Assembly: GCA_001709035.1 (NCBI GenBank)
Contig: LVKA01000015.1
Span: 186,001-250,000, forward strand
Source: Candidatus Thiodiazotropha endoloripes
Lineage (GTDB): Bacteria > Pseudomonadota > Gammaproteobacteria > Chromatiales > Chromatiaceae
DNA length: 64,000 nt
Reading direction: 5' to 3'
The position numbers and the translations under genes are program-made. Positions within the stretch are counted from its first letter, which is position 1; each line of letters opens with the position of its first letter. The notes under the pieces are model-generated. The model was not told the DNA's origin and searched no databases. It was given only the letters and a program-made list of their open reading frames with translations. Below, piece by piece: positions 1 through 64,000 of the stretch.

Positions 1-148
1 CACACGATGGACTGATCCACGGCTGCGAACCCTCACGCCTGCCAACAATTAGAACCGGGTTATGGCTGACTGACAATTAAATCAAACGTTTGATTTAAAT
101 TTTATTCGGAACTATACTTCCTGCTCCATCGAACAGGCCCCGACTCCC
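1..148. other. Left edge and tetR upstream region
   Basis: The first 60 or so bases may hold the tail of a gene lying outside the window: two plus-strand frames stay open from the edge, one to a TAG at 50-52 and one to a TAA near 80. Neither tail is long enough to recognise. The rest is the control region of the tetR gene and holds the palindrome described separately. Confidence 0.3.
77..98. promoter_or_regulatory. 22-bp perfect palindrome, likely TetR operator
   Basis: The two 11-base halves TTAAATCAAAC and GTTTGATTTAA are exact reverse complements with no spacer. The site ends 50 bp before the tetR ATG. A CTGACA hexamer at 70-75 could be a -35 element and the AT-rich stretch after the palindrome a -10, so a bound repressor would cover the promoter. 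That the TetR protein encoded next door binds here is an inference from position and symmetry. Confidence 0.7.
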
Positions 149-826
149 ATGTCCACCACCCCCGCTGAAAGCCAGAATGACACCCGAACCCGTCTGTTGA
201 ATGCGGCACTGCAGGCCTTCGGCAGTCGGGATTATGATGGCGTCAGCACCCGGGAAATCGTGGAGATGGCAGACGCCAACATCTCCGCCATCTCCTACCA
301 TTTCGAGCACAAGCAGGGCCTCTACCACGCCACTGTCGCCTACCTTTCCGAGATTCTCAAAGCCGGCATTGCAGAGCAGCTGGATTCGCTGGAGCCCTGG
401 CTGAAGCAGGCTTCAGCGGAAGATTGTGGAGAAAAGGCCTGTCAGTTTTTAGCCCATTTTTTCGAGCATATTCTGCTGGGTGAGGTCGGCAAACATGCAC
501 CGGGGATAATCTTCCGCGAGCAGAACCGGCCAACCGAAGCGTATCAGATTCTGTTTGAAAATCTGCTCGGCCCGATGCACAAATCCCTGGCTCAACTGGT
601 CGCCAAATACCGTGGGCAATCTGCACAGGATCCCCAGGTTCTGTTTATGGTCCACAGCCTGCTGGGTCAGACTGTGATCTTCAGAATTGCCCAGACCACC
701 CTGCTGAAAATTCTTAAACGGAAACGATACAGCCGGGAAAACATCAACGCCATCAAACGCCAGCTTGGAGCTCAGTGCCGTGCCATTCTCGACACTCAGC
801 CGATCACCAACCATAGTAATCATTAA
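149..826 (+). CDS. TetR/AcrR-family transcriptional regulator (CecR/YbiH-like)
   Basis: This 225-residue protein is a TetR-type repressor. Residues 12-60 form the DNA-binding helix-turn-helix, visible as TRTRLLNAALQAFGSRDYDG followed by a recognition helix around ISAISYHFEHKQGLY. The remainder is the all-helical ligand and dimer domain, and its C-terminal part resembles the CecR/YbiH type with an extended C-terminal domain. The gene lies 33 bp upstream of an RND adaptor gene on the same strand, so it is probably the first gene of that efflux operon and represses it together with itself through the palindrome at 77-98. The inducer cannot be read from the sequence; family members usually respond to hydrophobic or planar compounds. 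The Shine-Dalgarno sequence in front of the ATG is weak. Confidence 0.88.
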   Translation: MSTTPAESQNDTRTRLLNAALQAFGSRDYDGVSTREIVEMADANISAISYHFEHKQGLYHATVAYLSEILKAGIAEQLDSLEPWLKQASAEDCGEKACQFLAHFFEHILLGEVGKHAPGIIFREQNRPTEAYQILFENLLGPMHKSLAQLVAKYRGQSAQDPQVLFMVHSLLGQTVIFRIAQTTLLKILKRKRYSRENINAIKRQLGAQCRAILDTQPITNHSNH

Positions 827-859
827 CCGTCCCACAGATAGAGAGAGTCACTGAACACC

Positions 860-2173
860 ATGACTGATCATAAATCAATTTGGCGCAAACTCCTGGTCAT
901 CCCCCCGATTCTGCTTGGGATCGGTGTATTGATGGTGATGGTTGGCAACAAGCAGCCACCCGTGACCAGCGAGGCTGGTGAACCGACAAAGCGGGTACGG
1001 GTTGTTGAGGCTCCGCAGTTGGCATTGACCCCGGTCGCCGAAGGCTACGGCACCATTCAGCCAGCCAGAGTCTGGTCGGGCGTGGCTCAGGTCTCCGGTC
1101 GTATCGTGGAACTCCACCCGAGGTTGAGGAACGGTGAGATCATCACCAAGGAGACCTTGCTGCTGAAGATCGATCCGGTGGATTATGAACTCAATCTGGC
1201 TCAGGTCTCCGCAGAGCTGGCTGAACTGAAGATTGAAGAGAACAACGCCAAAGCCTCACTTTCAATTGAGGAACGCAGTCTGAAGATCGCCCAGCGGGAG
1301 CTGCAGCGCATCACCAAACTGACCGCAAAAGGGACCGCCTCACAGAGTGATCTGGATAACGCGGAACGGAATCTCCTGAACAACCGTAACGCAGTCCAGA
1401 ATGTGAAAAACAACCTGGCCCTGCTGCCCACCAAACTTAAGGTACTCGAAGCGAAAAAGCGCCAGGCGGAACGGGATCTGGAAAACACCAGCGTCTATGC
1501 CCCCTTCAATATGCGAGTCGCTGACATGGGAATCGAAATCGACCAGTTTGTCAGCAAGGGCGGTCTGTTGCTAGCGGGTGACGAGGTGGACCGGGTGGAG
1601 GTGGTGGCCCGTTTTCCCATGTCGTCCCTACGTCGTCTGTTCATCGGACGGGACGTCTCTGAGTTTGAGATGCTGGGGGGCAGTCTGGCCGAAGCGGTGG
1701 CCTTTGAGCCATTGCTGAGGCTCGACCTGGGAACCACCATAGCCGAATGGCAGGCGGAGTTTGTCCGCTTCAGTGACAAGGTCGATCCGGACACCCGCAC
1801 CATGGGTGTCGTGGTGGCGGTGGATCGACCCTTCGAAAAAGTCATACCGGGACAACGCCCGCCCCTATCCAAGGGGATGTTCGTGCAGGTACTGCTGAAA
1901 GGCAAAACCCAGGCAGACCGTATCATCCTGCCCCGCTCCACCATCAGGAACGGTGTCGTCTATCTGGCGGACGAGAACAATCGGTTACAGCGCCAACCGG
2001 TGGAGATTCTCTACAACCAGGGTGATATCAGTGTCATCGAGAACGGCATCCAGCCCGGTCAAAGGGTTGTCATTTCCGACCTGGTACCGGCTGTCAGCGG
2101 CATGCTGCTGCAAACGGTTCCGGATCAGCAGATGGAAGCGCTGCTGCAGGAACGCGCCCGGGGTCAGCTATGA
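860..2173 (+). CDS. RND efflux periplasmic adaptor (membrane fusion protein)
   Basis: The 437-residue protein is an HlyD/AcrA-type adaptor that links an inner-membrane RND pump to an outer-membrane channel. A single hydrophobic anchor spans residues 11-28. A lipoyl/barrel-sandwich half-motif follows at about 75-110, then an alpha-helical hairpin rich in Glu, Lys and Leu at about 115-205, the second lipoyl half (NTSVYAPFNMRVADMGIEI), and beta-barrel and membrane-proximal domains to the end. Its stop codon overlaps the start of the pump gene in ATGA, which implies translational coupling. No outer-membrane TolC-like gene is adjacent, so the pump must borrow one encoded elsewhere. Confidence 0.9.
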   Translation: MTDHKSIWRKLLVIPPILLGIGVLMVMVGNKQPPVTSEAGEPTKRVRVVEAPQLALTPVAEGYGTIQPARVWSGVAQVSGRIVELHPRLRNGEIITKETLLLKIDPVDYELNLAQVSAELAELKIEENNAKASLSIEERSLKIAQRELQRITKLTAKGTASQSDLDNAERNLLNNRNAVQNVKNNLALLPTKLKVLEAKKRQAERDLENTSVYAPFNMRVADMGIEIDQFVSKGGLLLAGDEVDRVEVVARFPMSSLRRLFIGRDVSEFEMLGGSLAEAVAFEPLLRLDLGTTIAEWQAEFVRFSDKVDPDTRTMGVVVAVDRPFEKVIPGQRPPLSKGMFVQVLLKGKTQADRIILPRSTIRNGVVYLADENNRLQRQPVEILYNQGDISVIENGIQPGQRVVISDLVPAVSGMLLQTVPDQQMEALLQERARGQL

Positions 2174-5100
2174 TCAGTTGGTTCGCCCGTCATCCCAATG
2201 CCGCCAATCTGTTGATGGCCGCGATCATGCTGCTGGGCCTGACCGCGCTGCCCGGCCTGCAGCGTGAAACCCTGCCAGAAATCGAGAATGATGAGGTTGA
2301 GGTCAGAGTCATCTACAAAGGCGCCACTGCCGAAGATGTGGAAGATGCCATCTGTCGCCGCCTGGAAGATGCGCTGGAAGGCATAAGCGATCTCGACGAG
2401 ATGGGTTGCGAGGCCAGTGAAGGGGTTGGCGTGGCAACCGCAAGCATGGTCGAAGGGGCGGAGATGGCGCGCTTTCTCGACGATGTGAAGGCGGAGATCG
2501 ACGCCGTCGATGACCTGCCCGAACAGACAGAGCCACCGATCATCAAAGAGCTGGGACGAACCGAACCGGTGATCTCGGTGGCGGTTACCGGCCCCCGGGA
2601 TCCGGTTGCCCTGAAAGCCTACGCGGAAAATCTGAAATCGCAGCTGTTGACCCAGGCCGATCTGGCGGAGGTCACCATATCCGGTTTCTCCGACCACCAT
2701 ATCCGCATCGAGATTGCCGATTGGCGTCTGCGCCAGTTCGGTCTCTCCGCTCAGGACATCGCCAATGCGGTACGCCGGCACAGCATCAGCACCCCGGCGG
2801 GCAGACTGGAGAGTGATCAGGAGGATATCCTGATCCGCTTCGATGATCAGCGGAAACATGCGGATGAGTTCTTCGACCTGCCGGTGATCGCCAGCTCAAC
2901 CGGCGCTACCATTCGACTGGGCGACATTGCCAGGATCACTGACCGGTTCGATCGTGATGAAGACAAAATTCTCTTCAATGGGGAACGGGCCGCTGTACTG
3001 AATATTGCCAAGACCCGCTCTCAGGATATTCTCGAGGTTCTCTCAACTGTGGAGACATTCGTTGAGCAGGAGAGCCTTCAGGCGCCTCAGGGGATCGTTC
3101 TGACCCTGACCCAGGATCGGGCCTCGGTGGTACAGGATCGTCTGAACATGCTGGTGAAAAACGGCATCCAGGGATTGATCATGGTATTCCTGGTGCTGTG
3201 GCTGTTTTTCAGTCTGCGCTACAGTTTCTGGGTCACTATGGGGTTACCGGTCTCTTTTCTTGGCGCGCTGTTTGTACTGCCGCTGTTTGCTGTCACCATC
3301 AATATGATCTCCATGGTCGGATTGCTGATCGGTATCGGTCTGCTGATGGACGATGCCATCGTGATCGCAGAAAACATCGCCTCACGCATGAGCAAAGGGG
3401 ACAAACCCTTGCATGCCGCCATCACCGGTGTGAAACAGGTACTTCCCGGCATCGCATCCTCATTTGCCACCACCCTGATGGTATTCGGATCGCTGGCGTT
3501 TATTTCCGGAGATATCGGCCAGATACTGCGGATCATGCCGATTGTGCTGATCATTGTAATCAGCGTCAGTCTGCTGGAAGCCTTTCTCATACTGCCGCAC
3601 CATTTGAGCCACTCGCTGGCTCACATGAAAAGTAAAAAGCTCTCCCGCTTCAGACAGGGATTCGAAACCCGTTTCAGCAGCTTCCGGGACAACTGGTTCG
3701 GCCCCCTCGTCGACCGGGCCGTGGACTACCGTTACCTGACCCTGGGCATCGTCTTCATGATGCTGATTCTCTCCATCGCCGTGCCCGCCGGTGGCGCCTT
3801 GAAGTTTGTCGGCTTTCCAGACCTGGATGGGGATGTGCTCGAAGCGCGCATTCTTTTGCCCCAGGGCACCCCCCTGTCGAGAACCGAGGAAGTGGTTGAA
3901 AAACTCACCCAGGCCCTGCAAAGGACCAACCAGGCCTTCATACCCAGCCAGCCCGACAGTCTGCCGCTGGTCAGCAATGTCACCGTCATCTATGGACAGA
4001 ATCCGGATGCCTACGAGTCGGGTCCACATGTAGCCCGTGTTGTCGCCGATCTGCTCAGCGCAGAGGTCAGGGATGCCCGACTCGATGATGTGGTCAACAA
4101 GTGGCGCGAAGAGACAGGCCAACTCACCGATGTGATCAGTATCAAATACACGGAACCTGCATTCGGCCCTGGCGGACGCCCGATTGATCTGAGGTTGATG
4201 GGATATGATCTGGAGCGATTGAAAAGAGCCTCGAACGAACTTCAGGCCTGGCTCAACGGTTACCAGGGTGTGAATGACCTGAGCGATGACCTTCGCCCGG
4301 GAAAACGGGAGTTCAGACTGCATCTCAAACCGGGTGCCGGTGTCCTCGGGCTGGATGCCCAGCAGGTCTCCGAACAGGTCAGAACCGCCTACCAGGGTAT
4401 GAAGATCGATGAATTTCAGATCGGCCCGGAGAGTTATGAAGTCAATCTGAGGTTGATCGCCAGTGACCGGGTCGATGCGGAGGATCTCTACAACCTGAGC
4501 ATCGCCGGCAGTGAAGGCAGACTGATCCCCCTCTCGGCCGTTGCAGAGATTGAAGAGGTACGTGGATGGGCGAGAATCAACCGGGTGGACAGACAGCGGA
4601 CGGTCACTATACAGGGGGATGTGGATCGCACCCAGGCCAATGCCCAGGAGCTGTTGGCGCTGGCACAGACCGAGTTCATTCCGGGACTGCTCGAACGCTA
4701 TCCGGATATCCATTTCGATATTCAGGGCGAGAGTAAGGAGTCAGCCAAAACCGGCCAGTCCATCGGCCGCAATGTGTTGCTGGGTCTGATTGGAGTCTAC
4801 ATGTTGCTGGCGTTGCAGTTCAAAGGCTATATGGCGCCACTGACGGTGATGCTGGTGATCCCCGCCGCCTTGATCGGGGTGATGTTCGGCCACCTCGCCC
4901 TGGGTCTCGATCTGACCATGCCCAGCATGGTTGGTATGGCTTCCCTGTTCGGTGTTGTGGTCAACGACTCAATCCTGCTGGTGGTCTTCATCCGCCAGGC
5001 ATCCGCCAGGGGAACCGCCGTTATGAAGGCGGCCAAAGATGCCGCCAGAGCACGTTTCCGGCCGATTCTGCTGACCTCGATCAGTACCATCGCCGGACTG

Positions 5101-5331
5101 ACACCCCTGTTGCTGGAGAAGAGTCTGCAGGCACAGATTCTGATCCCGTTGGCCGCGAGCATCGCCTTCGGCTTGACTGCTGCCACCCTGGTAGCCCTGT
5201 TCCTGGTTCCGGCTGTCTACTGCATTCTCGATGATTTCGATCTACTGGGACAAGCAGATGATGAATCTGAAGAGCTGCCAATTGAACTAAACGAAACCGA
5301 TGCAAACCTCGAAAACGAAAGATCCGTTTGA
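2170..5331 (+). CDS. RND efflux pump, inner-membrane permease
   Basis: This 1053-residue protein has the AcrB-like plan: a first transmembrane helix at about 12-30, a large periplasmic loop, helices 2-6 from about 335, a second helix pair at about 520-545, a second periplasmic loop, and the last five helices from about 870. The proton-relay acid pair on helix 4 is visible as D394-D395 in LLMDDAIV. The N-terminal segment (RETLPEIENDEVEVRVIYKG) is typical of proteobacterial efflux RND pumps whose substrate is not obvious. It is the last gene of the tetR-adaptor-pump operon and ends in a charged cytoplasmic tail. Substrate class is unknown; small hydrophobic compounds are the usual cargo for pumps under TetR control. 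Confidence 0.92.
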   Translation: MISWFARHPNAANLLMAAIMLLGLTALPGLQRETLPEIENDEVEVRVIYKGATAEDVEDAICRRLEDALEGISDLDEMGCEASEGVGVATASMVEGAEMARFLDDVKAEIDAVDDLPEQTEPPIIKELGRTEPVISVAVTGPRDPVALKAYAENLKSQLLTQADLAEVTISGFSDHHIRIEIADWRLRQFGLSAQDIANAVRRHSISTPAGRLESDQEDILIRFDDQRKHADEFFDLPVIASSTGATIRLGDIARITDRFDRDEDKILFNGERAAVLNIAKTRSQDILEVLSTVETFVEQESLQAPQGIVLTLTQDRASVVQDRLNMLVKNGIQGLIMVFLVLWLFFSLRYSFWVTMGLPVSFLGALFVLPLFAVTINMISMVGLLIGIGLLMDDAIVIAENIASRMSKGDKPLHAAITGVKQVLPGIASSFATTLMVFGSLAFISGDIGQILRIMPIVLIIVISVSLLEAFLILPHHLSHSLAHMKSKKLSRFRQGFETRFSSFRDNWFGPLVDRAVDYRYLTLGIVFMMLILSIAVPAGGALKFVGFPDLDGDVLEARILLPQGTPLSRTEEVVEKLTQALQRTNQAFIPSQPDSLPLVSNVTVIYGQNPDAYESGPHVARVVADLLSAEVRDARLDDVVNKWREETGQLTDVISIKYTEPAFGPGGRPIDLRLMGYDLERLKRASNELQAWLNGYQGVNDLSDDLRPGKREFRLHLKPGAGVLGLDAQQVSEQVRTAYQGMKIDEFQIGPESYEVNLRLIASDRVDAEDLYNLSIAGSEGRLIPLSAVAEIEEVRGWARINRVDRQRTVTIQGDVDRTQANAQELLALAQTEFIPGLLERYPDIHFDIQGESKESAKTGQSIGRNVLLGLIGVYMLLALQFKGYMAPLTVMLVIPAALIGVMFGHLALGLDLTMPSMVGMASLFGVVVNDSILLVVFIRQASARGTAVMKAAKDAARARFRPILLTSISTIAGLTPLLLEKSLQAQILIPLAASIAFGLTAATLVALFLVPAVYCILDDFDLLGQADDESEELPIELNETDANLENERSV

Positions 5332-5428
5332 CCTGCAAGCTGATGGCCAGGCACCGGATCAATCGTTGCGACTCATACTGGGACAGTTATGTATGCAACA
5401 ATAACCTATCGACCATCAGCGCTAGGCG

Positions 5429-7384
5429 TTACTCAAACTCTACACCGATGGTATTGTTCCCGGTACTGGTAAACAGCGCCTTGTTAAAGGTTCTCGCATC
5501 GAGCCGATCAAAATCCTTGTACTCTTTTCTGTAAGTATTCGCCCCAGGTGTATAGAGGTAGCTGAAGGAGCTATCGTTGGCGAACACGGTCCAGTCCATA
5601 TAGTTATGGATATCGACTCCCGCCTTCTGTCCCGCCCGTTCATGCTTCTCGATGTTGTCAAAAAACTTTTGCATATCCCGGGCGACTTTATAGCGATGTC
5701 TTCTCGAATCTCCCACCACCGGTCTGAAAGCATCAAAATCGAAAAAGATGACCCGGTATCCGGTAACGGAACTGTTGTCTTTTACGATATCGAGATTCTC
5801 AAGCTTGTGGTCAGTCCAGACAATACCATTCTGGTTGAGTTCTCTGATCACCATGTTGATGGTCAGCTCCTCTTTGAGCGATAGATATCGACCACGTTCT
5901 GCAATCCGGTCTGCCGCATTGGTCACTGTCACAGGCGATCCATCCTTGTTGACGAATGGTGCACCGTTACTGTGATAGATGGGGGAGGATATGTTTTCAT
6001 CCCGCGTCAAGGCAAAGCGATGGGTGATCCCAAACTTATCGGTTTTTTTCCAGATCTTGACCTTACCCTCCTGTTTGGCAATACGAAACGGACTCTTGGG
6101 TTTGAGTTTTTTCAGGTCCTTCAATATTTGTCGGCCGACGGCTTGATCGGTAATTGTCCGCTCTTTCGAGGGTCTGAGGTTTCCGTTGTTATCGGTTATT
6201 CTGACAAATTTGTTGACCAGCTCTTTTGGCCTCGATTTACTCAGATAGACAACTGAATTGGCACCCCCACCAAGCCTCTTGCCGAGCTCCCCTAGCTGGT
6301 CACCGGATATCAGCATAGGTTCGGCCACCGGTTGGCCAAAGTCATCGCGCAGGGTTTTTCCATCCGGACCCTTGAGATTGACCCATTCAACGCGTCCGGC
6401 ATATTCAACATCGGCCTTACGTGAACCGTTAAAGAATTCAGTTATGGTTCCATTGTAGACTCGTTTGGCATTTGGCAAAGCATTCAATGGTGGTTGAGTT
6501 TTTGCTATGGCGCCAGTGTTTTGCTTGGCTTTATTGTAACCCTGCGCTTTGCCGCCCGTAGCTGGCACAGGCTGCTTACCCGCATTACCAGGAGCGCCAG
6601 CCACCGGCGGTTTTGGGTTTGGGTTTGGCTGTGGTTGCTGGACCTGCTGAACCGGTTTGGCATTGTTATAGCCTTTTGCCTTCTCAGCATTCGCTGGAAA
6701 TGGCTTGTTGGGATCGACGCCGGGCGGTATGCCGAAGGGAAATCTTGGATCTGGCTTTGCCTGTTGGGCGTTGTTGTAGCCTTTCGCTTTACCATCGTTT
6801 GCAGGAAAGGGTTTATTGGGATCGACTCCGGGTGGGATGCCAAAAGGAAACCTGGGATCCGGTTTGGCCTGATTACCCTGTTGTGGATCATCCCCCCAAA
6901 CACTCTTCGGATTGCCCCCCCAGCCTGGTCTCTGATCGACCGGCGGAGCATCCGCTTTTACCGCCCCATCATCAGCATCGGGTTGTGACACCACCGGTGG
7001 TGGACCGATCTTCCGTGTCGGCTTTGCCGGAATGGGAACAGCAGGCTCCCCATTGAAGTCACCCGTATCACTATTGTCATCTGCACTGTCGGCATTGTTG
7101 TTGTTATTGTTGCCAAAGTTACCGCGGTTGTCGTTATCGTTGTCTCGACGACGATTGTTTTTGACAGATTGGGGGACACCACTGCCGCTATTGGCGATCA
7201 ATACCTTTTTAAACAGGGAATATTGATCTACTGATGGCTCGCTTTGCTCAGCCTGATCCAACAGGCCTGATGCGTCAGCCAAATCAATCTTCAGATAGCG
7301 ATGATCCGCTGACAGCTTTGCCGCAACAGTCGTCGACAAAAGAGAGAGAAGGAGTAATGATAGCACTCTCGTAGCTTTAAGCAT
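5429..7384 (-). CDS. Secreted protein with protein-kinase-like catalytic domain
   Basis: The 651-residue protein starts with a Sec signal peptide (residues 1-22, cleavage near VAA). A Asn/Asp-rich stretch at about 75-110 and a Pro-rich linker with two near-identical 36-residue repeats (172-242) plus a degenerate third (268-286) precede a C-terminal domain from about 355. That domain shows the landmarks of a eukaryotic-like kinase: a glycine-rich loop LGGGANSVVY (371-380), a candidate ATP lysine K392, a catalytic loop WTDHKLENLDI with D525, K527 and N530 in D-x-K-x-x-N spacing, and FFDFDAF with D549-F550-D551 in the DFG position. The ATG is preceded by AGGAG. It follows the 741-residue secreted protein by 23 bp, so the two form an operon. 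Kinase activity and export out of the cell are inferences; a pseudokinase or small-molecule kinase is possible. The third DFG residue is Asp, which is atypical. Confidence 0.72.
   Translation of the reverse strand: MLKATRVLSLLLLSLLSTTVAAKLSADHRYLKIDLADASGLLDQAEQSEPSVDQYSLFKKVLIANSGSGVPQSVKNNRRRDNDNDNRGNFGNNNNNNADSADDNSDTGDFNGEPAVPIPAKPTRKIGPPPVVSQPDADDGAVKADAPPVDQRPGWGGNPKSVWGDDPQQGNQAKPDPRFPFGIPPGVDPNKPFPANDGKAKGYNNAQQAKPDPRFPFGIPPGVDPNKPFPANAEKAKGYNNAKPVQQVQQPQPNPNPKPPVAGAPGNAGKQPVPATGGKAQGYNKAKQNTGAIAKTQPPLNALPNAKRVYNGTITEFFNGSRKADVEYAGRVEWVNLKGPDGKTLRDDFGQPVAEPMLISGDQLGELGKRLGGGANSVVYLSKSRPKELVNKFVRITDNNGNLRPSKERTITDQAVGRQILKDLKKLKPKSPFRIAKQEGKVKIWKKTDKFGITHRFALTRDENISSPIYHSNGAPFVNKDGSPVTVTNAADRIAERGRYLSLKEELTINMVIRELNQNGIVWTDHKLENLDIVKDNSSVTGYRVIFFDFDAFRPVVGDSRRHRYKVARDMQKFFDNIEKHERAGQKAGVDIHNYMDWTVFANDSSFSYLYTPGANTYRKEYKDFDRLDARTFNKALFTSTGNNTIGVEFE
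6659..6871 (-). repeat. Coding tandem repeat, 108-nt period
   Basis: Two copies of a 36-codon unit encode residues 172-242 of the secreted kinase-like protein. Each copy carries AKPDPRFPFGIPPGVDPN and ends in AKGYNNA. A shorter degenerate copy (KAQGYNKA) follows at residues 279-286. The unit is proline-rich and likely an extended spacer between the signal peptide and the catalytic domain. Copy number could vary by slippage or recombination. Confidence 0.85.
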
Positions 7385-7407
7385 CGATGGTCACTCCTGA
7401 TTTTCGC

Positions 7408-9633
7408 CTACAGAGAGGACTTCATAAACGGCTTCAGATCATCCACATTGGCATGCATGTAGACCTTGAACGAAGCATTGAAGGTTGAGCCGACCGGCTT
7501 CTGTAAGGCCTCTTTGATGATATGCTGATCATTGAAGGATTTGTCCGTATCCCATAAATCGGGGCGCCAGACGTAGGTGAATCCCGCTTTGAAATCCTCC
7601 CAATCCTTGTTCTTGGTATTCTTCTTGGATGAGCGGACCACCTTCACTGCATGCAGTTGTACATCGATATTCAGATAGATCGGCACATTCGACCAGAGGC
7701 CTTCCCTTGGAAATCGATTTTTGAAGACAGTGACTGTCTCCATGCCGGTAAGCGAGTGTGCAATCAAAGGTATCTTACGCAGACTCAGGGTCTCCGAATC
7801 ATAAAGATCCACCGGCTTCTCATAGGTACAGGGTTCGGTGGATTTTGGTTTATCCGCCAGCGCACAGCTGTCCCACTCATACTGCAACGAACCGATCATC
7901 TGCGGTCCGGGCCCCCGCACACCGGAAACCTCGAACTCCCGGGACTGGAAATTTACATTGGTGCCGCTACTCTCCGACATGTCAGCGCCGATGATCTCTT
8001 CTGCCGATACATTGATACCTTTGGAGACATCGGAACTTGAACCAAAGCCGATCTCTTTGTTCTTTACCGAGGGTTTCCACAGCACTTCCCGACCGGCATC
8101 GAATCTCAAATTGGCCCGGACATGTCCGACGTAGAAGTTGCCATCCGTTGGAAAATCCTTACTCGGGGTCTGGCCGTGGCGCAGACTGAGGGTGGTCTGC
8201 TTGTCTGTCTTTACCGCCACATAGAGATCCCCATCCTTCACCCAGGCGCTGACCTCAGGCTTGATGGCCAGATCCAGATATTGAGTTTTAGCCGGATCCT
8301 TTGAGGTGTGAAGGTTAAACGATAGCACCTCAACATTATCACCCTTATTGAACTTATACTTGATGGCCTTCTCTCCATTTTCACCATCATAGACATCACC
8401 GACTCCCATCCTGCTGGTCACATGGCTGCGTGTGCGATTCACTTGGGGTATCGCCGCGATTCGGCGCCGCTCCCTTTCTGCCGCCTCCGCCTGGCGTTTC
8501 TTCTCTTCGATGGCGGCCTGACGCTTCGCTTCCTGCTCTTCGAGAATACGCACATTTTCCGCCATCTGACTCAGGGCAGGCACCAGACCGAGGATGGTCT
8601 GGTATGCCTCGGCACTGTATAAGACAAAGGCATCCCCCGCTTGGTGGGCTTTGATCTCATCGATATATTCGGCTCGATTATAAGGCTGAGAGCTTAAGCC
8701 CACTTTGCCGTCACGCACGCCAATCTTCAGGTTGGGTCGCACCACGTTGGCCAGGAAGGTATAGGTCTGGCCCTTGTCGATACGCCACTCACCGGTGGGG
8801 GAAGTCATACCTTCAGGGCCCAGTTTGACTGGTGAACCCTGGGTAGCCAGCTCATCGATATAGAGATAGCTGTCGTTCATATAGAGATTGTTGATTCGAT
8901 AGATACCCTCTTTACCTTCCACCTCCGTGGCCATCCAGCCGGACTTTGTATCAGCGGCAGTGCCTTTCGGCTGTTTGAAAACAGTCAGTGCACCCGATTC
9001 CGTGGCGGTGAGAAAGGCTGTATCTGAAGTCAGAATCGCAAACGCTTCATTACTGATGTTGTACCACTCAACCAAGGGTGCACGGATCGGCTCCAACTCT
9101 TCGATCGCTGCCTGTTCATCGAACGCCTGTTTGACCGGGATATCGTTCTCGACTTCAGGCCCTTTGACGAATTTCGGTGGCGGCAACTCGGCCGGCAGTA
9201 CCGAACCCTGTTGCTCAGCGGCAGCAGTGCTTGCCGAAGTGGCTGGGGGTAATCCTGCTGAGACGATCATCTCCGGTGTAAGCAACAATCGCTGCTGCTG
9301 TTCCGAGTTGGTCCGATACTGGGTGATAATGGTTTCGCCGCCAGCGCCAAAGAACCAGACGAAACCAGGGGTAACCTGCTGCACCATATCCTGACCATCG
9401 GGAATGCTGGTGTGGAATGCATATTGGTCGTTCTGCTGATAGAGCACATCGACCTCATACCCGGTCCTGTTTTCAACCACCAGCTGCAGCGGCTTCTGAC
9501 TCGACTGGACAACTGCGGGGGGTGGTGTTTGCGCCAAAACAACGGCAGACAGGAGAGCCGAGAGTAAAACGGTCAACCGAAGCAATGACCTTTTCGTAAA
9601 ACCAGTAGCATAATGACCCACGCCTCTATCCAT
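7408..9633 (-). CDS. Secreted protein of unknown function, partner of kinase-like protein
   Basis: I do not recognise this 741-residue protein. It has an N-terminal export signal (basic residues to about 15, hydrophobic core 17-33, likely cleavage at VLA-Q). A beta-rich segment follows (LQLVVENRTGYEVDVLY, residues 49-65), then a Pro/Ala-rich linker (130-160), a second mixed domain (185-345), a short charged coiled coil at about 358-394 (EEQEAKRQAAIEEKKRQAEA) and a C-terminal beta-rich domain. The ATG has a GGGG ribosome site about 7 bases upstream. It is the first gene of a two-gene operon with the kinase-like protein, 23 bp apart, so the two products probably act together in the periplasm or outside the cell. 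No catalytic motif is evident. Confidence 0.65.
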   Translation of the reverse strand: MDRGVGHYATGFTKRSLLRLTVLLSALLSAVVLAQTPPPAVVQSSQKPLQLVVENRTGYEVDVLYQQNDQYAFHTSIPDGQDMVQQVTPGFVWFFGAGGETIITQYRTNSEQQQRLLLTPEMIVSAGLPPATSASTAAAEQQGSVLPAELPPPKFVKGPEVENDIPVKQAFDEQAAIEELEPIRAPLVEWYNISNEAFAILTSDTAFLTATESGALTVFKQPKGTAADTKSGWMATEVEGKEGIYRINNLYMNDSYLYIDELATQGSPVKLGPEGMTSPTGEWRIDKGQTYTFLANVVRPNLKIGVRDGKVGLSSQPYNRAEYIDEIKAHQAGDAFVLYSAEAYQTILGLVPALSQMAENVRILEEQEAKRQAAIEEKKRQAEAAERERRRIAAIPQVNRTRSHVTSRMGVGDVYDGENGEKAIKYKFNKGDNVEVLSFNLHTSKDPAKTQYLDLAIKPEVSAWVKDGDLYVAVKTDKQTTLSLRHGQTPSKDFPTDGNFYVGHVRANLRFDAGREVLWKPSVKNKEIGFGSSSDVSKGINVSAEEIIGADMSESSGTNVNFQSREFEVSGVRGPGPQMIGSLQYEWDSCALADKPKSTEPCTYEKPVDLYDSETLSLRKIPLIAHSLTGMETVTVFKNRFPREGLWSNVPIYLNIDVQLHAVKVVRSSKKNTKNKDWEDFKAGFTYVWRPDLWDTDKSFNDQHIIKEALQKPVGSTFNASFKVYMHANVDDLKPFMKSSL

Positions 9634-9953
9634 ATGGATTCCCCTACTTATTTGTATTGTTCGTTAAAGAGCTTTTGGCAAACAATCAATCACGATTGCG
9701 AAAAGTTATTAATCCGGATTTCAGTTTTTTTGAAATTTATCATCCTTTATCCAAGCACTAATTTACCTTTCCTGATAGGGGAATTATCAACTTATTATTA
9801 GAGGGATTTACTGGCAGGTGAAATGATTGATTACTCTGAATGAAACTTGAGAATTGACGCTATGGTTTCAGCACTATGAGATCCCTATCTCTAGAGCTAG
9901 ATGGGCATCCTGAAGTCGAATCGATACACATACTTCTGTATAGTGCCTGCCAT
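9634..9953. other. AT-rich intergenic region upstream of secreted-protein operon
   Basis: This stretch has no supported gene. It should hold the promoter of the minus-strand secreted-protein operon that starts at 9633. It is AT-rich (long T runs near 9725-9735) and ends at the terminator next to the chemoreceptor gene. I see no clear repeat or operator. Confidence 0.4.
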
Positions 9954-9982
9954 AAAAAAAGCGCCTTGATAGGCGCTTTTTT
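9954..9982 (-). terminator. Rho-independent terminator after chemoreceptor gene
   Basis: A GCGCCT / AGGCGC stem with a TGAT loop (9961-9976) is flanked by seven A on one side and six T on the other. It is therefore a canonical terminator for the minus-strand chemoreceptor gene ending at 10017 and could also work for plus-strand transcription. Confidence 0.9.
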
Positions 9983-10016
9983 CAGTCGTAACGGGGTGTA
10001 TTGAATGAGTCCCGGA

Positions 10017-11645
10017 TCAATCGATCTTAAAACGTCCCACCAGCTGTGAAATCTGGTTGGAGATTGTCTGCATCTCCAAACCCGTTGCTTCGGTCTGTGA
10101 TGTTGAGCTTTTGTTCTGTAGTGACAACGCCCCGACACTCGCGGTATTCCTTTCGATCTCCAGCGACACCACCTCCTGCTCCTCGGCCGCACTGGCAATC
10201 TCAACGTTCATATCCCGGATGTCTGCAACCACCCGGGTAATCTCGTCCAGTGCCGTACCCGCCTGAGCGGCCTGATTGAGTGTCTCCACCGCATCGTCAC
10301 GACGCCCCTCCATCATACCGGCTGTTTTGCGTGCACCCTCCTGCAGGCGTTCGATAATATCGTTGATTTCACGGGTAGAAGATTGGGTACGGCTGGCCAG
10401 GGTTCGGACCTCATCGGCAACCACAGCGAAGCCTCTGCCCATTTCACCGGCGCGTGCTGCTTCGATGGCCGCATTCAAGGCCAGTAGATTGGTCTGCTCG
10501 GCAATCCCCTTGATGACAGACACCACAACACCAACCTGGGCGGTCTCCTCCTCAAGCGCTTTCATATCGTTACTCGCCTGCTCAACACCCTGGGATAGCG
10601 TTTCGATCGCCTGCAGCGTCTGATCGACTACCTGACTGCCATGTTTTGCCTGATCATCGGCGTTTTCCGCCGCTGTCGCGGCGCCCGCTGCACTCGCTGC
10701 GACACTTTTCACGGTCGCTGTCATCTCCGTCATGGCGGTTGCCACCTGTCTCATTGCTTCATCCTGTTGATCAGCTGTGACTTTGGAAGCTTGCGCGACT
10801 TCAGCCAGCTCCGCTGAAAAAGAGTTCATCTGTTGGGAGGAGTTTGCGACCTTGCGTACCAGGCTTTGAGTTTCCGAGGCAAACTGATTGAAACCGCTCG
10901 CCAACCTCTCCAGCTCAACCCCACCCGCCAACGGCAGACGCTGAGTAAGATCTCCATCTCCGGCGCCGATCAACTCCAGACCATCAGCAACCCGGTTGAT
11001 ACTGCAAATGATGTTACGGCTGACCAGAAAATTCAGCAGCAACCCAATCAACAGCGCCATCACCCCAAGACCGGTACCGGCCATAAAGATATCCGCCACC
11101 TCCGTCCTGACGGTTTGCTGGGTAATCGCAGTACGTTCGGTTTCAGCAATAAGCAAAGGTTGCAGACGTTTACGGATATTGCCCCAGCTCTTCTGCACCT
11201 TAGCAGTGAACAGCCCTTTTGCCTCATCACGCCTGCCCTCGTCGATATATTTGATGACTGCCAGGGCATTCGGCAGGCATTGCGCCCACAGTTCTGAGAT
11301 CTCTTTGAGCTTGGCATACCCTGCCGGGTCATCCCTATAGAGTGCGTTGACGGCATGCAGCGCCTGATCGAACTGTTCTCCAGCTTTGGCCGCAACTTTT
11401 GCTGGTGGAACCAGACTGGGGACCATCACTTTTTTCGCTGCTGCGATAACGGCCTGGGAGCCCTCAGCCTGCATGGTGCGCAACAGTTCAATGCGTTTTT
11501 GATCTTGTTCAATGAAGCTGGTGAAGTGCTGACTGACCTGATCAGTACCGGTGAGCGTGTAGTAGAGTGCAAATATAAAGAGTGCTGACGTGATGCCGGT
11601 TACTGCCATCAGTTTTGCCCGAATAGAAAGACCAGTGCCGATCAT
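10017..11645 (-). CDS. Methyl-accepting chemotaxis protein
   Basis: The 542-residue protein is an inner-membrane chemoreceptor. Transmembrane helices lie at about 12-30 and 185-209 and enclose a periplasmic helical-bundle sensor domain of about 150 residues. A HAMP domain follows at about 209-262. The signalling hairpin tip, with the nearly invariant [20 protein letters not shown], is at residues 381-400. The protein signals through CheA/CheW to the flagellar motor or another output; no che genes are nearby. The start is supported by GGAGG about 9 bases upstream. The ligand cannot be predicted. It is monocistronic and followed by a strong terminator. Confidence 0.93.
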   Translation of the reverse strand: MIGTGLSIRAKLMAVTGITSALFIFALYYTLTGTDQVSQHFTSFIEQDQKRIELLRTMQAEGSQAVIAAAKKVMVPSLVPPAKVAAKAGEQFDQALHAVNALYRDDPAGYAKLKEISELWAQCLPNALAVIKYIDEGRRDEAKGLFTAKVQKSWGNIRKRLQPLLIAETERTAITQQTVRTEVADIFMAGTGLGVMALLIGLLLNFLVSRNIICSINRVADGLELIGAGDGDLTQRLPLAGGVELERLASGFNQFASETQSLVRKVANSSQQMNSFSAELAEVAQASKVTADQQDEAMRQVATAMTEMTATVKSVAASAAGAATAAENADDQAKHGSQVVDQTLQAIETLSQGVEQASNDMKALEEETAQVGVVVSVIKGIAEQTNLLALNAAIEAARAGEMGRGFAVVADEVRTLASRTQSSTREINDIIERLQEGARKTAGMMEGRRDDAVETLNQAAQAGTALDEITRVVADIRDMNVEIASAAEEQEVVSLEIERNTASVGALSLQNKSSTSQTEATGLEMQTISNQISQLVGRFKID

Positions 11646-11961
11646 GGCATACCACCTCCAAGTAAAATAACGATCTCAGACAGGAAACTGTCTATGGCTC
11701 TCTAACGGCATGCTGCACCGTATCTTAAGCACGCCATCTTGCTGTAATGATGGAAAAAATCGGAAGAAAAGAGCCAATCATAGAGATTGCAGATCAATGC
11801 CCTGGCTATGTTCAAAACATGCCAATGAATCGATTTGCAACAAGAGAGACCGGCATGGATCCGCCTGACGAGCGGTAGAGTTGATTCCCAGAGGATCAGG
11901 TTAAAGCGGGATGCTGACCCGGCGACGGCGAGCGAACTCTTGGTCGCCGGGTTCTTCGCAA
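11646..11961. other. Intergenic region with strong hairpin after RCC1-like gene
   Basis: No supported gene lies here. The part next to 11645 should contain the chemoreceptor promoter. A 10-bp perfect stem is formed by ACCCGGCGAC at 11917-11926 and GTCGCCGGGT at 11943-11952. It lies 10 bp beyond the stop of the minus-strand RCC1-like gene and probably ends or stabilises that transcript, although it has no clear U tract. Confidence 0.55.
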
Positions 11962-13383
11962 TCAGTAGGAAGTGATCTGTGTAAGATCTAACAGTGTGGT
12001 CGTATCGGAATCCAACGAGTGGGTTAAAACCACATTCAGCAGATTATCCAGACCCAGAGTGACATCCATCGCCACCAGACAAGTGATATCAGCCTCTCCA
12101 TCGGCAAAGGTGGTCATACAATTACGCTGCTGTAACTGGGTAGAGGGTGTGAATTCAGTCGCCGCATCCACGGCGAACCTCAAATTACCCTCTGCTTGCA
12201 GACTGAGCTCTACATCATAAAGGGTACTCCCACCCAGGTGGACACAAGGCAGGTGCAGCTTGCCATTCATGAAGTAGGTCGGTCTGCAGGCCGTTGGGAT
12301 CTGCGACTCCAGAACCGGACCGACACTTAATAAGGCGCTGTCATCCTCATTGGGTATGGCAGTGACCGTGTTGACATTGTAGGTGACCACATCACCATCC
12401 CTGTCCATCACCAGGCCGCCCAACCCTCTACCAGTGGAGACCTGAACCGCATTGGTAAAACCGCCTACCTGCTCAGGAATGGAGACAAAGTCGGTGATAC
12501 TGCTTTTCCAACGACCCCAGGTCCAGACACTGCCATCGGACAGAACAGCAGCACTTTGCCGATAACCGGCTGAGATGTCATAGGCACCGGTTAAACCCTC
12601 TACCTGTGTCGCACTATTACTGTTCTCGAAGCTACCATTGCCAAGTTGGCCATAGGCGTTTTTACCCCAGGCCCAGATGGTGCCGTCCGCACGCAGGGCC
12701 AGGGCGTGATCATAACCGCCATCGATCTGTACAATATCGGTCAGGCCATCGATCTGGGTCAGTTCATCGACCAACACCGAGTATCCCAGGGTCTCGTCAT
12801 AGGCACTCACCTGCTCCCAGGTCCAGACCGTACCGTCATTTCGCAAAACGTAGGGGTTGTTGAGGGATACTGCAACCGACACAGCATTATTAACCCCATT
12901 GATCTGCCTTGGTTCGTCATCGTTGAAGACACTGTTCAAGGCATATTCCCAAAGCGAACCGTCAGCACCCACTGCCGCCATCGGCCAGGGTCCTGCTGCG
13001 ACATCCACGATATTGCTGAACCCCCTAATCTGGAACGGCATGTAGTGTGTCATTCGACCAAGAACGTTACCCCAGACCCAGACCGTGCCGTCAGACAGTG
13101 CTGCAGCTGTCCATGAGTAGAAGTCATCAGTGGAAATGTCGACGATATCGGCGATATCCAGTGCTTTGACAGGTAATGTACTCATCTCGCCAGTGCTGTC
13201 TCCCAGTTCGCCATTGCGATTGTCACCCCAACCCCAGGCTGTACCGTCCGAGGCACGTACCACGAACCCCACTTCATTCCCACCTTCCAACAACGGCTTG
13301 GCTGCATGGGCCTGACTGAAGATTGAGATCGACAGAATGACCAGGATCCCGCTTACCACATTTTTCCAAGAGAAGACTTTCAC
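11962..13383 (-). CDS. Exported RCC1-like beta-propeller protein
   Basis: I place the start at the GTG at 13383 because AGAGGT lies 5 bases upstream and the product then opens with a textbook signal peptide (MKVFSWKNVVSGILVILSIS, cleaved after SQAHA). A longer frame reaches an ATG at 13428 but gives a poor N-terminus. The 473-residue product contains about seven repeats of the RCC1/alpha-tubulin-suppressor type, recognised by DGTAWGWGDNRNGELGDS, DGTVWVWGN, DGSLWEYAL, DGTVWTWEQ, DGTIWAWGKNAYGQLGNGS, DGSVWTWG and a degenerate DGDVVTYN. Seven repeats suit one closed propeller. A C-terminal beta domain of about 120 residues with Cys pairs follows. Bacterial exported RCC1 proteins have no settled role; binding to a partner protein is a reasonable guess. 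Confidence 0.8.
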   Translation of the reverse strand: MKVFSWKNVVSGILVILSISIFSQAHAAKPLLEGGNEVGFVVRASDGTAWGWGDNRNGELGDSTGEMSTLPVKALDIADIVDISTDDFYSWTAAALSDGTVWVWGNVLGRMTHYMPFQIRGFSNIVDVAAGPWPMAAVGADGSLWEYALNSVFNDDEPRQINGVNNAVSVAVSLNNPYVLRNDGTVWTWEQVSAYDETLGYSVLVDELTQIDGLTDIVQIDGGYDHALALRADGTIWAWGKNAYGQLGNGSFENSNSATQVEGLTGAYDISAGYRQSAAVLSDGSVWTWGRWKSSITDFVSIPEQVGGFTNAVQVSTGRGLGGLVMDRDGDVVTYNVNTVTAIPNEDDSALLSVGPVLESQIPTACRPTYFMNGKLHLPCVHLGGSTLYDVELSLQAEGNLRFAVDAATEFTPSTQLQQRNCMTTFADGEADITCLVAMDVTLGLDNLLNVVLTHSLDSDTTTLLDLTQITSY

Positions 13384-13957
13384 TGAATACCTCTGAGTTT
13401 GGCTAATCACAAAAAGACCGCACATCAAACAACGGCCATCACAACTATCGGAAACTTAACATTGTTTATTGAGTTTTACAGTTCTATTACTTTTGCAGAC
13501 TGTTAAGTTGGTCAAATTAAAGGCAAGAAGGATTAGTCAGATTCATCAGGTTTTGGTTCTTGTTACTTAAAGTTCTAATTTTCTCCCTGATACTGTTCAA
13601 GAAATCCTCGTGGATGAGTTCGATCAGAACTTCCAGAAAAGAGCCCGCCTGAGAAATTCCCGACCATTTTGCTCAAGTAAGCAGCGCTTCGATGGGGAGT
13701 AAATTCCCAATTCCGCTTTCAATTTTACGGCGATTCCTTTACCCTTGATCCGTTCTAGGAACGGGTTTTCTAGGCAAAAAATGTATAACAACAGCTTACG
13801 ACGCAGTACGACCGCGCCTTCGCAAAATCAAAAAAAACAATAAAGCGTGGCAATTTAGGGACGTCAGGAAACGACCTGCCCCCCCCTTATCAGGCCCCAG
13901 GTGCTGCACATCGTGTCAGATGGTAGGTGTAGGCAGCTAAAAAGTGGGTGAGCAACA
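13384..13957. other. 574-bp divergent intergenic region before the carbon-uptake operon
   Basis: The region separates the minus-strand RCC1-like gene from the plus-strand SulP gene and must hold both promoters. A short inverted repeat CCGTTC-TAG-GAACGG lies at 13750-13764 and is followed by TTTT. A run of C occurs near 13880. No regulator gene flanks the carbon-uptake cluster, so any control must come from elsewhere. I see no supported coding sequence. Confidence 0.45.
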
Positions 13958-15724
13958 ATGTGGGATCATATTAGAAGTTTGATGGCGGGCTGGAAAAACG
14001 CTTTTATCCCTTATTTGCAATGGATCGGCGAACTCAAGGACAAAAAGACGGTTCGGGCCGATCTCATCGCGGGCATAACTGTTGCCCTGGTGCTGGTTCC
14101 CCAATCCATGGCCTATGCACAACTGGCCGGTCTGCCGGTCTATTACGGTCTCTACGCCTCCTTCCTGCCGCCGATGATCGCCGCCCTGTTCGGTTCGTCG
14201 AGACAACTCGCCACCGGCCCGGTCGCCGTGGTCTCGCTGATGACCGCCGCCGCACTGGAACCCCTGGCCACTTCACCCGACACCTATTTAGCCTACGCCA
14301 TGCTGCTGGCACTGATGGTTGGCATCTTCCAGATGTTTCTCGGTCTGTTCAAACTCGGTGTGCTGGTGGACTTTCTCTCCCATCCTGTGGTGGTCGGTTT
14401 TACCAATGCCGGCGCACTGATTATCGCCACCTCACAACTGGGCAAGGTCTTCGGCGTCTTTGCGGAACGGGCGGAGCACCACTATGAGACTGTCTGGAAC
14501 ACCCTGCTTGCCGCCGCCGAGGGGACCCACGCTCCGACCCTGCTGATGGCGCTGATCGCGTTTGGCATCATGTGGGGAGTCAAGCGCTTCTATCCGGCAA
14601 TGCCCGGTGTATTGATCGCTGTGGTAGTGACCACGGTACTGGCCTGGACGACCGGTTTTGCCGATGCCGGCGGTAAAGTGGTAGGCACCATCCCGGACGG
14701 TCTGCCAAGCTTCTCCATACCGACCTTCGAGGTAACCACCATCTGGTCCCTGATTCCGGCCGCGATCACCATATCCCTGATCGGTTTCATGGAGGCGATC
14801 TCCATCGCCAAAGCGATGGCAGCCAGAACCCGACAGCGCCTCAATGCCAATCAGGAGCTGATTGGGCAGGGCTTGTCGAATGTCTTCTCAGGCATGTTTT
14901 CCGGCTACCCGGTATCGGGTTCCTTCTCCCGCTCTGCGGTCAACATCAATGCCGGTGCGATCACCGGATTCTCTTCCATCGTCACCGGTGTGGTGGTGAT
15001 GATCACCCTGATCTTTTTGACCCCGCTGCTCTATCATCTGCCCCAGGCAACACTGGCCGCGGTGATCATCATGGCGGTCATCAATCTGATCAAGATCGAC
15101 CCGATCATCCATGCCTGGAAAGCCGAGCCACACGATGCGGTGGTTTCGGTGGTCACCTTTGTGCTGACCCTGGCATTCGCCCCACATCTCGACAAAGGCA
15201 TCATCGTCGGCGTACTGCTCTCTCTGGGACTGTTTCTGTGGCGCACCATGCGTCCACGTTTCGCTCAACTCTCCCGCTACAAGGACGGCACCATGCGGGA
15301 TATCCGGGTGCGTAAGCTGCAGACCAGCTCGCAGATCTCGGTGGTACGCTTCGATGGCTCGCTCTATTTTGCCAGTGCCGGTTATTTCGAGACCAAAATG
15401 CTCGGCGTAGTGGCCGCCAATCCGGATCTCAAATACATCATTCTGGATGGTGAGGGCATCAATCAGATCGATGCCACCGGCGAAGAGGTTCTGCACCATC
15501 TCTGGGAGCGACTGCAGGCTCAGGGAATCACCCTGGTGGTCGCCAGAATGAAAAAGCAGTTCATGGATACCATCCGTCGTACCGGTCTGAAAGACAAAAT
15601 GGGTGATGAGATCTTCTACTCACGGATCGGTCTGGCGCTCAATTATGTCTGGGATCAGCTGGGCGACAGCTACGACCGGAATAGCTGCCCACTCAGGTCA
15701 CCACTCGCCAGCAGCCGAGCTTGA
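13958..15724 (+). CDS. SulP-family anion transporter with STAS domain
   Basis: This 588-residue inner-membrane protein belongs to the SLC26/SulP family. The N-terminus carries the family signature around VALVLVPQSMAYAQLAGLPV (about residues 44-63). The membrane domain runs to about 430, with GLSNVFSGMFSGYPVSGSFS near 307-326, and a cytoplasmic STAS domain occupies about 453-560. SulP proteins import sulfate or bicarbonate, usually with Na+ or protons. Its position 63 bp upstream of a DAB-type inorganic carbon system on the same strand makes bicarbonate the more attractive substrate, as reported for SulP proteins of chemolithoautotrophs such as Hydrogenovibrio. The sequence alone does not decide between sulfate and bicarbonate. 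Confidence 0.9.
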   Translation: MWDHIRSLMAGWKNAFIPYLQWIGELKDKKTVRADLIAGITVALVLVPQSMAYAQLAGLPVYYGLYASFLPPMIAALFGSSRQLATGPVAVVSLMTAAALEPLATSPDTYLAYAMLLALMVGIFQMFLGLFKLGVLVDFLSHPVVVGFTNAGALIIATSQLGKVFGVFAERAEHHYETVWNTLLAAAEGTHAPTLLMALIAFGIMWGVKRFYPAMPGVLIAVVVTTVLAWTTGFADAGGKVVGTIPDGLPSFSIPTFEVTTIWSLIPAAITISLIGFMEAISIAKAMAARTRQRLNANQELIGQGLSNVFSGMFSGYPVSGSFSRSAVNINAGAITGFSSIVTGVVVMITLIFLTPLLYHLPQATLAAVIIMAVINLIKIDPIIHAWKAEPHDAVVSVVTFVLTLAFAPHLDKGIIVGVLLSLGLFLWRTMRPRFAQLSRYKDGTMRDIRVRKLQTSSQISVVRFDGSLYFASAGYFETKMLGVVAANPDLKYIILDGEGINQIDATGEEVLHHLWERLQAQGITLVVARMKKQFMDTIRRTGLKDKMGDEIFYSRIGLALNYVWDQLGDSYDRNSCPLRSPLASSRA

Positions 15725-15787
15725 TACCGATGAGCAGGTTCTGCGAATGGCACTTATCTCGAGTGCCATTTTCGCTGGCAGGCTTCC

Positions 15788-17248
15788 ATGCCTAGTCTGA
15801 TCTACCTGATGCTGACACCCTTTGCCGGTGTCCTGGCAATGCTGTTTCTGCCCAGAGACGGGGTACGCCTGATCCGCTACACCGCCCTGTTTGCCTCTGC
15901 AGCGACCCTGCTGCTCGCCTGGTCCTACCTGGGGGCATTCGATCAAAACCAGGCCGGGTTGCAGTTTGTCCATCAGACCGAGTGGAATACCCGTCTCGGC
16001 ACCACCTTCACACTTGGACTGGACGGCTTCTCCTACCCGATGGTGCTGCTTGCCACCCTATTGAGTTTGGTCGCTCTGCTCGCTTCCAGCGCCATCCGTC
16101 AAGGGGTCAAGGGGTACTACATGCTGGTGCTGCTGCTTGAATCAGCCATGCTGGGTGTATTCCTGGCCCAGGACTGGTCCCTTTTCTATGTCTTCTGGGA
16201 ATTGACCCTGATTCCCCTGTTTTTCCTGATCGACCGATGGGGTGGCAGCAACCGCCACGGGGCAGCGCTCAATTTTGTCCTCTACACCATGGGTGGATCG
16301 GTATTCATGCTGATCAGCATCCTGGTGCTGTTCGATTCCGTGCCGGGTCACAGCTTCGCCATGGATGCGATGACCGAGACGAGCCGACTGCTACCCCAAC
16401 AGACCCAGATATTGATCTTTCTCGGCCTGCTGATCGGTTTTGGGGTGAAAATGCCGATCTTTCCACTCCATGGCTGGTTGCCCCTGGCTCATGTGGAGGC
16501 ACCCAGTCCGGTATCGATTCTGCTCTCAGGCATTCTGTTGAAGATGGGCTCCTATGGTCTGCTGCGGGCGGCGAGTATGCTGCCGGATGCGGTGATGGCA
16601 CTGCAGGAGGTACTCGCCATACTCGCCTTCATCAGTCTGATCTACGGTGGCTTGCTCGCCTGGCGGCACAGCGATCTCAAAGCGATGATCGCTTACTCCT
16701 CGATCAGCCACATGGGTGTGGTGTTACTGGGCATTGCCGCCCTCAATCTGGCGGGTCTGCACGGTGCACTGATGCAGATGGTGGCACACGGCCTGGTAGC
16801 CGGTTCGCTGTTTCTGCTGATCGGATTACTCTATGAAAGAACCCACACCCGCAATGTGATGGACTACAGTTCCCTGGTGCGGGTAATGCCCAGATTTGCC
16901 TTCTTTACCACCCTGGCCTTTATCGCTGCAGTATCCCTGCCGGGTACGGCGGGCTTTATCGCGGAACTGAATACCCTGATCGGTGGATTCTCCCGTTGGG
17001 GCTGGGCGGCCGCTCTACTGACTCTTGGAGTGCTGCTCAGTGCCGCCTATGCGGTCCGCACCATCAATCAGTTGTTTACCGGGCCAGTTCGTCCGGGGAT
17101 GCAGAATGTAGAGGATCTGCGCCCTTCGGAACTGATCGCGGCAGCTACTCTGGCAGCCTTTACCCTGCTGCTTGGTTTCCTGCCGGGGCCGGTATTGAGT
17201 CTGGTCAACGCCTCCGCATACCAGCTCGCTGAGCTGTTCAGGTTGTGA
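15788..17248 (+). CDS. NuoM-like proton-translocating subunit of DAB cluster
   Basis: The 486-residue membrane protein resembles the antiporter-like complex I subunit NuoM. It retains the TM5 glutamate (E138 in FYVFWELTLIP) and the TM7 lysine (K221 in GVKMPIFPLHGWLP), the residues that carry protons in complex I. No other complex I genes are nearby; instead its stop overlaps the region where dabA begins. It is therefore likely part of the carbon-uptake assembly and couples proton flow to DabA. DAB systems described from Halothiobacillus and Hydrogenovibrio consist of DabA plus one DabB, so this is an additional subunit. Confidence 0.85.
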   Translation: MPSLIYLMLTPFAGVLAMLFLPRDGVRLIRYTALFASAATLLLAWSYLGAFDQNQAGLQFVHQTEWNTRLGTTFTLGLDGFSYPMVLLATLLSLVALLASSAIRQGVKGYYMLVLLLESAMLGVFLAQDWSLFYVFWELTLIPLFFLIDRWGGSNRHGAALNFVLYTMGGSVFMLISILVLFDSVPGHSFAMDAMTETSRLLPQQTQILIFLGLLIGFGVKMPIFPLHGWLPLAHVEAPSPVSILLSGILLKMGSYGLLRAASMLPDAVMALQEVLAILAFISLIYGGLLAWRHSDLKAMIAYSSISHMGVVLLGIAALNLAGLHGALMQMVAHGLVAGSLFLLIGLLYERTHTRNVMDYSSLVRVMPRFAFFTTLAFIAAVSLPGTAGFIAELNTLIGGFSRWGWAAALLTLGVLLSAAYAVRTINQLFTGPVRPGMQNVEDLRPSELIAAATLAAFTLLLGFLPGPVLSLVNASAYQLAELFRL

Positions 17249-17256
17249 GGCCGGTT

Positions 17257-20200
17257 ATGCAGCAAACTCATTCACCAAGCCAGGAGATCCGAGAACAGAT
17301 CAGAGCGGCGATCGATCATCTTGCACACACTCTGCCCAGTCAGGCACCGATCCGGGATTTCGTGCATCACAATACACTGCACGGTTATCAGCATCTCCCC
17401 TTTCCTGAAGCCCTGGCAACGGCCCGCCGTCTGACCGGGGCCCGGGGTTATCTTCCGCTTGAGCGCTATCAGGCATTCCTCCGTCAGGGAAGGATTACCC
17501 GGGATGAACTTCGACACGGGATTGATGAGGAAACAGCGTTACAGCCCGAACTGCTGTTGGCGGAAACCGATCAATATCAACTGAAGCGCAGCGATGTCTA
17601 CCTGGCGGCAATGATCATGCCCGCCACGATTGTCTCCGGCTGCCAGCTCAACTGGCAGATCGAGGAGAACGGTGCACTGCAAAAGCTCAATCCCGAACTG
17701 CCCGTCACAGCCCGCAGACAACTGCTGGCGGACGCGGAAACTGCAGGCCAGGGCACTGAGGCAGCGGCAGTTGAGCATCTCTGGCAAGCCTGCCTTGCAG
17801 TCCTCAACCTCTCCTACGATCCAACCCATCCGGAGGAGCTGTTCGACCTGGCTCCCGATCTGGCTGAAACCCTGCTCCATGATCTATTGGATGGCAGCGA
17901 CAACCAGACCAGTTCACAAAGCAGCAGCCAATTGATGGAGCATTCAGCTCATCTGCGACTGGATGAGATGTTGGCGCAGCTTGGCCAGAGTAAGACCATG
18001 CGCGACCTGCTGCTTTCACTGACAGGTGAGGACCTGCTTGAAGCCATCAGACCCCAGCTGATCAGGGGACTGGGCAATTTTCTCGACCAGGGGGTATCGA
18101 GCTGGCAAGCGGAGTTTACCGAAGGTGGTTTCTACCACTTCTGGCGATCCCAGGCCGCTACCGACCCTGCCTGGCAGTTGGCCGGCATCGAAGGCTGGCA
18201 GCAGCACTTTGAACTGCTGGACAACGATCCCCTGGAGACCATCATCAGCGAACTGCATCGCATGGGGCTGGCACAGGAGCAGTGGACTGGCTATCTTGAA
18301 CGGCTGGCACTCGAACTGCCTGGCTGGTCAGGCATGGTGCTCTGGCGGCATAACAATCCGAACTATGAATCCCTCGCCGCACCGGTGGAGATGCTCGACT
18401 ACCTTGCGGTTCGCCTGGTCCTGGAACGGATCCATGCCCACAATCTCTGTGCCCAGCACTTCAATATCGAGTCGAGTCTCGACATGCTGCGCTGGTATTT
18501 CCGCCATCAGTTTGATGAGTTCACCGTCAGGGAGGCGCTGTTCAACAGCCGTCTGCCGGAATATCTCGCCAGTCGCGCACAACGGGCGCTGCACGCCCCT
18601 GAGCAGGGGGATGCCCCGGCCAATGCGAAACACTGGAACCACCTGGCACAACTGATCTGGACCTGGCGCCTGAGCAGTGGCCAGTCGCAAGGTCAGGATC
18701 GGCCAACCCTGTGCGACGGCGCCTGGCCCCTGTTCCAGCTTGCTCAGCACCTGGGCTGGTGTGGCAGCCAAGTGAGCCAACTCACTTTCGATCAGATCGG
18801 TGCGATATTCACCGCGCTGGATGAACTGGATAAGGACCGCCAGGGCTATATCTGGCTGAAAGCCTACGAAAAACACTATCGGGACAACATTCTCAAGGCC
18901 CTAGCGCAGAATCATGGTCGCGGAGCCTGGACCGATCGTGATGGTGCGCCTGCTGCACAACTGATCTTCTGCATGGATGATCGTGAGGAGGGTATCCGGC
19001 GTCATCTGGAAGAGATCTACCCGGAAGTTGAGACCCTGGGTGCTGCCGCCCACTTCAATGTGCCCCATAATTGGCAGGGACTGGACGATACAACCGCGGC
19101 CCCGCTGGCGCCGGTAATCCCGGCACCGGTGATTCCGGTTCATCAGGTATGCGAACAGCCGGCTGCTGAGCTGGCCACCCTGGGTGCACAACACAGAAAA
19201 CGTCACACGTTGCTCAATCAGGGCCACCAGAGACTTCTGCAGATGACCCGCCAGGGTATTGTTTTGCCCGGTCTGATTTCAGCACTGGCTGCTCCGCTGA
19301 CCCTGCCGGTGCTGATTGGCAAGGTCCTCGCACCCGGTCTGTTTGGCCGTTTGCAGCAACGACTTAAAAGCGGCTTTGAAAAGGATCTGCAGACCCGCAT
19401 CGATTTCACAGCACCCAATGAGAGTCCGGAAGCAACACTGCAGGCGCCACGCCTGGGATTTACCGATATCGAGCAGGCCGACCGGGTGCAGACCCTGCTG
19501 AAGGCTACCGGCCTCACCAGTGGCTTCAGCCCGCTGGTGATGATCCTTGGACATGGCTCCAGAAATCAGAACAATCCACACACCTCCGCCTACAACTGCG
19601 GTGCCTGCTCCGGTCGTTTCAGTGGCCCCAATGCCCGACTGGTCGCAGCCATGGCCAACCGCACCGAGGTGCGTAAACTGCTGAGTGAACGGGGCATCGA
19701 AATCCCGGCTGGGAGCTGGTTCATCGGTGCAGAGCACGACACCTGCAGCGATCAGGTCATCTGCTATGACCTGGACCTGATACCCGACTCGCTGAAAGCG
19801 GCCGCCGACCAACTTGACCAGGCCCTGATACAGGCCAGTCAACGTCACGCCCGGGAGCGCTGCAGACGCTTCGCCTCCGCACCGCACAATCTGACCGATC
19901 AACAGGCGATGGATCATGTGGCAGGCCGTGCCAACGACTTCTCACAGGCCCGGCCTGAGCTGGGCCATGCCACCAACGCCTGCGCCTTCATCGGTCGGCG
20001 CAGTCTCAGCCGGGGTGCATTCTTCGACCGACGGGCGTTTCTGATCTCTTACGATGCCAGCACCGATCCGCAAGGAGAGGTGCTGGAGCGCCACCTGCTG
20101 ATCAATGGTGCGGTGGGTGCCGGTATCAGCCTCGAGTACTACTTCTCCACGGTGGACAACGAAAACTATGGCAGCGGATCCAAGGTCACCCACAATGTGA

Positions 20201-20577
20201 CCGGTTTTCTCGGGGTCATGGAGGGTGCCAGTTCGGATCTTCGAACCGGCCTGCCCCGCCAGATGATCGAGATCCATGAAGCGATGCGTCTGCTGGTGGT
20301 GGTTGAGGCCAGCACAGAGATCCTCACCACCATCTACCAACGTCAACCGCCATTGCAGCAACTGGTTGGCAACGACTGGGTACAGTTGGTGGCCATCGAC
20401 CCACAGAGCGGCGAGTTGAAGCTGTTCAATCCCCGCCAGGGATGGATAGCCTGGCAGGCAGCGGATGAGCGACCCCTGACCAAGGTGGATAAATCGGAAG
20501 CCTGGTATCTGGGCTCATCAGGCGCACTGCCTACCGCATTGATCAAAACGCCGATGGAGGATACCGCTGATGATTGA
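17257..20577 (+). CDS. dabA: DabA inorganic carbon transporter catalytic subunit (DUF2309)
   Basis: I choose the ATG at 17257, 6 bases after GAGG, over the in-frame GTG at 17245 that overlaps the upstream stop. The 1106-residue product is a DUF2309/YbcC-family protein. The four zinc ligands known from Halothiobacillus DabA appear in order: C572 and D574 (FCMDDREEG), H766 (LGHGSRNQN) and C781 (YNCGAC). The His-Cys gap of 15 residues and the Cys-x-Asp pair match the known enzyme. DabA is cytoplasmic, peripheral to the membrane, and is thought to hydrate CO2 vectorially at a beta-carbonic-anhydrase-like site driven by cation flow through its DabB partner. At about 1100 residues it belongs to the long class. 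It overlaps dabB by 8 bp, which supports tight coupling. Confidence 0.93.
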   Translation: MQQTHSPSQEIREQIRAAIDHLAHTLPSQAPIRDFVHHNTLHGYQHLPFPEALATARRLTGARGYLPLERYQAFLRQGRITRDELRHGIDEETALQPELLLAETDQYQLKRSDVYLAAMIMPATIVSGCQLNWQIEENGALQKLNPELPVTARRQLLADAETAGQGTEAAAVEHLWQACLAVLNLSYDPTHPEELFDLAPDLAETLLHDLLDGSDNQTSSQSSSQLMEHSAHLRLDEMLAQLGQSKTMRDLLLSLTGEDLLEAIRPQLIRGLGNFLDQGVSSWQAEFTEGGFYHFWRSQAATDPAWQLAGIEGWQQHFELLDNDPLETIISELHRMGLAQEQWTGYLERLALELPGWSGMVLWRHNNPNYESLAAPVEMLDYLAVRLVLERIHAHNLCAQHFNIESSLDMLRWYFRHQFDEFTVREALFNSRLPEYLASRAQRALHAPEQGDAPANAKHWNHLAQLIWTWRLSSGQSQGQDRPTLCDGAWPLFQLAQHLGWCGSQVSQLTFDQIGAIFTALDELDKDRQGYIWLKAYEKHYRDNILKALAQNHGRGAWTDRDGAPAAQLIFCMDDREEGIRRHLEEIYPEVETLGAAAHFNVPHNWQGLDDTTAAPLAPVIPAPVIPVHQVCEQPAAELATLGAQHRKRHTLLNQGHQRLLQMTRQGIVLPGLISALAAPLTLPVLIGKVLAPGLFGRLQQRLKSGFEKDLQTRIDFTAPNESPEATLQAPRLGFTDIEQADRVQTLLKATGLTSGFSPLVMILGHGSRNQNNPHTSAYNCGACSGRFSGPNARLVAAMANRTEVRKLLSERGIEIPAGSWFIGAEHDTCSDQVICYDLDLIPDSLKAAADQLDQALIQASQRHARERCRRFASAPHNLTDQQAMDHVAGRANDFSQARPELGHATNACAFIGRRSLSRGAFFDRRAFLISYDASTDPQGEVLERHLLINGAVGAGISLEYYFSTVDNENYGSGSKVTHNVTGFLGVMEGASSDLRTGLPRQMIEIHEAMRLLVVVEASTEILTTIYQRQPPLQQLVGNDWVQLVAIDPQSGELKLFNPRQGWIAWQAADERPLTKVDKSEAWYLGSSGALPTALIKTPMEDTADD

Positions 20578-22123
20578 GCAGAGTGTGTGGCTGGTCCCCT
20601 TCGTCTATTGGCTCGCAGCCGCCTTTATCGCACTTGGCTACATCCTCAACTTCAACAGAGGGGAAGCGGGTGAACAGCTGACCGCTCATATCGCACTATC
20701 GTCTGCTGCGATTGCATTTCTGTTGAGTCTGGCTCTGGCCATCATGGGCCTCTGGCAGGGCCCTCCCGGGCAGGTCATCCTGGGTGAGTGGTTCAGCAGT
20801 GGCAAGATCGAACTGTCGATCAGTTTCAGTCTGGATGTTATCGGCCTGTCACTGCTGCCGGTGATAACCCTGATCGCCTTGCTGACCCTCAGGTTCTCGG
20901 TCAACTACCTGCATCGGGAAGCAGGATTTCAGCGCGCCTTCTTACTGCTCAGCCTCTTTTCCGGCGCCATGTCGCTGATCGTTATTGCCGGCAATGCGGT
21001 GTTGGCTTTTGTCGGCTGGGAGATTGCCGGTGTCACATCCTATCTGTTGATCGGTTATGCGATCGAACGAACCACGGCCACCAGAAATGCGGTGCGGGTA
21101 TTCGTCACCAACCGCATCGGCGATGCGGGGTTCATCCTCGGAATCGCCCTCTCCCTCTACTGGCTGGGAAGTGTGGAGTGGCCGGAGATCGCCCGCCATG
21201 GCAGTGAGCTGGACACCCTGGCTGCCGGCGTGGTGATTATGGGCTTTGTCATCGCTGCATTGGCCAAATCGGCTCAGATCCCATTCTCTCCATGGATTTC
21301 CAGGGCTCTGGAAGGACCGACACCGACCTCGGCCATCTTCTACGGTTCGTTGATGGTGCATGCGGGTGTGATCCTGATGATTCGCCTCGCCCCATTGCTA
21401 CAGCAGGCACCGGCAATCATGGTGATCATTGCCCTGCTGGGTTTATTGACCGTGGCCTACGGCTGGCTCTCCGGACTGAGTCAGACCGACATCAAAAGTT
21501 CATTGATGTTCGCCACCACTACGCAACTGGGTTGGATGTTTTTCTGGTGCGGCATGGGCTGGTTCACCCTGGCAGCCTGGCATCTGGCGCTACACGCCAT
21601 CTGGCGGGTTTTCCAGTTTCTCGCCTCCCCCGGCCTGGTCAATCAGATCGACAAGCCCACCCCAGCGGTGCCTGAGTGGCTGTCCCGCCAACGCTGGCTG
21701 CATCGGGCCTCACTGCAACGCTTCTGGCTCGATCCACTGGCCGATGTGCTACTGGTCAGACCGACCAACTCCCTGGCCAAGGATGTGCAGTATTTCGACG
21801 AACAGGTGGTGACCCGTCTGGTCGGCCTGCCGATCTACTCCCGCAGTGTCTCCTCGCTGAGCCAGTGGGAAGCAATCCAACAGCAGAAACCGGGCGGCCC
21901 GGTGGATGTCAATCAGGCCACCGGTGTGGCCGGTCGACTGATGGCCTGGCTGGCCAACCTGCTGTATTGGTTCGAGTCCCACCTGGTGTTACGGGAGGGC
22001 GGCGCCAGTCTGTGGGATTCGATGCATCGCATCGGCACACTGGTGGAACGGGTCGAGCAGTTGCTGACTGAGCCCCGTTATCTGATTCTGCTGGTCATGG
22101 CGACCTTTGCGGTGATTCTCTAG
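20570..22123 (+). CDS. dabB: DabB, NuoL-like membrane subunit
   Basis: This 517-residue protein resembles NuoL/NdhF and fits the DabB partner of DabA. The conserved TM5 glutamate is E151 (AFVGWEIAGVTSY) and the TM7 lysine is K233 (ALAKSAQIPFSPW). The 8-bp overlap with dabA and the NuoL-like rather than NuoM-like character identify it as the primary coupling subunit. The C-terminal third departs from NuoL: after about residue 345 it contains a polar segment (ARLVGLPIYSRSVSSLSQWE region) and a final hydrophobic helix, instead of the long lateral helix of complex I. In the DAB model it carries protons or sodium down the gradient to power DabA. Confidence 0.88.
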   Translation: MIEQSVWLVPFVYWLAAAFIALGYILNFNRGEAGEQLTAHIALSSAAIAFLLSLALAIMGLWQGPPGQVILGEWFSSGKIELSISFSLDVIGLSLLPVITLIALLTLRFSVNYLHREAGFQRAFLLLSLFSGAMSLIVIAGNAVLAFVGWEIAGVTSYLLIGYAIERTTATRNAVRVFVTNRIGDAGFILGIALSLYWLGSVEWPEIARHGSELDTLAAGVVIMGFVIAALAKSAQIPFSPWISRALEGPTPTSAIFYGSLMVHAGVILMIRLAPLLQQAPAIMVIIALLGLLTVAYGWLSGLSQTDIKSSLMFATTTQLGWMFFWCGMGWFTLAAWHLALHAIWRVFQFLASPGLVNQIDKPTPAVPEWLSRQRWLHRASLQRFWLDPLADVLLVRPTNSLAKDVQYFDEQVVTRLVGLPIYSRSVSSLSQWEAIQQQKPGGPVDVNQATGVAGRLMAWLANLLYWFESHLVLREGGASLWDSMHRIGTLVERVEQLLTEPRYLILLVMATFAVIL

Positions 22124-22132
22124 GGGGGCCTG

Positions 22133-23647
22133 ATGACCATAGATACCATCCACTGGTCGACTCAAATCGGCTACCCCATACTCTCACTGCTGCAACTGCT
22201 GCCGCTGCTCTCTCTGTTTGCCATCTGGCTGCTGAAGCGCCATCCCCTGCTGGTGCCGGCTGCTATCGCCGCCGCCTCAATTGAACTGCTGCTGGGCATC
22301 GATCTCTGGCGCCACTACGACAGCAGTGTCAGCAGTATGCAGTTCAGTGAAACCGCACAACTCTTCTCCGTCCTCAATTACCAGGCCGCTGTGGATGGTC
22401 TCTCGGTGGTATTTATCCTGCTGACCGGTCTGCTGACGTTGCTGTTGATACTCTATGGTAAGGTTCGCGAGCTCAAACCTTACAACCACCTCTTCATGGC
22501 CACCTTCGCGGTACAGGCCTGCCTGATGGGTATGTTCGTTACCCTCAACCTGCTGCTGTTTGTGCTGATCTCGGCAGTCCAGATCGGTATCGTGGGTTAC
22601 ATACTTTGGCGCTGGGGTAACTCCCCGGACAAAGGTATGGCGATGCGGCGGTTTTATCAGTTCATGACGATCAGCATTCTGTTGCTGTTGACCGGCACCC
22701 TGCTGCTTGGCTGGAACTACGCAGACAGTCACCAGGGGGTTTGGGCCTTCGATCTGATTCAACTGGCCAAAGCGCCAGTCTCCGAGACTTTCCGTTCAGT
22801 GGCATTCTTTCTGCTGTTCTACGGTCTGGCCATCCGTACCCCGCTGTTTCCGTTGCACGGTTGGTTGCCACTGGTTGCCGAGCACGGCAACGTAGCTGTT
22901 GGACCTACCCTGTTGCTCGGTTTGAAGATCGGCATCTATGGGCTGTTTCGATTCGTATTGCCGCTGCTGCCTACGGCCGTGATCGAGTGGCACAACTATG
23001 TGGTCACCTTTGCCCTGTGCGGCATATTCTACGCCGCCTTCCTGGCCATGATGCAGGATAACCTGCGGCGTCTGCTGGCCTATGCGGTGATCTCCCATAC
23101 CGGAATCTTGATACTCGGGGTGTTCAGCCTGGAACATGCCGCTTTCATGGGCAGTGTGATTCTATCGCTCACCTTCGGTCTCGCACTGGCCGCCCTGGTC
23201 TTCACTACCGGCCTGCTCTATCGTCGCACCCATACCACCCTGCTACCCAACCTGGGGGGACTGTTCGACAATCTGCCGTTTCTCGGCATCACTTTTCTGA
23301 TCGGTGGCCTGGCGATCATCGGCATGCCCGGCACCCCGGGATTCGATGCGGTACATCTGATTCTGGAATCGGCAATCCACAAGTTCGGTGCCCTGGTGAC
23401 CATCGCATCCGCTCTGGGTAATGTGGCAGCCGCCGGCTTTCTGCTGTGGGCCTTCCAGCGGGCATTTCTGGCCCCCAGACCCGCTGGTGCGCAAGCCTAT
23501 CAGAACATTGCAATCACCAAAGCGGAAGTGTTCGTGGTCAGCTCCCTGGTGGTCGTGCTGCTGAGTGCCGGCTTCTATATCGAACCCTGGCTGAAACTGA
23601 TCGACCAGCCCCTGTCGGCACTGAGTGCCCTCTACACATCCCATTGA
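22133..23647 (+). CDS. NuoM/N-like subunit with altered proton-path residues
   Basis: The 504-residue membrane protein clearly belongs to the antiporter-like family (GLAIRTPLFPLHGWLPLVAE at about 231-250; YAVISHTGILILGVFSLEH later). Two key residues differ from its neighbours. The TM5 Phe-Trp-Glu is replaced by LLLFVLISAVQ (about 141-150), so the glutamate is absent, and the TM7 lysine is R235. It starts 9 bp after dabB behind a G-rich ribosome site and is thus part of the same operon. It could be a structural or regulatory subunit that no longer pumps, or use a different proton route. An error in the sequence is unlikely because the frame is intact and the changes are local. Confidence 0.82.
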   Translation: MTIDTIHWSTQIGYPILSLLQLLPLLSLFAIWLLKRHPLLVPAAIAAASIELLLGIDLWRHYDSSVSSMQFSETAQLFSVLNYQAAVDGLSVVFILLTGLLTLLLILYGKVRELKPYNHLFMATFAVQACLMGMFVTLNLLLFVLISAVQIGIVGYILWRWGNSPDKGMAMRRFYQFMTISILLLLTGTLLLGWNYADSHQGVWAFDLIQLAKAPVSETFRSVAFFLLFYGLAIRTPLFPLHGWLPLVAEHGNVAVGPTLLLGLKIGIYGLFRFVLPLLPTAVIEWHNYVVTFALCGIFYAAFLAMMQDNLRRLLAYAVISHTGILILGVFSLEHAAFMGSVILSLTFGLALAALVFTTGLLYRRTHTTLLPNLGGLFDNLPFLGITFLIGGLAIIGMPGTPGFDAVHLILESAIHKFGALVTIASALGNVAAAGFLLWAFQRAFLAPRPAGAQAYQNIAITKAEVFVVSSLVVVLLSAGFYIEPWLKLIDQPLSALSALYTSH

Positions 23648-23660
23648 GAAGCTAATCACC

Positions 23661-25163
23661 ATGGGCCGAATCGAAACACTCACCAACATGCCGCTGCTCT
23701 CAACCCTGCTGTTGTTGCCACTGCTCGGTATCGCCATGATCTGGCTGATTCCCCAGGTAAGAGCCAGGTTGATCAGCCTGGTCACACTGGGCCTGGCCCT
23801 GATCCCGGCCCTCGCTGCGCTGATTCTGCTGGATAGTGCCAGCAGTGACTTCCAGATGGTGGAGACCTACCCCTGGATACCGGCGCTGGATGCCCATTTC
23901 AGATTCGGCATCGATGGCTTTTCCGCCCCTTTTCTGCCGCTGACGATCTTGCTGTTTATCGCCGTGACCCTGGCTTCATGGAAGCGGACCCAGAACATGC
24001 CGCGTATCTACTACAGTCTGCTGCTGATGTTCGCCACCGCCACTCTGGGGGTCTTTATCAGCATCGATACCCTGGCCTTTTTCCTGTTTTGGGAACTGAC
24101 CCTGGCGCCACTCTATTTTCTGATCAGCTTATGGGGCATCGGCCCACATCGGCGTTACGCCGCCACCAAGTACACCCTGTTCATGCTGGCCGGCGGTATC
24201 CCCCTGTTGCTGGCTTTTACCGTACTGGCGATCAACCACGCTGAGATCATCGGGGCGACTCCCCCGGCGGGACTCTCATTCGACTATCTGACACTGCTCG
24301 ACACACCCCTGCCCCCAGGCATGGAGACCATCGTCTTTGTTTTCCTGCTGATCGGTTTTGCCATCAAAACCCCTCTGTTCCCTCTACACACCTGGCTACC
24401 GATCGTAGCCCTGGAGGGGCCGGTGCCGATTGCCGCACTGTTGGTCGGGTTGAAACTGGGCGCCTATGGACTAATCCGTTTTGCCATCCCCCTGGCGCCC
24501 ACCGCTGCCCAGGAGTTGCACTGGTTGTTGGCCGGGCTTGGCGTGGTGGGCATCCTGTATGGTGCACTGGCCGCACTGAATCAGACCAATCTGCGTCGTA
24601 TGCTCGCTTATTCATCGATGAGCCATGTCGGTCTGGTTGTGCTGGGTGTCGCCGCTTTCAATCAGCAGGGCCTGCAGGGCGCGATGTTCCAGCTCTACAA
24701 CTTTGTGCTGATTGCCGGCGGCCTGTTTCTACTCACCGGTTATCTGCACCATCGCCTGGGCTCAACAGACCTGATCCATCTCGGAGGTGTGGCCCAATCC
24801 ATGCCGCTGCTGGCTGCCTTCTTCATGTTTCTCGGTCTCGCCTCACTGGGGATACCCGGTACCAGTGGATTCCCGGCTGAGTTTCTGATCCTCATCAGCG
24901 CCCTGACTACCCATACTGGTGCCGGGTTGGCTGCGTTGTTCGGCATCATCATCGGAGCCGGCTATCTGCTCAACAGCTATCGACAAAGTTTTTACGGACC
25001 AATTACCGACAGTCAGGTTCGCACCGCTCAGGATCTGAAACCCAGAGAACTGTTGACCATGCTGGTGTTTTCCCTGCTGGTGCTGATGTTCGGTCTGTTT
25101 CCCGGAAAAGTACTGGATTTGACTCAGGCAACCGCAGCTGCATGGCTATCCAGGTTGCAGTGA
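23661..25163 (+). CDS. NuoM-like proton-translocating subunit, last gene of DAB cluster
   Basis: I place the start at ATG 23661, 13 bp after the previous stop and downstream of GAGAAG; an in-frame ATG at 23625 lies inside the preceding gene. The 500-residue protein has the NuoM hallmarks: E145 in FFLFWELTLAPLYFLI and K236 in GFAIKTPLFPLHTWLP. It is the fourth antiporter-like protein in a row and closes the operon. Together with the proteins at 15788 and 20570 it provides three subunits with complete Glu/Lys pairs. No NuoA-K or Mrp genes accompany it, so a stray complex I operon is not a good explanation. Confidence 0.86.
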   Translation: MGRIETLTNMPLLSTLLLLPLLGIAMIWLIPQVRARLISLVTLGLALIPALAALILLDSASSDFQMVETYPWIPALDAHFRFGIDGFSAPFLPLTILLFIAVTLASWKRTQNMPRIYYSLLLMFATATLGVFISIDTLAFFLFWELTLAPLYFLISLWGIGPHRRYAATKYTLFMLAGGIPLLLAFTVLAINHAEIIGATPPAGLSFDYLTLLDTPLPPGMETIVFVFLLIGFAIKTPLFPLHTWLPIVALEGPVPIAALLVGLKLGAYGLIRFAIPLAPTAAQELHWLLAGLGVVGILYGALAALNQTNLRRMLAYSSMSHVGLVVLGVAAFNQQGLQGAMFQLYNFVLIAGGLFLLTGYLHHRLGSTDLIHLGGVAQSMPLLAAFFMFLGLASLGIPGTSGFPAEFLILISALTTHTGAGLAALFGIIIGAGYLLNSYRQSFYGPITDSQVRTAQDLKPRELLTMLVFSLLVLMFGLFPGKVLDLTQATAAAWLSRLQ

Positions 25164-25793
25164 TCTTCTAATGTGACTTGAATGTATTGATCAGCATTTG
25201 TGTGACCCGATCTCCCTCCCATCCAGCCGATTACCCCTCTCATTGATCAATAATAAATGGTAATGGTTAAGGAAGACTGGAGATCTTCTATCCACTCGTA
25301 AAATTCATCCATTTCATGTGGCATAGGCGTTGGTGGCTTATCGGCTTATCCGGCGTATTTCTGTTTTAGCTTACCAACTCAGCCTCAACAAAACGGGTTC
25401 AGGCATAGTCAACACAGATGACCGTCAAAACCGATTCTACTTCTCCTTAGGTTTTGCATTGTTGATGATCCAACTGGTCACTTGGTACATTGACCTGTTG
25501 CATGCCCTTCTCAATCGCAGATTTAAATGGTTTGCTAGGGCCTGTTAACACTAATCCAATAGGCCCTAGATCGACTGCTATTTCGAACGGTAATTGATTG
25601 GTTGGAAAAAAAGCCTATTTTTGAGAGTTGTAATCACGAGAGGCTAATCGCAGAATAGCCTACAGTGTTTTCAGGTCAATAAATCCACAATCATTACAAT
25701 TCGTGGTTTTATCCCCTGTAGGTTTGCCGAAGTAACATAATTGCGATTCTTCAACCATTCCTCACGGATAGATGGGATTAAGAAAGCGACAAC
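25164..25793. other. 630-bp intergenic region with inverted repeat
   Basis: No convincing gene is present; a 72-codon frame starting at a GTG at 25330 has no ribosome site and no recognisable product. A 9-bp perfect inverted repeat, CTAGGGCCT at 25535-25543 and AGGCCCTAG at 25561-25569, encloses a 17-base loop. One arm overlaps a short sequence that recurs elsewhere in the window (see the repeat entries). The promoter of the GGDEF-EAL gene must lie in the AT-rich second half. Confidence 0.45.
25538..25557. repeat. Dispersed short repeat, copy 1 (GGGCCTGTT type)
   Basis: The sequence GGGCCTGTTAACACTAATCC matches a pattern seen also at 31068-31087, 34969-34988 and, shortened, at 54494. All copies are in intergenic DNA or at the 3' edge of genes. 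They look like remnants of the ends of a small mobile element, but this is a guess from four imperfect copies. Confidence 0.35.
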
Positions 25794-27806
25794 ATGAAAC
25801 CACCGAAGATCGGACATCTCTCCATAGGCTTTGGCGTGACCCTGCTGATCTCACTCGGCATTGTCGGTTATCTGTCGTTCACTGGTGATCAAATGGCCCG
25901 TCGCCATGCACCACAGATCGATGCGGCGATGGAAATCAAGCACAATGCCACCATGGCACACCTCTGGTTCGAGGAGATCATCTCCGGCGACCGCAATGAA
26001 CTGATCGAGGATGTCTGGCACTATCTGGATGAGTCCGACTGGTATGCACGCGCCCTGCTTGAGGGGGGCAGCAATCAGGAAGGAACCTTCGTACCACTGC
26101 AATCGAAATCGATGCGTCAGCAGATTGAGTCAGTACGCAAAGCACTTGATCAATTCCGCCGTATTGCTGAAGAACGTTATAGCAACTACGCAGCCTCCCT
26201 GCCGGGTTCCGGCATCGATCAGAAATTTGACCAGGTGTTTGCCAGCTTTATCGACCAAGCGGACCAGGTCAAGACCCTGCTGCAAGCATCCATCAATGCT
26301 GAAATGAAAAGGTTCGAGCAAATCACCGTCATTCTGGTGGTTATGCTGCTCACCACAGGCATCATTGTTGCGGTAAGCCTTTTTCGTCTGGAAGGTCAAA
26401 GAACCCACAATCTTTTGACAATTGAGCAGCGAAACAAAGAGATCGAATCCCAGAACAACCGACTCGACTACCTTGCACACTTCGACAGTCTTTGCGGCCT
26501 ACCCAACCGAACACTGTTCATTGACAGACTCGAAACCGCAATAACCCATGCGAAAAGAAAATCAAACTGCGTGGCAATGTTGTTCATCGATCTCGACCGC
26601 TTTAAGAGTGTCAACGATCGTCTGGGCCATGTTAACGGAGATCAACTTTTAACGTTCGCAGCCAAGCGCATCCAGCAGAGTCTGCGTGAAGATGATTCAG
26701 TGGCCCGTTTGGGGGGGGATGAGTTCACGGTGATTCTGGCGGACCTGGATGATCGGGATCACGCCACTGCAGCGGCGCAGTCGGTTGCAGACACCATCGC
26801 TCATGAGTTGGCGAAATCCTATAACATCAATGGCCATCAGGTGGAACTCTCGGCTAGTATCGGCATCGCCATCTATCCATACGATGCACTGGAAGCGGAT
26901 GAACTGGTAATCAATGCCGACCATGCCATGTACGAGGCAAAAAAGAGTGCCCGGGGCAGTTTTCTCTTCTACTCCGATGAGATCAACAAGCGAGTGAAAC
27001 GGACACTACAGATTGAACACGATCTGCGTACGGCAATCCGTGAACAACAGTTTACTGTCTACTTTCAACCACAATGGGATCTGCACAACGATACCATTTG
27101 CGGATTCGAAGCCCTGGTACGCTGGCAACATCCCACTGAAGGTTTAATGCTGCCTGGTGAATTTATCCAGATCGCTGAACACTCCGGACAGATTGCCGAG
27201 ATTGATCTGATGATTTTGAAAATGGCCTGTCAACAACAGCAGCAGTGGATAAAACAGGGATTGAAACCAGGCAAAATGGCCGTCAACATCTCCGCCATGC
27301 TGTTCTCCCAAACCGATATTGCCAAAATAGTCTCCAGCAATATTACCGAGTATTGCCTTAGTGGCCATGAACTGGAAATTGAGTTAACCGAATCGGCAAT
27401 GCTGCATGATATCAACCATACCAAAGAGGTGTTCAAGCAGCTGAGTCACATCGGCATACCATTAGCCATCGATGACTTTGGTACCGGCTACTCCTCGATG
27501 GCCTATTTGCATAACCTGCCGGCAAAAATCATCAAAATCGATCGGACTTTCATACGCAACATCGAGCGTAATAAAACCGGGCAAGCCATCGTTCAAAGTA
27601 TGTTGGAGCTCGCCGAGAGTATGGGCATGGAAGCGATCGCTGAAGGCATTGAGACGAATCAGGAGCACAGCTTCGTCAGATCAACCAAATGCCGTATTGG
27701 GCAGGGTTATCTGCTGGGCAGACCGATGACAGCCGAGCAGGCCCACTCCCTGCTGATCTCCCAGCAGGAAGAGAATGTAACCCTGATGCCGCCCAGGGAA
27801 CAATAA
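25794..27806 (+). CDS. Membrane GGDEF-EAL cyclic-di-GMP enzyme
   Basis: The 670-residue protein has transmembrane helices at about 10-28 and 177-197 with a helical periplasmic sensor region between them. A GGDEF diguanylate cyclase domain follows with the intact signature G307-G308-D309-E310-F311, then an EAL phosphodiesterase domain with E439-A-L441 and DDFGTGYSS at 560-568. Both signatures look catalytically competent, so it could make or degrade cyclic-di-GMP depending on the input. The periplasmic part is a four-helix-bundle-like sensor with no ligand signature I know. It is transcribed alone and precedes the phnD-like/chemoreceptor pair by 324 bp. Confidence 0.92.
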   Translation: MKPPKIGHLSIGFGVTLLISLGIVGYLSFTGDQMARRHAPQIDAAMEIKHNATMAHLWFEEIISGDRNELIEDVWHYLDESDWYARALLEGGSNQEGTFVPLQSKSMRQQIESVRKALDQFRRIAEERYSNYAASLPGSGIDQKFDQVFASFIDQADQVKTLLQASINAEMKRFEQITVILVVMLLTTGIIVAVSLFRLEGQRTHNLLTIEQRNKEIESQNNRLDYLAHFDSLCGLPNRTLFIDRLETAITHAKRKSNCVAMLFIDLDRFKSVNDRLGHVNGDQLLTFAAKRIQQSLREDDSVARLGGDEFTVILADLDDRDHATAAAQSVADTIAHELAKSYNINGHQVELSASIGIAIYPYDALEADELVINADHAMYEAKKSARGSFLFYSDEINKRVKRTLQIEHDLRTAIREQQFTVYFQPQWDLHNDTICGFEALVRWQHPTEGLMLPGEFIQIAEHSGQIAEIDLMILKMACQQQQQWIKQGLKPGKMAVNISAMLFSQTDIAKIVSSNITEYCLSGHELEIELTESAMLHDINHTKEVFKQLSHIGIPLAIDDFGTGYSSMAYLHNLPAKIIKIDRTFIRNIERNKTGQAIVQSMLELAESMGMEAIAEGIETNQEHSFVRSTKCRIGQGYLLGRPMTAEQAHSLLISQQEENVTLMPPREQ

Positions 27807-28130
27807 TCCTATCCTCTCCTTTTCTTCCTGGGCAAGGGGATTGTTACGTTACCGACCGGAAGCAGAGGTATCCGAGAAACTTATTGGAAATACAGAGACA
27901 AAGCTGTGACTTCTAATCTCTCTTGCAGGAATTCAATTAGCCCTGCCTGAAGAATTTTATTCCTGATTTAAGCATTTCTTAATTGAGCCGATATGGACAA
28001 ATATCGGGGATGCAATGACAGCAAAATTGATCTTTTCAATTTTCTGCTGGATTAGTCACCACTCAATGCAGTTCAAAGAAAATCCGAGCATCACCAGATA
28101 ACAAATCAATCCACCAATCGGGAGTCAAAA
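27807..28130. other. Intergenic region upstream of phnD-like gene
   Basis: No gene is supported. A 7-bp inverted repeat, CCGATAT at 27988-27994 and ATATCGG at 28001-28007, lies about 125 bp upstream of the binding-protein start and could be an operator or a leader hairpin. The ribosome site GGGAG sits just before the ATG at 28131. The region is AT-rich and suited to a promoter. Confidence 0.45.
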
Positions 28131-29027
28131 ATGAAACGTTTATTGGCTATTGCCTCTATTGCGGTACTTTCCAGTATTTTAGCCATTACTAATTCTGCAT
28201 ACGCCGATGATTACAAAATCGGTGTACTGGCAAAAAGAGGCGTTGCTAAAGCCATGAAGAAATGGGGTGACACTGCAGAATACATGACTGAAAAAATTGC
28301 TGGTGACAAGTTCACGATTGTGCCCCTGGATTTTGATGAAGTTTTTCCTGCTATTGAAAATAAAGAAGTGGATTTCTTTCTGGTGAACTCCTCCATGTTT
28401 GTTACCGCGCAAGTTAAATATGGAGCCAAAGCTGTAGCTACAATGGTTAATTCCCGTCAAGGAGAGGCGTTGAAATCCTTTGGCGGTGTCATACTCACCT
28501 ATATAGATCGAGATGACATCAACAGTGCCGCTGATATCAAAGGCAAAAATTTCATGGCGGTAAAAGAGAGCTCTTTTGGTGGTTGGCAGATGGCATACAA
28601 AGAGTTGCTTGATCAGGGCGTGGATCCAACAAAAGATTTCGCCAGTCTGCAGTTTGGCGGAAAACACGACAATGTGGTGTTTGCCGTGCAAAATGGTGAA
28701 GTGGATGCCGGCACTGTTCGCACTGATACACTGGAACGTATGGCTTCCGCTGGTGATATCGATCTTTCTGAATTTAAGATCATCTCATCAAAAACACACT
28801 CAGGCTTCCCTTTTGTTGTCAGCACTGCACTCTACCCGGAGTGGCCATTCGCAAAAATTTCGGATACTCCGGACGATGTAGCCAGCCGGGCTGCCAATGC
28901 GTTAATTGCTCTGAAAAGTGATGCCAAGGCCGCACAGAGTGCCAAAATCGTAGGTTGGACTGCACCGCTTGACTATACGGAAGTGGAAGATCTGCAAAAG
29001 CTGCTTAAAGTGGGTGCATATCAATAG
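28131..29027 (+). CDS. PhnD-like periplasmic phosphonate/phosphite-type binding protein
   Basis: The 298-residue protein is exported (signal peptide 1-25, cleavage after SAYA) and belongs to the PhnD/phosphate-phosphite-phosphonate substrate-binding family. It shows the characteristic Y-K-I-G-V-L start, the VDFFLVNSSMFVTAQ segment, SRQGEALKSFGGVILTY, KGKNFMAVKESSFGGWQM and the VFAVQNGEVDAGTVRTD segment. No ABC permease or ATPase genes lie nearby. Instead a chemoreceptor gene follows 78 bp downstream on the same strand, so the protein probably delivers a ligand signal to that receptor rather than feeding a transporter. Many PhnD-like proteins are linked to sensor proteins, and the ligand need not be a phosphonate. 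Confidence 0.82.
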   Translation: MKRLLAIASIAVLSSILAITNSAYADDYKIGVLAKRGVAKAMKKWGDTAEYMTEKIAGDKFTIVPLDFDEVFPAIENKEVDFFLVNSSMFVTAQVKYGAKAVATMVNSRQGEALKSFGGVILTYIDRDDINSAADIKGKNFMAVKESSFGGWQMAYKELLDQGVDPTKDFASLQFGGKHDNVVFAVQNGEVDAGTVRTDTLERMASAGDIDLSEFKIISSKTHSGFPFVVSTALYPEWPFAKISDTPDDVASRAANALIALKSDAKAAQSAKIVGWTAPLDYTEVEDLQKLLKVGAYQ

Positions 29028-29057
29028 CTTTGACTACTGATCCCTGTCGCAAATATG

Positions 29058-29085
29058 CCCCTGTTGACGCTCTGTGTCACAGGGG
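29058..29085 (+). other. Hairpin between phnD-like and chemoreceptor genes
   Basis: CCCCTGT at 29058-29064 pairs with ACAGGGG at 29079-29085 around a 14-base loop. There is no U tract, so it is more likely a stabilising or attenuating hairpin that sets the ratio of binding protein to receptor than a full terminator. Confidence 0.5.
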
Positions 29086-29105
29086 TGGGTAACGAGTGAA
29101 ATCAA

Positions 29106-31049
29106 ATGAAGACGACGACCATAATGCAATACGCCAAAGGAAAACTCTTTCAGCTCATGATCGGAGCAATCATTACCGGTGTGCTGCTACTCTCAGCTGT
29201 CTCTCTTTATCTGACTGTTCACGGATTTGATTCACTTAACAGGGAGGTAGGAAACAGTCTGCAAGTCGGACAAGATGAGATCAGCAAAACACTGGACCAG
29301 AACCTGGAACAGGTCTCCGCATCGGTAGCGGAAACCGGTAATCAGACCAGCAAACTACTCGCCGACCATTTAACCAAGAGCATGCAAGGTGAACTTGAGA
29401 CCACCAAAACAGTAATGAATGCTTCACTGATTGAGACTGCCGAGGCGATAGCTGACATGCTAGCAGCTGTATCCGCAGAGGCTATCCTCGGTAAGAAGTA
29501 TTCTACCTTGGTTGACTATGTGAAAGTAGCCAACAAGAATCCGCGGGTCATCTATGCACTCTATATCCGGGCAGATGGAAAACGCCCGTTGACACGATAT
29601 GTAAATCGAAAAAACCCCCTAGTAAAAGGGCTGATAGGCAAAGGTGAAGGCCGCACTCCGATGGACAAACTGTTATCTGCTTCGGCTGCAGATAGCAATA
29701 TTCAGGAGATCATCCGCCCAGTTATTTTTGAAGGTAAAAAGCTGGCAACTGTCCAACTCGGCGTGACAGTTGAAGGCGTGAATCAGCGCATGGACGAAAT
29801 GCAAACCAGGTTTCAAAAGCTGATTGACGACAGTGGCGCCAAAGTAACAAGCGCAATGAACAGTGTTGCTGAATCAATCACCAAGCAGCTACAAACCAAC
29901 TTTGCGTTAGTCAATGATCAGAGTGCAAGATCGAACATGGAAGCCAAACAGACCATTGAATCAAGTGCGACGAATTTGATTTGGACGCAAATCGGTACCA
30001 TGACAGTAATCGGCATCTTGATATTGACAGCTCTATGTGTCTTTTTTGTCATTCGCATAATACATCCTATTAATGATTTGAAAACGACCATGCAGGATAT
30101 TGCCGAAGGTGAAGGTGACCTGACTCAACGTCTGCCAGAAAAAGGTAGCGATGAAATCAACCAGGTAGCAAGCGCCTTCAATCTGTTCGTTAGCAAGATT
30201 CAAAATACCTTGATCCAGACCTGCGATTCGATGAATGAGTTGAATAGTGCCACTGCAACCCTATCGGGCCTTGCTCAGCAAAACAGCGAAAGTGTCAACA
30301 TGCAGCGTCTTGAGACACAACAGGTTGCTACAGCTATCACAGAGATGGCAGCAACAGTGGAGGAGATTGCACACAGCGCAGACTCCGCCGCATCGGCCGC
30401 AAGGGAGGCAAACAATGAAGCGACCGAAGGCAAGGATGCGATGAACGATACGGTGAATGCAATCGATTCAATGGCTGCTGAAGTGACCCATGCCGCCGAT
30501 GTGATTAATCGATTGGAAGCTGACAGCGAGTCAATCGGATCGGTCCTTGATGTGATCCGTGGTATCGCCGATCAAACGAACCTCTTGGCATTGAATGCGG
30601 CGATCGAAGCTGCAAGGGCCGGTGAGCAGGGACGAGGGTTTGCCGTTGTTGCTGACGAGGTCCGCACACTGGCCAAACGCACCCAAGATTCGACCAGTGA
30701 GATTCATGGCATCATCGAGAATCTGCAAAGTGGAACACGGAATGCGGCACAAGTTATGAGTGGTGGACTTACCGCTGCAAAGCAGACCGTAGAGACTGCC
30801 GGTCGCGCTGGTAATGCTCTGAATAACATCGTTCAGTCAGTAACCACTATCCTGGACATGAACACCCAGATTGCAACGGCATCGGAACAACACACCACGG
30901 TAACCCATGAGATCGATCGTAGTGTTGTGCGAATATCCGAGGTATCTGAAACCGCAGCGGAAGGCAGCAGCAAAACAGCGGATAAGAGTCAGGAACTATC
31001 TAACCTTGGAGCAAAATTGAAAGCCCTTGTGACTCAATTCAAGCTTTGA
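29106..31049 (+). CDS. Methyl-accepting chemotaxis protein with large periplasmic sensor
   Basis: The 647-residue receptor has transmembrane helices at about 17-37 and 296-316. The long periplasmic domain contains helical flanks and an alpha/beta core ([19 protein letters not shown], residues 151-169; [13 protein letters not shown], 213-225) that suggests a single Cache-like fold. HAMP follows at about 317-370. The signalling tip with [20 protein letters not shown] lies at about 486-505. The gene is paired with the phnD-like binding protein, which suggests that a ligand-loaded binding protein docks on the periplasmic domain; direct ligand binding by the Cache-like core is equally possible. 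Confidence 0.92.
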
Positions 31050-31067
31050 TTGCCAGCTGTTCAATCA

Positions 31068-31087
31068 GGGTCTGTGCAGACGAATCC
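31068..31087. repeat. Dispersed short repeat, copy 2 (degenerate)
   Basis: GGGTCTGTGCAGACGAATCC lies 19 bp after the chemoreceptor stop. It agrees with the copy at 34969-34988 at most positions (GGGYCTGT..., ...ACGAATCC). It is too short to assign to a known element. Confidence 0.3.
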
Positions 31088-31192
31088 CAGCAAGCAAGGG
31101 TAATTGGATTCGCGCTCATAGGCCCTGAAGCTCTTTAAGGGAAAGCTGAGAGCCACACGCTCAATTTTCAATCCCAGCTTACCCCAAAACGA

Positions 31193-32257
31193 TCAATGCT
31201 CTTCATTCAGTATCTCGAGTGCCCGTGACTGCCAATTCAACACAGCAGATTTCACATGCATCTTCTCAGCCAATTGCGGATTGCTCTGGCGAATCTCCTT
31301 GGCAGCGAATTCACACAGAAAATTGGATTTCATCTTTGCCCTGGCCTGATCCACACCCACATCCTGAAAAGGTACCGAGGCAAACAGCAGAAATCCATCA
31401 TCCGGTATCCGGCCAGCCTGCATGTTACTCTCGATGATACCGGCTGCTTTATGAATCGGATCGGCCAGACTGGGGCTGTAAGGACCGATGATCAGAGCAA
31501 TATTCGGCATGTGCAGAAAGTCGAACCCACGGCCGATGCAGATCATCCACTCCCGGTGCACGATGTCGAGTTCACGCTCCTTCTGCCTGGCCGCTTCGAT
31601 ATGATCGAGATTGCCCGCAATCAGCGGCAGCAGATCATCCCGCATCTGCTGTGACATATCCGGGTACAGGGCTTCCAGCCGTGGTCTCAGGGTATCCCTT
31701 TCAAATGACTTGATCTCAGCCATATTGAGCAGTTCCCCATTGCTGCCATGCAGAATCAGGGCGTCCTCGTCGGTCTCGAAACCGCAGACGATGGGATAGA
31801 CCGTCTGGTGTCCTCCGCCAAATACCGCTTCTACCTGACGTTTGATCTCGTAGGTATGGGCTTTTGCCGCCTCTGTATCGTAATTGAATCCGGCGCACCC
31901 CCTTTGCGGATCACCTTTGGAAAAGTGGTAGGTGATCAGAATCATGGTGTGACGGCCTTCAGAAATGATGTTCTGTACATAGCTGGCCAACACTTCACCC
32001 AGATGGGGCCAGCCCAGATCGAACATGCCACCAAGGTTGCGGAAAGGCTGAATAATACCTTTCGGAGTATTGGTGGCAATCGGGATATTAATACGCCCAT
32101 CCATACATTTCAGTACCGCAATCGCTGTTGGGTGCTCTGCCAGATAGCGGGTTCGGGCCAACCAGTTTTCCGGGTTGCTGTAGTCACAGGAGTGGTTGTT
32201 GGCGTGGTTGAACAACCAGTCAATACGTTCTTGAATCGGTTTATTATGGATATCCAT
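31193..32257 (-). CDS. Carbonic-anhydrase-like protein, CsoSCA-type active-site spacing
   Basis: I start the protein at ATG 32257, which has AGGAAGG 5 bases upstream; a GTG two codons earlier is less likely. The 354-residue soluble protein shows C51-x-D53-x-R55 (LKCMDGRIN), the metal-ligand and dyad motif of beta carbonic anhydrases. The second half of the site is H111 followed by C121 (TYHFSKGDPQRGCAGF). Ordinary beta enzymes have His-x2-Cys. A gap of about ten is the arrangement of the carboxysomal enzyme CsoSCA (C173, H242, C253). No carboxysome gene is present. The likely activity is CO2/bicarbonate interconversion or a related zinc reaction. It lies 6 kb from the DAB cluster. Function is inferred from these motifs only. 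Confidence 0.6.
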   Translation of the reverse strand: MDIHNKPIQERIDWLFNHANNHSCDYSNPENWLARTRYLAEHPTAIAVLKCMDGRINIPIATNTPKGIIQPFRNLGGMFDLGWPHLGEVLASYVQNIISEGRHTMILITYHFSKGDPQRGCAGFNYDTEAAKAHTYEIKRQVEAVFGGGHQTVYPIVCGFETDEDALILHGSNGELLNMAEIKSFERDTLRPRLEALYPDMSQQMRDDLLPLIAGNLDHIEAARQKERELDIVHREWMICIGRGFDFLHMPNIALIIGPYSPSLADPIHKAAGIIESNMQAGRIPDDGFLLFASVPFQDVGVDQARAKMKSNFLCEFAAKEIRQSNPQLAEKMHVKSAVLNWQSRALEILNEEH

Positions 32258-32646
32258 GGTCACCTTCCTGCCGGAATATTATTCTTAGCCGACGAGCCTG
32301 CAACTCACTTTTCAGTGGTTTTAAGCATGCCTTTGATTCAGGCTTGGCTCACCGGGTTAACAGAACGTTGCACCAACTGTTGCAGCCTGTCAAATATCTC
32401 TCAATCGAGAGGATAAACGTCCACAATTGGCAGCGTCGTTGATTATGCCGATTGGCCGTTTGCGGTGTAATCTGCCAGGCCATCAAGCGGTTGTAGCAGG
32501 GAGAACCAGTCCGTATAGTGAGTCGGATAGGCTTTATCAGTCAATTCCGGCCGGATTTCCACAAATTTCCCATCGAATCAATCTGCCCCTGGGATGCGAA
32601 ACCGTGAGAAAATGGGGCCGTTCCTAATGAGCAACGAGATATCGAC
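32258..32646. other. Divergent intergenic region, carbonic-anhydrase-like / bolA
   Basis: The region carries the promoters of the minus-strand carbonic-anhydrase-like gene and the plus-strand bolA-like gene. I find no coding sequence, repeat or obvious operator in it. Confidence 0.4.
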
Positions 32647-32883
32647 ATGAATGAACAAGATTTGATGCAGCGCATTAAAGAGATCTATCCGGATGCGGAA
32701 ATCAGCGTTGCCGGGGAGAGTTGCAGCTTTGAGGTCAATGTCACCACACCTGCGTTTGCCGAGATGAAAAGCCTGCAGCGACAACGCTCCATATTAACCC
32801 TTTTCAATCAGGAAATTGCCTCCGGTGAACTGCATGCGCTTACTATCCGGGCCAAAACTCCCGATGAAGTGGCCGCCTCATAG
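32647..32883 (+). CDS. BolA/IbaG-family protein
   Basis: This 78-residue protein fits the BolA fold. It has an N-terminal helix (QDLMQRIKEIYPDAEISVAG), a central strand where BolA proteins read HFEVTVVS and this one reads SFEVNVTTPAF, and the closing strand ELHALTIRAKTPDE. It is closest to the IbaG-like short class. BolA proteins act with monothiol glutaredoxins in iron-sulfur cluster trafficking. A cysteine (in GESCSFEV) stands where others have a histidine or cysteine that could ligate a shared cluster. No glutaredoxin gene is next to it. In many bacteria ibaG precedes murA, but that is not so here. Confidence 0.8.
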   Translation: MNEQDLMQRIKEIYPDAEISVAGESCSFEVNVTTPAFAEMKSLQRQRSILTLFNQEIASGELHALTIRAKTPDEVAAS

Positions 32884-32987
32884 AAAGCAAGTGAGTCCTG
32901 CGAGAGGTATGGGGCGACTCCGGCTGGTAACAACACCAGTCAAGTGAGCACCACCCAAACCAGAGTGAAAGACAGTCGACCCCCCCT

Positions 32988-34613
32988 ATGATTGCGAACC
33001 ACTCGAATTCAACCCTGGAGCTGGTACGCGCCTATCACGAGCGGACCAAGCACCACTTCGACCGATACGCTGCCGGCCCGGAATATCTCGACTGGGAGCA
33101 GCAACCCAATCCATTCAGACTGTTTGAAGCTGCCCCTCAGATCAAACTTCCCCTGGACTTTGACGAGCTGCCCGAACCGGGTCTGGCTAGCCTCAGCACC
33201 CTGCAATCCCAGCTTGCCTTAAAGGATTGGGGATTAACTGAGATCTCCAGCCTGCTGCGTTTCAGCATGGGTCTGGCCGCCTGGAAGGTCTATGGACCTG
33301 ATCGCTGGTCACTGCGCTGCAACCCCTCCAGCGGCAATCTGCATCCGACAGAAACCTATTTGCTGGTCAGTGGCTTGAAGTCGCTAAAGAATGGGGTTTA
33401 TCACTATGCCCCCTATCCCCACGCCCTGGAGTTGCGTGCGGAAACCGGATCAGCTTCACAAAGCCAGCCGCAGATCCTGCTGGCCTTCAGCAGCATTGCC
33501 TGGCGTGAAGCCTGGAAATATGGTGAGCGTGCCTACCGCTATGTGCAGCTCGACATCGGTCATGCGATCGGTGCCCTCGCCTACTCTGCCGCAGCACTTG
33601 GATATTACCTGCGACGTCTACCGGTCAGCCGTCAGGAGCTGGCAAAACTACTGGGATTCAACAGACAGGAGGATTTCAAGGATGCCGAGGTTGAATACCC
33701 GGATCTGATATTTCGCCTCCAGGAGCAGCCGGATCAGACAGCGGACTTGAGCGGTGCTGAGAAGACCCAACTCCCCACAACCAGTCAGTGGCATGGCACT
33801 GCCAATCGGCTCAGCCAACAGCCAAGCCACCATTGGCCACTGATCGATGAGTTGGAACAACCCCTCATGGAGTGCCCACCCTGCCGGCAATCGCCTTTGG
33901 CAGAAACGATCCCGGCACCCGCCAAGGCACCGGACCGGCCGATCCGCCAGATCATTCTGCAGCGGCGAAGTGCACAGGCCTTCAACGGTAAATCGAGCCT
34001 GCCACTGAGCCACTTCTATCGGATCCTCGACCACTGCCTGCCCCGGGCCAACGAACAGCCTTGGAAAAGCTGGCCCTACCAGCCCCGAATACATCTGCTG
34101 CTGTTTGTCCACCGGGTGGAGGAGCTGTCACCCGGCCTCTATCTGTTGCCCCGCTCGCCGCAGGCGCTTCCCGGGCTGAAACAGAGCCTGGATAAGGATT
34201 TCAGCTGGCAGCCGATTGAGAGCTGTCCTGCCCATATTCTGCTCCATCAACTGGTCAGCACTGAGGTAAAAAAAGCTGCGCGAGCCCTCAGTTGCCATCA
34301 GGATATTGCTGCCAGCAGCTTTTTCAGCCTCGGCATGCTGGCGGAGTTCGACACCGCATTGCAGGCTTTCGGGCCATTAGCCTATCCGGAGCTTTTCTGG
34401 GAGGCCGGGCTGATCGGACAAGTACTCTATCTGCAAGCGGAGGCCCATGCTGTCAGAGGCACGGGCATCGGCTGTTTTTTCGATGATGCGGTTCACCAAA
34501 TTGCGGGAGTGACAGATAGTGGATTGCAAAGCCTCTATCACTTCACTGTTGGCGAAGCAAAACCCGACAACAGGCTGCAGACACTCCCCGCCTACCACCA
34601 TTTAGGCAGATAA
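32988..34613 (+). CDS. Tandem nitroreductase-fold protein, SagB/ThcOx-like
   Basis: The 541-residue protein contains two nitroreductase-like halves. The first (about 75-245) has SLLRFSMGLAAWKVYG and the SLRCNPSSGNLHPTETYL segment typical of SagB/ThcOx-type FMN oxidases. The second (about 320-530) opens with RQIILQRRSAQAFNGKSSL and ends with GIGCFFDDAVHQIAG. This duplicated form is known in bacteria outside peptide-modification clusters, and no YcaO cyclodehydratase or precursor peptide gene is seen here. The reaction is probably a flavin-dependent oxidation or reduction of unknown substrate. The ATG at 32988 lacks a good Shine-Dalgarno sequence, so the exact start is uncertain. An ABM-domain gene follows 40 bp downstream. 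Confidence 0.8.
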   Translation: MIANHSNSTLELVRAYHERTKHHFDRYAAGPEYLDWEQQPNPFRLFEAAPQIKLPLDFDELPEPGLASLSTLQSQLALKDWGLTEISSLLRFSMGLAAWKVYGPDRWSLRCNPSSGNLHPTETYLLVSGLKSLKNGVYHYAPYPHALELRAETGSASQSQPQILLAFSSIAWREAWKYGERAYRYVQLDIGHAIGALAYSAAALGYYLRRLPVSRQELAKLLGFNRQEDFKDAEVEYPDLIFRLQEQPDQTADLSGAEKTQLPTTSQWHGTANRLSQQPSHHWPLIDELEQPLMECPPCRQSPLAETIPAPAKAPDRPIRQIILQRRSAQAFNGKSSLPLSHFYRILDHCLPRANEQPWKSWPYQPRIHLLLFVHRVEELSPGLYLLPRSPQALPGLKQSLDKDFSWQPIESCPAHILLHQLVSTEVKKAARALSCHQDIAASSFFSLGMLAEFDTALQAFGPLAYPELFWEAGLIGQVLYLQAEAHAVRGTGIGCFFDDAVHQIAGVTDSGLQSLYHFTVGEAKPDNRLQTLPAYHHLGR

Positions 34614-34653
34614 CCACTACGCCACCCAAGAAATCAGAAACCCAGGAGTCAAA

Positions 34654-34968
34654 ATGTTTATTGTTGCCAACCGAGTTCCGGTCGCTGAGGCCTACCAGGA
34701 GATGTTCGAAGCCCGCTTTCAGGCCCGCAGCGGTCAGATTGACAAACAACCCGGTTTCGTACGGATGCAAGTCTTGAAACCAAGCAATCCGGATACACCC
34801 TATATCGTGTTGACCAGCTGGCAGGACAGAGCCGCCTTCGAGAACTGGGTTGGTAGCGATGACTTTCGACAGGCCCACGCCAATCCGATGCCGAAAGAGG
34901 CCTTCACAGGGGAAGGCGCCATTGAAATGCATGAAGTGATCATTGAGGCTGAATCTGCCAAAGCCTAG
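34654..34968 (+). CDS. ABM-domain protein, HmoA/IsdG-like
   Basis: The 104-residue protein has the ferredoxin-like antibiotic-biosynthesis-monooxygenase fold, recognisable from FIVANRVPV at the N-terminus, the QPGFVRMQVLKP segment and YIVLTSWQDRAAFENWVGSD. The family includes heme-degrading monooxygenases (IsdG, HmoA) and quinol monooxygenases. Residues 39 to 75 match the HmoA-like class better than YgiN. The ribosome site is CAGGAG. It follows the tandem nitroreductase gene on the same strand and may be co-transcribed, but a shared pathway is speculative. Confidence 0.75.
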   Translation: MFIVANRVPVAEAYQEMFEARFQARSGQIDKQPGFVRMQVLKPSNPDTPYIVLTSWQDRAAFENWVGSDDFRQAHANPMPKEAFTGEGAIEMHEVIIEAESAKA

Positions 34969-34988
34969 GGGCCTGTTCGCACGAATCC
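34969..34988. repeat. Dispersed short repeat, copy 3
   Basis: GGGCCTGTTCGCACGAATCC begins directly after the TAG of the ABM-domain gene. It shares GGGCCTGTT and the AATCC end with copy 1. It is possibly the trace of a mobile element end or an old intergenic repeat. Confidence 0.35.
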
Positions 34989-35114
34989 AGCGCAGCGCAA
35001 TAAAAAGGATTGATAAATACATCGCTTTTAGCTTTAGAATTGACTATGCCACAAGAACGGAACTAACTATACTTATCCGGGCATCTAATAAATTAATGGG
35101 AGGATCCAACTGAA

Positions 35115-36101
35115 ATGAAACCCGCTGTAAAAGTCACCATAACCGGCGCTGCCGGACATATCGGATACGCGCTGGCATTTCGCATCGCTTCAGGCGCCAT
35201 GTTCGGTCAGGACCAACCAGTCATTCTTCGTCTGCTTGAGATCCCCCAAGCCATCTCCTCACTCAACGGTGTTGGTATGGAGTTAGAGGATTGTGCCTTT
35301 CCCCTGTTGCACGATATCGTCCTCACCGATGACCCAAGTATTGGTTTTCGAGGTACCGATTACGCCATCCTGATTGGCGCAAAACCCCGTAGCAAGGGCA
35401 TGGAGCGTAAAGACCTGATTACTGAAAATGCGAAGATATTCTCCAATCAGGGCCGGTCAATCAACGATCATGCCTCCGCGGATGTACGGGTGTTGGTGGT
35501 GGGTAATCCGGCCAATACCAACGCATTGATCGCAGCGGCCAATGCACCGGATCTTAAACCCAGTCAGTTTACCGCGATGACCCGTCTGGACCACAACCGG
35601 GCCCTGGGACAGCTGGCCAACAGGAGTAATGCGCTGGTGGCCGATATCACCAGAATGACCATTTGGGGCAACCACTCCATGACCCAGTATCCCCATATCG
35701 ATAACTGTCAGATCAACGGCCAGCCGGTATTCGATCTGGTCAGTCAGGATTGGGCGATCGACCACTTCATTCCCCGGATTCAGCGACGCGGGGCAGAAAT
35801 CATCGAGGCACGCGGCCTCTCGTCTGCTGCCTCCGCAGCCGACGCGGTCGTTGACCATGTGCACGATTGGGCACTGGGTACAAGGGATGGTGACTGGGTC
35901 AGTATGGCGGTCCACTCCGATGGCAGTTACGGGATTGATGAGGGCGTCGTATTCTCGTTTCCAGTGAAATGCAAGAATGGTGACTATGAGATAGTCCAGG
36001 ACCTGGAACTGGATGATTTCAGTAACGCGCGTCTGAAAGCCTCGGAAAAAGAGCTGCTTGAAGAGCGTAAAATCATCGAGGACCTGCTGCCAAGTCGCTG
36101 A
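35115..36101 (+). CDS. mdh: Malate dehydrogenase
   Basis: The 328-residue enzyme interconverts malate and oxaloacetate with NAD. The nucleotide-binding loop is T10-GAAGHIGY, and the start of the protein follows the pattern TGAAGxIGYxLxFRIASGxMFG of the cytosolic-type class. Substrate-binding arginines appear in [14 protein letters not shown] (R92, R98) and TRLDHNRA (R157, with D159), and the catalytic histidine is H187 in IWGNHS. Length is normal for this class. It has a GGGAGG upstream and stands alone, followed by a strong hairpin. It works with the aceBA products 9 kb away in the glyoxylate and citric acid cycles. Confidence 0.95.
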
Positions 36102-36138
36102 TACTGTCACCCTCACCAACCCGGCGAGGAAATCGCAT

Positions 36139-36165
36139 CGAGGATGTGACAAGGTCACATCCTCG
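36139..36165 (+). terminator. Strong hairpin downstream of mdh
   Basis: CGAGGATGTGAC at 36139-36150 pairs perfectly with GTCACATCCTCG at 36154-36165 across a 3-base loop. The 12-bp stem has no U tract, so it may act as a Rho-assisted terminator or protect the mdh mRNA end. Confidence 0.6.
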
Positions 36166-36263
36166 AACTCTCAGGCTGCTACTCGGTCTATTGATTTTTG
36201 GATAGCCTTTTCCTGAACCCTCAGGTTCACGATAATGTGTAACGGACTCAAACCAGAAGCACC

Positions 36264-37688
36264 ATGAGTAAAGCAAGCCAGAACAAGTTGTCCTCAGCGA
36301 CCCACAGCGAAACCAAACCACCGATCACTCGGTTAAGTGCCACAGTCAGGCCGGGCGGCAGCCTGGAAGTACTCTCTCACCTTGAAGTCAGCGACCTGCT
36401 GGATACCAGTGCACGGGGTCTGTATGGACTGTTTCGCCGCTGCGCACTGGCGGTACTCAATTGCGGCAGTGAAACCGATAATGCGAAGGATATCTTCGAC
36501 AGCTACCGGGACTTCGGCATCCATCTGATGCAGAGTAACCGGGGACTCCAGTTACGCCTGGAGAATGCCCCAGGCAGCGCGTTTGTGGATGGCAGGATGA
36601 TCCGTGGTATCCAGGAACATCTGTTTGCCGTATTGAGGGACATCATCTACGTCCACAATGAGATTCAGAACAATCCTGCTTACGATCTGGACAACCCGGT
36701 ACATATCACCTCGGCAGTATTCCATATCCTGCGTAATGCCAGAGTTTTACACACCGGCATGGATCCCAATCTGATCGTCTGCTGGGGTGGACACTCGATC
36801 GGCAGATCCGAATACGACTACTCCAAAGAGGTAGGCTACCAACTCGGCCTGAGAGGCTTGAATATCTGCACAGGATGCGGCCCCGGGGCGATGAAAGGCC
36901 CGATGAAAGGGGCGGCACTGGGCCATGCCAAGCAACGTATCGGCAATGGACGCTATCTGGGCATCACCGAACCCGGCATCATTGCTTCGGAACCGCCGAA
37001 CCCCATCGTTAACGATCTGGTGGTCATGCCGGATATCGAAAAGCGCCTGGAAGCTTTCGTCCGCACCGGTCATGGGGTGGTGATCTTTCCCGGTGGTGCG
37101 GGAACCATGGAAGAACTGCTCTACCTGCTCGGCATCCTGATGCACCACGACAACCGGGAGCACGCCTTTCCGTTGATCCTGACCGGGCCTGCCGAGTGTG
37201 CGGACTATTTCGATGAAATCGACCGCTTCATCGGTATTGCACTGGGCGATCAAGCCCGCCAATACTATCAGGTCATCATCGATGATTCGCAAGCCGTGGC
37301 AAAAGCCATGGCTGAGGACATGGAACGGGTAAGAAGTTACCGCTATGACGGCAATGACGCCTTCTATTTCAATTGGCAACTGCATATCGAGACCGACCTG
37401 CAACACCCCTTCATCCCAACCCATGAGGCGATGGCGCAATTGCAGCTCAACCGACAACAGCAAGCCCATCTGGCCGCCGCCAACCTGCGCAAAGCCTTTT
37501 CAGGCATTGTCGCCGGCAATGTCAAAGAGGATGGCATCCGTGCCGTGGAGCAGCATGGGCCGTTCAAGCTGCATGGGGAACAGCAGGTGGTGGATGCCAT
37601 GGACCGGCTACTGATTGCCTTTGCCGAACAGAATAGAATGAAACTACAAGGGGACTACTCACCCTGCTATCATCTTGCCCTGGAGTGA
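36264..37688 (+). CDS. ppnN: Nucleotide 5'-monophosphate nucleosidase PpnN (YgdH, LOG-like)
   Basis: The 474-residue protein matches PpnN, which cleaves purine and pyrimidine monophosphates to base and ribose-5-phosphate and is controlled by (p)ppGpp in Escherichia coli. The LOG-family catalytic signature is P276-GGAGTMEE-284, preceded by CTGCGPGAMKGPMKGAA. The N- and C-terminal flanking domains typical of PpnN are present, and the length agrees with the family (about 455). A short single-domain LOG lysine-decarboxylase-like protein would be only about 200 residues, so that alternative is excluded. The gene leads the secreted hydrolase gene by 24 bp. Confidence 0.9.
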   Translation: MSKASQNKLSSATHSETKPPITRLSATVRPGGSLEVLSHLEVSDLLDTSARGLYGLFRRCALAVLNCGSETDNAKDIFDSYRDFGIHLMQSNRGLQLRLENAPGSAFVDGRMIRGIQEHLFAVLRDIIYVHNEIQNNPAYDLDNPVHITSAVFHILRNARVLHTGMDPNLIVCWGGHSIGRSEYDYSKEVGYQLGLRGLNICTGCGPGAMKGPMKGAALGHAKQRIGNGRYLGITEPGIIASEPPNPIVNDLVVMPDIEKRLEAFVRTGHGVVIFPGGAGTMEELLYLLGILMHHDNREHAFPLILTGPAECADYFDEIDRFIGIALGDQARQYYQVIIDDSQAVAKAMAEDMERVRSYRYDGNDAFYFNWQLHIETDLQHPFIPTHEAMAQLQLNRQQQAHLAAANLRKAFSGIVAGNVKEDGIRAVEQHGPFKLHGEQQVVDAMDRLLIAFAEQNRMKLQGDYSPCYHLALE

Positions 37689-37712
37689 AGGAAAGCTTCT
37701 GAGCACTATCCT

Positions 37713-39083
37713 ATGATGAGAAAACCAACTGTACTGCTGTTTCTGCTCTCGCTGCTGTTCGTCGGCCTACAAGCTAATGCCAAACCCCATGAGCGGGAGT
37801 GGTATGAGCAGGAGAGGGTCTTCGGTGGCCAGGTCTACCTGAGGACCGCCGGAAATCCCAACAAGCCGGCCGTTGTGATGGTTCACGGTCTTGGGGATGA
37901 GGCCTCCACCTGCTGGGAGGATATTCTGCAACGGCTGAAAAAGGACTATTTCATATTCACCTTCGATCTGCCGGGATTCGGCCGCTCGACCAAGCAGAAC
38001 GCCCTCTACTCACCGGTCAACTACGCCCGGCTGATCCATCAGCTGACCGACAAACATGTCGGCAAGCCATTTCACCTGGTTGGTCACTCGATGGGCGGCG
38101 CAATCAGTCTGCAGTTCACCCACAGCTACCCGGCAGCGGTGAAAACCCTGACCTTGATCGATGCGGCTGGCATCCTCCACCGCCAAGCCTACACCAAGTA
38201 TCTGGCTCCGCTGGGCGTCGACAGGGTGCTCAACCAGTACAATGTTTTCAACGAACGCAAGGTCACTGATCTGGCGGGTGCCCTGATGAGCGCCCTGGAG
38301 AAACGCTACCCGGTGAATATGGACCTGCTGATCAATCTGGAACCATTCCGCAACAAGGTACTGCGTGGCGACCCCTCAGCCATTGCCGGACTGGCGCTGG
38401 TGCAAAATGATTTCAGCCGAATTCCGGAGACCATTCACCAACCGACCCTGATCGTCTGGGGAGATCAGGATAAGATCGCTCCCATACGAACTGGCTATGT
38501 ACTCGAATCGCTGATGCCCAACGCCCGATTGGAGCTGATTCCAAACGGCGGCCATGTGGCCTTTATCGATCAGCCTGAACTGTTCCACGATATGCTCAGG
38601 CCCCATCTCAGCCAAAGCTACAAGACAAAAGCTAAATCAAACGCCGAACCGGCCAGCCAGCCTTTCCGCCAGACGGTACAGTGCAACAGTGAATCGGGCC
38701 ATGTGATCAGCGGACGCATTGGCAGCCTGCTGATACAGAGCTGTGAAGATGTGGTAGTCCACGATGCAGAAATCAACAACATCGTCATTGTCGATTCCAA
38801 TGTCAGCCTACGCAAAACACGAGTGATTGCCATGGGCACCGCCCTGAAGACACGCAATTCAAACGTCTATATCACCGGAGGTCACCTCGAAGGCGAAGTG
38901 GCAATCGAGGCCAACAACAGTCGACTCGACATTGCCGGCACACAACTGGTGGGACACCAGGCCGCAGTCAAGGCACCGGAGGACTCGACCCTGATCTTTT
39001 CGCTGGGACGCATCGACAGTCCGCTTTACGAGGACCTGGTGATCCATGGTATGAAAGTGGTCGCCCCGGGTTCCTATCTATAG
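37713..39083 (+). CDS. Exported alpha/beta hydrolase with C-terminal beta-repeat domain
   Basis: The 456-residue protein has a signal peptide (cleaved near ANA, residue 23) and an alpha/beta hydrolase domain at about 35-300. The oxyanion region is MVHGLGDEAS (56-65), the nucleophile is S126 in GHSMGGA, the acid is D253 in WGDQDKIAP, and the histidine is H281 in NGGHVAF, giving a complete triad. A Lys/Ala/Pro linker leads to a C-terminal domain (about 320-456) of short beta repeats with regular Ile, Val and Asn residues (INNIVIVDSNVSLRKTRVIA, then SNVYITGGHLEG), which looks like a small right-handed beta-helix. This fusion is unusual for the family. The substrate is unknown; esterase or lipase action outside the cytoplasm is plausible. 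Confidence 0.82.
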   Translation: MMRKPTVLLFLLSLLFVGLQANAKPHEREWYEQERVFGGQVYLRTAGNPNKPAVVMVHGLGDEASTCWEDILQRLKKDYFIFTFDLPGFGRSTKQNALYSPVNYARLIHQLTDKHVGKPFHLVGHSMGGAISLQFTHSYPAAVKTLTLIDAAGILHRQAYTKYLAPLGVDRVLNQYNVFNERKVTDLAGALMSALEKRYPVNMDLLINLEPFRNKVLRGDPSAIAGLALVQNDFSRIPETIHQPTLIVWGDQDKIAPIRTGYVLESLMPNARLELIPNGGHVAFIDQPELFHDMLRPHLSQSYKTKAKSNAEPASQPFRQTVQCNSESGHVISGRIGSLLIQSCEDVVVHDAEINNIVIVDSNVSLRKTRVIAMGTALKTRNSNVYITGGHLEGEVAIEANNSRLDIAGTQLVGHQAAVKAPEDSTLIFSLGRIDSPLYEDLVIHGMKVVAPGSYL

Positions 39084-39163
39084 AGCTTGTAAGCTCCAAC
39101 GGATTGGCATTGATCATTACAACAATCCAGCATGCAGTGTTTTATTCATAGAAAGGAATTCAT

Positions 39164-39643
39164 GTGAATAACATCATCACTTTTTTTCTTACCCTCCTCC
39201 TGACTCTGGTTAACCTGTCCAATGCAGCCGCGGATGAAATTGATACAAACAGAGTTGACAGAACAGAGGAGTCCTCATCCTTTTTGCCAAAGTATGGTAA
39301 CTGGTGCGGTTTGAACCATCCGAGTGATCCACTCACTGCCCCACCGCCCATCGATACATTGGATTCAATCTGCAGAGAGCACGACTACTGTTATCTGGCA
39401 AATGGACATATGAATTGTGACTGTGACAGTGCATTTATCCAGGCGATCAAGGCAAACCGGCCAAGATTTTCTGCTTCGGAAAAACTGGTTGCACATACGC
39501 TTAGAGTCTATTTCAGAGGGTCACCTTGTTATGGTGATCAGAAGGATAAGATCGCACCGACAAGAGTTCTCACCGGTATTGTCAAACAGACGGATGCAAG
39601 CACCAGACATATGTTACAAAAGATCAATGCACTGTCTGATTGA
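39164..39643 (+). CDS. Secreted phospholipase A2-like protein
   Basis: The 159-residue protein starts at a GTG with AAAGGAA upstream and opens with a signal peptide (1-22). The mature part carries the secreted phospholipase A2 hallmarks: calcium-loop-like Y44-G-N-W-C-G49, the catalytic helix C70-R-E-H73-D74-Y-C-Y, and C85-D-C-D88-xx-F with the second aspartate. Eight or so cysteines suit an extracellular disulfide-bonded enzyme. It would release fatty acids from the sn-2 position of phospholipids, with calcium. Bacterial secreted phospholipases A2 are uncommon. A small lipoprotein gene follows 55 bp downstream. In a host-associated bacterium it could act on host membranes, but that is an inference. 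Confidence 0.82.
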   Translation: MNNIITFFLTLLLTLVNLSNAAADEIDTNRVDRTEESSSFLPKYGNWCGLNHPSDPLTAPPPIDTLDSICREHDYCYLANGHMNCDCDSAFIQAIKANRPRFSASEKLVAHTLRVYFRGSPCYGDQKDKIAPTRVLTGIVKQTDASTRHMLQKINALSD

Positions 39644-39698
39644 AAGACTCCGTTTACTCCGATTAAACACTGGTGTCTCTGTATAGGAAGGGAGTCTG

Positions 39699-39890
39699 AT
39701 GAAGTCAGCATTTCTTGCAATCCCAATCCTCATATCCGGCTGCTCAGAGTCAGTCGATGTTGAGTACTTTAGCTACCAGGATTGCCGTAAAAAAATGACA
39801 GCAGAGTATATCGATCAGGGAGTCGATCCAGTTGCTGCAAATATGAAATCCAAAGCCTATTGCAAAGAACAACAGGCAGACAGACAGTAA
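39699..39890 (+). CDS. Small lipoprotein of unknown function
   Basis: The 63-residue product has a lipoprotein signal with the lipobox ISGC (Cys at residue 15) and a short charged mature chain with two further cysteines (DCRKKM, AYCKEQ). It lies 55 bp after the phospholipase A2 gene, on the same strand, with AGGAAGGGAG upstream of the ATG. It might be an inhibitor or anchor for the enzyme, but nothing in the sequence proves this. I do not recognise the family. Confidence 0.55.
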   Translation: MKSAFLAIPILISGCSESVDVEYFSYQDCRKKMTAEYIDQGVDPVAANMKSKAYCKEQQADRQ

Positions 39891-40062
39891 CCCGACAGCC
39901 ACAAAGCAACCGATGCTTCTGATCAGATCTCTGCAGAGCAACCTTCCACCCGGCACAGGATATCTGTCCCGGGTTTCAACAGTCCCATCCAGGATTGATT
40001 TGTACAAAAGTTAGACAAATACGATTCACTCTGTAATTTAGCCTTAATATATATTTGTTTTT

Positions 40063-40074
40063 TGATATATATCA
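40063..40074. promoter_or_regulatory. AT-rich palindrome upstream of arsR
   Basis: TGATATATATCA is a perfect 12-bp palindrome, 18 bp before the chosen arsR start, in a very AT-rich stretch. ArsR repressors commonly bind such imperfect AT-rich dyads over their own promoter. Binding here is an inference. Confidence 0.5.
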
Positions 40075-40091
40075 TTTATAGTATATGCACC

Positions 40092-40448
40092 ATGAAGAAC
40101 ATGAACACTGAATCTGTCATTAGCGCGTTATCCAACGCCACAAGGATGCGCTCTGTTCTTCTGCTGCTTGAACAGGATGAACTTTGTGTTTGCGAATTGA
40201 ATGATGTGATTGGTGGAGCGCAACCCAACATTTCCAGAAACCTGGGGCTGTTGCGCGACTCAGGACTGGTCATTGATCGACGAGAGGGACAGTGGATCTA
40301 CTATCGCATCAATTCTGAACTACCTGAGTGGGTAAGCGGAATCCTGCAGGCCGCTAAAACGGGTGCCATTGGTCATGAACCCTATAAATCCGATCTGATC
40401 AAGCTGAAGGAAGTAGCCAATGGCACAGAATCGAAATGCCGTACCTGA
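40092..40448 (+). CDS. arsR: ArsR-family arsenite-responsive repressor
   Basis: I prefer the ATG at 40092 (MKNMNTES) over an upstream ATG at 40062 that lies inside the palindrome. The 118-residue product is a winged-helix ArsR/SmtB repressor with the arsenite-binding motif ELCVCEL, cysteines at positions 32 and 34 as in the plasmid R773 repressor. The recognition helix is around GAQPNISRNLGLLRDSGLVI, and the wing DRREGQWIYYRI follows. Arsenite or antimonite binding should release it from DNA. It heads a broken ars operon: an arsC fragment and an intact acr3 follow. Confidence 0.88.
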   Translation: MKNMNTESVISALSNATRMRSVLLLLEQDELCVCELNDVIGGAQPNISRNLGLLRDSGLVIDRREGQWIYYRINSELPEWVSGILQAAKTGAIGHEPYKSDLIKLKEVANGTESKCRT

Positions 40449-40453
40449 ACTAG

Positions 40454-40654
40454 GGCCTAAAGGATCCTGCCGGTGTTGAAGGTAGTGAGATTGAGAAGAA
40501 AGCAGCCTTTGTCAAAGCCTTCAATGAACTGCAAAACAGGATTTCAATCTTTGTAAACCTGCCAATAGCCTCACTGGACAAACTAAAGCTTCAGGAACAA
40601 CTTGATCTGATTGGCAATAGCACACCTAAAACATCCAAAGACACTGCAGCGTGA
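40454..40654 (+). pseudogene. arsC: arsC arsenate reductase, C-terminal remnant
   Basis: Directly after arsR an open frame reads GLKDPAGVEGSEIEKKAAFV, NELQNRISIFVNLPIASLDK and ends TAA-Ala TGA at 40652-40654. This matches the C-terminal half of thioredoxin-coupled, low-molecular-weight-phosphatase-type arsenate reductases (D-P-A-x-V-E-G-S-E, F-x-x-L-P-I-A-S-L-D). The catalytic Cys-x5-Arg half is missing. A TAG precedes it in frame at 40451, and there is no start codon or ribosome site. The break falls within a few bases of the arsR stop, which points to a clean internal deletion between arsR and the middle of arsC. Confidence 0.82.
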
Positions 40655-40687
40655 CATCCGTTAAGTACAAATGAACCGAGAACAGAA

Positions 40688-41755
40688 ATGACAGCCCAAT
40701 GTGAAGTTACCGCCAAACGTGTGACAGGCAGTGAGATGGGGATTTTTGAGCGTTACCTGACTGTCTGGGTAGGGCTGTGCATCGTCGCCGGCATCATACT
40801 TGGAAACTATTTTCCCGAGCAGTTTCAGATGATTGGAAAAATGGAGTTTTCCCACGTCAATATTCCGGTTGCGATATTGATCTGGTTGATGATCATACCG
40901 ATGCTGATCAAAGTGGATTTCACCTCACTGCACCATGTCAGAGAGCACTGGAAAGGTATCGGTGTAACACTTTTTATCAATTGGGCGGTGAAACCATTTT
41001 CCATGGCCTTGCTTGGCTGGGTTTTCATTCATAACCTGTTTGCAGCCTATCTGCCGGCTGACCAGCTCGACAGTTATATCGCCGGCCTGATTCTGTTGGC
41101 GGCAGCACCTTGTACGGCTATGGTTTTTGTCTGGAGTCGACTATCCGGAGGCGATGCAAATTTCACCCTGAGTCAGGTTGCTCTGAATGACACCATTATG
41201 ATTTTTGCCTTTGCACCCGTAGTCGGCCTATTACTGGGTCTATCCGCGATCACCGTTCCCTGGGACACATTGCTACTCTCGGTAGTGCTTTATATCGTTC
41301 TACCTGTTGCTTTGGGGCAGGTCTGGAGAAAGCGGTTACTCGCTTCCGGCGGTGAGAGTCTGCTCCAGAGAAGACTTGATTCCCTGCATATACCATCATT
41401 GACTGCCCTGCTGGCCACTCTGGTTCTGCTTTTCGGTTTTCAGGGAGAACAGATACTCTCTCAACCATTGATCATAGTTCTACTGGCTATCCCGATCTTG
41501 ATTCAGGTCTATTTCAACTCAGGATTAGCCTATTTGCTCAATAAAAAGCTTGGTGTTGCCCATTGTGTTGCTGCACCTTCCGCCCTGATCGGGGCAAGTA
41601 ACTTTTTTGAGTTGGCAGTTGCCACTGCGATTGTTCTTTTCGGCTTTGATTCAGGCGCCGCGCTTGCAACGGTGGTAGGTGTTTTAGTTGAGGTTCCCGT
41701 GATGCTTTCAGTCGTAAGAATCGTCAACAGCACTAGAGGCTGGTATGAGGCCTGA
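40688..41755 (+). CDS. acr3: ACR3-family arsenite efflux transporter
   Basis: The 355-residue membrane protein is an ACR3-type arsenite permease with about ten transmembrane helices. The essential cysteine is C142 in AAPCTAMVFVWS, and the conserved acidic residue lies in GASNFFELAVATAI. It exports arsenite with proton exchange. It is the intact structural gene of the ars operon, 33 bp after the arsC remnant. With arsC broken the operon should still protect against arsenite but not reduce arsenate, unless another reductase is encoded elsewhere. Confidence 0.93.
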   Translation: MTAQCEVTAKRVTGSEMGIFERYLTVWVGLCIVAGIILGNYFPEQFQMIGKMEFSHVNIPVAILIWLMIIPMLIKVDFTSLHHVREHWKGIGVTLFINWAVKPFSMALLGWVFIHNLFAAYLPADQLDSYIAGLILLAAAPCTAMVFVWSRLSGGDANFTLSQVALNDTIMIFAFAPVVGLLLGLSAITVPWDTLLLSVVLYIVLPVALGQVWRKRLLASGGESLLQRRLDSLHIPSLTALLATLVLLFGFQGEQILSQPLIIVLLAIPILIQVYFNSGLAYLLNKKLGVAHCVAAPSALIGASNFFELAVATAIVLFGFDSGAALATVVGVLVEVPVMLSVVRIVNSTRGWYEA

Positions 41756-41794
41756 TGGCCCCGACTAAAACTTAATAAAGGTAGTCCCTGTTGA

Positions 41795-41838
41795 GCCTGC
41801 CTGCAGACTCGGCTATAAAAACCGGTCTGCAGGCAGGC
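41795..41838. other. 14-bp stem hairpin downstream of acr3
   Basis: GCCTGCCTGCAGAC at 41795-41808 and GTCTGCAGGCAGGC at 41825-41838 are perfect reverse complements with a 16-base spacer. The element lies between the convergent acr3 and lipoprotein genes and could serve as a shared transcript end. It lacks a T run in either direction. Confidence 0.6.
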
Positions 41839-41896
41839 CCACTGGGGTTGCAAGTGAACCAGTCGTCGACCGGATCAGACCCTGTCCAACGACAAT

Positions 41897-42478
41897 TCAA
41901 AACTCTCCGATCATCGCATCCATTGACGGATCGATCATCCACAATGCGATATCCTTACCAAGCGCTTTTACACAACGATCCAGAATTTTACAGGTACCTT
42001 TGTAGGCACCGAAGAAACCGCCACCGGATGTACGGCGTCCGTTAAAACTGCCGATTTTTTTGCCGTTCTCAAACAGTTCACCTTTAACAGCAACAAACTT
42101 TGCGCCGCTCCAGGCCCCGCCGCCGGCACCAACCACATTGCTGAACTCAACATTCAGCACCCTGCCCTTGGCTTTTTTGCTGACCGCACCATCTTTCAGA
42201 TTGACGGCAATATCAGTTTCAGCGGCGAAGGTTCTAATATAAGCGGGTAGTTTGGTATCCAGGGTACACTCTGCCTTAACCTTCTCGGGCACATTGGAGT
42301 TCTTACCATAGCTGATCCGCTTGGTAACACTCACAGCAGGCCCACCAGAGGCAGTGATCACCTCTGTCTGCTGTTTTGTGCTTGAGACCGGTTTTGTACC
42401 ACCTGTGGTACCACCACAGCCACTCATCGCAATAATCAACATAATTCCAATAGATACAACTTGATACATTCGATTCAT
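41897..42478 (-). CDS. Lipoprotein of unknown function
   Basis: I set the start at ATG 42478, which has AGGAAG 6 bases upstream; an in-frame ATG lies 13 codons earlier without such a site. The 193-residue product has a lipoprotein signal with the lipobox AMSGC (Cys 21), a Gly/Thr-rich linker, and a mature domain with two cysteine pairs and a glycine-rich segment (VVGAGGGAWSGAKFVAVKGE). The sequence CTLDTKLPAYIRTFAAETDI is well structured but does not belong to a family I can name. It is probably attached to the periplasmic face of a membrane. It is convergent with acr3. Confidence 0.62.
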   Translation of the reverse strand: MNRMYQVVSIGIMLIIAMSGCGGTTGGTKPVSSTKQQTEVITASGGPAVSVTKRISYGKNSNVPEKVKAECTLDTKLPAYIRTFAAETDIAVNLKDGAVSKKAKGRVLNVEFSNVVGAGGGAWSGAKFVAVKGELFENGKKIGSFNGRRTSGGGFFGAYKGTCKILDRCVKALGKDIALWMIDPSMDAMIGEF

Positions 42479-42756
42479 CCTATTCTTCCTGTTATTAACG
42501 TACATACGAAGCTCCAAGTGTAAACTAGGAAACTCCTGCTTGCAGAGTCACATCGATGACGAAGCTATCAATCCTCAGGCTTTGCGGAGTTTTTAGCGAA
42601 AATTTGCAGTGATTGGTGTCCATTCGTCTTTACACCATCTGCAACAGCAGATCTGAATCACCTGAATTTATTTCGCACAGTCATGGGCACTCACCAGTTT
42701 GACAAAAAGTGAGCTAAACCATCAGCGAGATGAATTGTGAATCGATCAGGGATTGA

Positions 42757-43812
42757 CTAACCCTGATTTTCGATATCAATCCCCATATTCGATGCCCGTT
42801 TCTTCCATAACCGCCTGGCGAGTTTGCGCATATCCTCGATCTTGTCACCTTCATCGACGATCTCTATGCCAAGTAGAGTCTCGACAATATCCTCCAAGGT
42901 GAGAATACCTTCCATACTGCCATATTCATCCACCACCAGCATGATATGGCTGCGCTTCTCCATGAAGGTTTCGAAGCTTGCCTGAAGGGAACTGCTGTTG
43001 GGTACGGCAGTGATCTCTCTTCGATAGACGGTTAACGGGTTGTCAGAATTGCCACGGGCATGGGAAAGCAGCAGGTCGCTGCGCAGCACGAACCCGGTAA
43101 CATGGTCACGGTTATCCTTGTAGACCGGAATCCGCGAGAAGCGGCTGCTGTTGTGCTGCTCAAGATAGTCACTGACCGACATATCCTCGTCCAATGAAAA
43201 GACCACTGTCCGCGGGGTCATTACATCACTCACCCGGGTCTCCCTTAACAGCAGCAGATTTTTCAGAATCAGGGATTCATGCTGTTCCAGTTTGCCCTCG
43301 TCGGCACCGGCCTGAGCCATGGCGGCAAACTCATCCCTTCTGAACTGTCCATGGCTGTGACCACCGGAAAGCAGCTTGGTCAGTATCGCGGACATCCAGA
43401 TGAAGGGATAGAGTATCCAGATCAGGAATTGCAGCACATAGGCGGTAATCGGCGCCAGTTGGCGCCAGTAGTGGGCACCGAGAGTCTTCGGAATGATCTC
43501 GGAGAAAATCAGAATCATCAGGGTCAATACCGCTGAGGCAACCCCCACATAGGCGTTGCCGAATACCACCGCAGCCTGAGCACCGGCACCGGCGGCACCG
43601 ATGGTATGGGCGGTGGTATTGAGGGTCAGTATCGCAGCCAGGGGATCATTGATGTTCTGCTTCATCTTGCGCAGTAGATAGGAGGCATTATGCCCCTCCT
43701 TCTCCAGCACAGAAATATAAGGGTGTGTGACACTCAGAATCACCGCTTCGGCAACCGAGCAGAGAAAGGAAAAACCCAAGGCTATGGAGACATAGACAAT
43801 CAGCAAAACCAT
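42757..43812 (-). CDS. CNNM/HlyC-CorC-type membrane protein with CBS pair
   Basis: The 351-residue protein begins with a CNNM (DUF21) membrane domain of about 180 residues with three or four helices, including the typical SVAEAVILSVTHPYI and FSEIIPKTLGAHY segments. A CBS-domain pair follows at about 190-315 (SDVMTPRTVVFSLDEDMSVS and RSHIMLVVDEYGSMEGILTL). The C-terminal CorC/HlyC accessory domain seen in longer relatives is absent or minimal. Family members take part in magnesium or cobalt homeostasis, and CBS pairs bind adenine nucleotides. It is transcribed alone; the rraA gene upstream is 119 bp away on the same strand. Confidence 0.88.
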   Translation of the reverse strand: MVLLIVYVSIALGFSFLCSVAEAVILSVTHPYISVLEKEGHNASYLLRKMKQNINDPLAAILTLNTTAHTIGAAGAGAQAAVVFGNAYVGVASAVLTLMILIFSEIIPKTLGAHYWRQLAPITAYVLQFLIWILYPFIWMSAILTKLLSGGHSHGQFRRDEFAAMAQAGADEGKLEQHESLILKNLLLLRETRVSDVMTPRTVVFSLDEDMSVSDYLEQHNSSRFSRIPVYKDNRDHVTGFVLRSDLLLSHARGNSDNPLTVYRREITAVPNSSSLQASFETFMEKRSHIMLVVDEYGSMEGILTLEDIVETLLGIEIVDEGDKIEDMRKLARRLWKKRASNMGIDIENQG

Positions 43813-43931
43813 ACAGACACCATCGTTTGGTTGGATGTTGAATGCAGGTTATACCGTGATCCGACGGGGAATTCACTAGGCAACTTATGAATAAATCCGG
43901 GCCGAATGGATTAACGATTAAAAAACCCGAC

Positions 43932-44426
43932 TCAAGTCGCCTGATGGTCAAGCACCACGATACCGTCTTCATCCGCATAGAGCCACTCACCGGGCTTGAA
44001 GCTTACCCCCGCAAAATAGACCTCACCGCCCACTTCTCCAACACCCTTTTTGACACTTTTACGGGGATTGGTGGCGAGTGCCATAACCCCCAGGGGCATC
44101 TCACCGATTTCCGCCGCATCTCGAATGCAGCCATTCATAATGATCCCTGCCCATCCGTTATCCACCGCCAATTGAGCCAGGATGTCTCCCAACATAGCAC
44201 AACGCAGTGAGCCTCCGGCATCCACCACCAGCACCCTTCCCTGCCCCGCCTGATCCAACTGCTCCCGGACCAGGGAGTTGTCTTCAAAGCATTTCAGGGT
44301 TGCGATAGGACCGCTGAAGGCATGTTGTCCTCCATAGTGGCGAAATCCGGGATAGCAGATCTGTAGTGACTCTTCATGTATGTCATAGAGATCAGCTGTC
44401 TTCAGGGTGCTTTCAGTGGTAGTCAT
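43932..44426 (-). CDS. rraA: RraA-family protein (RNase E activity regulator A)
   Basis: The 164-residue protein matches RraA in length and in [38 protein letters not shown] and the C-terminal [15 protein letters not shown]. RraA binds RNase E and inhibits it. Related proteins are 4-hydroxy-4-methyl-2-oxoglutarate aldolases, and the metal-site motif G-x-x-R-D (CIRDAAEIG) is preserved, so a weak aldolase or oxaloacetate decarboxylase activity is possible. A GGAG lies about 7 bases before the ATG. The gene is separate from the aceBA operon, which ends in a strong terminator just upstream. Confidence 0.88.
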
Positions 44427-44521
44427 CTCCGCTCTCCAATCTGATTTTTTGTTGTGTTATATCAAGTTATAGCACTTACTCATGTCCAACAACGCCAGCC
44501 CGAACACCCCTGTCTGAACAG

Positions 44522-44549
44522 AAAAAAAAGCCGTGCCAGGAGGCACGGC
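44522..44549 (-). terminator. Rho-independent terminator of the aceBA operon
   Basis: GCCGTGCC at 44530-44537 and GGCACGGC at 44542-44549 form an 8-bp GC-rich stem with an AGGA loop. On the minus strand it is followed by eight U (A run at 44522-44529). It lies 80 bp downstream of the aceA stop. Confidence 0.92.
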
Positions 44550-44628
44550 CGAAGGGCAGAAAACTGGGTAGCGGTGTGAAAGCAGCAGCTGAATGGATGA
44601 TTCAGCGCTGGATCACACGCTGGGAAGA

Positions 44629-45951
44629 CTACATGCTTGCCGCACTGTCGAATTGCTCTTCTTCAGTGGAACCGGTCAAAGCGGTCACGGATGAGGCACC
44701 ACCCTGAATCACGGTGGTGACATCGTCGAAGTAACCGGCGCCGACTTCCTGCTGGTGAGAAACAAAGGTGTAGCCTTTGTCGCGGGCTTCGAATTCAGGC
44801 TCCTGAACCTTCTCGACATAGTGCTTCATGCCTTCACCGCGGGCATAGTCATAGGCCAGGTCGAACATGTTGAACCACATATTGTGGATACCCGCCAGGG
44901 TAATGAACTGGTATTTGTAACCCATGTCGGAAAGCTCATCCTGGAATTTCGCAATGGTGCTGTCGTCCAGGTTTTTCTTCCAGTTGAAAGATGGTGAGCA
45001 ATTATAAGCCAGCAGCTTGTTTGGATTTTCAGCCAGTACCGCCTGAGCAAATTCACGGGCAAAGCCCAGATCCGGTGTACCGGTTTCACACCACACCAGA
45101 TCCGCATAAGGTGCATAGGCAACTCCGCGGGAGATGGCCTGTTCCAGACCATTCTTGACCCGGTAGAAACCCTCGGCAGTACGCTCACCGGTGAGGAAGG
45201 GCTGATCGTTGGCGTCTACATCGGAGGTCAACAGATTGGCCGCCTCAGAATCGGTTCTGGCCAGTACCAGGGTGGGCACATCCATCACATCCGCTGCCAG
45301 ACGGGCGGCGATCAGTTTCTGCACCGCTTCCTGAGTCGGCACCAGCACCTTGCCACCCATGTGACCACACTTCTTCACCGCTGCCAGCTGATCTTCAAAG
45401 TGAACTCCGGCAGCACCGGCGGAGATCATGTTTTTCATCAGTTCGAAGGCGTTGAGTACACCACCGAAACCGGCTTCCGCATCGGCCACGATGGGAAGAA
45501 AATAGTCCACATGACCTTCATCACCCGGATTGATATCTCTTGACCACTGGATCTCGTCAGCACGCTTGAAGGCACTGTTGATACGACGCACCATGGTCGG
45601 CACCGAATCATAGGCGTAGAGAGACTGATCGGGATACATGGTTTCGGAAGTATTACCGTCGGCGGCAACCTGCCAGCCCGACAGATAGATCGCCTCGATA
45701 CCGGCCTTCGCCTGCTGCATCGCCTGACCACCGGTGATGGCGCCCATGCAGTTCACATAGCCTTTCTTGGCATCGCCGCGAACCAGGTCCCAGAGTTTTT
45801 CGGCGCCTTTCCGTGCATAGGTGTATTCGGGTTGAACCGAGCCGCGCAGGCGGACTACATCCTCAGCGCTGTAACCGCGTTTGACGTCTGTCCAACGGGG
45901 ATTTTCTGCCCAATCCTTGTTCAACGCTTCGATCTGTTCTTTACGTGTCAT
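44629..45951 (-). CDS. aceA: Isocitrate lyase
   Basis: I start at ATG 45951, which has GGAG at a 9-base distance; the ATG three codons earlier abuts the GGAG. The 440-residue enzyme splits isocitrate to glyoxylate and succinate. The catalytic loop KKCGHMGGK places C195 exactly as in Escherichia coli. Other landmarks are the SGWQVAAD segment and [11 protein letters not shown] near the C-terminus. It is the second gene of the aceBA operon, 55 bp after malate synthase, and is followed by a strong terminator. With AceK encoded divergently, the three genes form a complete glyoxylate-bypass locus. Confidence 0.97.
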
Positions 45952-46006
45952 TTGTCTCATCTCCAGTCATGTCTCGATATTGTTTTGGTGGTATCGCTAC
46001 GACCAA

Positions 46007-47620
46007 TCAAGTAAGTTGCTCGTAAGCCGGTAAGGTGAGGAACTCCTCAAACTCATCGTTGGCAACGATCTGTTTCAACAGCTCAGCTGCCTGCTCAAAA
46101 TTGCCCGACTCATAGGCCAGCTCTCCGAACTCCTGCCTGATCTCATGTAGTTCGTCTTTAACGGCCTGCTCAAAAAACTGATAGGTAACCTTGCGGCCAT
46201 CACTCAGAACGCCTTTTGGATAGCGGATCCACTGCCAAATCTGAGATCTGGCAATTTCAGCCGTGGCGGCGTCTTCCATCAGGTGGTGAATCGGTACAGC
46301 ACCACGACCACCGATCCAAGCGGCGGTATAGCGCAATGCGGCACTGACGTTGTTGCGTAATCCGGCTTCGGTGATTTCACCTTCAGGCACTGCCAGCAGA
46401 TTGGCCGCCTTGACTGACAGCGACTCGTCGAAACGATCGAGCTGATTGGCCTCAGGCATGTGGTGATTGAAAATCCCCATCGCCACAGGCACCAGTCCGG
46501 GATGCGCTACCCAGGTACCGTCATGGCCGTCTGTGGCCTCCCGCTCCTTATCCTGTCTGACCTTCTCTTTGGCCGCCGCATCCGCTTGCGGATCGTCGCG
46601 AATCGGGATCTGTGCCGCCATACCGCCCATCGCGTGGGCGCCACGACGATGGCAGGTATTGATCAGCAGCTTCGAATAGGCTCTGAGAAAAGGCACAGTC
46701 ATGGTGACCTGGCTGCGGTCCGGCAGGACGAATTCCGGATGGGCGTGAAAACGTTTGATGAAGCTGAAGATATAGTCCCAGCGGCCACAATTGAGACCGC
46801 AGATGTAGTCTCTCAACTCATAGAGGATCTCATCCATCTCGAACACAGCGGTGATGGTTTCGATCAGTACGGTACAGCGAATGGTGCCCTGATCGAGACC
46901 GAGTTCCTGCTCCGCCCAGGCGAAGACATCACGCCACAGGCGAGCCTCGAGGTAACTCTCCATCTTCGGCAGGTAGAAATAGGGACCACTGCCCATCTCC
47001 AGCAGGGTTTTGGCGTTATGGAACAGATAGAGCCCGAAATCGAAAAAGGCGCCACTGATGCGGCGGCCATCCACACTCATGTGTTTCTCTTCCAGATGCC
47101 AGCCACGGGGACGCACAATCAGGGTGGCGAGTTGATCATCCAGTTGGTACTGCTTGCCTTCCGGACTGGTGAAACTGAGTGTGCGGTTTACCGCCTCACG
47201 CAGATTGATCTGCCCTTCCACGGTGGTATTCCAGTGAGGCGAGTGGGCATCCTCAAGATCCGCCATAAAACACTTTGCCCCGGAGTTCAGGGCGTTGATC
47301 AACATCTTGCGATCAACCGGGCCGGTAATCTCCACCCGTCGATCCTGCAGATCCTTTGGTGCCGGGCGAACCTTCCATTCAGACTGCCGGATCCCGCTGG
47401 TCCCTTCCAGAAAATCGGGCAGTTGACCCTGGTTGAGCTGTTGCTGGCGTCGCGAACGGCTCTTCAACAGCTCACGTCTGGTATCGCCAAACAGACGCTC
47501 CAGCTCAGCAACGAAGTGAAGTGCCTCCGGTGACAGTATCTCCTGATACTCCGACTTCATCTCGCCGGTGATTCTGACCTCTTGTGTCTGATGCCAGAGG
47601 TTTGATGTGGTACTCGACAT
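46007..47620 (-). CDS. aceB: Malate synthase A
   Basis: The ATG at 47620 is preferred because GAGGAG precedes it at about 10 bases; an earlier in-frame ATG at 47638 sits before the ribosome site. The 537-residue enzyme condenses glyoxylate with acetyl-CoA to malate. It is of the A type by length (about 530, versus about 720 for G) and by FMADLEDAHSPHWNTTVEGQ, RPRGWHLEEKHM and CGRWDYIFSFIKRF. Its gene leads the aceBA operon on the minus strand. Its 5' region holds one of the two GTGCACTGC repeats shared with the divergent aceK promoter. Confidence 0.97.
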   Translation of the reverse strand: MSSTTSNLWHQTQEVRITGEMKSEYQEILSPEALHFVAELERLFGDTRRELLKSRSRRQQQLNQGQLPDFLEGTSGIRQSEWKVRPAPKDLQDRRVEITGPVDRKMLINALNSGAKCFMADLEDAHSPHWNTTVEGQINLREAVNRTLSFTSPEGKQYQLDDQLATLIVRPRGWHLEEKHMSVDGRRISGAFFDFGLYLFHNAKTLLEMGSGPYFYLPKMESYLEARLWRDVFAWAEQELGLDQGTIRCTVLIETITAVFEMDEILYELRDYICGLNCGRWDYIFSFIKRFHAHPEFVLPDRSQVTMTVPFLRAYSKLLINTCHRRGAHAMGGMAAQIPIRDDPQADAAAKEKVRQDKEREATDGHDGTWVAHPGLVPVAMGIFNHHMPEANQLDRFDESLSVKAANLLAVPEGEITEAGLRNNVSAALRYTAAWIGGRGAVPIHHLMEDAATAEIARSQIWQWIRYPKGVLSDGRKVTYQFFEQAVKDELHEIRQEFGELAYESGNFEQAAELLKQIVANDEFEEFLTLPAYEQLT

Positions 47621-47720
47621 AATTTTCAATCTCCTCATATTCTTCGCCGCGCACTTGGTTGGTGCGGTCGTAACGGCTGAAAAATCACACTGCCATTCTC
47701 TGAGGCGTGTTCAATTTTTT

Positions 47721-47809
47721 GTGCACTGCGTTAAAGCATAGTGAAAAGGTCAACATTATTTTCAAAAAAATCTCAATAGTTAGCTTTGACAAAAAAAATA
47801 GTGCACTGC
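47721..47809. promoter_or_regulatory. aceB-aceK divergent control region with repeated GTGCACTGC
   Basis: GTGCACTGC occurs at 47721-47729 and again at 47801-47809, 80 bp apart in the same orientation; its core GTGCAC is palindromic. A TTGACA at 47786-47791 with AATAAA 18 bases later forms a plausible plus-strand promoter for aceK, and the second repeat overlaps its spacer and -10. On the minus strand TTGACC (complement of 47748-47753) could be the -35 of aceB, which would put the first repeat at its -10. A shared repressor of both transcripts is a reasonable inference; I cannot name it. Confidence 0.5.
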
Positions 47810-47880
47810 AATAAAAATCTGCTAAACCTTACTTAATCACTCAGATATAACGACCCAACGAAAAACGACGCACCAAAACA

Positions 47881-49650
47881 ATGCAGAATCAGCCTCAACA
47901 GATCGCCCGCTCGATCCTGACTGGATTTGAGAGACACTTCTCCTTTTTTCAGGAGATCAGCAGTGCGGCCCGCCAACGCTTTGAACATGCGGACTGGCAG
48001 GCCGTGCGTGAGGCATCGGCAAAGCGCATCAACTTCTATGATCTACGAGTCAAAGAGGCGATCGAACGACTCAAATCCAGTTTCGATATTGAGGTGCTGG
48101 ATGAGAGGCTGTGGCAGGAAGTGAAACAGATCTACAGCAAACTGCTGCGTACCCACAGCCGTCCTGAGCTGGCTGAAACTTTTTACAATTCAGTGTTTTG
48201 CAGGCTCTTTGACAGGCGTTACTACGATAACGACAAGATCTTCATCGAATCCCAGGTGGATCGTCAGGGCCTCTCCGAACGCTATCAGGTCTACATGTCT
48301 TTCCATCTGGATGAGGGGGATCTGCAGGGCTGTATCTGGGACATGCTCTCCGCCTTCTACTTCTCCCTGCCCTACGAGAACATCGACAGGGACTGCAAAC
48401 TGCTGACCGACTCGCTGATTGAGCAGGCCGGATTCGATCGCCTGCCCAAAGATCTGCGCTTCGATATCCTGGAATCCCCTTTCTATCGCAACAAGGCGGC
48501 CTACCTGATCGGCAGAATGGTCTATGGGGATAAAATCCGTCCGTTCATCATCCCACTGATCAACAATGAGGAGGGTGGGCTCTTCGTCGATGCCCTGTTG
48601 ATCCGCGGCCGACATGTGGAAGCCCTGTTCAGCTTTGCCCGGGCCTACTTCATGGCCAAGACCCCGGTCCCCACCGCCACAGTCGCTTTTTTGAAAAGCA
48701 TCATGCCCGACAAAACCCTGTCTGAGCTCTACATGAGCATTGGGTTACATAAACAGGCGAAAAATGAGTTCTATCGGGATCTGCTCAACCATCTCGACGA
48801 CAGTACGGATAAATTCGTGCTTGCCGCTGGCACACCCGGGCTCGTGATGCAGGTGTTTACCCTGCCATCCTTTCCCTATGTATTCAAAGTGATACGCGAC
48901 CAATTTCCACCACAGAAAGAGGTTACGCACAAGCTGATCAAAGAGCGTTATCTGCAGGTCAAGAAACATGACCGTATCGGACGTATGGCTGACACCCTCG
49001 ATTTCGCCGAAGTGGCACTGCCGCTGGATCGGATTGAACCAAAGCTACTCCAGGAGCTGCAGAACACCATCGCCAATCAACTCGAAATCGACGATGACAA
49101 ACTGGTGATCAAGCACCTCTATATCGAACGCCGCATGACACCTCTCAATCTCTATCTGCAAGAGACTGATGACGAGATGGCGCGTGAGATTCTCGGCGAC
49201 TGGGGGCTGGCGCTGAAACAGCTGATGGGCGTGAACATCTTTCCCGGTGACCTGTTGTTCAAAAATTTTGGGGTTAACGACCAGCGTAAAGTGGTGTTCT
49301 ACGACTATGATGAGATCTGTTATCTCAGTGAATGTAACTTCCGCAGAATCCCGCCGCCAAGAAGCTCGCTCGATCTGTTCAGAGATGAGCCCTGGTATAG
49401 TGTCAATCCCAATGACATCTTTCCGGAAGAGTTCATCACTTTCATCAGCACCGATCCGAAAATCCGCAAAATGCTGATGGAACTGCATCCGGATCTGTTT
49501 GATATCAGTAGCTGGCAGAATGCCCAGGAGAGCCTGGCAGCCGGTCAACAGGCGGATGTCTTCCCCTATCCGCAGAAGTTGAGATTTTCCCGCAAACTCC
49601 AGAGTGCCAAGGTGTCGGCTCAGCTGTTAGCGGCGGCCGCTGTGGTTTGA
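47881..49650 (+). CDS. aceK: Isocitrate dehydrogenase kinase/phosphatase
   Basis: The 589-residue bifunctional enzyme phosphorylates isocitrate dehydrogenase to shut it off and send isocitrate into the glyoxylate bypass, and removes the phosphate again. Key residues fall at the same numbers as in Escherichia coli: the ATP loop A315-AGTPGL-321, ATP lysine K336 in YVFKVIRD and the catalytic D371 in GRMADTLDF. In E. coli aceK is the third gene of aceBAK; here it is transcribed away from aceBA, with a 260-bp shared control region. The length and domain plan (regulatory N-terminal half, kinase C-terminal half) are normal. Confidence 0.97.
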   Translation: MQNQPQQIARSILTGFERHFSFFQEISSAARQRFEHADWQAVREASAKRINFYDLRVKEAIERLKSSFDIEVLDERLWQEVKQIYSKLLRTHSRPELAETFYNSVFCRLFDRRYYDNDKIFIESQVDRQGLSERYQVYMSFHLDEGDLQGCIWDMLSAFYFSLPYENIDRDCKLLTDSLIEQAGFDRLPKDLRFDILESPFYRNKAAYLIGRMVYGDKIRPFIIPLINNEEGGLFVDALLIRGRHVEALFSFARAYFMAKTPVPTATVAFLKSIMPDKTLSELYMSIGLHKQAKNEFYRDLLNHLDDSTDKFVLAAGTPGLVMQVFTLPSFPYVFKVIRDQFPPQKEVTHKLIKERYLQVKKHDRIGRMADTLDFAEVALPLDRIEPKLLQELQNTIANQLEIDDDKLVIKHLYIERRMTPLNLYLQETDDEMAREILGDWGLALKQLMGVNIFPGDLLFKNFGVNDQRKVVFYDYDEICYLSECNFRRIPPPRSSLDLFRDEPWYSVNPNDIFPEEFITFISTDPKIRKMLMELHPDLFDISSWQNAQESLAAGQQADVFPYPQKLRFSRKLQSAKVSAQLLAAAAVV

Positions 49651-49706
49651 AGCGAAGATAAGGGTCAGGATGACCGAGAAACCAGGCGTCTCAGAATGTG
49701 CTGTTG

Positions 49707-52700
49707 CTAATCCTGACTGGAGTGCTCCATCAGTTCGTTCAACATCAGCAACAACTCATCACGATGAGATTCAAAAATCTCGATTTCACTAAAGAAATCC
49801 TTCACCTCGATACCGCTTTTATGCTTAACAAGCTGCTCGGCAGAGTCATGAATCGCATTATGTAAAGTGCTGATCTTCCGTAACATTGGAGAATCGGCCA
49901 ATCGGCTATCGACCTGCCCGTCCAGCCATTGGCCAAATCGACACTGATGTTTATCGAGCACCGGTGGGCCCATCTTCTCGCCCTGGATATATTGCAACAG
50001 ATGGGCAATCCAGGCCCGATGCTCAACCGCAGCAAACAGCAGCGGTTGATCATCCCGGCTGAGTCGGGCTGTTTCGCTCCAAAGATGATCGGGCTGCCAA
50101 TCACTTAACCACGGCAGGACCTCTTCGGATGGCATGGGTCGGGCAATCGCATACCCCTGCCCAAGCTGGCATCCCAGTTTCAGCAGCATCTCACCATGGG
50201 CCAGGGTTTCAACTCCCTCGGCAATGGCGTTGCGACTGAACGCGGATGCCAAACCGAGCACCCCTTCCAGTATCGCTAGATCATCCGGGTCATCCAGCAT
50301 GTCCCGCACAAAACTCTGATCGATCTTGAGCAGCCCTGCGGGCAGTCGCTTCAGATAGGTCAGTGAGGAGTAACCGGTTCCAAAATCATCCAGGGCAAAG
50401 CCAACCCCCAGATTCCGACACTCGCGAATGATTTCAGAGACCTGATCGATCTCGTCCAATGCACTGGTTTCGAGCACCTCCAGTTCCAGATCACCAGGCT
50501 TTACATTGGGATGCTTTGCCAGCAGATAACGCAGGCGGGTGACAAAATTGGGTTGCTGAAGATGCATCGCATCGATATTTACACTGATCTGCAACGGCAC
50601 CCCGGCCCGTCGCCACTCTGCGATCTGTCCGAGCGCGGTATCCAGCACCCACTCACCCAACTGCACAGAGAACGGATGCTGCTCTATGACAGACATAAAA
50701 GCACCGGGTAACAGCAACCCTCGCTGTGGATGCTGCCAACGAATCAGTGCCTCCATACCCAAGATGTCACCACTCTGCATATTCACCTTGGGTTGATAGT
50801 GGAGCACCATCTCACCACTTTTCAGGGCAATACGGATCCGCTCCAGACTTTCGTGGTAGCCACGAACCGTCCGGTCATGTTCAGCATCGAAGATATGGTA
50901 GCGATTCTTTCCCGCCTGCTTGGCCTGATACATGGCTTGGTCCGCCTGACGCAGCAGTTGATCCGCATCGAGCACTTCTGCCTGAGGAAAAAAGGTAACA
51001 CCAAGGCTGGCCGAGACTTTCAACTCCATACCTTTGGTATGTATCGGTTCGGCTGCCGATGCCATCAGCCGCTCGATGATATTGACGCTCGCGGCATGAT
51101 CAGCAAGATCCATCAACACAGCGACAAACTCATCCCCTCCCAGGCGTGACAGGGTATCGCCCTCGCGTAAGGCATGCTTCATTCGCTCCGCAAGCTGAAT
51201 CAGAAACAGATCCCCCACATCGTGGCCATGCGCATCATTGATCTGCTTGAAACCATCCAGATCCAGATAGACGATACCCACCAGTGTGTTGCGACGCTGC
51301 GCCTGAAGCATCGCCTGATAGAGTCGATCAGCCAGCAAAACCCGGTTCGGCAACCCGGTAAGCACATCGTAGTGGGCGATACGTTCCAGTTTCCTCTGCT
51401 GCTCTTTCAGCGGCGTTATGTCGGAGAAGAGTCCCACGTAGTATTTAAGACTGCCCTGCTCGTCATAGACATTGCTGACGGTGAGCATTTCAGCGTAGAC
51501 CTCACCGCTTTTTCGCCGGTTCCAGATCTCTCCCGACCAATGTCCGTGCTTCAGCAATTCCTGCCACATGTCGGCGTAGAAGGCGCTATCGTGACGTCCG
51601 GAAGCCAGCAATCTGGGATTCTTCCCCAGCACCTCCTTCCGGCTGTAATCGGTGATACGACTGAACGCACTGTTGACATCCAGAATGGTGCCGTCAGGAT
51701 CGGTTATCATGATGCCCTCACGGGCTGAGTCGAAAACGCTGGCGGCCTGACGCAATTGATCTTCGGTCTTTCTACGCTCTGTAATATCGTGCCCAATGCC
51801 CAGGATTCCGATCAGGCTCGCCTGTTCGTCAAACATCGGTGTCTTGGTGGTCTCCAGCAGCTCACGATGACCATCTGCAAAAGTGACCCACTCTTCATGG
51901 ACCTTCGGACCACCCTGTTCAATAACTTTCTGATCATGCTCTCGATAAGATGCCGCCTTATCCGCCGACATGAAATCGACATCTGATTTCCCCAGAATTT
52001 CATCCTCAACGGCACCCAAATAACCCTCAAATCTAGGATTACAGGCCAGATAGGTCCCATCAGGATCTTTCAACCAGATCAGATCGGGCAAGGTCTGTAT
52101 CAGAACTTTGAGAAAACCGCTCTGTCGCAGCAGTTTTGTCTCCAGTTGTTTCTGCTGCGCCAGCTCCTGCATCAGTCGCAGTGTGTTGCTGGAGAGAATC
52201 CCGTAGCTGACTAGGATGATATCGATCATCTTGCGGGTAAACCCGCTCATCTCTTTCAGTGCATATTGCTTGGCCTCTTCCAGCGCAAGCCCCTGGCGCA
52301 GGCCTAAAATGATGTAGGAGAGATGTCGATCGGACTCAAGTATGTGGGAAGCCAGCCAGCGAACCAGAAATTCCAGGGTCTTTTCAGCGGTCTGATGTTC
52401 GGATCCCTGCTCTGTCTGACTGATCAACGCCTGCAACTGATCGATAAAGGCCTGATGGGAATCCCGATGACTCGCCTCCAATGACTCATCCGGCAGATAT
52501 TTACGCCAGATGGCCTCTTCTGTCTCGAAGTGGTAGACCGTGTACTCCAACAGCCCATCAAATACCTTGCTGAGGTCGATCTGATCCGATTCGAATGCAA
52601 ACTGGGATGCCAGCTCGTTCAACAGCCGCACCAATTGACGATGCTGCTCATCGACCGTGGGAAGACCGGTGTTGAAATTATCGTCCCAGGGGAAGATGTC

Positions 52701-52712
52701 GATACGTTTCAT
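49707..52712 (-). CDS. Hemerythrin-PAS-PAS-GGDEF-EAL-CZB sensor protein
   Basis: The 1001-residue soluble protein combines six modules. An N-terminal bacteriohemerythrin domain has all diiron ligands: H24, H61-x3-E65, H82-x3-H86, H123-x4-D128. PAS domains follow at about 195-310 and 320-440. A GGDEF domain has G525-G-D-E-F529 and an EAL domain has E654-A-L656 with DDFGTGYSS. The C-terminus is a CZB zinc-binding domain (about 890-965) with H898, C924 in HQCRFGQW, H951 and H955. It should tune cyclic-di-GMP in response to oxygen and to zinc or an oxidant. No transmembrane segment is visible. It is transcribed alone on the minus strand. Confidence 0.93.
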   Translation of the reverse strand: MKRIDIFPWDDNFNTGLPTVDEQHRQLVRLLNELASQFAFESDQIDLSKVFDGLLEYTVYHFETEEAIWRKYLPDESLEASHRDSHQAFIDQLQALISQTEQGSEHQTAEKTLEFLVRWLASHILESDRHLSYIILGLRQGLALEEAKQYALKEMSGFTRKMIDIILVSYGILSSNTLRLMQELAQQKQLETKLLRQSGFLKVLIQTLPDLIWLKDPDGTYLACNPRFEGYLGAVEDEILGKSDVDFMSADKAASYREHDQKVIEQGGPKVHEEWVTFADGHRELLETTKTPMFDEQASLIGILGIGHDITERRKTEDQLRQAASVFDSAREGIMITDPDGTILDVNSAFSRITDYSRKEVLGKNPRLLASGRHDSAFYADMWQELLKHGHWSGEIWNRRKSGEVYAEMLTVSNVYDEQGSLKYYVGLFSDITPLKEQQRKLERIAHYDVLTGLPNRVLLADRLYQAMLQAQRRNTLVGIVYLDLDGFKQINDAHGHDVGDLFLIQLAERMKHALREGDTLSRLGGDEFVAVLMDLADHAASVNIIERLMASAAEPIHTKGMELKVSASLGVTFFPQAEVLDADQLLRQADQAMYQAKQAGKNRYHIFDAEHDRTVRGYHESLERIRIALKSGEMVLHYQPKVNMQSGDILGMEALIRWQHPQRGLLLPGAFMSVIEQHPFSVQLGEWVLDTALGQIAEWRRAGVPLQISVNIDAMHLQQPNFVTRLRYLLAKHPNVKPGDLELEVLETSALDEIDQVSEIIRECRNLGVGFALDDFGTGYSSLTYLKRLPAGLLKIDQSFVRDMLDDPDDLAILEGVLGLASAFSRNAIAEGVETLAHGEMLLKLGCQLGQGYAIARPMPSEEVLPWLSDWQPDHLWSETARLSRDDQPLLFAAVEHRAWIAHLLQYIQGEKMGPPVLDKHQCRFGQWLDGQVDSRLADSPMLRKISTLHNAIHDSAEQLVKHKSGIEVKDFFSEIEIFESHRDELLLMLNELMEHSSQD

Positions 52713-52998
52713 TGAAGAGGATCGCTTTCATCATTTTTTATTCGAATAAAGGGTGAAATATCACCCGAAAATCAGCGATCCAATGCTGTTACACCACATG
52801 AATTTTATTCCGCTGGAACTCAATATCATCAGTTGATGATATAACATGATTTTCGAAGGAACAAAGGGAATTGTTGATGATGCATGCAATATGTTGTTGT
52901 TCCGCTTGGGTAGATTACCCTTGCCAGCAAGTCACAATTCGATCAAGGATTTGTACGATCTACGGAATACGACTTTCTAAGCGACCGGTTAGAGCAAC
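52713..52998. other. AT-rich intergenic region
   Basis: The region holds the promoter of the hemerythrin-GGDEF-EAL gene at its left end. Nothing else is recognisable; a short plus-strand frame at 52871 has no ribosome site and runs into the neighbouring gene on the opposite strand, so it is not called. Confidence 0.35.
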
Positions 52999-54390
52999 TT
53001 ACTGGGCACCCTTGCCAAGCAATACCACCTCAATGGTTTGCAAGAGGATGATGAAGTCGAGCATGGTGCTGGCATTTTTGACGTAGTAGAGATCGTATTC
53101 AAGCTTTCGCTTGGCATCCTCTTCAGATGCACCATAGGGGTAGAGCATCTGCGCCCAACCGGTCAAACCGGGCTTGACCCAATGTCGTTGTGGATAGTAG
53201 GGAATGTCGTTCGACAGCTGCATGACGAACTCCGGCCGCTCCGGTCGTGGTCCTACCAGGCTCATATCCCCGTTCAGTATGTTGTAGATCTGCGGTAACT
53301 CATCCAGCCGGGTCTTGCGCAGGAAACCACCCAGCTTGGTGATACGGGCGTCATTTTTGGTAGCCCACCTGGCAACACCATCCGCCTCGGCATCGGTGCG
53401 CATACTGCGGAATTTATAGACCTTGAACAGCTTACCGTTTTTGCCTACACGAACCTGACTGTAGAGAATCGGATCCCGGCCCCCGGATTCGATCAGACTG
53501 GCGATGGTAACCAGAACCATCAGTGGTGCGGCAAACAGAAAGATTATGATGCCTACTGACATATCAAAGGCTTTTTTGATCGTCCGGTTCAATGCCCGCT
53601 GCCGATAACCATCGGTATAGAGCATCCAGCTGGGATAGAGCAGATCGATATTGATGATCGAAAGCTCTTTTTCAAAGAAGGTCAGTAGATCGAGTATTCT
53701 GATCCCTTTGATTTTACACTCAAGCAACTCATGGTTAGGCAGTTTCTTGCGCCGATCATCCACAGCCACCACAATCTCATCCACCGCCAGGCGGTTGGAT
53801 ATCTCCAGCAGCGACTGATCCTTGACGATCTGCCGATCCTTATCGATCAGTTCAATTCTGTCACCGAGATTCACATAGGCCACCACCACGATACCCAGTG
53901 TATCTTTATCTCTCATCGACTCCTCAATGCGATCCGCATTGATTCCCACACCCAGGACCAGAACCCGGCGTTTCAGGATTTTATCGGAAGTCACACGAAC
54001 GAAAATGGTTCGCGCCACCAGAATTCCGAGCAGTGACAGAGCCAAACCATAACTAAGTACCGATTGGCCATTATCAACGAATATGGGCGCAACAACTAGT
54101 AACAACAGCATCGCCACACCACCGACTAGAAAGGCCAGGATAATCCGTAGCAGGAAGCCCGATGAGGTTGCCATCGATCCCTTCTGGTAGAGGCCCAGGG
54201 CGGTCATTGCGGAGAACAACACCAACGAGAAAATTACTGGTATGTTGCTCTCCAAACTGGAGATTGTTTGGTTGGCGATTTGATGAAATAGCAGAATGGC
54301 GCCATGCATCGAAGAGAAAAATATCAACACCTCAGCAACAGCCAGAAGTACTACGGCCTTAGAGATATAGATTCCAAAAAGCTTGATCAT
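52999..54390 (-). CDS. Exopolysaccharide sugar transferase (EpsB/TIGR03013-like)
   Basis: The 463-residue membrane protein is a polyisoprenyl-phosphate hexose-1-phosphate transferase that starts polysaccharide repeat-unit synthesis. The N-terminal half has four or five transmembrane helices and a CoA-binding-like domain (RRVLVLGVGINADRIEESM). From about residue 270 the bacterial sugar transferase domain carries KKAFDMSVGIIIFLFAAPLM, FKVYKFRSMRTDAE, TRLDELPQIYNIL and GDMSLVGPRPERPEFV. The start MIKLFGIYISKAVVLLAVAE is typical of the class linked to PEP-CTERM/EpsH systems. No other polysaccharide gene is next to it here, so the rest of the locus must lie elsewhere. Confidence 0.9.
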   Translation of the reverse strand: MIKLFGIYISKAVVLLAVAEVLIFFSSMHGAILLFHQIANQTISSLESNIPVIFSLVLFSAMTALGLYQKGSMATSSGFLLRIILAFLVGGVAMLLLLVVAPIFVDNGQSVLSYGLALSLLGILVARTIFVRVTSDKILKRRVLVLGVGINADRIEESMRDKDTLGIVVVAYVNLGDRIELIDKDRQIVKDQSLLEISNRLAVDEIVVAVDDRRKKLPNHELLECKIKGIRILDLLTFFEKELSIINIDLLYPSWMLYTDGYRQRALNRTIKKAFDMSVGIIIFLFAAPLMVLVTIASLIESGGRDPILYSQVRVGKNGKLFKVYKFRSMRTDAEADGVARWATKNDARITKLGGFLRKTRLDELPQIYNILNGDMSLVGPRPERPEFVMQLSNDIPYYPQRHWVKPGLTGWAQMLYPYGASEEDAKRKLEYDLYYVKNASTMLDFIILLQTIEVVLLGKGAQ

Positions 54391-54493
54391 GGCTTAGCTA
54401 TTGCTATCTCTCGATGGTACTAACAGACGTCATCCAATTTACATCAGAAATTCAATCCGTCGAATTTTACAACATCCTTGAGTTGACAGACCA

Positions 54494-54510
54494 GGGCCTG
54501 TTAATCCGAT
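54494..54510. repeat. Dispersed short repeat, copy 4 (shortened)
   Basis: GGGCCTGTTAATCCGAT shares the GGGCCTGTTAA of copy 1 and resumes at AATCC after a gap. It lies between the sugar transferase gene and the 135-residue unknown. The match is partial and the call tentative. Confidence 0.25.
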
Positions 54511-54559
54511 AAGCATAACAATTTCTGCACAAGAATGCTGTTGTTGTGTGGAATTTTTA

Positions 54560-54967
54560 CTAACGAGCGGTATCGTCCCGGTAGGCGTAGTAGTCCTCCT
54601 TCGAGTTGAGCACGAATACCACATTGGCTTCACCATCAATTTCAGGGACTGCCTGCAAGGTGATTGGAGCTTCCAGATCACAGTCTTCTGCTTCGACTGT
54701 GTTGTCTCCGTCCCAGATCAAAATTGAGTAGATCGAACGATCCTCCACATTGTAGCTGGCTTCGGCATACACCTGTTCGCCAACCACGGAGAGGAGTATT
54801 TTGGCATGGTTGAAATCAGGACTGAGATTCCTGGTATTGAGGAGAGGCGTGAGAAACTGTCTCTCTCCACTGTCTGTATCATGCATTGCCCAGACCAGAA
54901 TCGGGTTCTGTTTCAGATCATCCAGGGTATACTCTTCGAGCATGTAGGGACTACCAAACTCGGGCAT
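54560..54967 (-). CDS. Small acidic protein of unknown function
   Basis: I start at ATG 54967 because GAGGAG lies 7 bases upstream; a longer open frame to 55042 passes through the adk hairpin and is unlikely. The 135-residue acidic protein (MPEFGSPYMLEEYTLDDLKQ start) has no signal peptide, membrane helix or motif that I recognise. Alternating hydrophobic and acidic residues suggest a compact beta-rich domain. It is downstream of adenylate kinase on the same strand, past a strong hairpin, so it is likely transcribed separately or at a low level from adk. Confidence 0.55.
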   Translation of the reverse strand: MPEFGSPYMLEEYTLDDLKQNPILVWAMHDTDSGERQFLTPLLNTRNLSPDFNHAKILLSVVGEQVYAEASYNVEDRSIYSILIWDGDNTVEAEDCDLEAPITLQAVPEIDGEANVVFVLNSKEDYYAYRDDTAR

Positions 54968-55026
54968 AGAACCACTCCTCATTGTAATCAAAAGATAATA
55001 GCCGGGAATCACGCTGAGCGCTGCCA

Positions 55027-55059
55027 AACAGACAACCCGCACAGAGCGGGTTGTCTGTT
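55027..55059 (-). terminator. Strong hairpin downstream of adk
   Basis: AACAGACAACCCGC at 55027-55040 pairs perfectly with GCGGGTTGTCTGTT at 55046-55059 around a 5-base loop. The 14-bp stem is 16 bp beyond the adk stop. On the minus strand only three U follow, so termination may be partial. Confidence 0.75.
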
Positions 55060-55075
55060 ACCGCGTAGGCCATAT

Positions 55076-55717
55076 TCAGCCGTTCAGTCTCTCCTGAATG
55101 GCATTCACTACTGCCTCACTGGAGGTGGCGCTGACGGTCAACAGCATATTTTCATTGCTGTAGTAACCGACCAGCGGTGCGGTCTTTTCCTGATAGACGT
55201 CGAGACGGTTTGAGATCGCCTCTTCCGTCTCGTCATCGCGCTGTACGACTTTTCCACCACATTTGTCGCAGACACCCTCGACTTTTGTCGGCATGCTTTT
55301 GACATTGTAGATGGCGCCACAGGCTTCGCAGGTTCTGCGGGTGGTCAGGCGATCCAGGATCACCTCCCTGGGCACATCGATCTCCACGGCGAAATCGAGA
55401 TCCACATCGATCTTTTTAAGCAGTTCACCCAAGGCCTCTGCCTGAGGAATGGTACGGGGAAAGCCATCCAGCAGAAAGCCATTCTCACAATCCGGTTCCT
55501 GCAGACGCTGCTCCATGATGCCCATGATCAGATCATCAGGTACCAAGTCACCCGCCTTCATGAAGGCCTCTGCCTGCTTGCCCAGTTCTGTACCGGCCTG
55601 GACCGCACCACGTAAGATGTCACCGGTAGAAATCTGAACTGAACCGTCCAGCTTGGTCAATTCCTTGGCAACTGTGCCCTTGCCCGCACCGGGCGCACCT
55701 AAAAGTATCAGCTTCAT
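55076..55717 (-). CDS. adk: Adenylate kinase
   Basis: The 213-residue enzyme equilibrates ATP and AMP with ADP. The P-loop is GAPGAGKGT (7-15), the NMP-binding part contains STGDILR, and GFPRT lies at 85-89. The lid carries four cysteines (C130, C133, C150, C153), a structural zinc site found in one class of long adenylate kinases. It is transcribed alone on the minus strand, with a strong hairpin behind it. Confidence 0.97.
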   Translation of the reverse strand: MKLILLGAPGAGKGTVAKELTKLDGSVQISTGDILRGAVQAGTELGKQAEAFMKAGDLVPDDLIMGIMEQRLQEPDCENGFLLDGFPRTIPQAEALGELLKKIDVDLDFAVEIDVPREVILDRLTTRRTCEACGAIYNVKSMPTKVEGVCDKCGGKVVQRDDETEEAISNRLDVYQEKTAPLVGYYSNENMLLTVSATSSEAVVNAIQERLNG

Positions 55718-55881
55718 AATATGATCGCTCCTGAAAGTTGTTTTTCTAAAATCGTGTTTTTGTTGTTAAGGCCGGCACAAAAATACCCGATATGGGGATA
55801 GTAACGCTCGGCCCATGGTCAAAACCGGCGCTATTATACGTGACAAGAACCCGGCAGTCCTGCAGGATAGGCCGGTAACTC

Positions 55882-56526
55882 ATGCAGAACTTGAGGTGCC
55901 AAGTTATTTTCAAGCAAAAAGAAAAACTTACAGTAGCTTTCTCAGCTTCACTCTTATTGCTTAACAGCTGCTCAAGCTCGCCCCCTAAAGATACCGCTGA
56001 CGCCTGCCAGATCTTTGAGGAAAAGAGCGACTGGTACGAAGCCTCCCAATCGTCGTTTGAAAAATGGGGTGTACCCATTCATATACAACTGGCATTCATA
56101 CATCAGGAATCCAGGTTCAGGCATGATGCCAAACCGCCCAGGGAGAAGCTGTTCTGGTTTATTCCCTGGTTTCGTAAATCCTCCGCCTACGGTTATGCTC
56201 AGGTTAAAGACTCCACCTGGGACTGGTACCGGGAGAAGACGGGTAATCGCTGGGCAGACCGGGATGACTATGAGGATGCCGTAGATTTCATCGGCTGGTA
56301 TGTGAAAATGACCCACAGCAAACTCGGTATCTCGAAATGGGACCCGTACCGGCAATACCTGGCCTACCATGAGGGGCACGGTGGTTACGCAAAAGACAGC
56401 TTCAAGAAAAAACCCTGGCTGACCAAGGTGGCGCGCCGGGTGGAGAGTAATGCAAAACGTTACCGCCAACAGATCGCCAACTGCCGAAGCAGACTGGAAA
56501 GTGGCTCCGGATGGTGGCCCTTTTGA
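55882..56526 (+). CDS. Lytic transglycosylase (SLT) lipoprotein
   Basis: The 214-residue protein has a basic N-terminus, a hydrophobic core and a lipobox-like LLNSC (Cys 30), so it is probably a lipoprotein. The SLT-type catalytic glutamate is E76 in FIHQESRF, followed by SAYGYAQVKDSTWDWY and YLAYHEGHGGY, as in transglycosylase family 1. It should cleave peptidoglycan glycan strands with formation of 1,6-anhydro ends. A close relative class is YjbJ-like enzymes of proteobacteria. It is transcribed alone; the start at 55882 has no strong ribosome site, and a start a few codons later is possible. Confidence 0.85.
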   Translation: MQNLRCQVIFKQKEKLTVAFSASLLLLNSCSSSPPKDTADACQIFEEKSDWYEASQSSFEKWGVPIHIQLAFIHQESRFRHDAKPPREKLFWFIPWFRKSSAYGYAQVKDSTWDWYREKTGNRWADRDDYEDAVDFIGWYVKMTHSKLGISKWDPYRQYLAYHEGHGGYAKDSFKKKPWLTKVARRVESNAKRYRQQIANCRSRLESGSGWWPF

Positions 56527-56902
56527 GTCACCGACAGCACTCCCCGATCCAATCACCAGCGCACTCAGGCCAACAACAAGTATGGTTAGCTGAAAAGGAC
56601 ATCGCTGTTGCTATACCACCACTTTTTTTAGGTTAAATTTCAGCCCACACCGCCGATACTCTTTCTGATAGGCCAGCATGGTTGAAATCCTATGCCTTGG
56701 GTATAGAGTTGAGTGTAGAGATTGGCATCAATCAGGGCACTTATGTGATCATTAGTTTTTTCAATGCTATTGAAGTATTTATAAAAATTAATACTTTCTA
56801 TTTAACCCATTCCATAGACCAATACTAGCCCCAACATTAAACTATGTAAGGTTTCTAAAGGGTTTCAGTTAGGTTTCACAGGCATGACATCGGGTATTGG
56901 AA
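56527..56902. other. Promoter region upstream of rnfB
   Basis: No gene is supported in these 376 bases. The second half is AT-rich and carries the tandem GGTTTC repeats described next. It must contain the promoter of the rnfB-nifJ-rnfC operon. Confidence 0.45.
56850..56877 (+). promoter_or_regulatory. Three GGTTTC repeats at 11-bp spacing before rnfB
   Basis: GGTTTC starts at 56850, 56861 and 56872, exactly one helical turn apart, 25 bp before the rnfB ATG. Tandem half-sites with an 11-bp period are the usual binding layout for OmpR/PhoB-type response regulators. The identity of the protein is unknown and the site could also overlap the transcript start. Confidence 0.45.
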
Positions 56903-57781
56903 ATGGATATTGAGATCGCACTAAACGTCACGACCGCTATCCTCTTCATGGGCATTCTTGGCCTATTGCTCTCTTCCATGCTGGTATTTGCCAACAAAAA
57001 ACTCTGGGTCTTTGAAGACCCCCGAATCGATGATCTCGAAGGCATGCTGCCCGCCACCAACTGTGGCGCCTGTGGCAGTGCCGGATGCCGTCCCTTCGCC
57101 GAGGCGCTGATCTCCGGCGAGGTTACCCCCGCTCAATGTACCGTCAGCAACGCTGAGGCAATCGAGGACATCGCCGACTACCTGGGCGTGGAGAGTGGCG
57201 ACGTGGTGAAACGGGTAGCTCGTCTAGCGTGCGCCGGTGGCAATCATGTCGCCCGTATGCGCGCCCAATATAATGGTTTGGAGAGCTGCCGCGCGGCCAC
57301 AGTCGTTTCCGGCGGTCCGAAAAGCTGTACATGGGGCTGTATCGGTCTGTCCGATTGCGCGGAGGTGTGTGACTTCGATGCAATCACTATGGATCACAAC
57401 GGACTGCCCATCGTGGACAACGCAAAGTGCACCGCTTGCGGCGATTGTGTCGATATCTGCCCCAAGGATCTGTTCTCAATTCAGGATGCTGCTCATCGGT
57501 TGTGGGTGGCCTGTAAAAACCTGGAACATGGTGACAGCGCAGAGAATGATTGCGAAGTCGCCTGCACCGCCTGCGAAAGGTGCGTAAAGGACTCACCGGA
57601 AGGATTGATTAGTATTCAAGACAATTTGGCTGTAATCGACTATAACAAGATTAGTTTAGCCTCCCCTATTGCTACTGAGCGTTGCCCAACCGGGGCAATT
57701 GTTTGGCTTGATGAAACCCTGGGAGTCATCAAAGGACAACAAGCCAAGCGCATAGTACGTAAAGAAGCACTGCCTATCTGA
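56903..57781 (+). CDS. rnfB: RnfB-like ferredoxin-linked subunit of Rnf complex
   Basis: The start is ATG 56903; an in-frame TTG two codons earlier is less likely. The 292-residue protein has one N-terminal membrane helix (about 10-30), then an RnfB-type 4Fe-4S site C54-x2-C57-x4-C62-x16-C79, a further cysteine-rich cluster (C142, C146, C152, C156), a ferredoxin motif C176-x2-C179-x2-C182-x3-C186-P and a last set C221, C224, C227 with C261-P. It is longer than the Escherichia coli form (about 190) and closer to those of anaerobes. RnfB receives electrons from ferredoxin in the ion-pumping complex. It is followed by the pyruvate oxidoreductase gene after 107 bp. Confidence 0.88.
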   Translation: MDIEIALNVTTAILFMGILGLLLSSMLVFANKKLWVFEDPRIDDLEGMLPATNCGACGSAGCRPFAEALISGEVTPAQCTVSNAEAIEDIADYLGVESGDVVKRVARLACAGGNHVARMRAQYNGLESCRAATVVSGGPKSCTWGCIGLSDCAEVCDFDAITMDHNGLPIVDNAKCTACGDCVDICPKDLFSIQDAAHRLWVACKNLEHGDSAENDCEVACTACERCVKDSPEGLISIQDNLAVIDYNKISLASPIATERCPTGAIVWLDETLGVIKGQQAKRIVRKEALPI

Positions 57782-57888
57782 TGTGGGCGGTGAAAACCTT
57801 AAGCCTATGCTTTCTGTTTCCACTCTTTGAGATACGCATCGAGAGAGTGGTGGAAGGTAAATTGCAAACCTAGCAAAGAGAAGTTTCC

Positions 57889-60800
57889 ATGTTCGGTAAG
57901 AAAGAAGAGAAGAGCTTCAAATACCCTGGCATCCGTATGGCAATGGATGGTAACGGGGCAGTCATCATGTGTGAGAGGGAAGCCTCTGATGCCGCTGGCG
58001 CATACCCCATCACTCCATCAACCCAGATGGGTGAATATTGGGCCGAAGAGACCGCCAAAGGGCATGTCAATGTTTCTGATCGGTCACTGATCTTTATCGA
58101 GCCGGAGTCGGAGCATGCGGCCGCTGCGGTTACTGCCGGCATGTCCATGACCGGCTTGCGCGCCACCAACTTCTCCTCTGCCCAGGGCATCGCATTCATG
58201 CATGAATCCCTTTATGCGGCCGTGGGTAAACGCCTCCCCTATGTACTGAATATCGGCTGCCGGGCAATCACCAAAGCCTCGCTCAACGTACACTGCGGCC
58301 ATGACGATTTTCACTGTATTGACGATACCGGCTTTTTCCAGGTATTCGCCAACAACGCCCAGGGTGCCGCCGATCTGAACCTGATCGGCCGCAAGATCGC
58401 TGAGCTGTCTCTGACTCCGGCGGCTGTTGCTCAGGACGGCTTTCTGACCACCCATCTTATCGAACCGCTGCAAGTGCCTGAACGGGAGCTGATTGCCGAA
58501 TATCTGGGTCTTCCGGAGGATGAGATCGAATGCCCCACCCCGGCACAGAAGCTGCTGTTCGGTGAGACCCGTCGCCGGGTACCGGCCATCTGGGATGTGG
58601 ACAACCCCATGCTCTCAGGCTCGGTACAGAACCAGGATGCCTATATGCAGACCACCGCTGCGCAAAGGCCCTACTTCTTCCAGCACATCCCGGAGATCGC
58701 GGATCAGGCGATGGAAGAGTATTACCAACTGACCGGTCGCCGTTACGAGCGCATCGGCTGCTATAACACAGAAAAGGCAGACTATCTGATCGTCGGCATG
58801 GGCTCGATGATCGTACAGGCCCATGGTTTGGCCGACTATCTGGAAAAGACCCGCAAACTGAAGATCGGCGTGGTCGATATCACCATGTTCCGCCCCTTTC
58901 CGGGTGACCTCCTGGGGCAGATTCTGAAGGGTAAAAAAGGCGTCTGTGTACTGGAACGTACCGACCAGCCCCTGGCTGAAGATCTGCCACTGATGCGGGA
59001 ACTCCGCTCGGTGGTCTCGAAATGTATCGAAAACGGTCAGGCAAAAGCGGGCAAACTGGCACAGCCCTATGAAAAGTATGACAGCTACAGCAGTTTCGCC
59101 GACGCCCCTCACCTCTATTCCGGCGCCTACGGCCTGGGTTCCCGTGACCTGCAGCCTGAGGCCTTGATTGCCGCCATTGAGAATATGTTACCTGACGGCA
59201 GTCAGCGTAAGTTCTTCTACCTGGGGATCGATTTCGTACGCGATGCGGATACGCCCAAGCAGGAGATCCATATCCAGAAACTGCTTGAAGCCTATCCCGA
59301 CATCGGTGATATGGCACTGCGCGGTTCCGAAAATCCGAACCTGATGCCGGAAGGCTCGATTACCGTAAGAATGCACTCGGTCGGTGGCTGGGGCGCCATC
59401 ACCACCGGCAAGAACCTGGTCATGACCCTCTATGATCTGCTCGGTTACGAGATCAAAGCGAATCCGAAATATGGTTCCGAGAAGAAGGGTCAGCCCACCA
59501 CCTACTACCTCTCTGCGGCACCGACACCGATTCCGCTGAACTGTGAGTATCACTATGTGGATGTGGTCTTGAGCCCGGATCCGAACGTATTCGGTCACTC
59601 CAACCCGCTGGCCGGTCTGAAACAGGGCGGCACCCTGATCATCCAGTCGTACCTGGGTTCAGCGGATGAGGTATGGGAATCCTTCCCCCGCTGGATGCAG
59701 CAGCAGGTCATCGACAACGAGATCCATGTCTTCTATGTGGATGGTTTCAAGATCGCCAAAGAGGAGGCCTCCGACGCTGAATTGCAACTGCGTATGCAGG
59801 GTAACGCGTTCCAGGGCGCCTTCTTTGCCGGCTCTCCGCTGATGGAGATGGCAGGGCTGGATGAGAAGAAACTTTTCAGCGCCATCGAGAGTCAGCTCGA
59901 AGCCAAGTTCGGCAGCAAGGGTCGCCGGGTGGTTGAAGACAATCTGCGGGTTGTACGTCGTGGTTTCGATGAGATCCATGAGATCACCAACAAGACCATT
60001 GGCAGCCGTGCCCAGCTGCCGGTGAAGAAAGAGATCGGCATGCCGGTGATGCTCAAGCAGCTGCCTGAAGCGGAAGGCGGCATCTCCGATATACACCGTT
60101 TCTGGGAACAGACCGGCAGCTTCTATGCCACCGGTAAGGGCAATGAGAATCTGGCCGACCCCTACCAGGCTCTGTCGCTGATGCCGGCCTCCACCGGTGT
60201 CTTCCGTGACATGACCCAGATCCGTTTCGACTACCCGAAATGGGTCGCAGAAAACTGCACCGCCTGTGGCGACTGCTACACCATCTGTCCCGACAGTGCG
60301 ATCCCCGGCCTGGTCAACAAAGTCAGCGATGTTTTCGCCACTGCGATCAACCGCATCGAAACCGCTGGCCGTCCGACCCAATACCTGCGCAGAGAGAGCC
60401 GCAACGTGGAGAAACGTCTGCGTGAACTGCTCGAAGAGGCCGGTGAAGCCGCCAACGTGCGCAGCGTGCTGGATCAGGCCGTACTCGAGACCATAGGTGC
60501 CGCCGAGATTGAAGAGGATGCGCGGGCTGCCCTGGAAGAGGAGTTCGGTCTGTTTCTGCAGGCATTGGGTGAGTTCGACTTCTCCGTGACCAAACCCTAC
60601 TGGAACAATATGGAGAAGAAGAGCAAAAACAGTGGTGGCCTCTTCTCCATTACCGTCAACCCATACACCTGTAAGGGCTGCATGGAGTGTGTCACCATCT
60701 GTGAAGACGACGCATTGGTCGCCACCCATCAGGACGAAGCCGCGATTGCGCGCATGCGTGACGACTGGAATTTCTGGCTGGATCTGCCGACCAGTGATCC

Positions 60801-62826
60801 TTCCTTCAACCGCATCGACGACCTGGATGAGAAAGTGGGTGCGCTGCAGACCCTGCTGATGGACAAGGAGAACTACAACTCCCTCTCCTGTGGTGACGGC
60901 GCCTGCCTGGGTTGTGGTGAAAAGACCATCATCCATCTGTTCACCTCAACCGTCACTGCCCTGATGCAGCCGCGGGTCAAACAGCAGATCGAGAAGATCG
61001 ACAAACTGATCGAACAGCTGGAACAACACATCCGACTGAAACTGGCCGAAGGTGTGGATCTGAGCAGCTCGAAAGCCATCTCGGAAGCGATGTCCGGCAG
61101 TGAAGAGAGTGATCTGACCCTCTCCGGACTGAGCGAGAATCTGGACAGCGACCACGAGAAGACGGTCATCGATCGTGAGTGGCTGCAGTCCACAACCCGG
61201 TTGCTGGATGAACTGAGAGATCTGAAATGGCGTTACACCGAAGGTGAGACCAACAACGGTCGAGCGGAGATGGGTATTGTCAACGCCACCGGTTGTACCT
61301 CTGTATGGGGCTCCACTTACCCCTTCAACCCCTATCCGTTCCCCTGGGCCAGCCACCTGTTCCAGGACAGCCCATCCGTCGCCATGGGCCTTTTCGAAGG
61401 CCACATGCGTAAGATGGCGAACGGCTTTGCCACCATCCGTAAAGCGGAACTGGAACTGGCGGGCAAGTACAATGCCGTCGAGCACGGCGCCTTCTTCCAG
61501 CAGTTCAACTGGAAGCAGTTCAACGAAGAGGAGTGGCTGCTCTGTCCACCGGTCGTATCGGTCGGTGGTGATGGCGCGATGTATGACATCGGTTTCCAAA
61601 ACCTCTCCCGTGCCCTCGCCTCCGGCATGCCGGTGAAAGTCCTGGTACTCGATACCCAGGTCTACTCCAACACCGGTGGTCAGGCCTGTACCTCCGGCTA
61701 CATCGGCCAGGTTGCGGATATGAGCCCCTACGGTAAGGCCTGGAAAGGTAAGGAAGAGATTCGTAAAGAGGTCTCCCTGATCGGCATCGCCCATCGGACA
61801 ACCTACGTCCTGCAGGGCACCATCAGTAACACCACCCACCTGTTGGAAGGCTACATCGATGGCCTGAACAGCCGCCATCCGGCACTGTTCAACATCTATG
61901 CGGTCTGTCCTCCGGAGCATGGAGTTGGCGACGACATCGCTTTCAGACAGTCGAAAATGGCTGTGGAATCGAGAGCCTACCCGCTGATGAAATATGATCC
62001 GGATGCCGGTGAGACCATTGAGGATTGTATCGATCTGGATGGCAATCCTTCACTGGACGATGACTGGCCGACCTACACCATCGACTACCTGGACGACAAA
62101 GGTGAAGCGTGTAAATTGGAAGTTCCCATGACCTTCGCCGACTTTGCCGTCACCGAAGGGCGTTTCCGCAAGCAGTTCCGCACGGCGCCTCCAGAGACCT
62201 GGAACGATGACATGGTCGCCATGCATGAGTTCCTGGAGATGGATGAAGATGATCGGGAAGGCAAATTCCCTTACATCTGGGGTGTGGACAGCAAGAACCG
62301 TCTTATGCGTATCATTTGTGCACAGGAGATCGCCAAATCCTGTCAAGAGCGCCGACAGTTCTGGCGTCAGCTGAAGGGTGTCGCCGGTGAGATGAACAAA
62401 GTGGATGTGGATGCCCTGGTCGATCAGGCCAAGGTCGATATGGCCAACCGCCTCAGCTCCACTCTGCTGTCGATGGCCGCCAGCGGCAATGCAGACGCCC
62501 TGGCAGGTTCCATCTCAGCCAACGGCAGCAATGGGGCAGCTGCCCCGGCGGGAAGTAACGGTGCAGATTCTGCGGATTACGAACCGGTATGGATCGAAAC
62601 CCCGGAATGCACCGCCTGTGACGAATGTATCGAGATCAATCCGAAAATTTTCGCCTACAACGACGAAAAGAAAGCGATTATCGTCGATCCCAAGGGGGGT
62701 AAGTTCAAGGATATCGTGAAGGCTGCCGAGAAGTGTACGGCTGCCTGCATCCATCCGGGATCACCCTGGAACGCTACTGAAAAAGACCTGGAAAAGTTTG
62801 TCAAACGGGCCGCGAAATTTCAGTAA
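57889..62826 (+). CDS. nifJ: Large pyruvate:ferredoxin (flavodoxin) oxidoreductase, NifJ-like
   Basis: This 1645-residue single-chain enzyme is about 450 residues longer than usual NifJ. The order is alpha domain (AYPITPSTQMGEYW, about 37-50), domain II (GVVDITMFRPFPGD), gamma domain (VRMHSVGGWGAITTGKN, about 493), a ferredoxin domain (C790, C793, C796, C800 and C928, C931, C934, C938) and the thiamine-diphosphate domain with cluster ligands C1006, C1009, C1136 and probably C1340, and GGDGAMYDIGFQNLS with D1228. Extra helical segments lie between the two ferredoxin motifs and between C1009 and C1136. After a Gly/Ser/Asn linker comes an added ferredoxin (C1574, C1577, C1580, C1616). It should convert pyruvate plus CoA to acetyl-CoA and CO2, or run in reverse. 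Confidence 0.92.
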   Translation: MFGKKEEKSFKYPGIRMAMDGNGAVIMCEREASDAAGAYPITPSTQMGEYWAEETAKGHVNVSDRSLIFIEPESEHAAAAVTAGMSMTGLRATNFSSAQGIAFMHESLYAAVGKRLPYVLNIGCRAITKASLNVHCGHDDFHCIDDTGFFQVFANNAQGAADLNLIGRKIAELSLTPAAVAQDGFLTTHLIEPLQVPERELIAEYLGLPEDEIECPTPAQKLLFGETRRRVPAIWDVDNPMLSGSVQNQDAYMQTTAAQRPYFFQHIPEIADQAMEEYYQLTGRRYERIGCYNTEKADYLIVGMGSMIVQAHGLADYLEKTRKLKIGVVDITMFRPFPGDLLGQILKGKKGVCVLERTDQPLAEDLPLMRELRSVVSKCIENGQAKAGKLAQPYEKYDSYSSFADAPHLYSGAYGLGSRDLQPEALIAAIENMLPDGSQRKFFYLGIDFVRDADTPKQEIHIQKLLEAYPDIGDMALRGSENPNLMPEGSITVRMHSVGGWGAITTGKNLVMTLYDLLGYEIKANPKYGSEKKGQPTTYYLSAAPTPIPLNCEYHYVDVVLSPDPNVFGHSNPLAGLKQGGTLIIQSYLGSADEVWESFPRWMQQQVIDNEIHVFYVDGFKIAKEEASDAELQLRMQGNAFQGAFFAGSPLMEMAGLDEKKLFSAIESQLEAKFGSKGRRVVEDNLRVVRRGFDEIHEITNKTIGSRAQLPVKKEIGMPVMLKQLPEAEGGISDIHRFWEQTGSFYATGKGNENLADPYQALSLMPASTGVFRDMTQIRFDYPKWVAENCTACGDCYTICPDSAIPGLVNKVSDVFATAINRIETAGRPTQYLRRESRNVEKRLRELLEEAGEAANVRSVLDQAVLETIGAAEIEEDARAALEEEFGLFLQALGEFDFSVTKPYWNNMEKKSKNSGGLFSITVNPYTCKGCMECVTICEDDALVATHQDEAAIARMRDDWNFWLDLPTSDPSFNRIDDLDEKVGALQTLLMDKENYNSLSCGDGACLGCGEKTIIHLFTSTVTALMQPRVKQQIEKIDKLIEQLEQHIRLKLAEGVDLSSSKAISEAMSGSEESDLTLSGLSENLDSDHEKTVIDREWLQSTTRLLDELRDLKWRYTEGETNNGRAEMGIVNATGCTSVWGSTYPFNPYPFPWASHLFQDSPSVAMGLFEGHMRKMANGFATIRKAELELAGKYNAVEHGAFFQQFNWKQFNEEEWLLCPPVVSVGGDGAMYDIGFQNLSRALASGMPVKVLVLDTQVYSNTGGQACTSGYIGQVADMSPYGKAWKGKEEIRKEVSLIGIAHRTTYVLQGTISNTTHLLEGYIDGLNSRHPALFNIYAVCPPEHGVGDDIAFRQSKMAVESRAYPLMKYDPDAGETIEDCIDLDGNPSLDDDWPTYTIDYLDDKGEACKLEVPMTFADFAVTEGRFRKQFRTAPPETWNDDMVAMHEFLEMDEDDREGKFPYIWGVDSKNRLMRIICAQEIAKSCQERRQFWRQLKGVAGEMNKVDVDALVDQAKVDMANRLSSTLLSMAASGNADALAGSISANGSNGAAAPAGSNGADSADYEPVWIETPECTACDECIEINPKIFAYNDEKKAIIVDPKGGKFKDIVKAAEKCTAACIHPGSPWNATEKDLEKFVKRAAKFQ

Positions 62827-62834
62827 ATTCAGGG

Positions 62835-62862
62835 CGACCATGGGGCTCTGCCGGCATGGTCG
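62835..62862 (+). other. Hairpin 1 between nifJ and rnfC
   Basis: CGACCATG at 62835-62842 pairs perfectly with CATGGTCG at 62855-62862 around a 12-base loop, 8 bp after the nifJ stop. It is not followed by U, so it is more likely an mRNA-stability element than a terminator. Confidence 0.6.
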
Positions 62863-62878
62863 ATAAGGCTAACAGTAT

Positions 62879-62896
62879 GCGGAGCTTCGGCTCCGC
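62879..62896 (+). other. UUCG-capped hairpin 2 between nifJ and rnfC
   Basis: GCGGAGC and GCTCCGC form a 7-bp stem capped by a TTCG loop, a very stable tetraloop hairpin. It lacks a U tract. With hairpin 1 it could reduce read-through or protect the nifJ mRNA and so lower rnfC expression relative to nifJ. Confidence 0.65.
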
Positions 62897-62951
62897 CTGT
62901 TAAATCTCGATTCCGCAATTGATCGCTACTATTCGGCGCAAGGATACTGTT

Positions 62952-63011
62952 ATGGCAAACCCGATAATGGATTTCCCACAACACCGTGTTCAATTGCGAA
63001 CTCAAGGTTAA
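62952..63011 (+). CDS. Possible 19-residue leader peptide before rnfC
   Basis: An ATG at 62952 with AGGA 7 bases upstream opens a 19-codon frame (MANPIMDFPQHRVQLRTQG) that ends in TAA 17 bp before the rnfC start. The good ribosome site is the only reason to call it. It could be a real small protein, a translated leader, or the remnant of a longer gene. No similarity is evident. Confidence 0.3.
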   Translation: MANPIMDFPQHRVQLRTQG

Positions 63012-63028
63012 ACGAGATCAGAGAGACT

Positions 63029-64000
63029 ATGGGATTGTTCAACCTGCTGTTTGGGCAGAAAGGCTTTACACACGGTATCCATCCACCCTATCACAAGGAT
63101 ACGGCGGATAAACCGATCCGCCGTCTTCCCTTCCCCCCGCAATTGGTATTGCCGCTGGACCAGCATATTGGTAAACCGGCAATACCCCTGGTCGTCAAAG
63201 GTCAGGAGGTGGTTCGGGGTGAACCGATTGCCAAGGCAGACGGTAACTTTTCAGTCCCTCTGCATGCCCCGGCCACTGGACGAGTGGCCGGTATCGAATT
63301 GATGCCAACCCCCAAGGGCCCGAAGACCAGTGCCATCCTCATCGATGTCTATGAGGGCTCGACTCAGGAGGTGCTTTGGGAACAGCCGCGGGATATGAGC
63401 GAACTATCCCCGCAGGAGATCATCCAGGCGATCCAGGACAGCGGCATGGTCGGTCTTGGTGGCGCGGCCTTCCCGTCGCATATGAAGCTCGCCATTCCTG
63501 ATGACAAGCAGGTCGATACGCTGATCGTCAATGGTTGCGAATGTGAACCCTACCTGACCTGTGACCACCGGATCATGCTGGAGCATCCCAAAGCCCTGCT
63601 GCGCGGGATTCGCTACGCGATGCGCGCCACCGGTACGGAAAAGGCGATCATCGGCATCGAAGACAACAAAATGGATGCGGTGGAGCTACTGAAGGGCCAC
63701 CTCTCCAAAGGCAGCCCGGTTGAGGTCAAGGCGGTAGAGACCAAGTACCCTCAGGGCTCTGAAAAGATGCTGATCAAATCGGCCCTCGACCGGGAAGTAC
63801 CCACCGGCGGTCTGCCTGCCGATGTCGGTGTGGTGGTCAACAACGTGGGGACCCTGGCCGGTCTAGGCGATCTACTGCCAAAAGGACGGGGGTTGATCGA
63901 ACGGGTGATCACCGTCGCCGGACCTGGCATCGCCAAACCGGGCAACTACCTGGTGCCTCTGGGTACCCCGATCCGACATATTCTCGACCATGTGGGTTAT
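63029..64000 (+). CDS. rnfC: RnfC subunit of Rnf complex, 3' end outside window
   Basis: The ATG at 63029 opens a frame that stays open to the right edge (324 codons). It reads MGLFNLLFGQKGFTHGIHPP, then RRLPFPPQLVLPLDQHIGKP, and then VGLGGAAFPSHMK and NGCECEPYLTCDHRIM, the RnfC hallmarks of the NADH/FMN-binding part that resembles the soluble NuoF subunit. RnfC oxidises NADH at the cytoplasmic face. The C-terminal 4Fe-4S motifs are beyond the window. The gene follows nifJ by 202 bp with two hairpins between; rnfD, G, E and A probably continue downstream. Confidence 0.93.
   Translation, partial: MGLFNLLFGQKGFTHGIHPPYHKDTADKPIRRLPFPPQLVLPLDQHIGKPAIPLVVKGQEVVRGEPIAKADGNFSVPLHAPATGRVAGIELMPTPKGPKTSAILIDVYEGSTQEVLWEQPRDMSELSPQEIIQAIQDSGMVGLGGAAFPSHMKLAIPDDKQVDTLIVNGCECEPYLTCDHRIMLEHPKALLRGIRYAMRATGTEKAIIGIEDNKMDAVELLKGHLSKGSPVEVKAVETKYPQGSEKMLIKSALDREVPTGGLPADVGVVVNNVGTLAGLGDLLPKGRGLIERVITVAGPGIAKPGNYLVPLGTPIRHILDHVGY

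Follow-up and report, generated by a model that had tools for sequence, protein, structure and literature searches.

In the DAB and DAC inorganic carbon accumulating complexes, a PF10070 protein (DabA) with a zinc Cys-His-Cys set and an Asp-Arg dyad adjoins a NuoL-like DabB. DAB2 of Halothiobacillus neapolitanus (DabA2-DabB2, PDB 9rd0; PMC13144422) has two subunits: a DabA with a finger glutamate (Glu444) and a DabB with 15 transmembrane (TM) helices and Ile151 at the TM5 Glu site, where introducing a Glu is reported to have cut the growth yield by half. Loss of the zinc ligands or of the dyad is reported there to impair low-CO2 growth, and His260 and Lys347 of DabB are needed by the system (PMC13144422). 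DAB1 of the same species likewise comprises a PF10070 and PF00361 pair. Its extra subunit is not a NuoM but a hypothetical small transmembrane protein; this third protein contradicts the statement, made in a preliminary description of the locus analysed here, that all characterised DABs are two-subunit systems. DabA operons with SulP and NuoM are also already on record: in the ybcC/COG3002 'clade C', reported in 2017 with COGNAT (PMC5700660), DabA is located upstream of a nuoL homologue, together with SulP (COG0659) and NuoM (COG1008). Section 10 of that paper suggests for these operons a link between how many membrane subunits there are and how many ions are involved; its text contains neither a five-gene formula nor an analysis of residues nor a carbon-related function. 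In respiratory complex I, a Glu-Lys pair at subunit interfaces is reported to modulate the neighbouring subunit (PMC11496545).

The window (a 64,000-nucleotide stretch of Candidatus Thiodiazotropha endoloripes DNA) carries at 13958..25163 six genes on the same (+) strand, in the order SulP, M1, DabA, DabB, M2 and M3, which very probably belong to the same class as the 'clade C' operons. Their features are as follows:

13958..15724, + strand: SulP family anion transporter with STAS domain, 588 aa, optional neighbour (PF00916 377 bits, STAS)
15788..17248, + strand: M1, NuoM-like antiporter-like subunit, 486 aa (PF00361, NDH_I_M 481 bits)
17257..20577, + strand: DabA, zinc beta-carbonic-anhydrase-like subunit, 1106 aa from ATG (PF10070 776 bits)
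19255..19335, + strand: hydrophobic hairpin of DabA, residues 671-697 in GTG numbering (alignment)
20570..22123, + strand: DabB, NuoL-like subunit, 517 aa, keeping Glu151 and Lys233 (PF00361, profile positions 1-220 of 294)
22133..23647, + strand: M2, NuoM-derived subunit, 504 aa (PF00361, NDH_I_M 297 bits)
23661..25163, + strand: M3, NuoM-like subunit, 500 aa from ATG (PF00361, NDH_I_M 446 bits)

With ATG starts, the genes are separated by 63 bp (SulP-M1), 8 bp (M1-DabA), 9 bp (DabB-M2) and 13 bp (M2-M3), and DabA and DabB overlap by 8 bp; the gene calls thus bear out the order, strand and overlaps or gaps of 8 to 63 bp given in the preliminary description. Four sigma-70 promoter-like sites were found where 6.2 were expected, and 18 terminator-like sites where 9.1 were expected, every one of the latter lying within a gene. 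A Pfam scan that took in 23 of the 33 window ORFs of at least 250 aa matched PF00361 to M1, DabB, M2 and M3, and detected among the six operon genes neither redox or quinone genes (a linked NuoA-N set) nor the small subunits MrpB, C, E, F and G. A search of the whole genome retrieved 12 PF00361 genes. Four are on the contig of the window, all in the operon, so that the earlier claim that no other complex I or Mrp gene is present holds as far as PF00361 is concerned. The remaining ones belong to a NuoL/M/N set (contig C10), a three-gene cluster (C7) and a pair (C21). As the NuoL/M/N homologues of the genome lie on C10, the operon is not a displaced complex I, and the additional antiporter-like proteins are, as initially proposed, not parts of one. 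The same genome encodes a RuBisCO large subunit.

The SulP protein scores 469 bits with the NCBIfam sulP model, above its cut-off; with the BicA equivalog model it reaches only 155.7 bits, far short of the 880-bit cut-off, and it was not retained as a BicA bicarbonate transporter. The gene precedes M1 in just 21 of the 51 named loci with room for it (in L089, SulP is adjacent and fell outside the counting rule). SulP was therefore rejected as a constant subunit and, contrary to its initial listing in the operon, is better viewed as an optional neighbour.

The other five genes are far more constant. The neighbourhoods of DabA homologues, compared with a DabA length floor of 500 aa, show the order M1-DabA-DabB-M2-M3 in all 53 named loci that extend far enough on either side (52 by script and L074 by inspection), drawn from the nearest of 327 DabA relatives. 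A match of at least 485 bits to M2-type proteins was obtained in 24 of 370 genomes, the next score being 326 bits, and each of these 24 genomes also has a PF10070 match. Where the operon is split (G086, G204, G316, G382 and G090), DabA, M1, DabB and a match to M2 are still found in the genome. Family members were defined by more than 85% coverage and set bit scores, and the classes used for residue counts were assigned by HMM score. A tree of 46 DabA agrees with these classes except for one row, which is one of two that scored as odd and falls inside the class of the window. Gene order and tree together support the initial proposal of a distinct, extended DAB-type class. It occurs in sulfur-oxidiser symbionts and in genomes labelled Thiobacillus, Rhodocyclaceae and Magnetococcales; about 15 of its 102 DabA are Thiodiazotropha-like, so that the counts do not represent independent events. 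In one relative (L174), DabA adjoins Mrp genes (MrpB, C, E, F and G-type).

DabA matches the solved DabA2 (9rd0_A, phmmer, 1.9e-62). Its zinc ligands are C572, H766 and C781 and its dyad is D574-R576 when numbered from the ATG at 17257, or C576, H770, C785 and D578 with R580 when numbered from an alternative open GTG at 17245. The ATG is preferred because a stop codon separates the two in the relative L014, and with this start the residues named earlier (C572, D574, H766 and C781) stand. The Cys, His and Cys are conserved in 183/183 aligned DabA (more than 650 aa), and among the 102 DabA of the window's class the Asp is replaced once by Glu and the Arg once by Gln. With PF10070, the zinc set and the dyad, this protein has the features of the DabA of DAB/DAC complexes, although the DabA of this class are only distantly related to DabA2 and their carbonic anhydrase activity is a prediction. 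The hydrophobic hairpin is probably equivalent to the DAB2 finger deprived of its Glu. In the column taken as E444 of DAB2, which was set by aligning relatives and by spacing and not directly on the solved sequence, 79/79 two-gene DabA have a Glu against 0/102 in the window's class, where five have an Asp. The column follows the zinc Cys at a distance of 88-100 residues (93 residues in DAB2). Some acid occurs within the hairpin columns of 10 of the 102 DabA, and none in the hairpin of the window's own protein, which thus lacks an acidic finger of DAB2 type.

DabB, which adjoins DabA as in DAB/DAC complexes, resembles DabB2 (9rd0_B) and groups in the tree with two-gene DabB, beside NuoL. It is NuoL-like up to about residue 365, where the match to the NuoL profile stops, followed by a polar region and a single C-terminal hydrophobic segment; hydropathy reveals no hydrophobic segment from residues 333 to 505, i.e., none corresponding to TM12-15 of DAB2. 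The C-terminus gives only a faint profile signal with the lateral helix of NuoL (E values of 0.09 and 0.022 for a single pair, with weak second domains). The Glu that forms in TM5 part of the inter-subunit pair of complex I is present in 85/85 DabB of the window's class and in 0/75 two-gene DabB (ORFs of 430-620 aa and 430-760 aa, respectively, with set scores), the reverse of the pattern of the DabA finger Glu. Among 161 locus pairs, restricted to loci with exactly one DabB, none departs from this pattern; as the contrast separates two clades, it may reflect a single evolutionary event. Lys235, Lys310, His339 and His343 of DAB2 correspond to K233, K309, H338 and H342, whereas His260 and Lys347 are replaced by Tyr258 and Arg346, which could signal a coupling that is impaired instead of rerouted.

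The three NuoM-like proteins, whose relatives were sampled with the same limits (430-620 aa and set scores), are not equivalent. M1, which is a sister of NuoM in the tree, carries the complete NuoM charge set (E138, K221, K252 and E393; 89/89 aligned M1), and so does M3 (E157, K248, K277 and E419 in GTG numbering; 71/71). These columns are numbered after E. coli. In M2 the set is altered (A148, R235 and V407, with K265 and E412 retained): the NuoM TM5 and TM12 Glu are found in 0/77 aligned M2 and the TM7 Lys is replaced by Arg. An acid occurs at the NuoN TM5 site in 36/77 M2 and five residues beyond the NuoM TM12 site in 77/77, and having acids near these sites M2 may still conduct. Given these changes and the lack of TM12-15 in DabB, M1 and M3 alone have the appearance of normal NuoM channels. 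One related family encodes DabB and M2 as a single frame in 19 of 39 genomes, from five genera (one of the 19 has a stop reported within the match). The joining of both subunits in one protein argues for one complex, while the fusion as such shows only the closeness of the DabB C-terminus to the M2 N-terminus.

Taken as a whole, these data favour, with a probability of about 0.6, a single membrane complex of M1, DabA, DabB, M2 and M3 that would act as a one-way CO2 hydratase driven by the proton motive force through a complex-I-like antiporter arm. The following model can be proposed from the sequences. CO2 would be hydrated to bicarbonate in the cytoplasm, in a single direction, at a buried zinc site carried by DabA. 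DabB would form the NuoL-like end of the arm, beneath DabA, and M2 would be placed against DabB, replacing the half-channel helices TM12-15 that the latter lacks. M1 and M3 would be the ordinary proton channels and M2 may conduct weakly or not at all. As DabA has no finger Glu and DabB keeps the TM5 Glu and the TM7 Lys, coupling would probably proceed through a relay of inter-subunit ion pairs, not through the finger, much like the complex I membrane arm but minus its redox chemistry. The bicarbonate would presumably go to the RuBisCO of the genome. We would guess at two to three protons for each CO2, and four seems less likely. The full version of this model is less likely than not: a redox-free complex I membrane arm run by the proton gradient, in which CO2 hydration by DabA is gated along a chain of antiporter-like subunits by the Glu-Lys relay and not by the finger of DAB2, and in which M2 is an altered channel that has become the structural partner of DabB and makes up for its missing helices.

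DAB2 functions with DabA and DabB only, M1 and M3 resemble complete channels and L174 has DabA beside Mrp antiporter genes. DabA-DabB might thus be a self-sufficient two-subunit DAB and M1-M3 a separate, co-expressed ion antiporter, involved for instance in pH balance. This is unlikely in view of the co-occurrence and conserved order of the genes, the DabB::M2 fusion, and the lack of both TM12-15 in DabB and the finger Glu in DabA. The preliminary description has several proton channels drive one DabA, which would move more protons per bicarbonate. This amounts to four equivalent channels and about four protons per bicarbonate, and a like idea was printed in 2017 (PMC5700660). The four PF00361 proteins of the operon, the intact charges of M1 and M3 and the acids that M2 has close to the TM12 site (77/77) and at that of NuoN TM5 (36/77) agree with it, but all 77 M2 lack both NuoM Glu, M2 has Arg for the TM7 Lys, and DabB is devoid of the TM12-15 segments; in this form the proposal is not supported, and such equivalence is quite unlikely.

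The same complex could alternatively be coupled to sodium or be a Na+/bicarbonate symporter, a case that has been made for MpsAB. MpsAB is reported to be sodium-linked while DAB2 is not, and the association of DabA with Mrp genes in L174 points the same way; the NuoM charge set of M1 and M3 argues against this coupling, which we regard as very unlikely. It is extremely unlikely that the system runs in reverse, an exergonic DabA reaction pumping ions out, as proposed in 2017 for these operons when the function of DabA was not known (PMC5700660): the residues of DabA fit a carbonic anhydrase site, and its relatives are reported to accumulate inorganic carbon in an uncoupler-sensitive manner.

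The preferred reading, a single proton-driven complex, can be set against the known systems as follows. The DabA of the window shares with DAB2 the zinc Cys-His-Cys and the Asp-Arg dyad. It precedes DabB, whereas DabB is upstream in 76 of the 79 sampled two-gene DabA. Instead of two subunits, a finger Glu, Ile at the TM5 site and 15 helices, the class has five subunits, no finger Glu, a conserved TM5 Glu and no TM12-15 segments. The mechanism published for DAB2 depends on the finger Glu and on helices of DabB, all absent here, so that coupling in this class must be different or lacking altogether. The class would be a natural, small and redox-free system for studying signalling between antiporter-like subunits, a matter of debate for complex I, and it bears on the proton cost of a carbon pump; its presence in sulfur-oxidiser symbionts and the other labelled genomes suggests a possible importance for dark carbon fixation. 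The Mrp and membrane hydrogenase antiporter modules also have PF00361 subunits, but none of the six genes encodes an Mrp small subunit. The membrane arm of respiratory complex I (NuoL, M and N) shares the channel residues of M1 and M3 and the ion pair of DabB, and differs from the operon, which is devoid of redox and quinone genes and in which M2 and DabB are altered.

The operon belongs to a genome of 4.87 Mb, and gene calls confirm the coordinates assigned to it in the preliminary description. The following features of the window are considered here.

13958-25163, plus strand: six genes (gene calls and profile matches) encoding SulP, the NuoM-like M1, the zinc subunit DabA, the NuoL-like DabB and the NuoM-like M2 and M3
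25794-27806, plus strand: GGDEF-EAL protein, downstream of the operon
28131-29027, plus strand: phosphonate-type binding protein, downstream of the operon
29106-31049, plus strand: chemoreceptor, downstream of the operon
31193-32263, minus strand: carboxysome-type carbonic anhydrase relative, 356 aa (PF20686, 25.4 bits, cut-off 21.5)
57889-62826, plus strand: pyruvate:ferredoxin/flavodoxin oxidoreductase-like protein, 1645 aa

DabA most likely starts at ATG 17257, as the related locus L014 carries a stop codon immediately 5' of that ATG. Among the best 79 of 327 loci, its closest named relatives (91% each) are from Candidatus Thiodiazotropha sp. 'RUGA' and a Stewartia floridana symbiont, which makes a sulfur-oxidising symbiont of lucinid clams, belonging to that genus, the likeliest host. 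A whole-genome search finds 12 PF00361 genes, four of them in the operon. Contig C10 carries the homologues of NuoL, NuoM and NuoN from E. coli, so the extra antiporter-like genes are not those of complex I. Two more PF00361 gene sets (C7:567740-571682 and C21:7183-9563) are distant from both complex I and the operon.

PF10070 occurs in 96 of 370 gammaproteobacterial genomes. From 100 regions and two earlier loci, 103 DabA of at least 500 aa were classed: 79 belong to the two-gene type, 22 to the type of the window and 2 are odd. DabB lies upstream of two-gene DabA in 76 cases (neighbour not found in 3) and downstream of DabA of the window's type in 18; in the other four it is 4.6 kb away (L175) or elsewhere in the genome (G316, G382 and G090). 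In G090, M1-DabB-M2-M3 are contiguous (L292, 8446-14510) and DabA is on a separate contig. A quick tree, built from 46 DabA, has a branch (SH-aLRT 100) that separates the two types, both odd proteins falling on the window's side. Gene order and tree thus bear out the distinct class initially suggested. An M2 profile, generally with no more than four candidates scored per genome, reaches at least 485 bits in 24 of the 370 genomes (next score 326), all 24 having a DabA match. M2 is present in 22 of the 24 genomes whose DabA was classed as the window's type; in the two without a match (G073 and G306), contigs stop inside DabB. G391 and G107, which make up the rest of the M2 genomes, contain DabA fragments outside the classed set.

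When named genomes were scanned with DabA, 327 stretches were confirmed and the nearest, 79 loci (43 to 91% identity), were kept; the gene-order counts therefore describe near kin only. M1 is immediately 5' of DabA in 69/69 loci with room: 67 were scored by script, and L074 and L089, which an overlap rule passed over, have it on inspection. DabB, M2 and M3 are 3' of DabA in 55/55. The comparison of gene neighbourhoods proposed in the preliminary description reveals the whole M1-DabA-DabB-M2-M3 unit in all 53 loci where both flanks are seen (52 by script, plus L074). Labels within the set of 79 include Thiodiazotropha and other symbionts, Thiobacillus, Rhodocyclaceae, Sulfuricellaceae, Thiotrichaceae and Magnetococcales. 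SulP does lie 5' of M1 here but is not a constant member, being found there on the same strand in only 21/51 near-kin loci. The COGNAT paper reports that ybcC/DabA upstream of a nuoL homologue often has COG0659 and COG1008 in its neighbourhood (PMC5700660), and the T. pelophila paper that one SulP rescued carbonic-anhydrase-deficient E. coli and another did not (PMC12628692). The word NuoM is absent from the available text of the latter and of the DAC minireview (PMC10880623), and no experimental study of the five-gene arrangement turned up in a search of the open-access literature. In the Thiothrix locus L077 (8433-23111), the DabA-DabB pair is doubled within the operon (M1-DabA-DabB-DabA-DabB-M2-M3).

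In one family, DabB and M2 are encoded as one continuous frame of about 1045 aa. A one-frame match spanning some 1000 residues or more is found in 19 of the 39 genomes searched from this family, representing five genera (in G408 with a stop reported within the match); the other 20 have partial matches, weaker antiporter-like matches only or, in one case, none. Given this fusion, the C-terminus of DabB and the N-terminus of M2 are probably close in space. In G086 and G204, M1 is apart from DabA yet retained elsewhere in the genome.

Another arrangement, judged from gene content to be a hybrid DabA-Mrp locus in which DabA adjoins Mrp antiporter genes, is covered by two stretches.

L174 (genome G049), 1-11000: SulP, DabA, MNHE, MrpF, MrpG, MbhD/MbhE, MnhB, Oxidored_q2, PF00361, PF00361 with NuoL N-terminus (Pfam matches)
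L291, 10874-12382: grouped with L174 as the same locus

The Mrp-type genes, which directly follow SulP-DabA, are of types E, F, G, MbhD/E, B and C. A further NuoM-like gene lies beyond the set, giving three PF00361-type genes over L174 and L291. The L174 DabA branches next to the five-gene class (SH-aLRT 92, tree of 46).

A tree of 75 antiporter-like subunits places M1 as the sister of NuoM (96/87), joins M2 and M3 as a sister pair (99/97) and puts DabB beside NuoL. Channel residues were aligned in E. coli numbering, their roles being partly common knowledge and partly drawn from PMC13144422 and PMC11496545. TM5 Glu, TM7 Lys, TM8 Lys and TM12 Glu are all present in M1 (89/89) and M3 (71/71). 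M2 keeps TM8 Lys (77/77), has Arg for TM7 Lys (77/77) and lacks Glu at the NuoM TM5 and TM12 sites (0/77 each). It carries an acid at the NuoN TM5 site in 36/77 (Gln in 40/77, window included) and an acid five residues beyond the TM12 site in 77/77 (76 Glu, 1 Asp), which count against a dead channel. In DabB of the five-gene class, the position of the NuoM TM8 Lys holds His, that of NuoL H254 holds Tyr and that of NuoL K342 holds Arg (85/85 each); two-gene DabB have His and Lys at the latter two (75/75). By hydropathy, residues 333 to 505 of the five-gene DabB contain no hydrophobic segment, versus about four in two-gene DabB. Four equal proton channels are thus made unlikely by M2, devoid of both NuoM glutamates, and by DabB, devoid of these segments.

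The zinc site, the NuoL-like and NuoM-like subunits and the conserved unit are the steps of a mechanism that sequence supports. By analogy with DAB2 of Halothiobacillus neapolitanus, the proton motive force (PMF) would drive one-way hydration of CO2. M1 and M3 would act as channels, and M2 as a structural partner; the missing DabB helices and the fusion would make M2 the obvious candidate for completing the half-channel. At typical PMF a single proton is already enough for a steep bicarbonate gradient, so the benefit of extra channels may lie in operation at low PMF and not in steepening the gradient. Coupling would proceed through an inter-subunit Glu-Lys relay such as that described for complex I (PMC11496545). 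The COGNAT authors suggested that membrane subunit number relates to ion number (PMC5700660).

As for carbon context, the genome encodes the large subunit of a RuBisCO, presumably form I (NCBIfam PRK04208, 803 bits), and contains one match to the carbonic anhydrase family PF00484 (46 bits). The protein encoded at 31193-32263, some 6 kb from the operon, matches PF20686, the carboxysome shell carbonic anhydrase catalytic domain, and has a CMDGR motif followed later by His and Cys; it scores 40 bits against the NCBIfam model (cut-off 241) and is possibly a stand-alone carbonic anhydrase.

The DAB2 study reports that DabA Glu444, in the membrane finger, is essential and that DabB has Ile at the TM5 Glu position of NuoL (PMC13144422). 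The finger column, set by alignment and spacing (88-100 residues past the zinc Cys versus 93 in DAB2), is Glu in 79/79 two-gene DabA. In the five-gene class it is Glu in 0/102 and Asp in 5/102 (L189, L191, L206, L207 and L239), four of these five being in the tree, all as early branches of the class; 10/102 have some acid inside the hairpin columns. Conversely, DabB has TM5 Glu in 85/85 of the five-gene class versus 0/75 of the two-gene type. Locus for locus, TM5 Glu goes with the absence of a finger acid in 84 and with finger Asp in 3, and finger Glu occurs without TM5 Glu in 74; no other combination is found. This pattern is a single contrast of two clades, not many independent events: DAB2 has the finger Glu444 in DabA and Ile at the DabB TM5 site, whereas in the five-gene class DabA is without the finger Glu and DabB keeps that of TM5.
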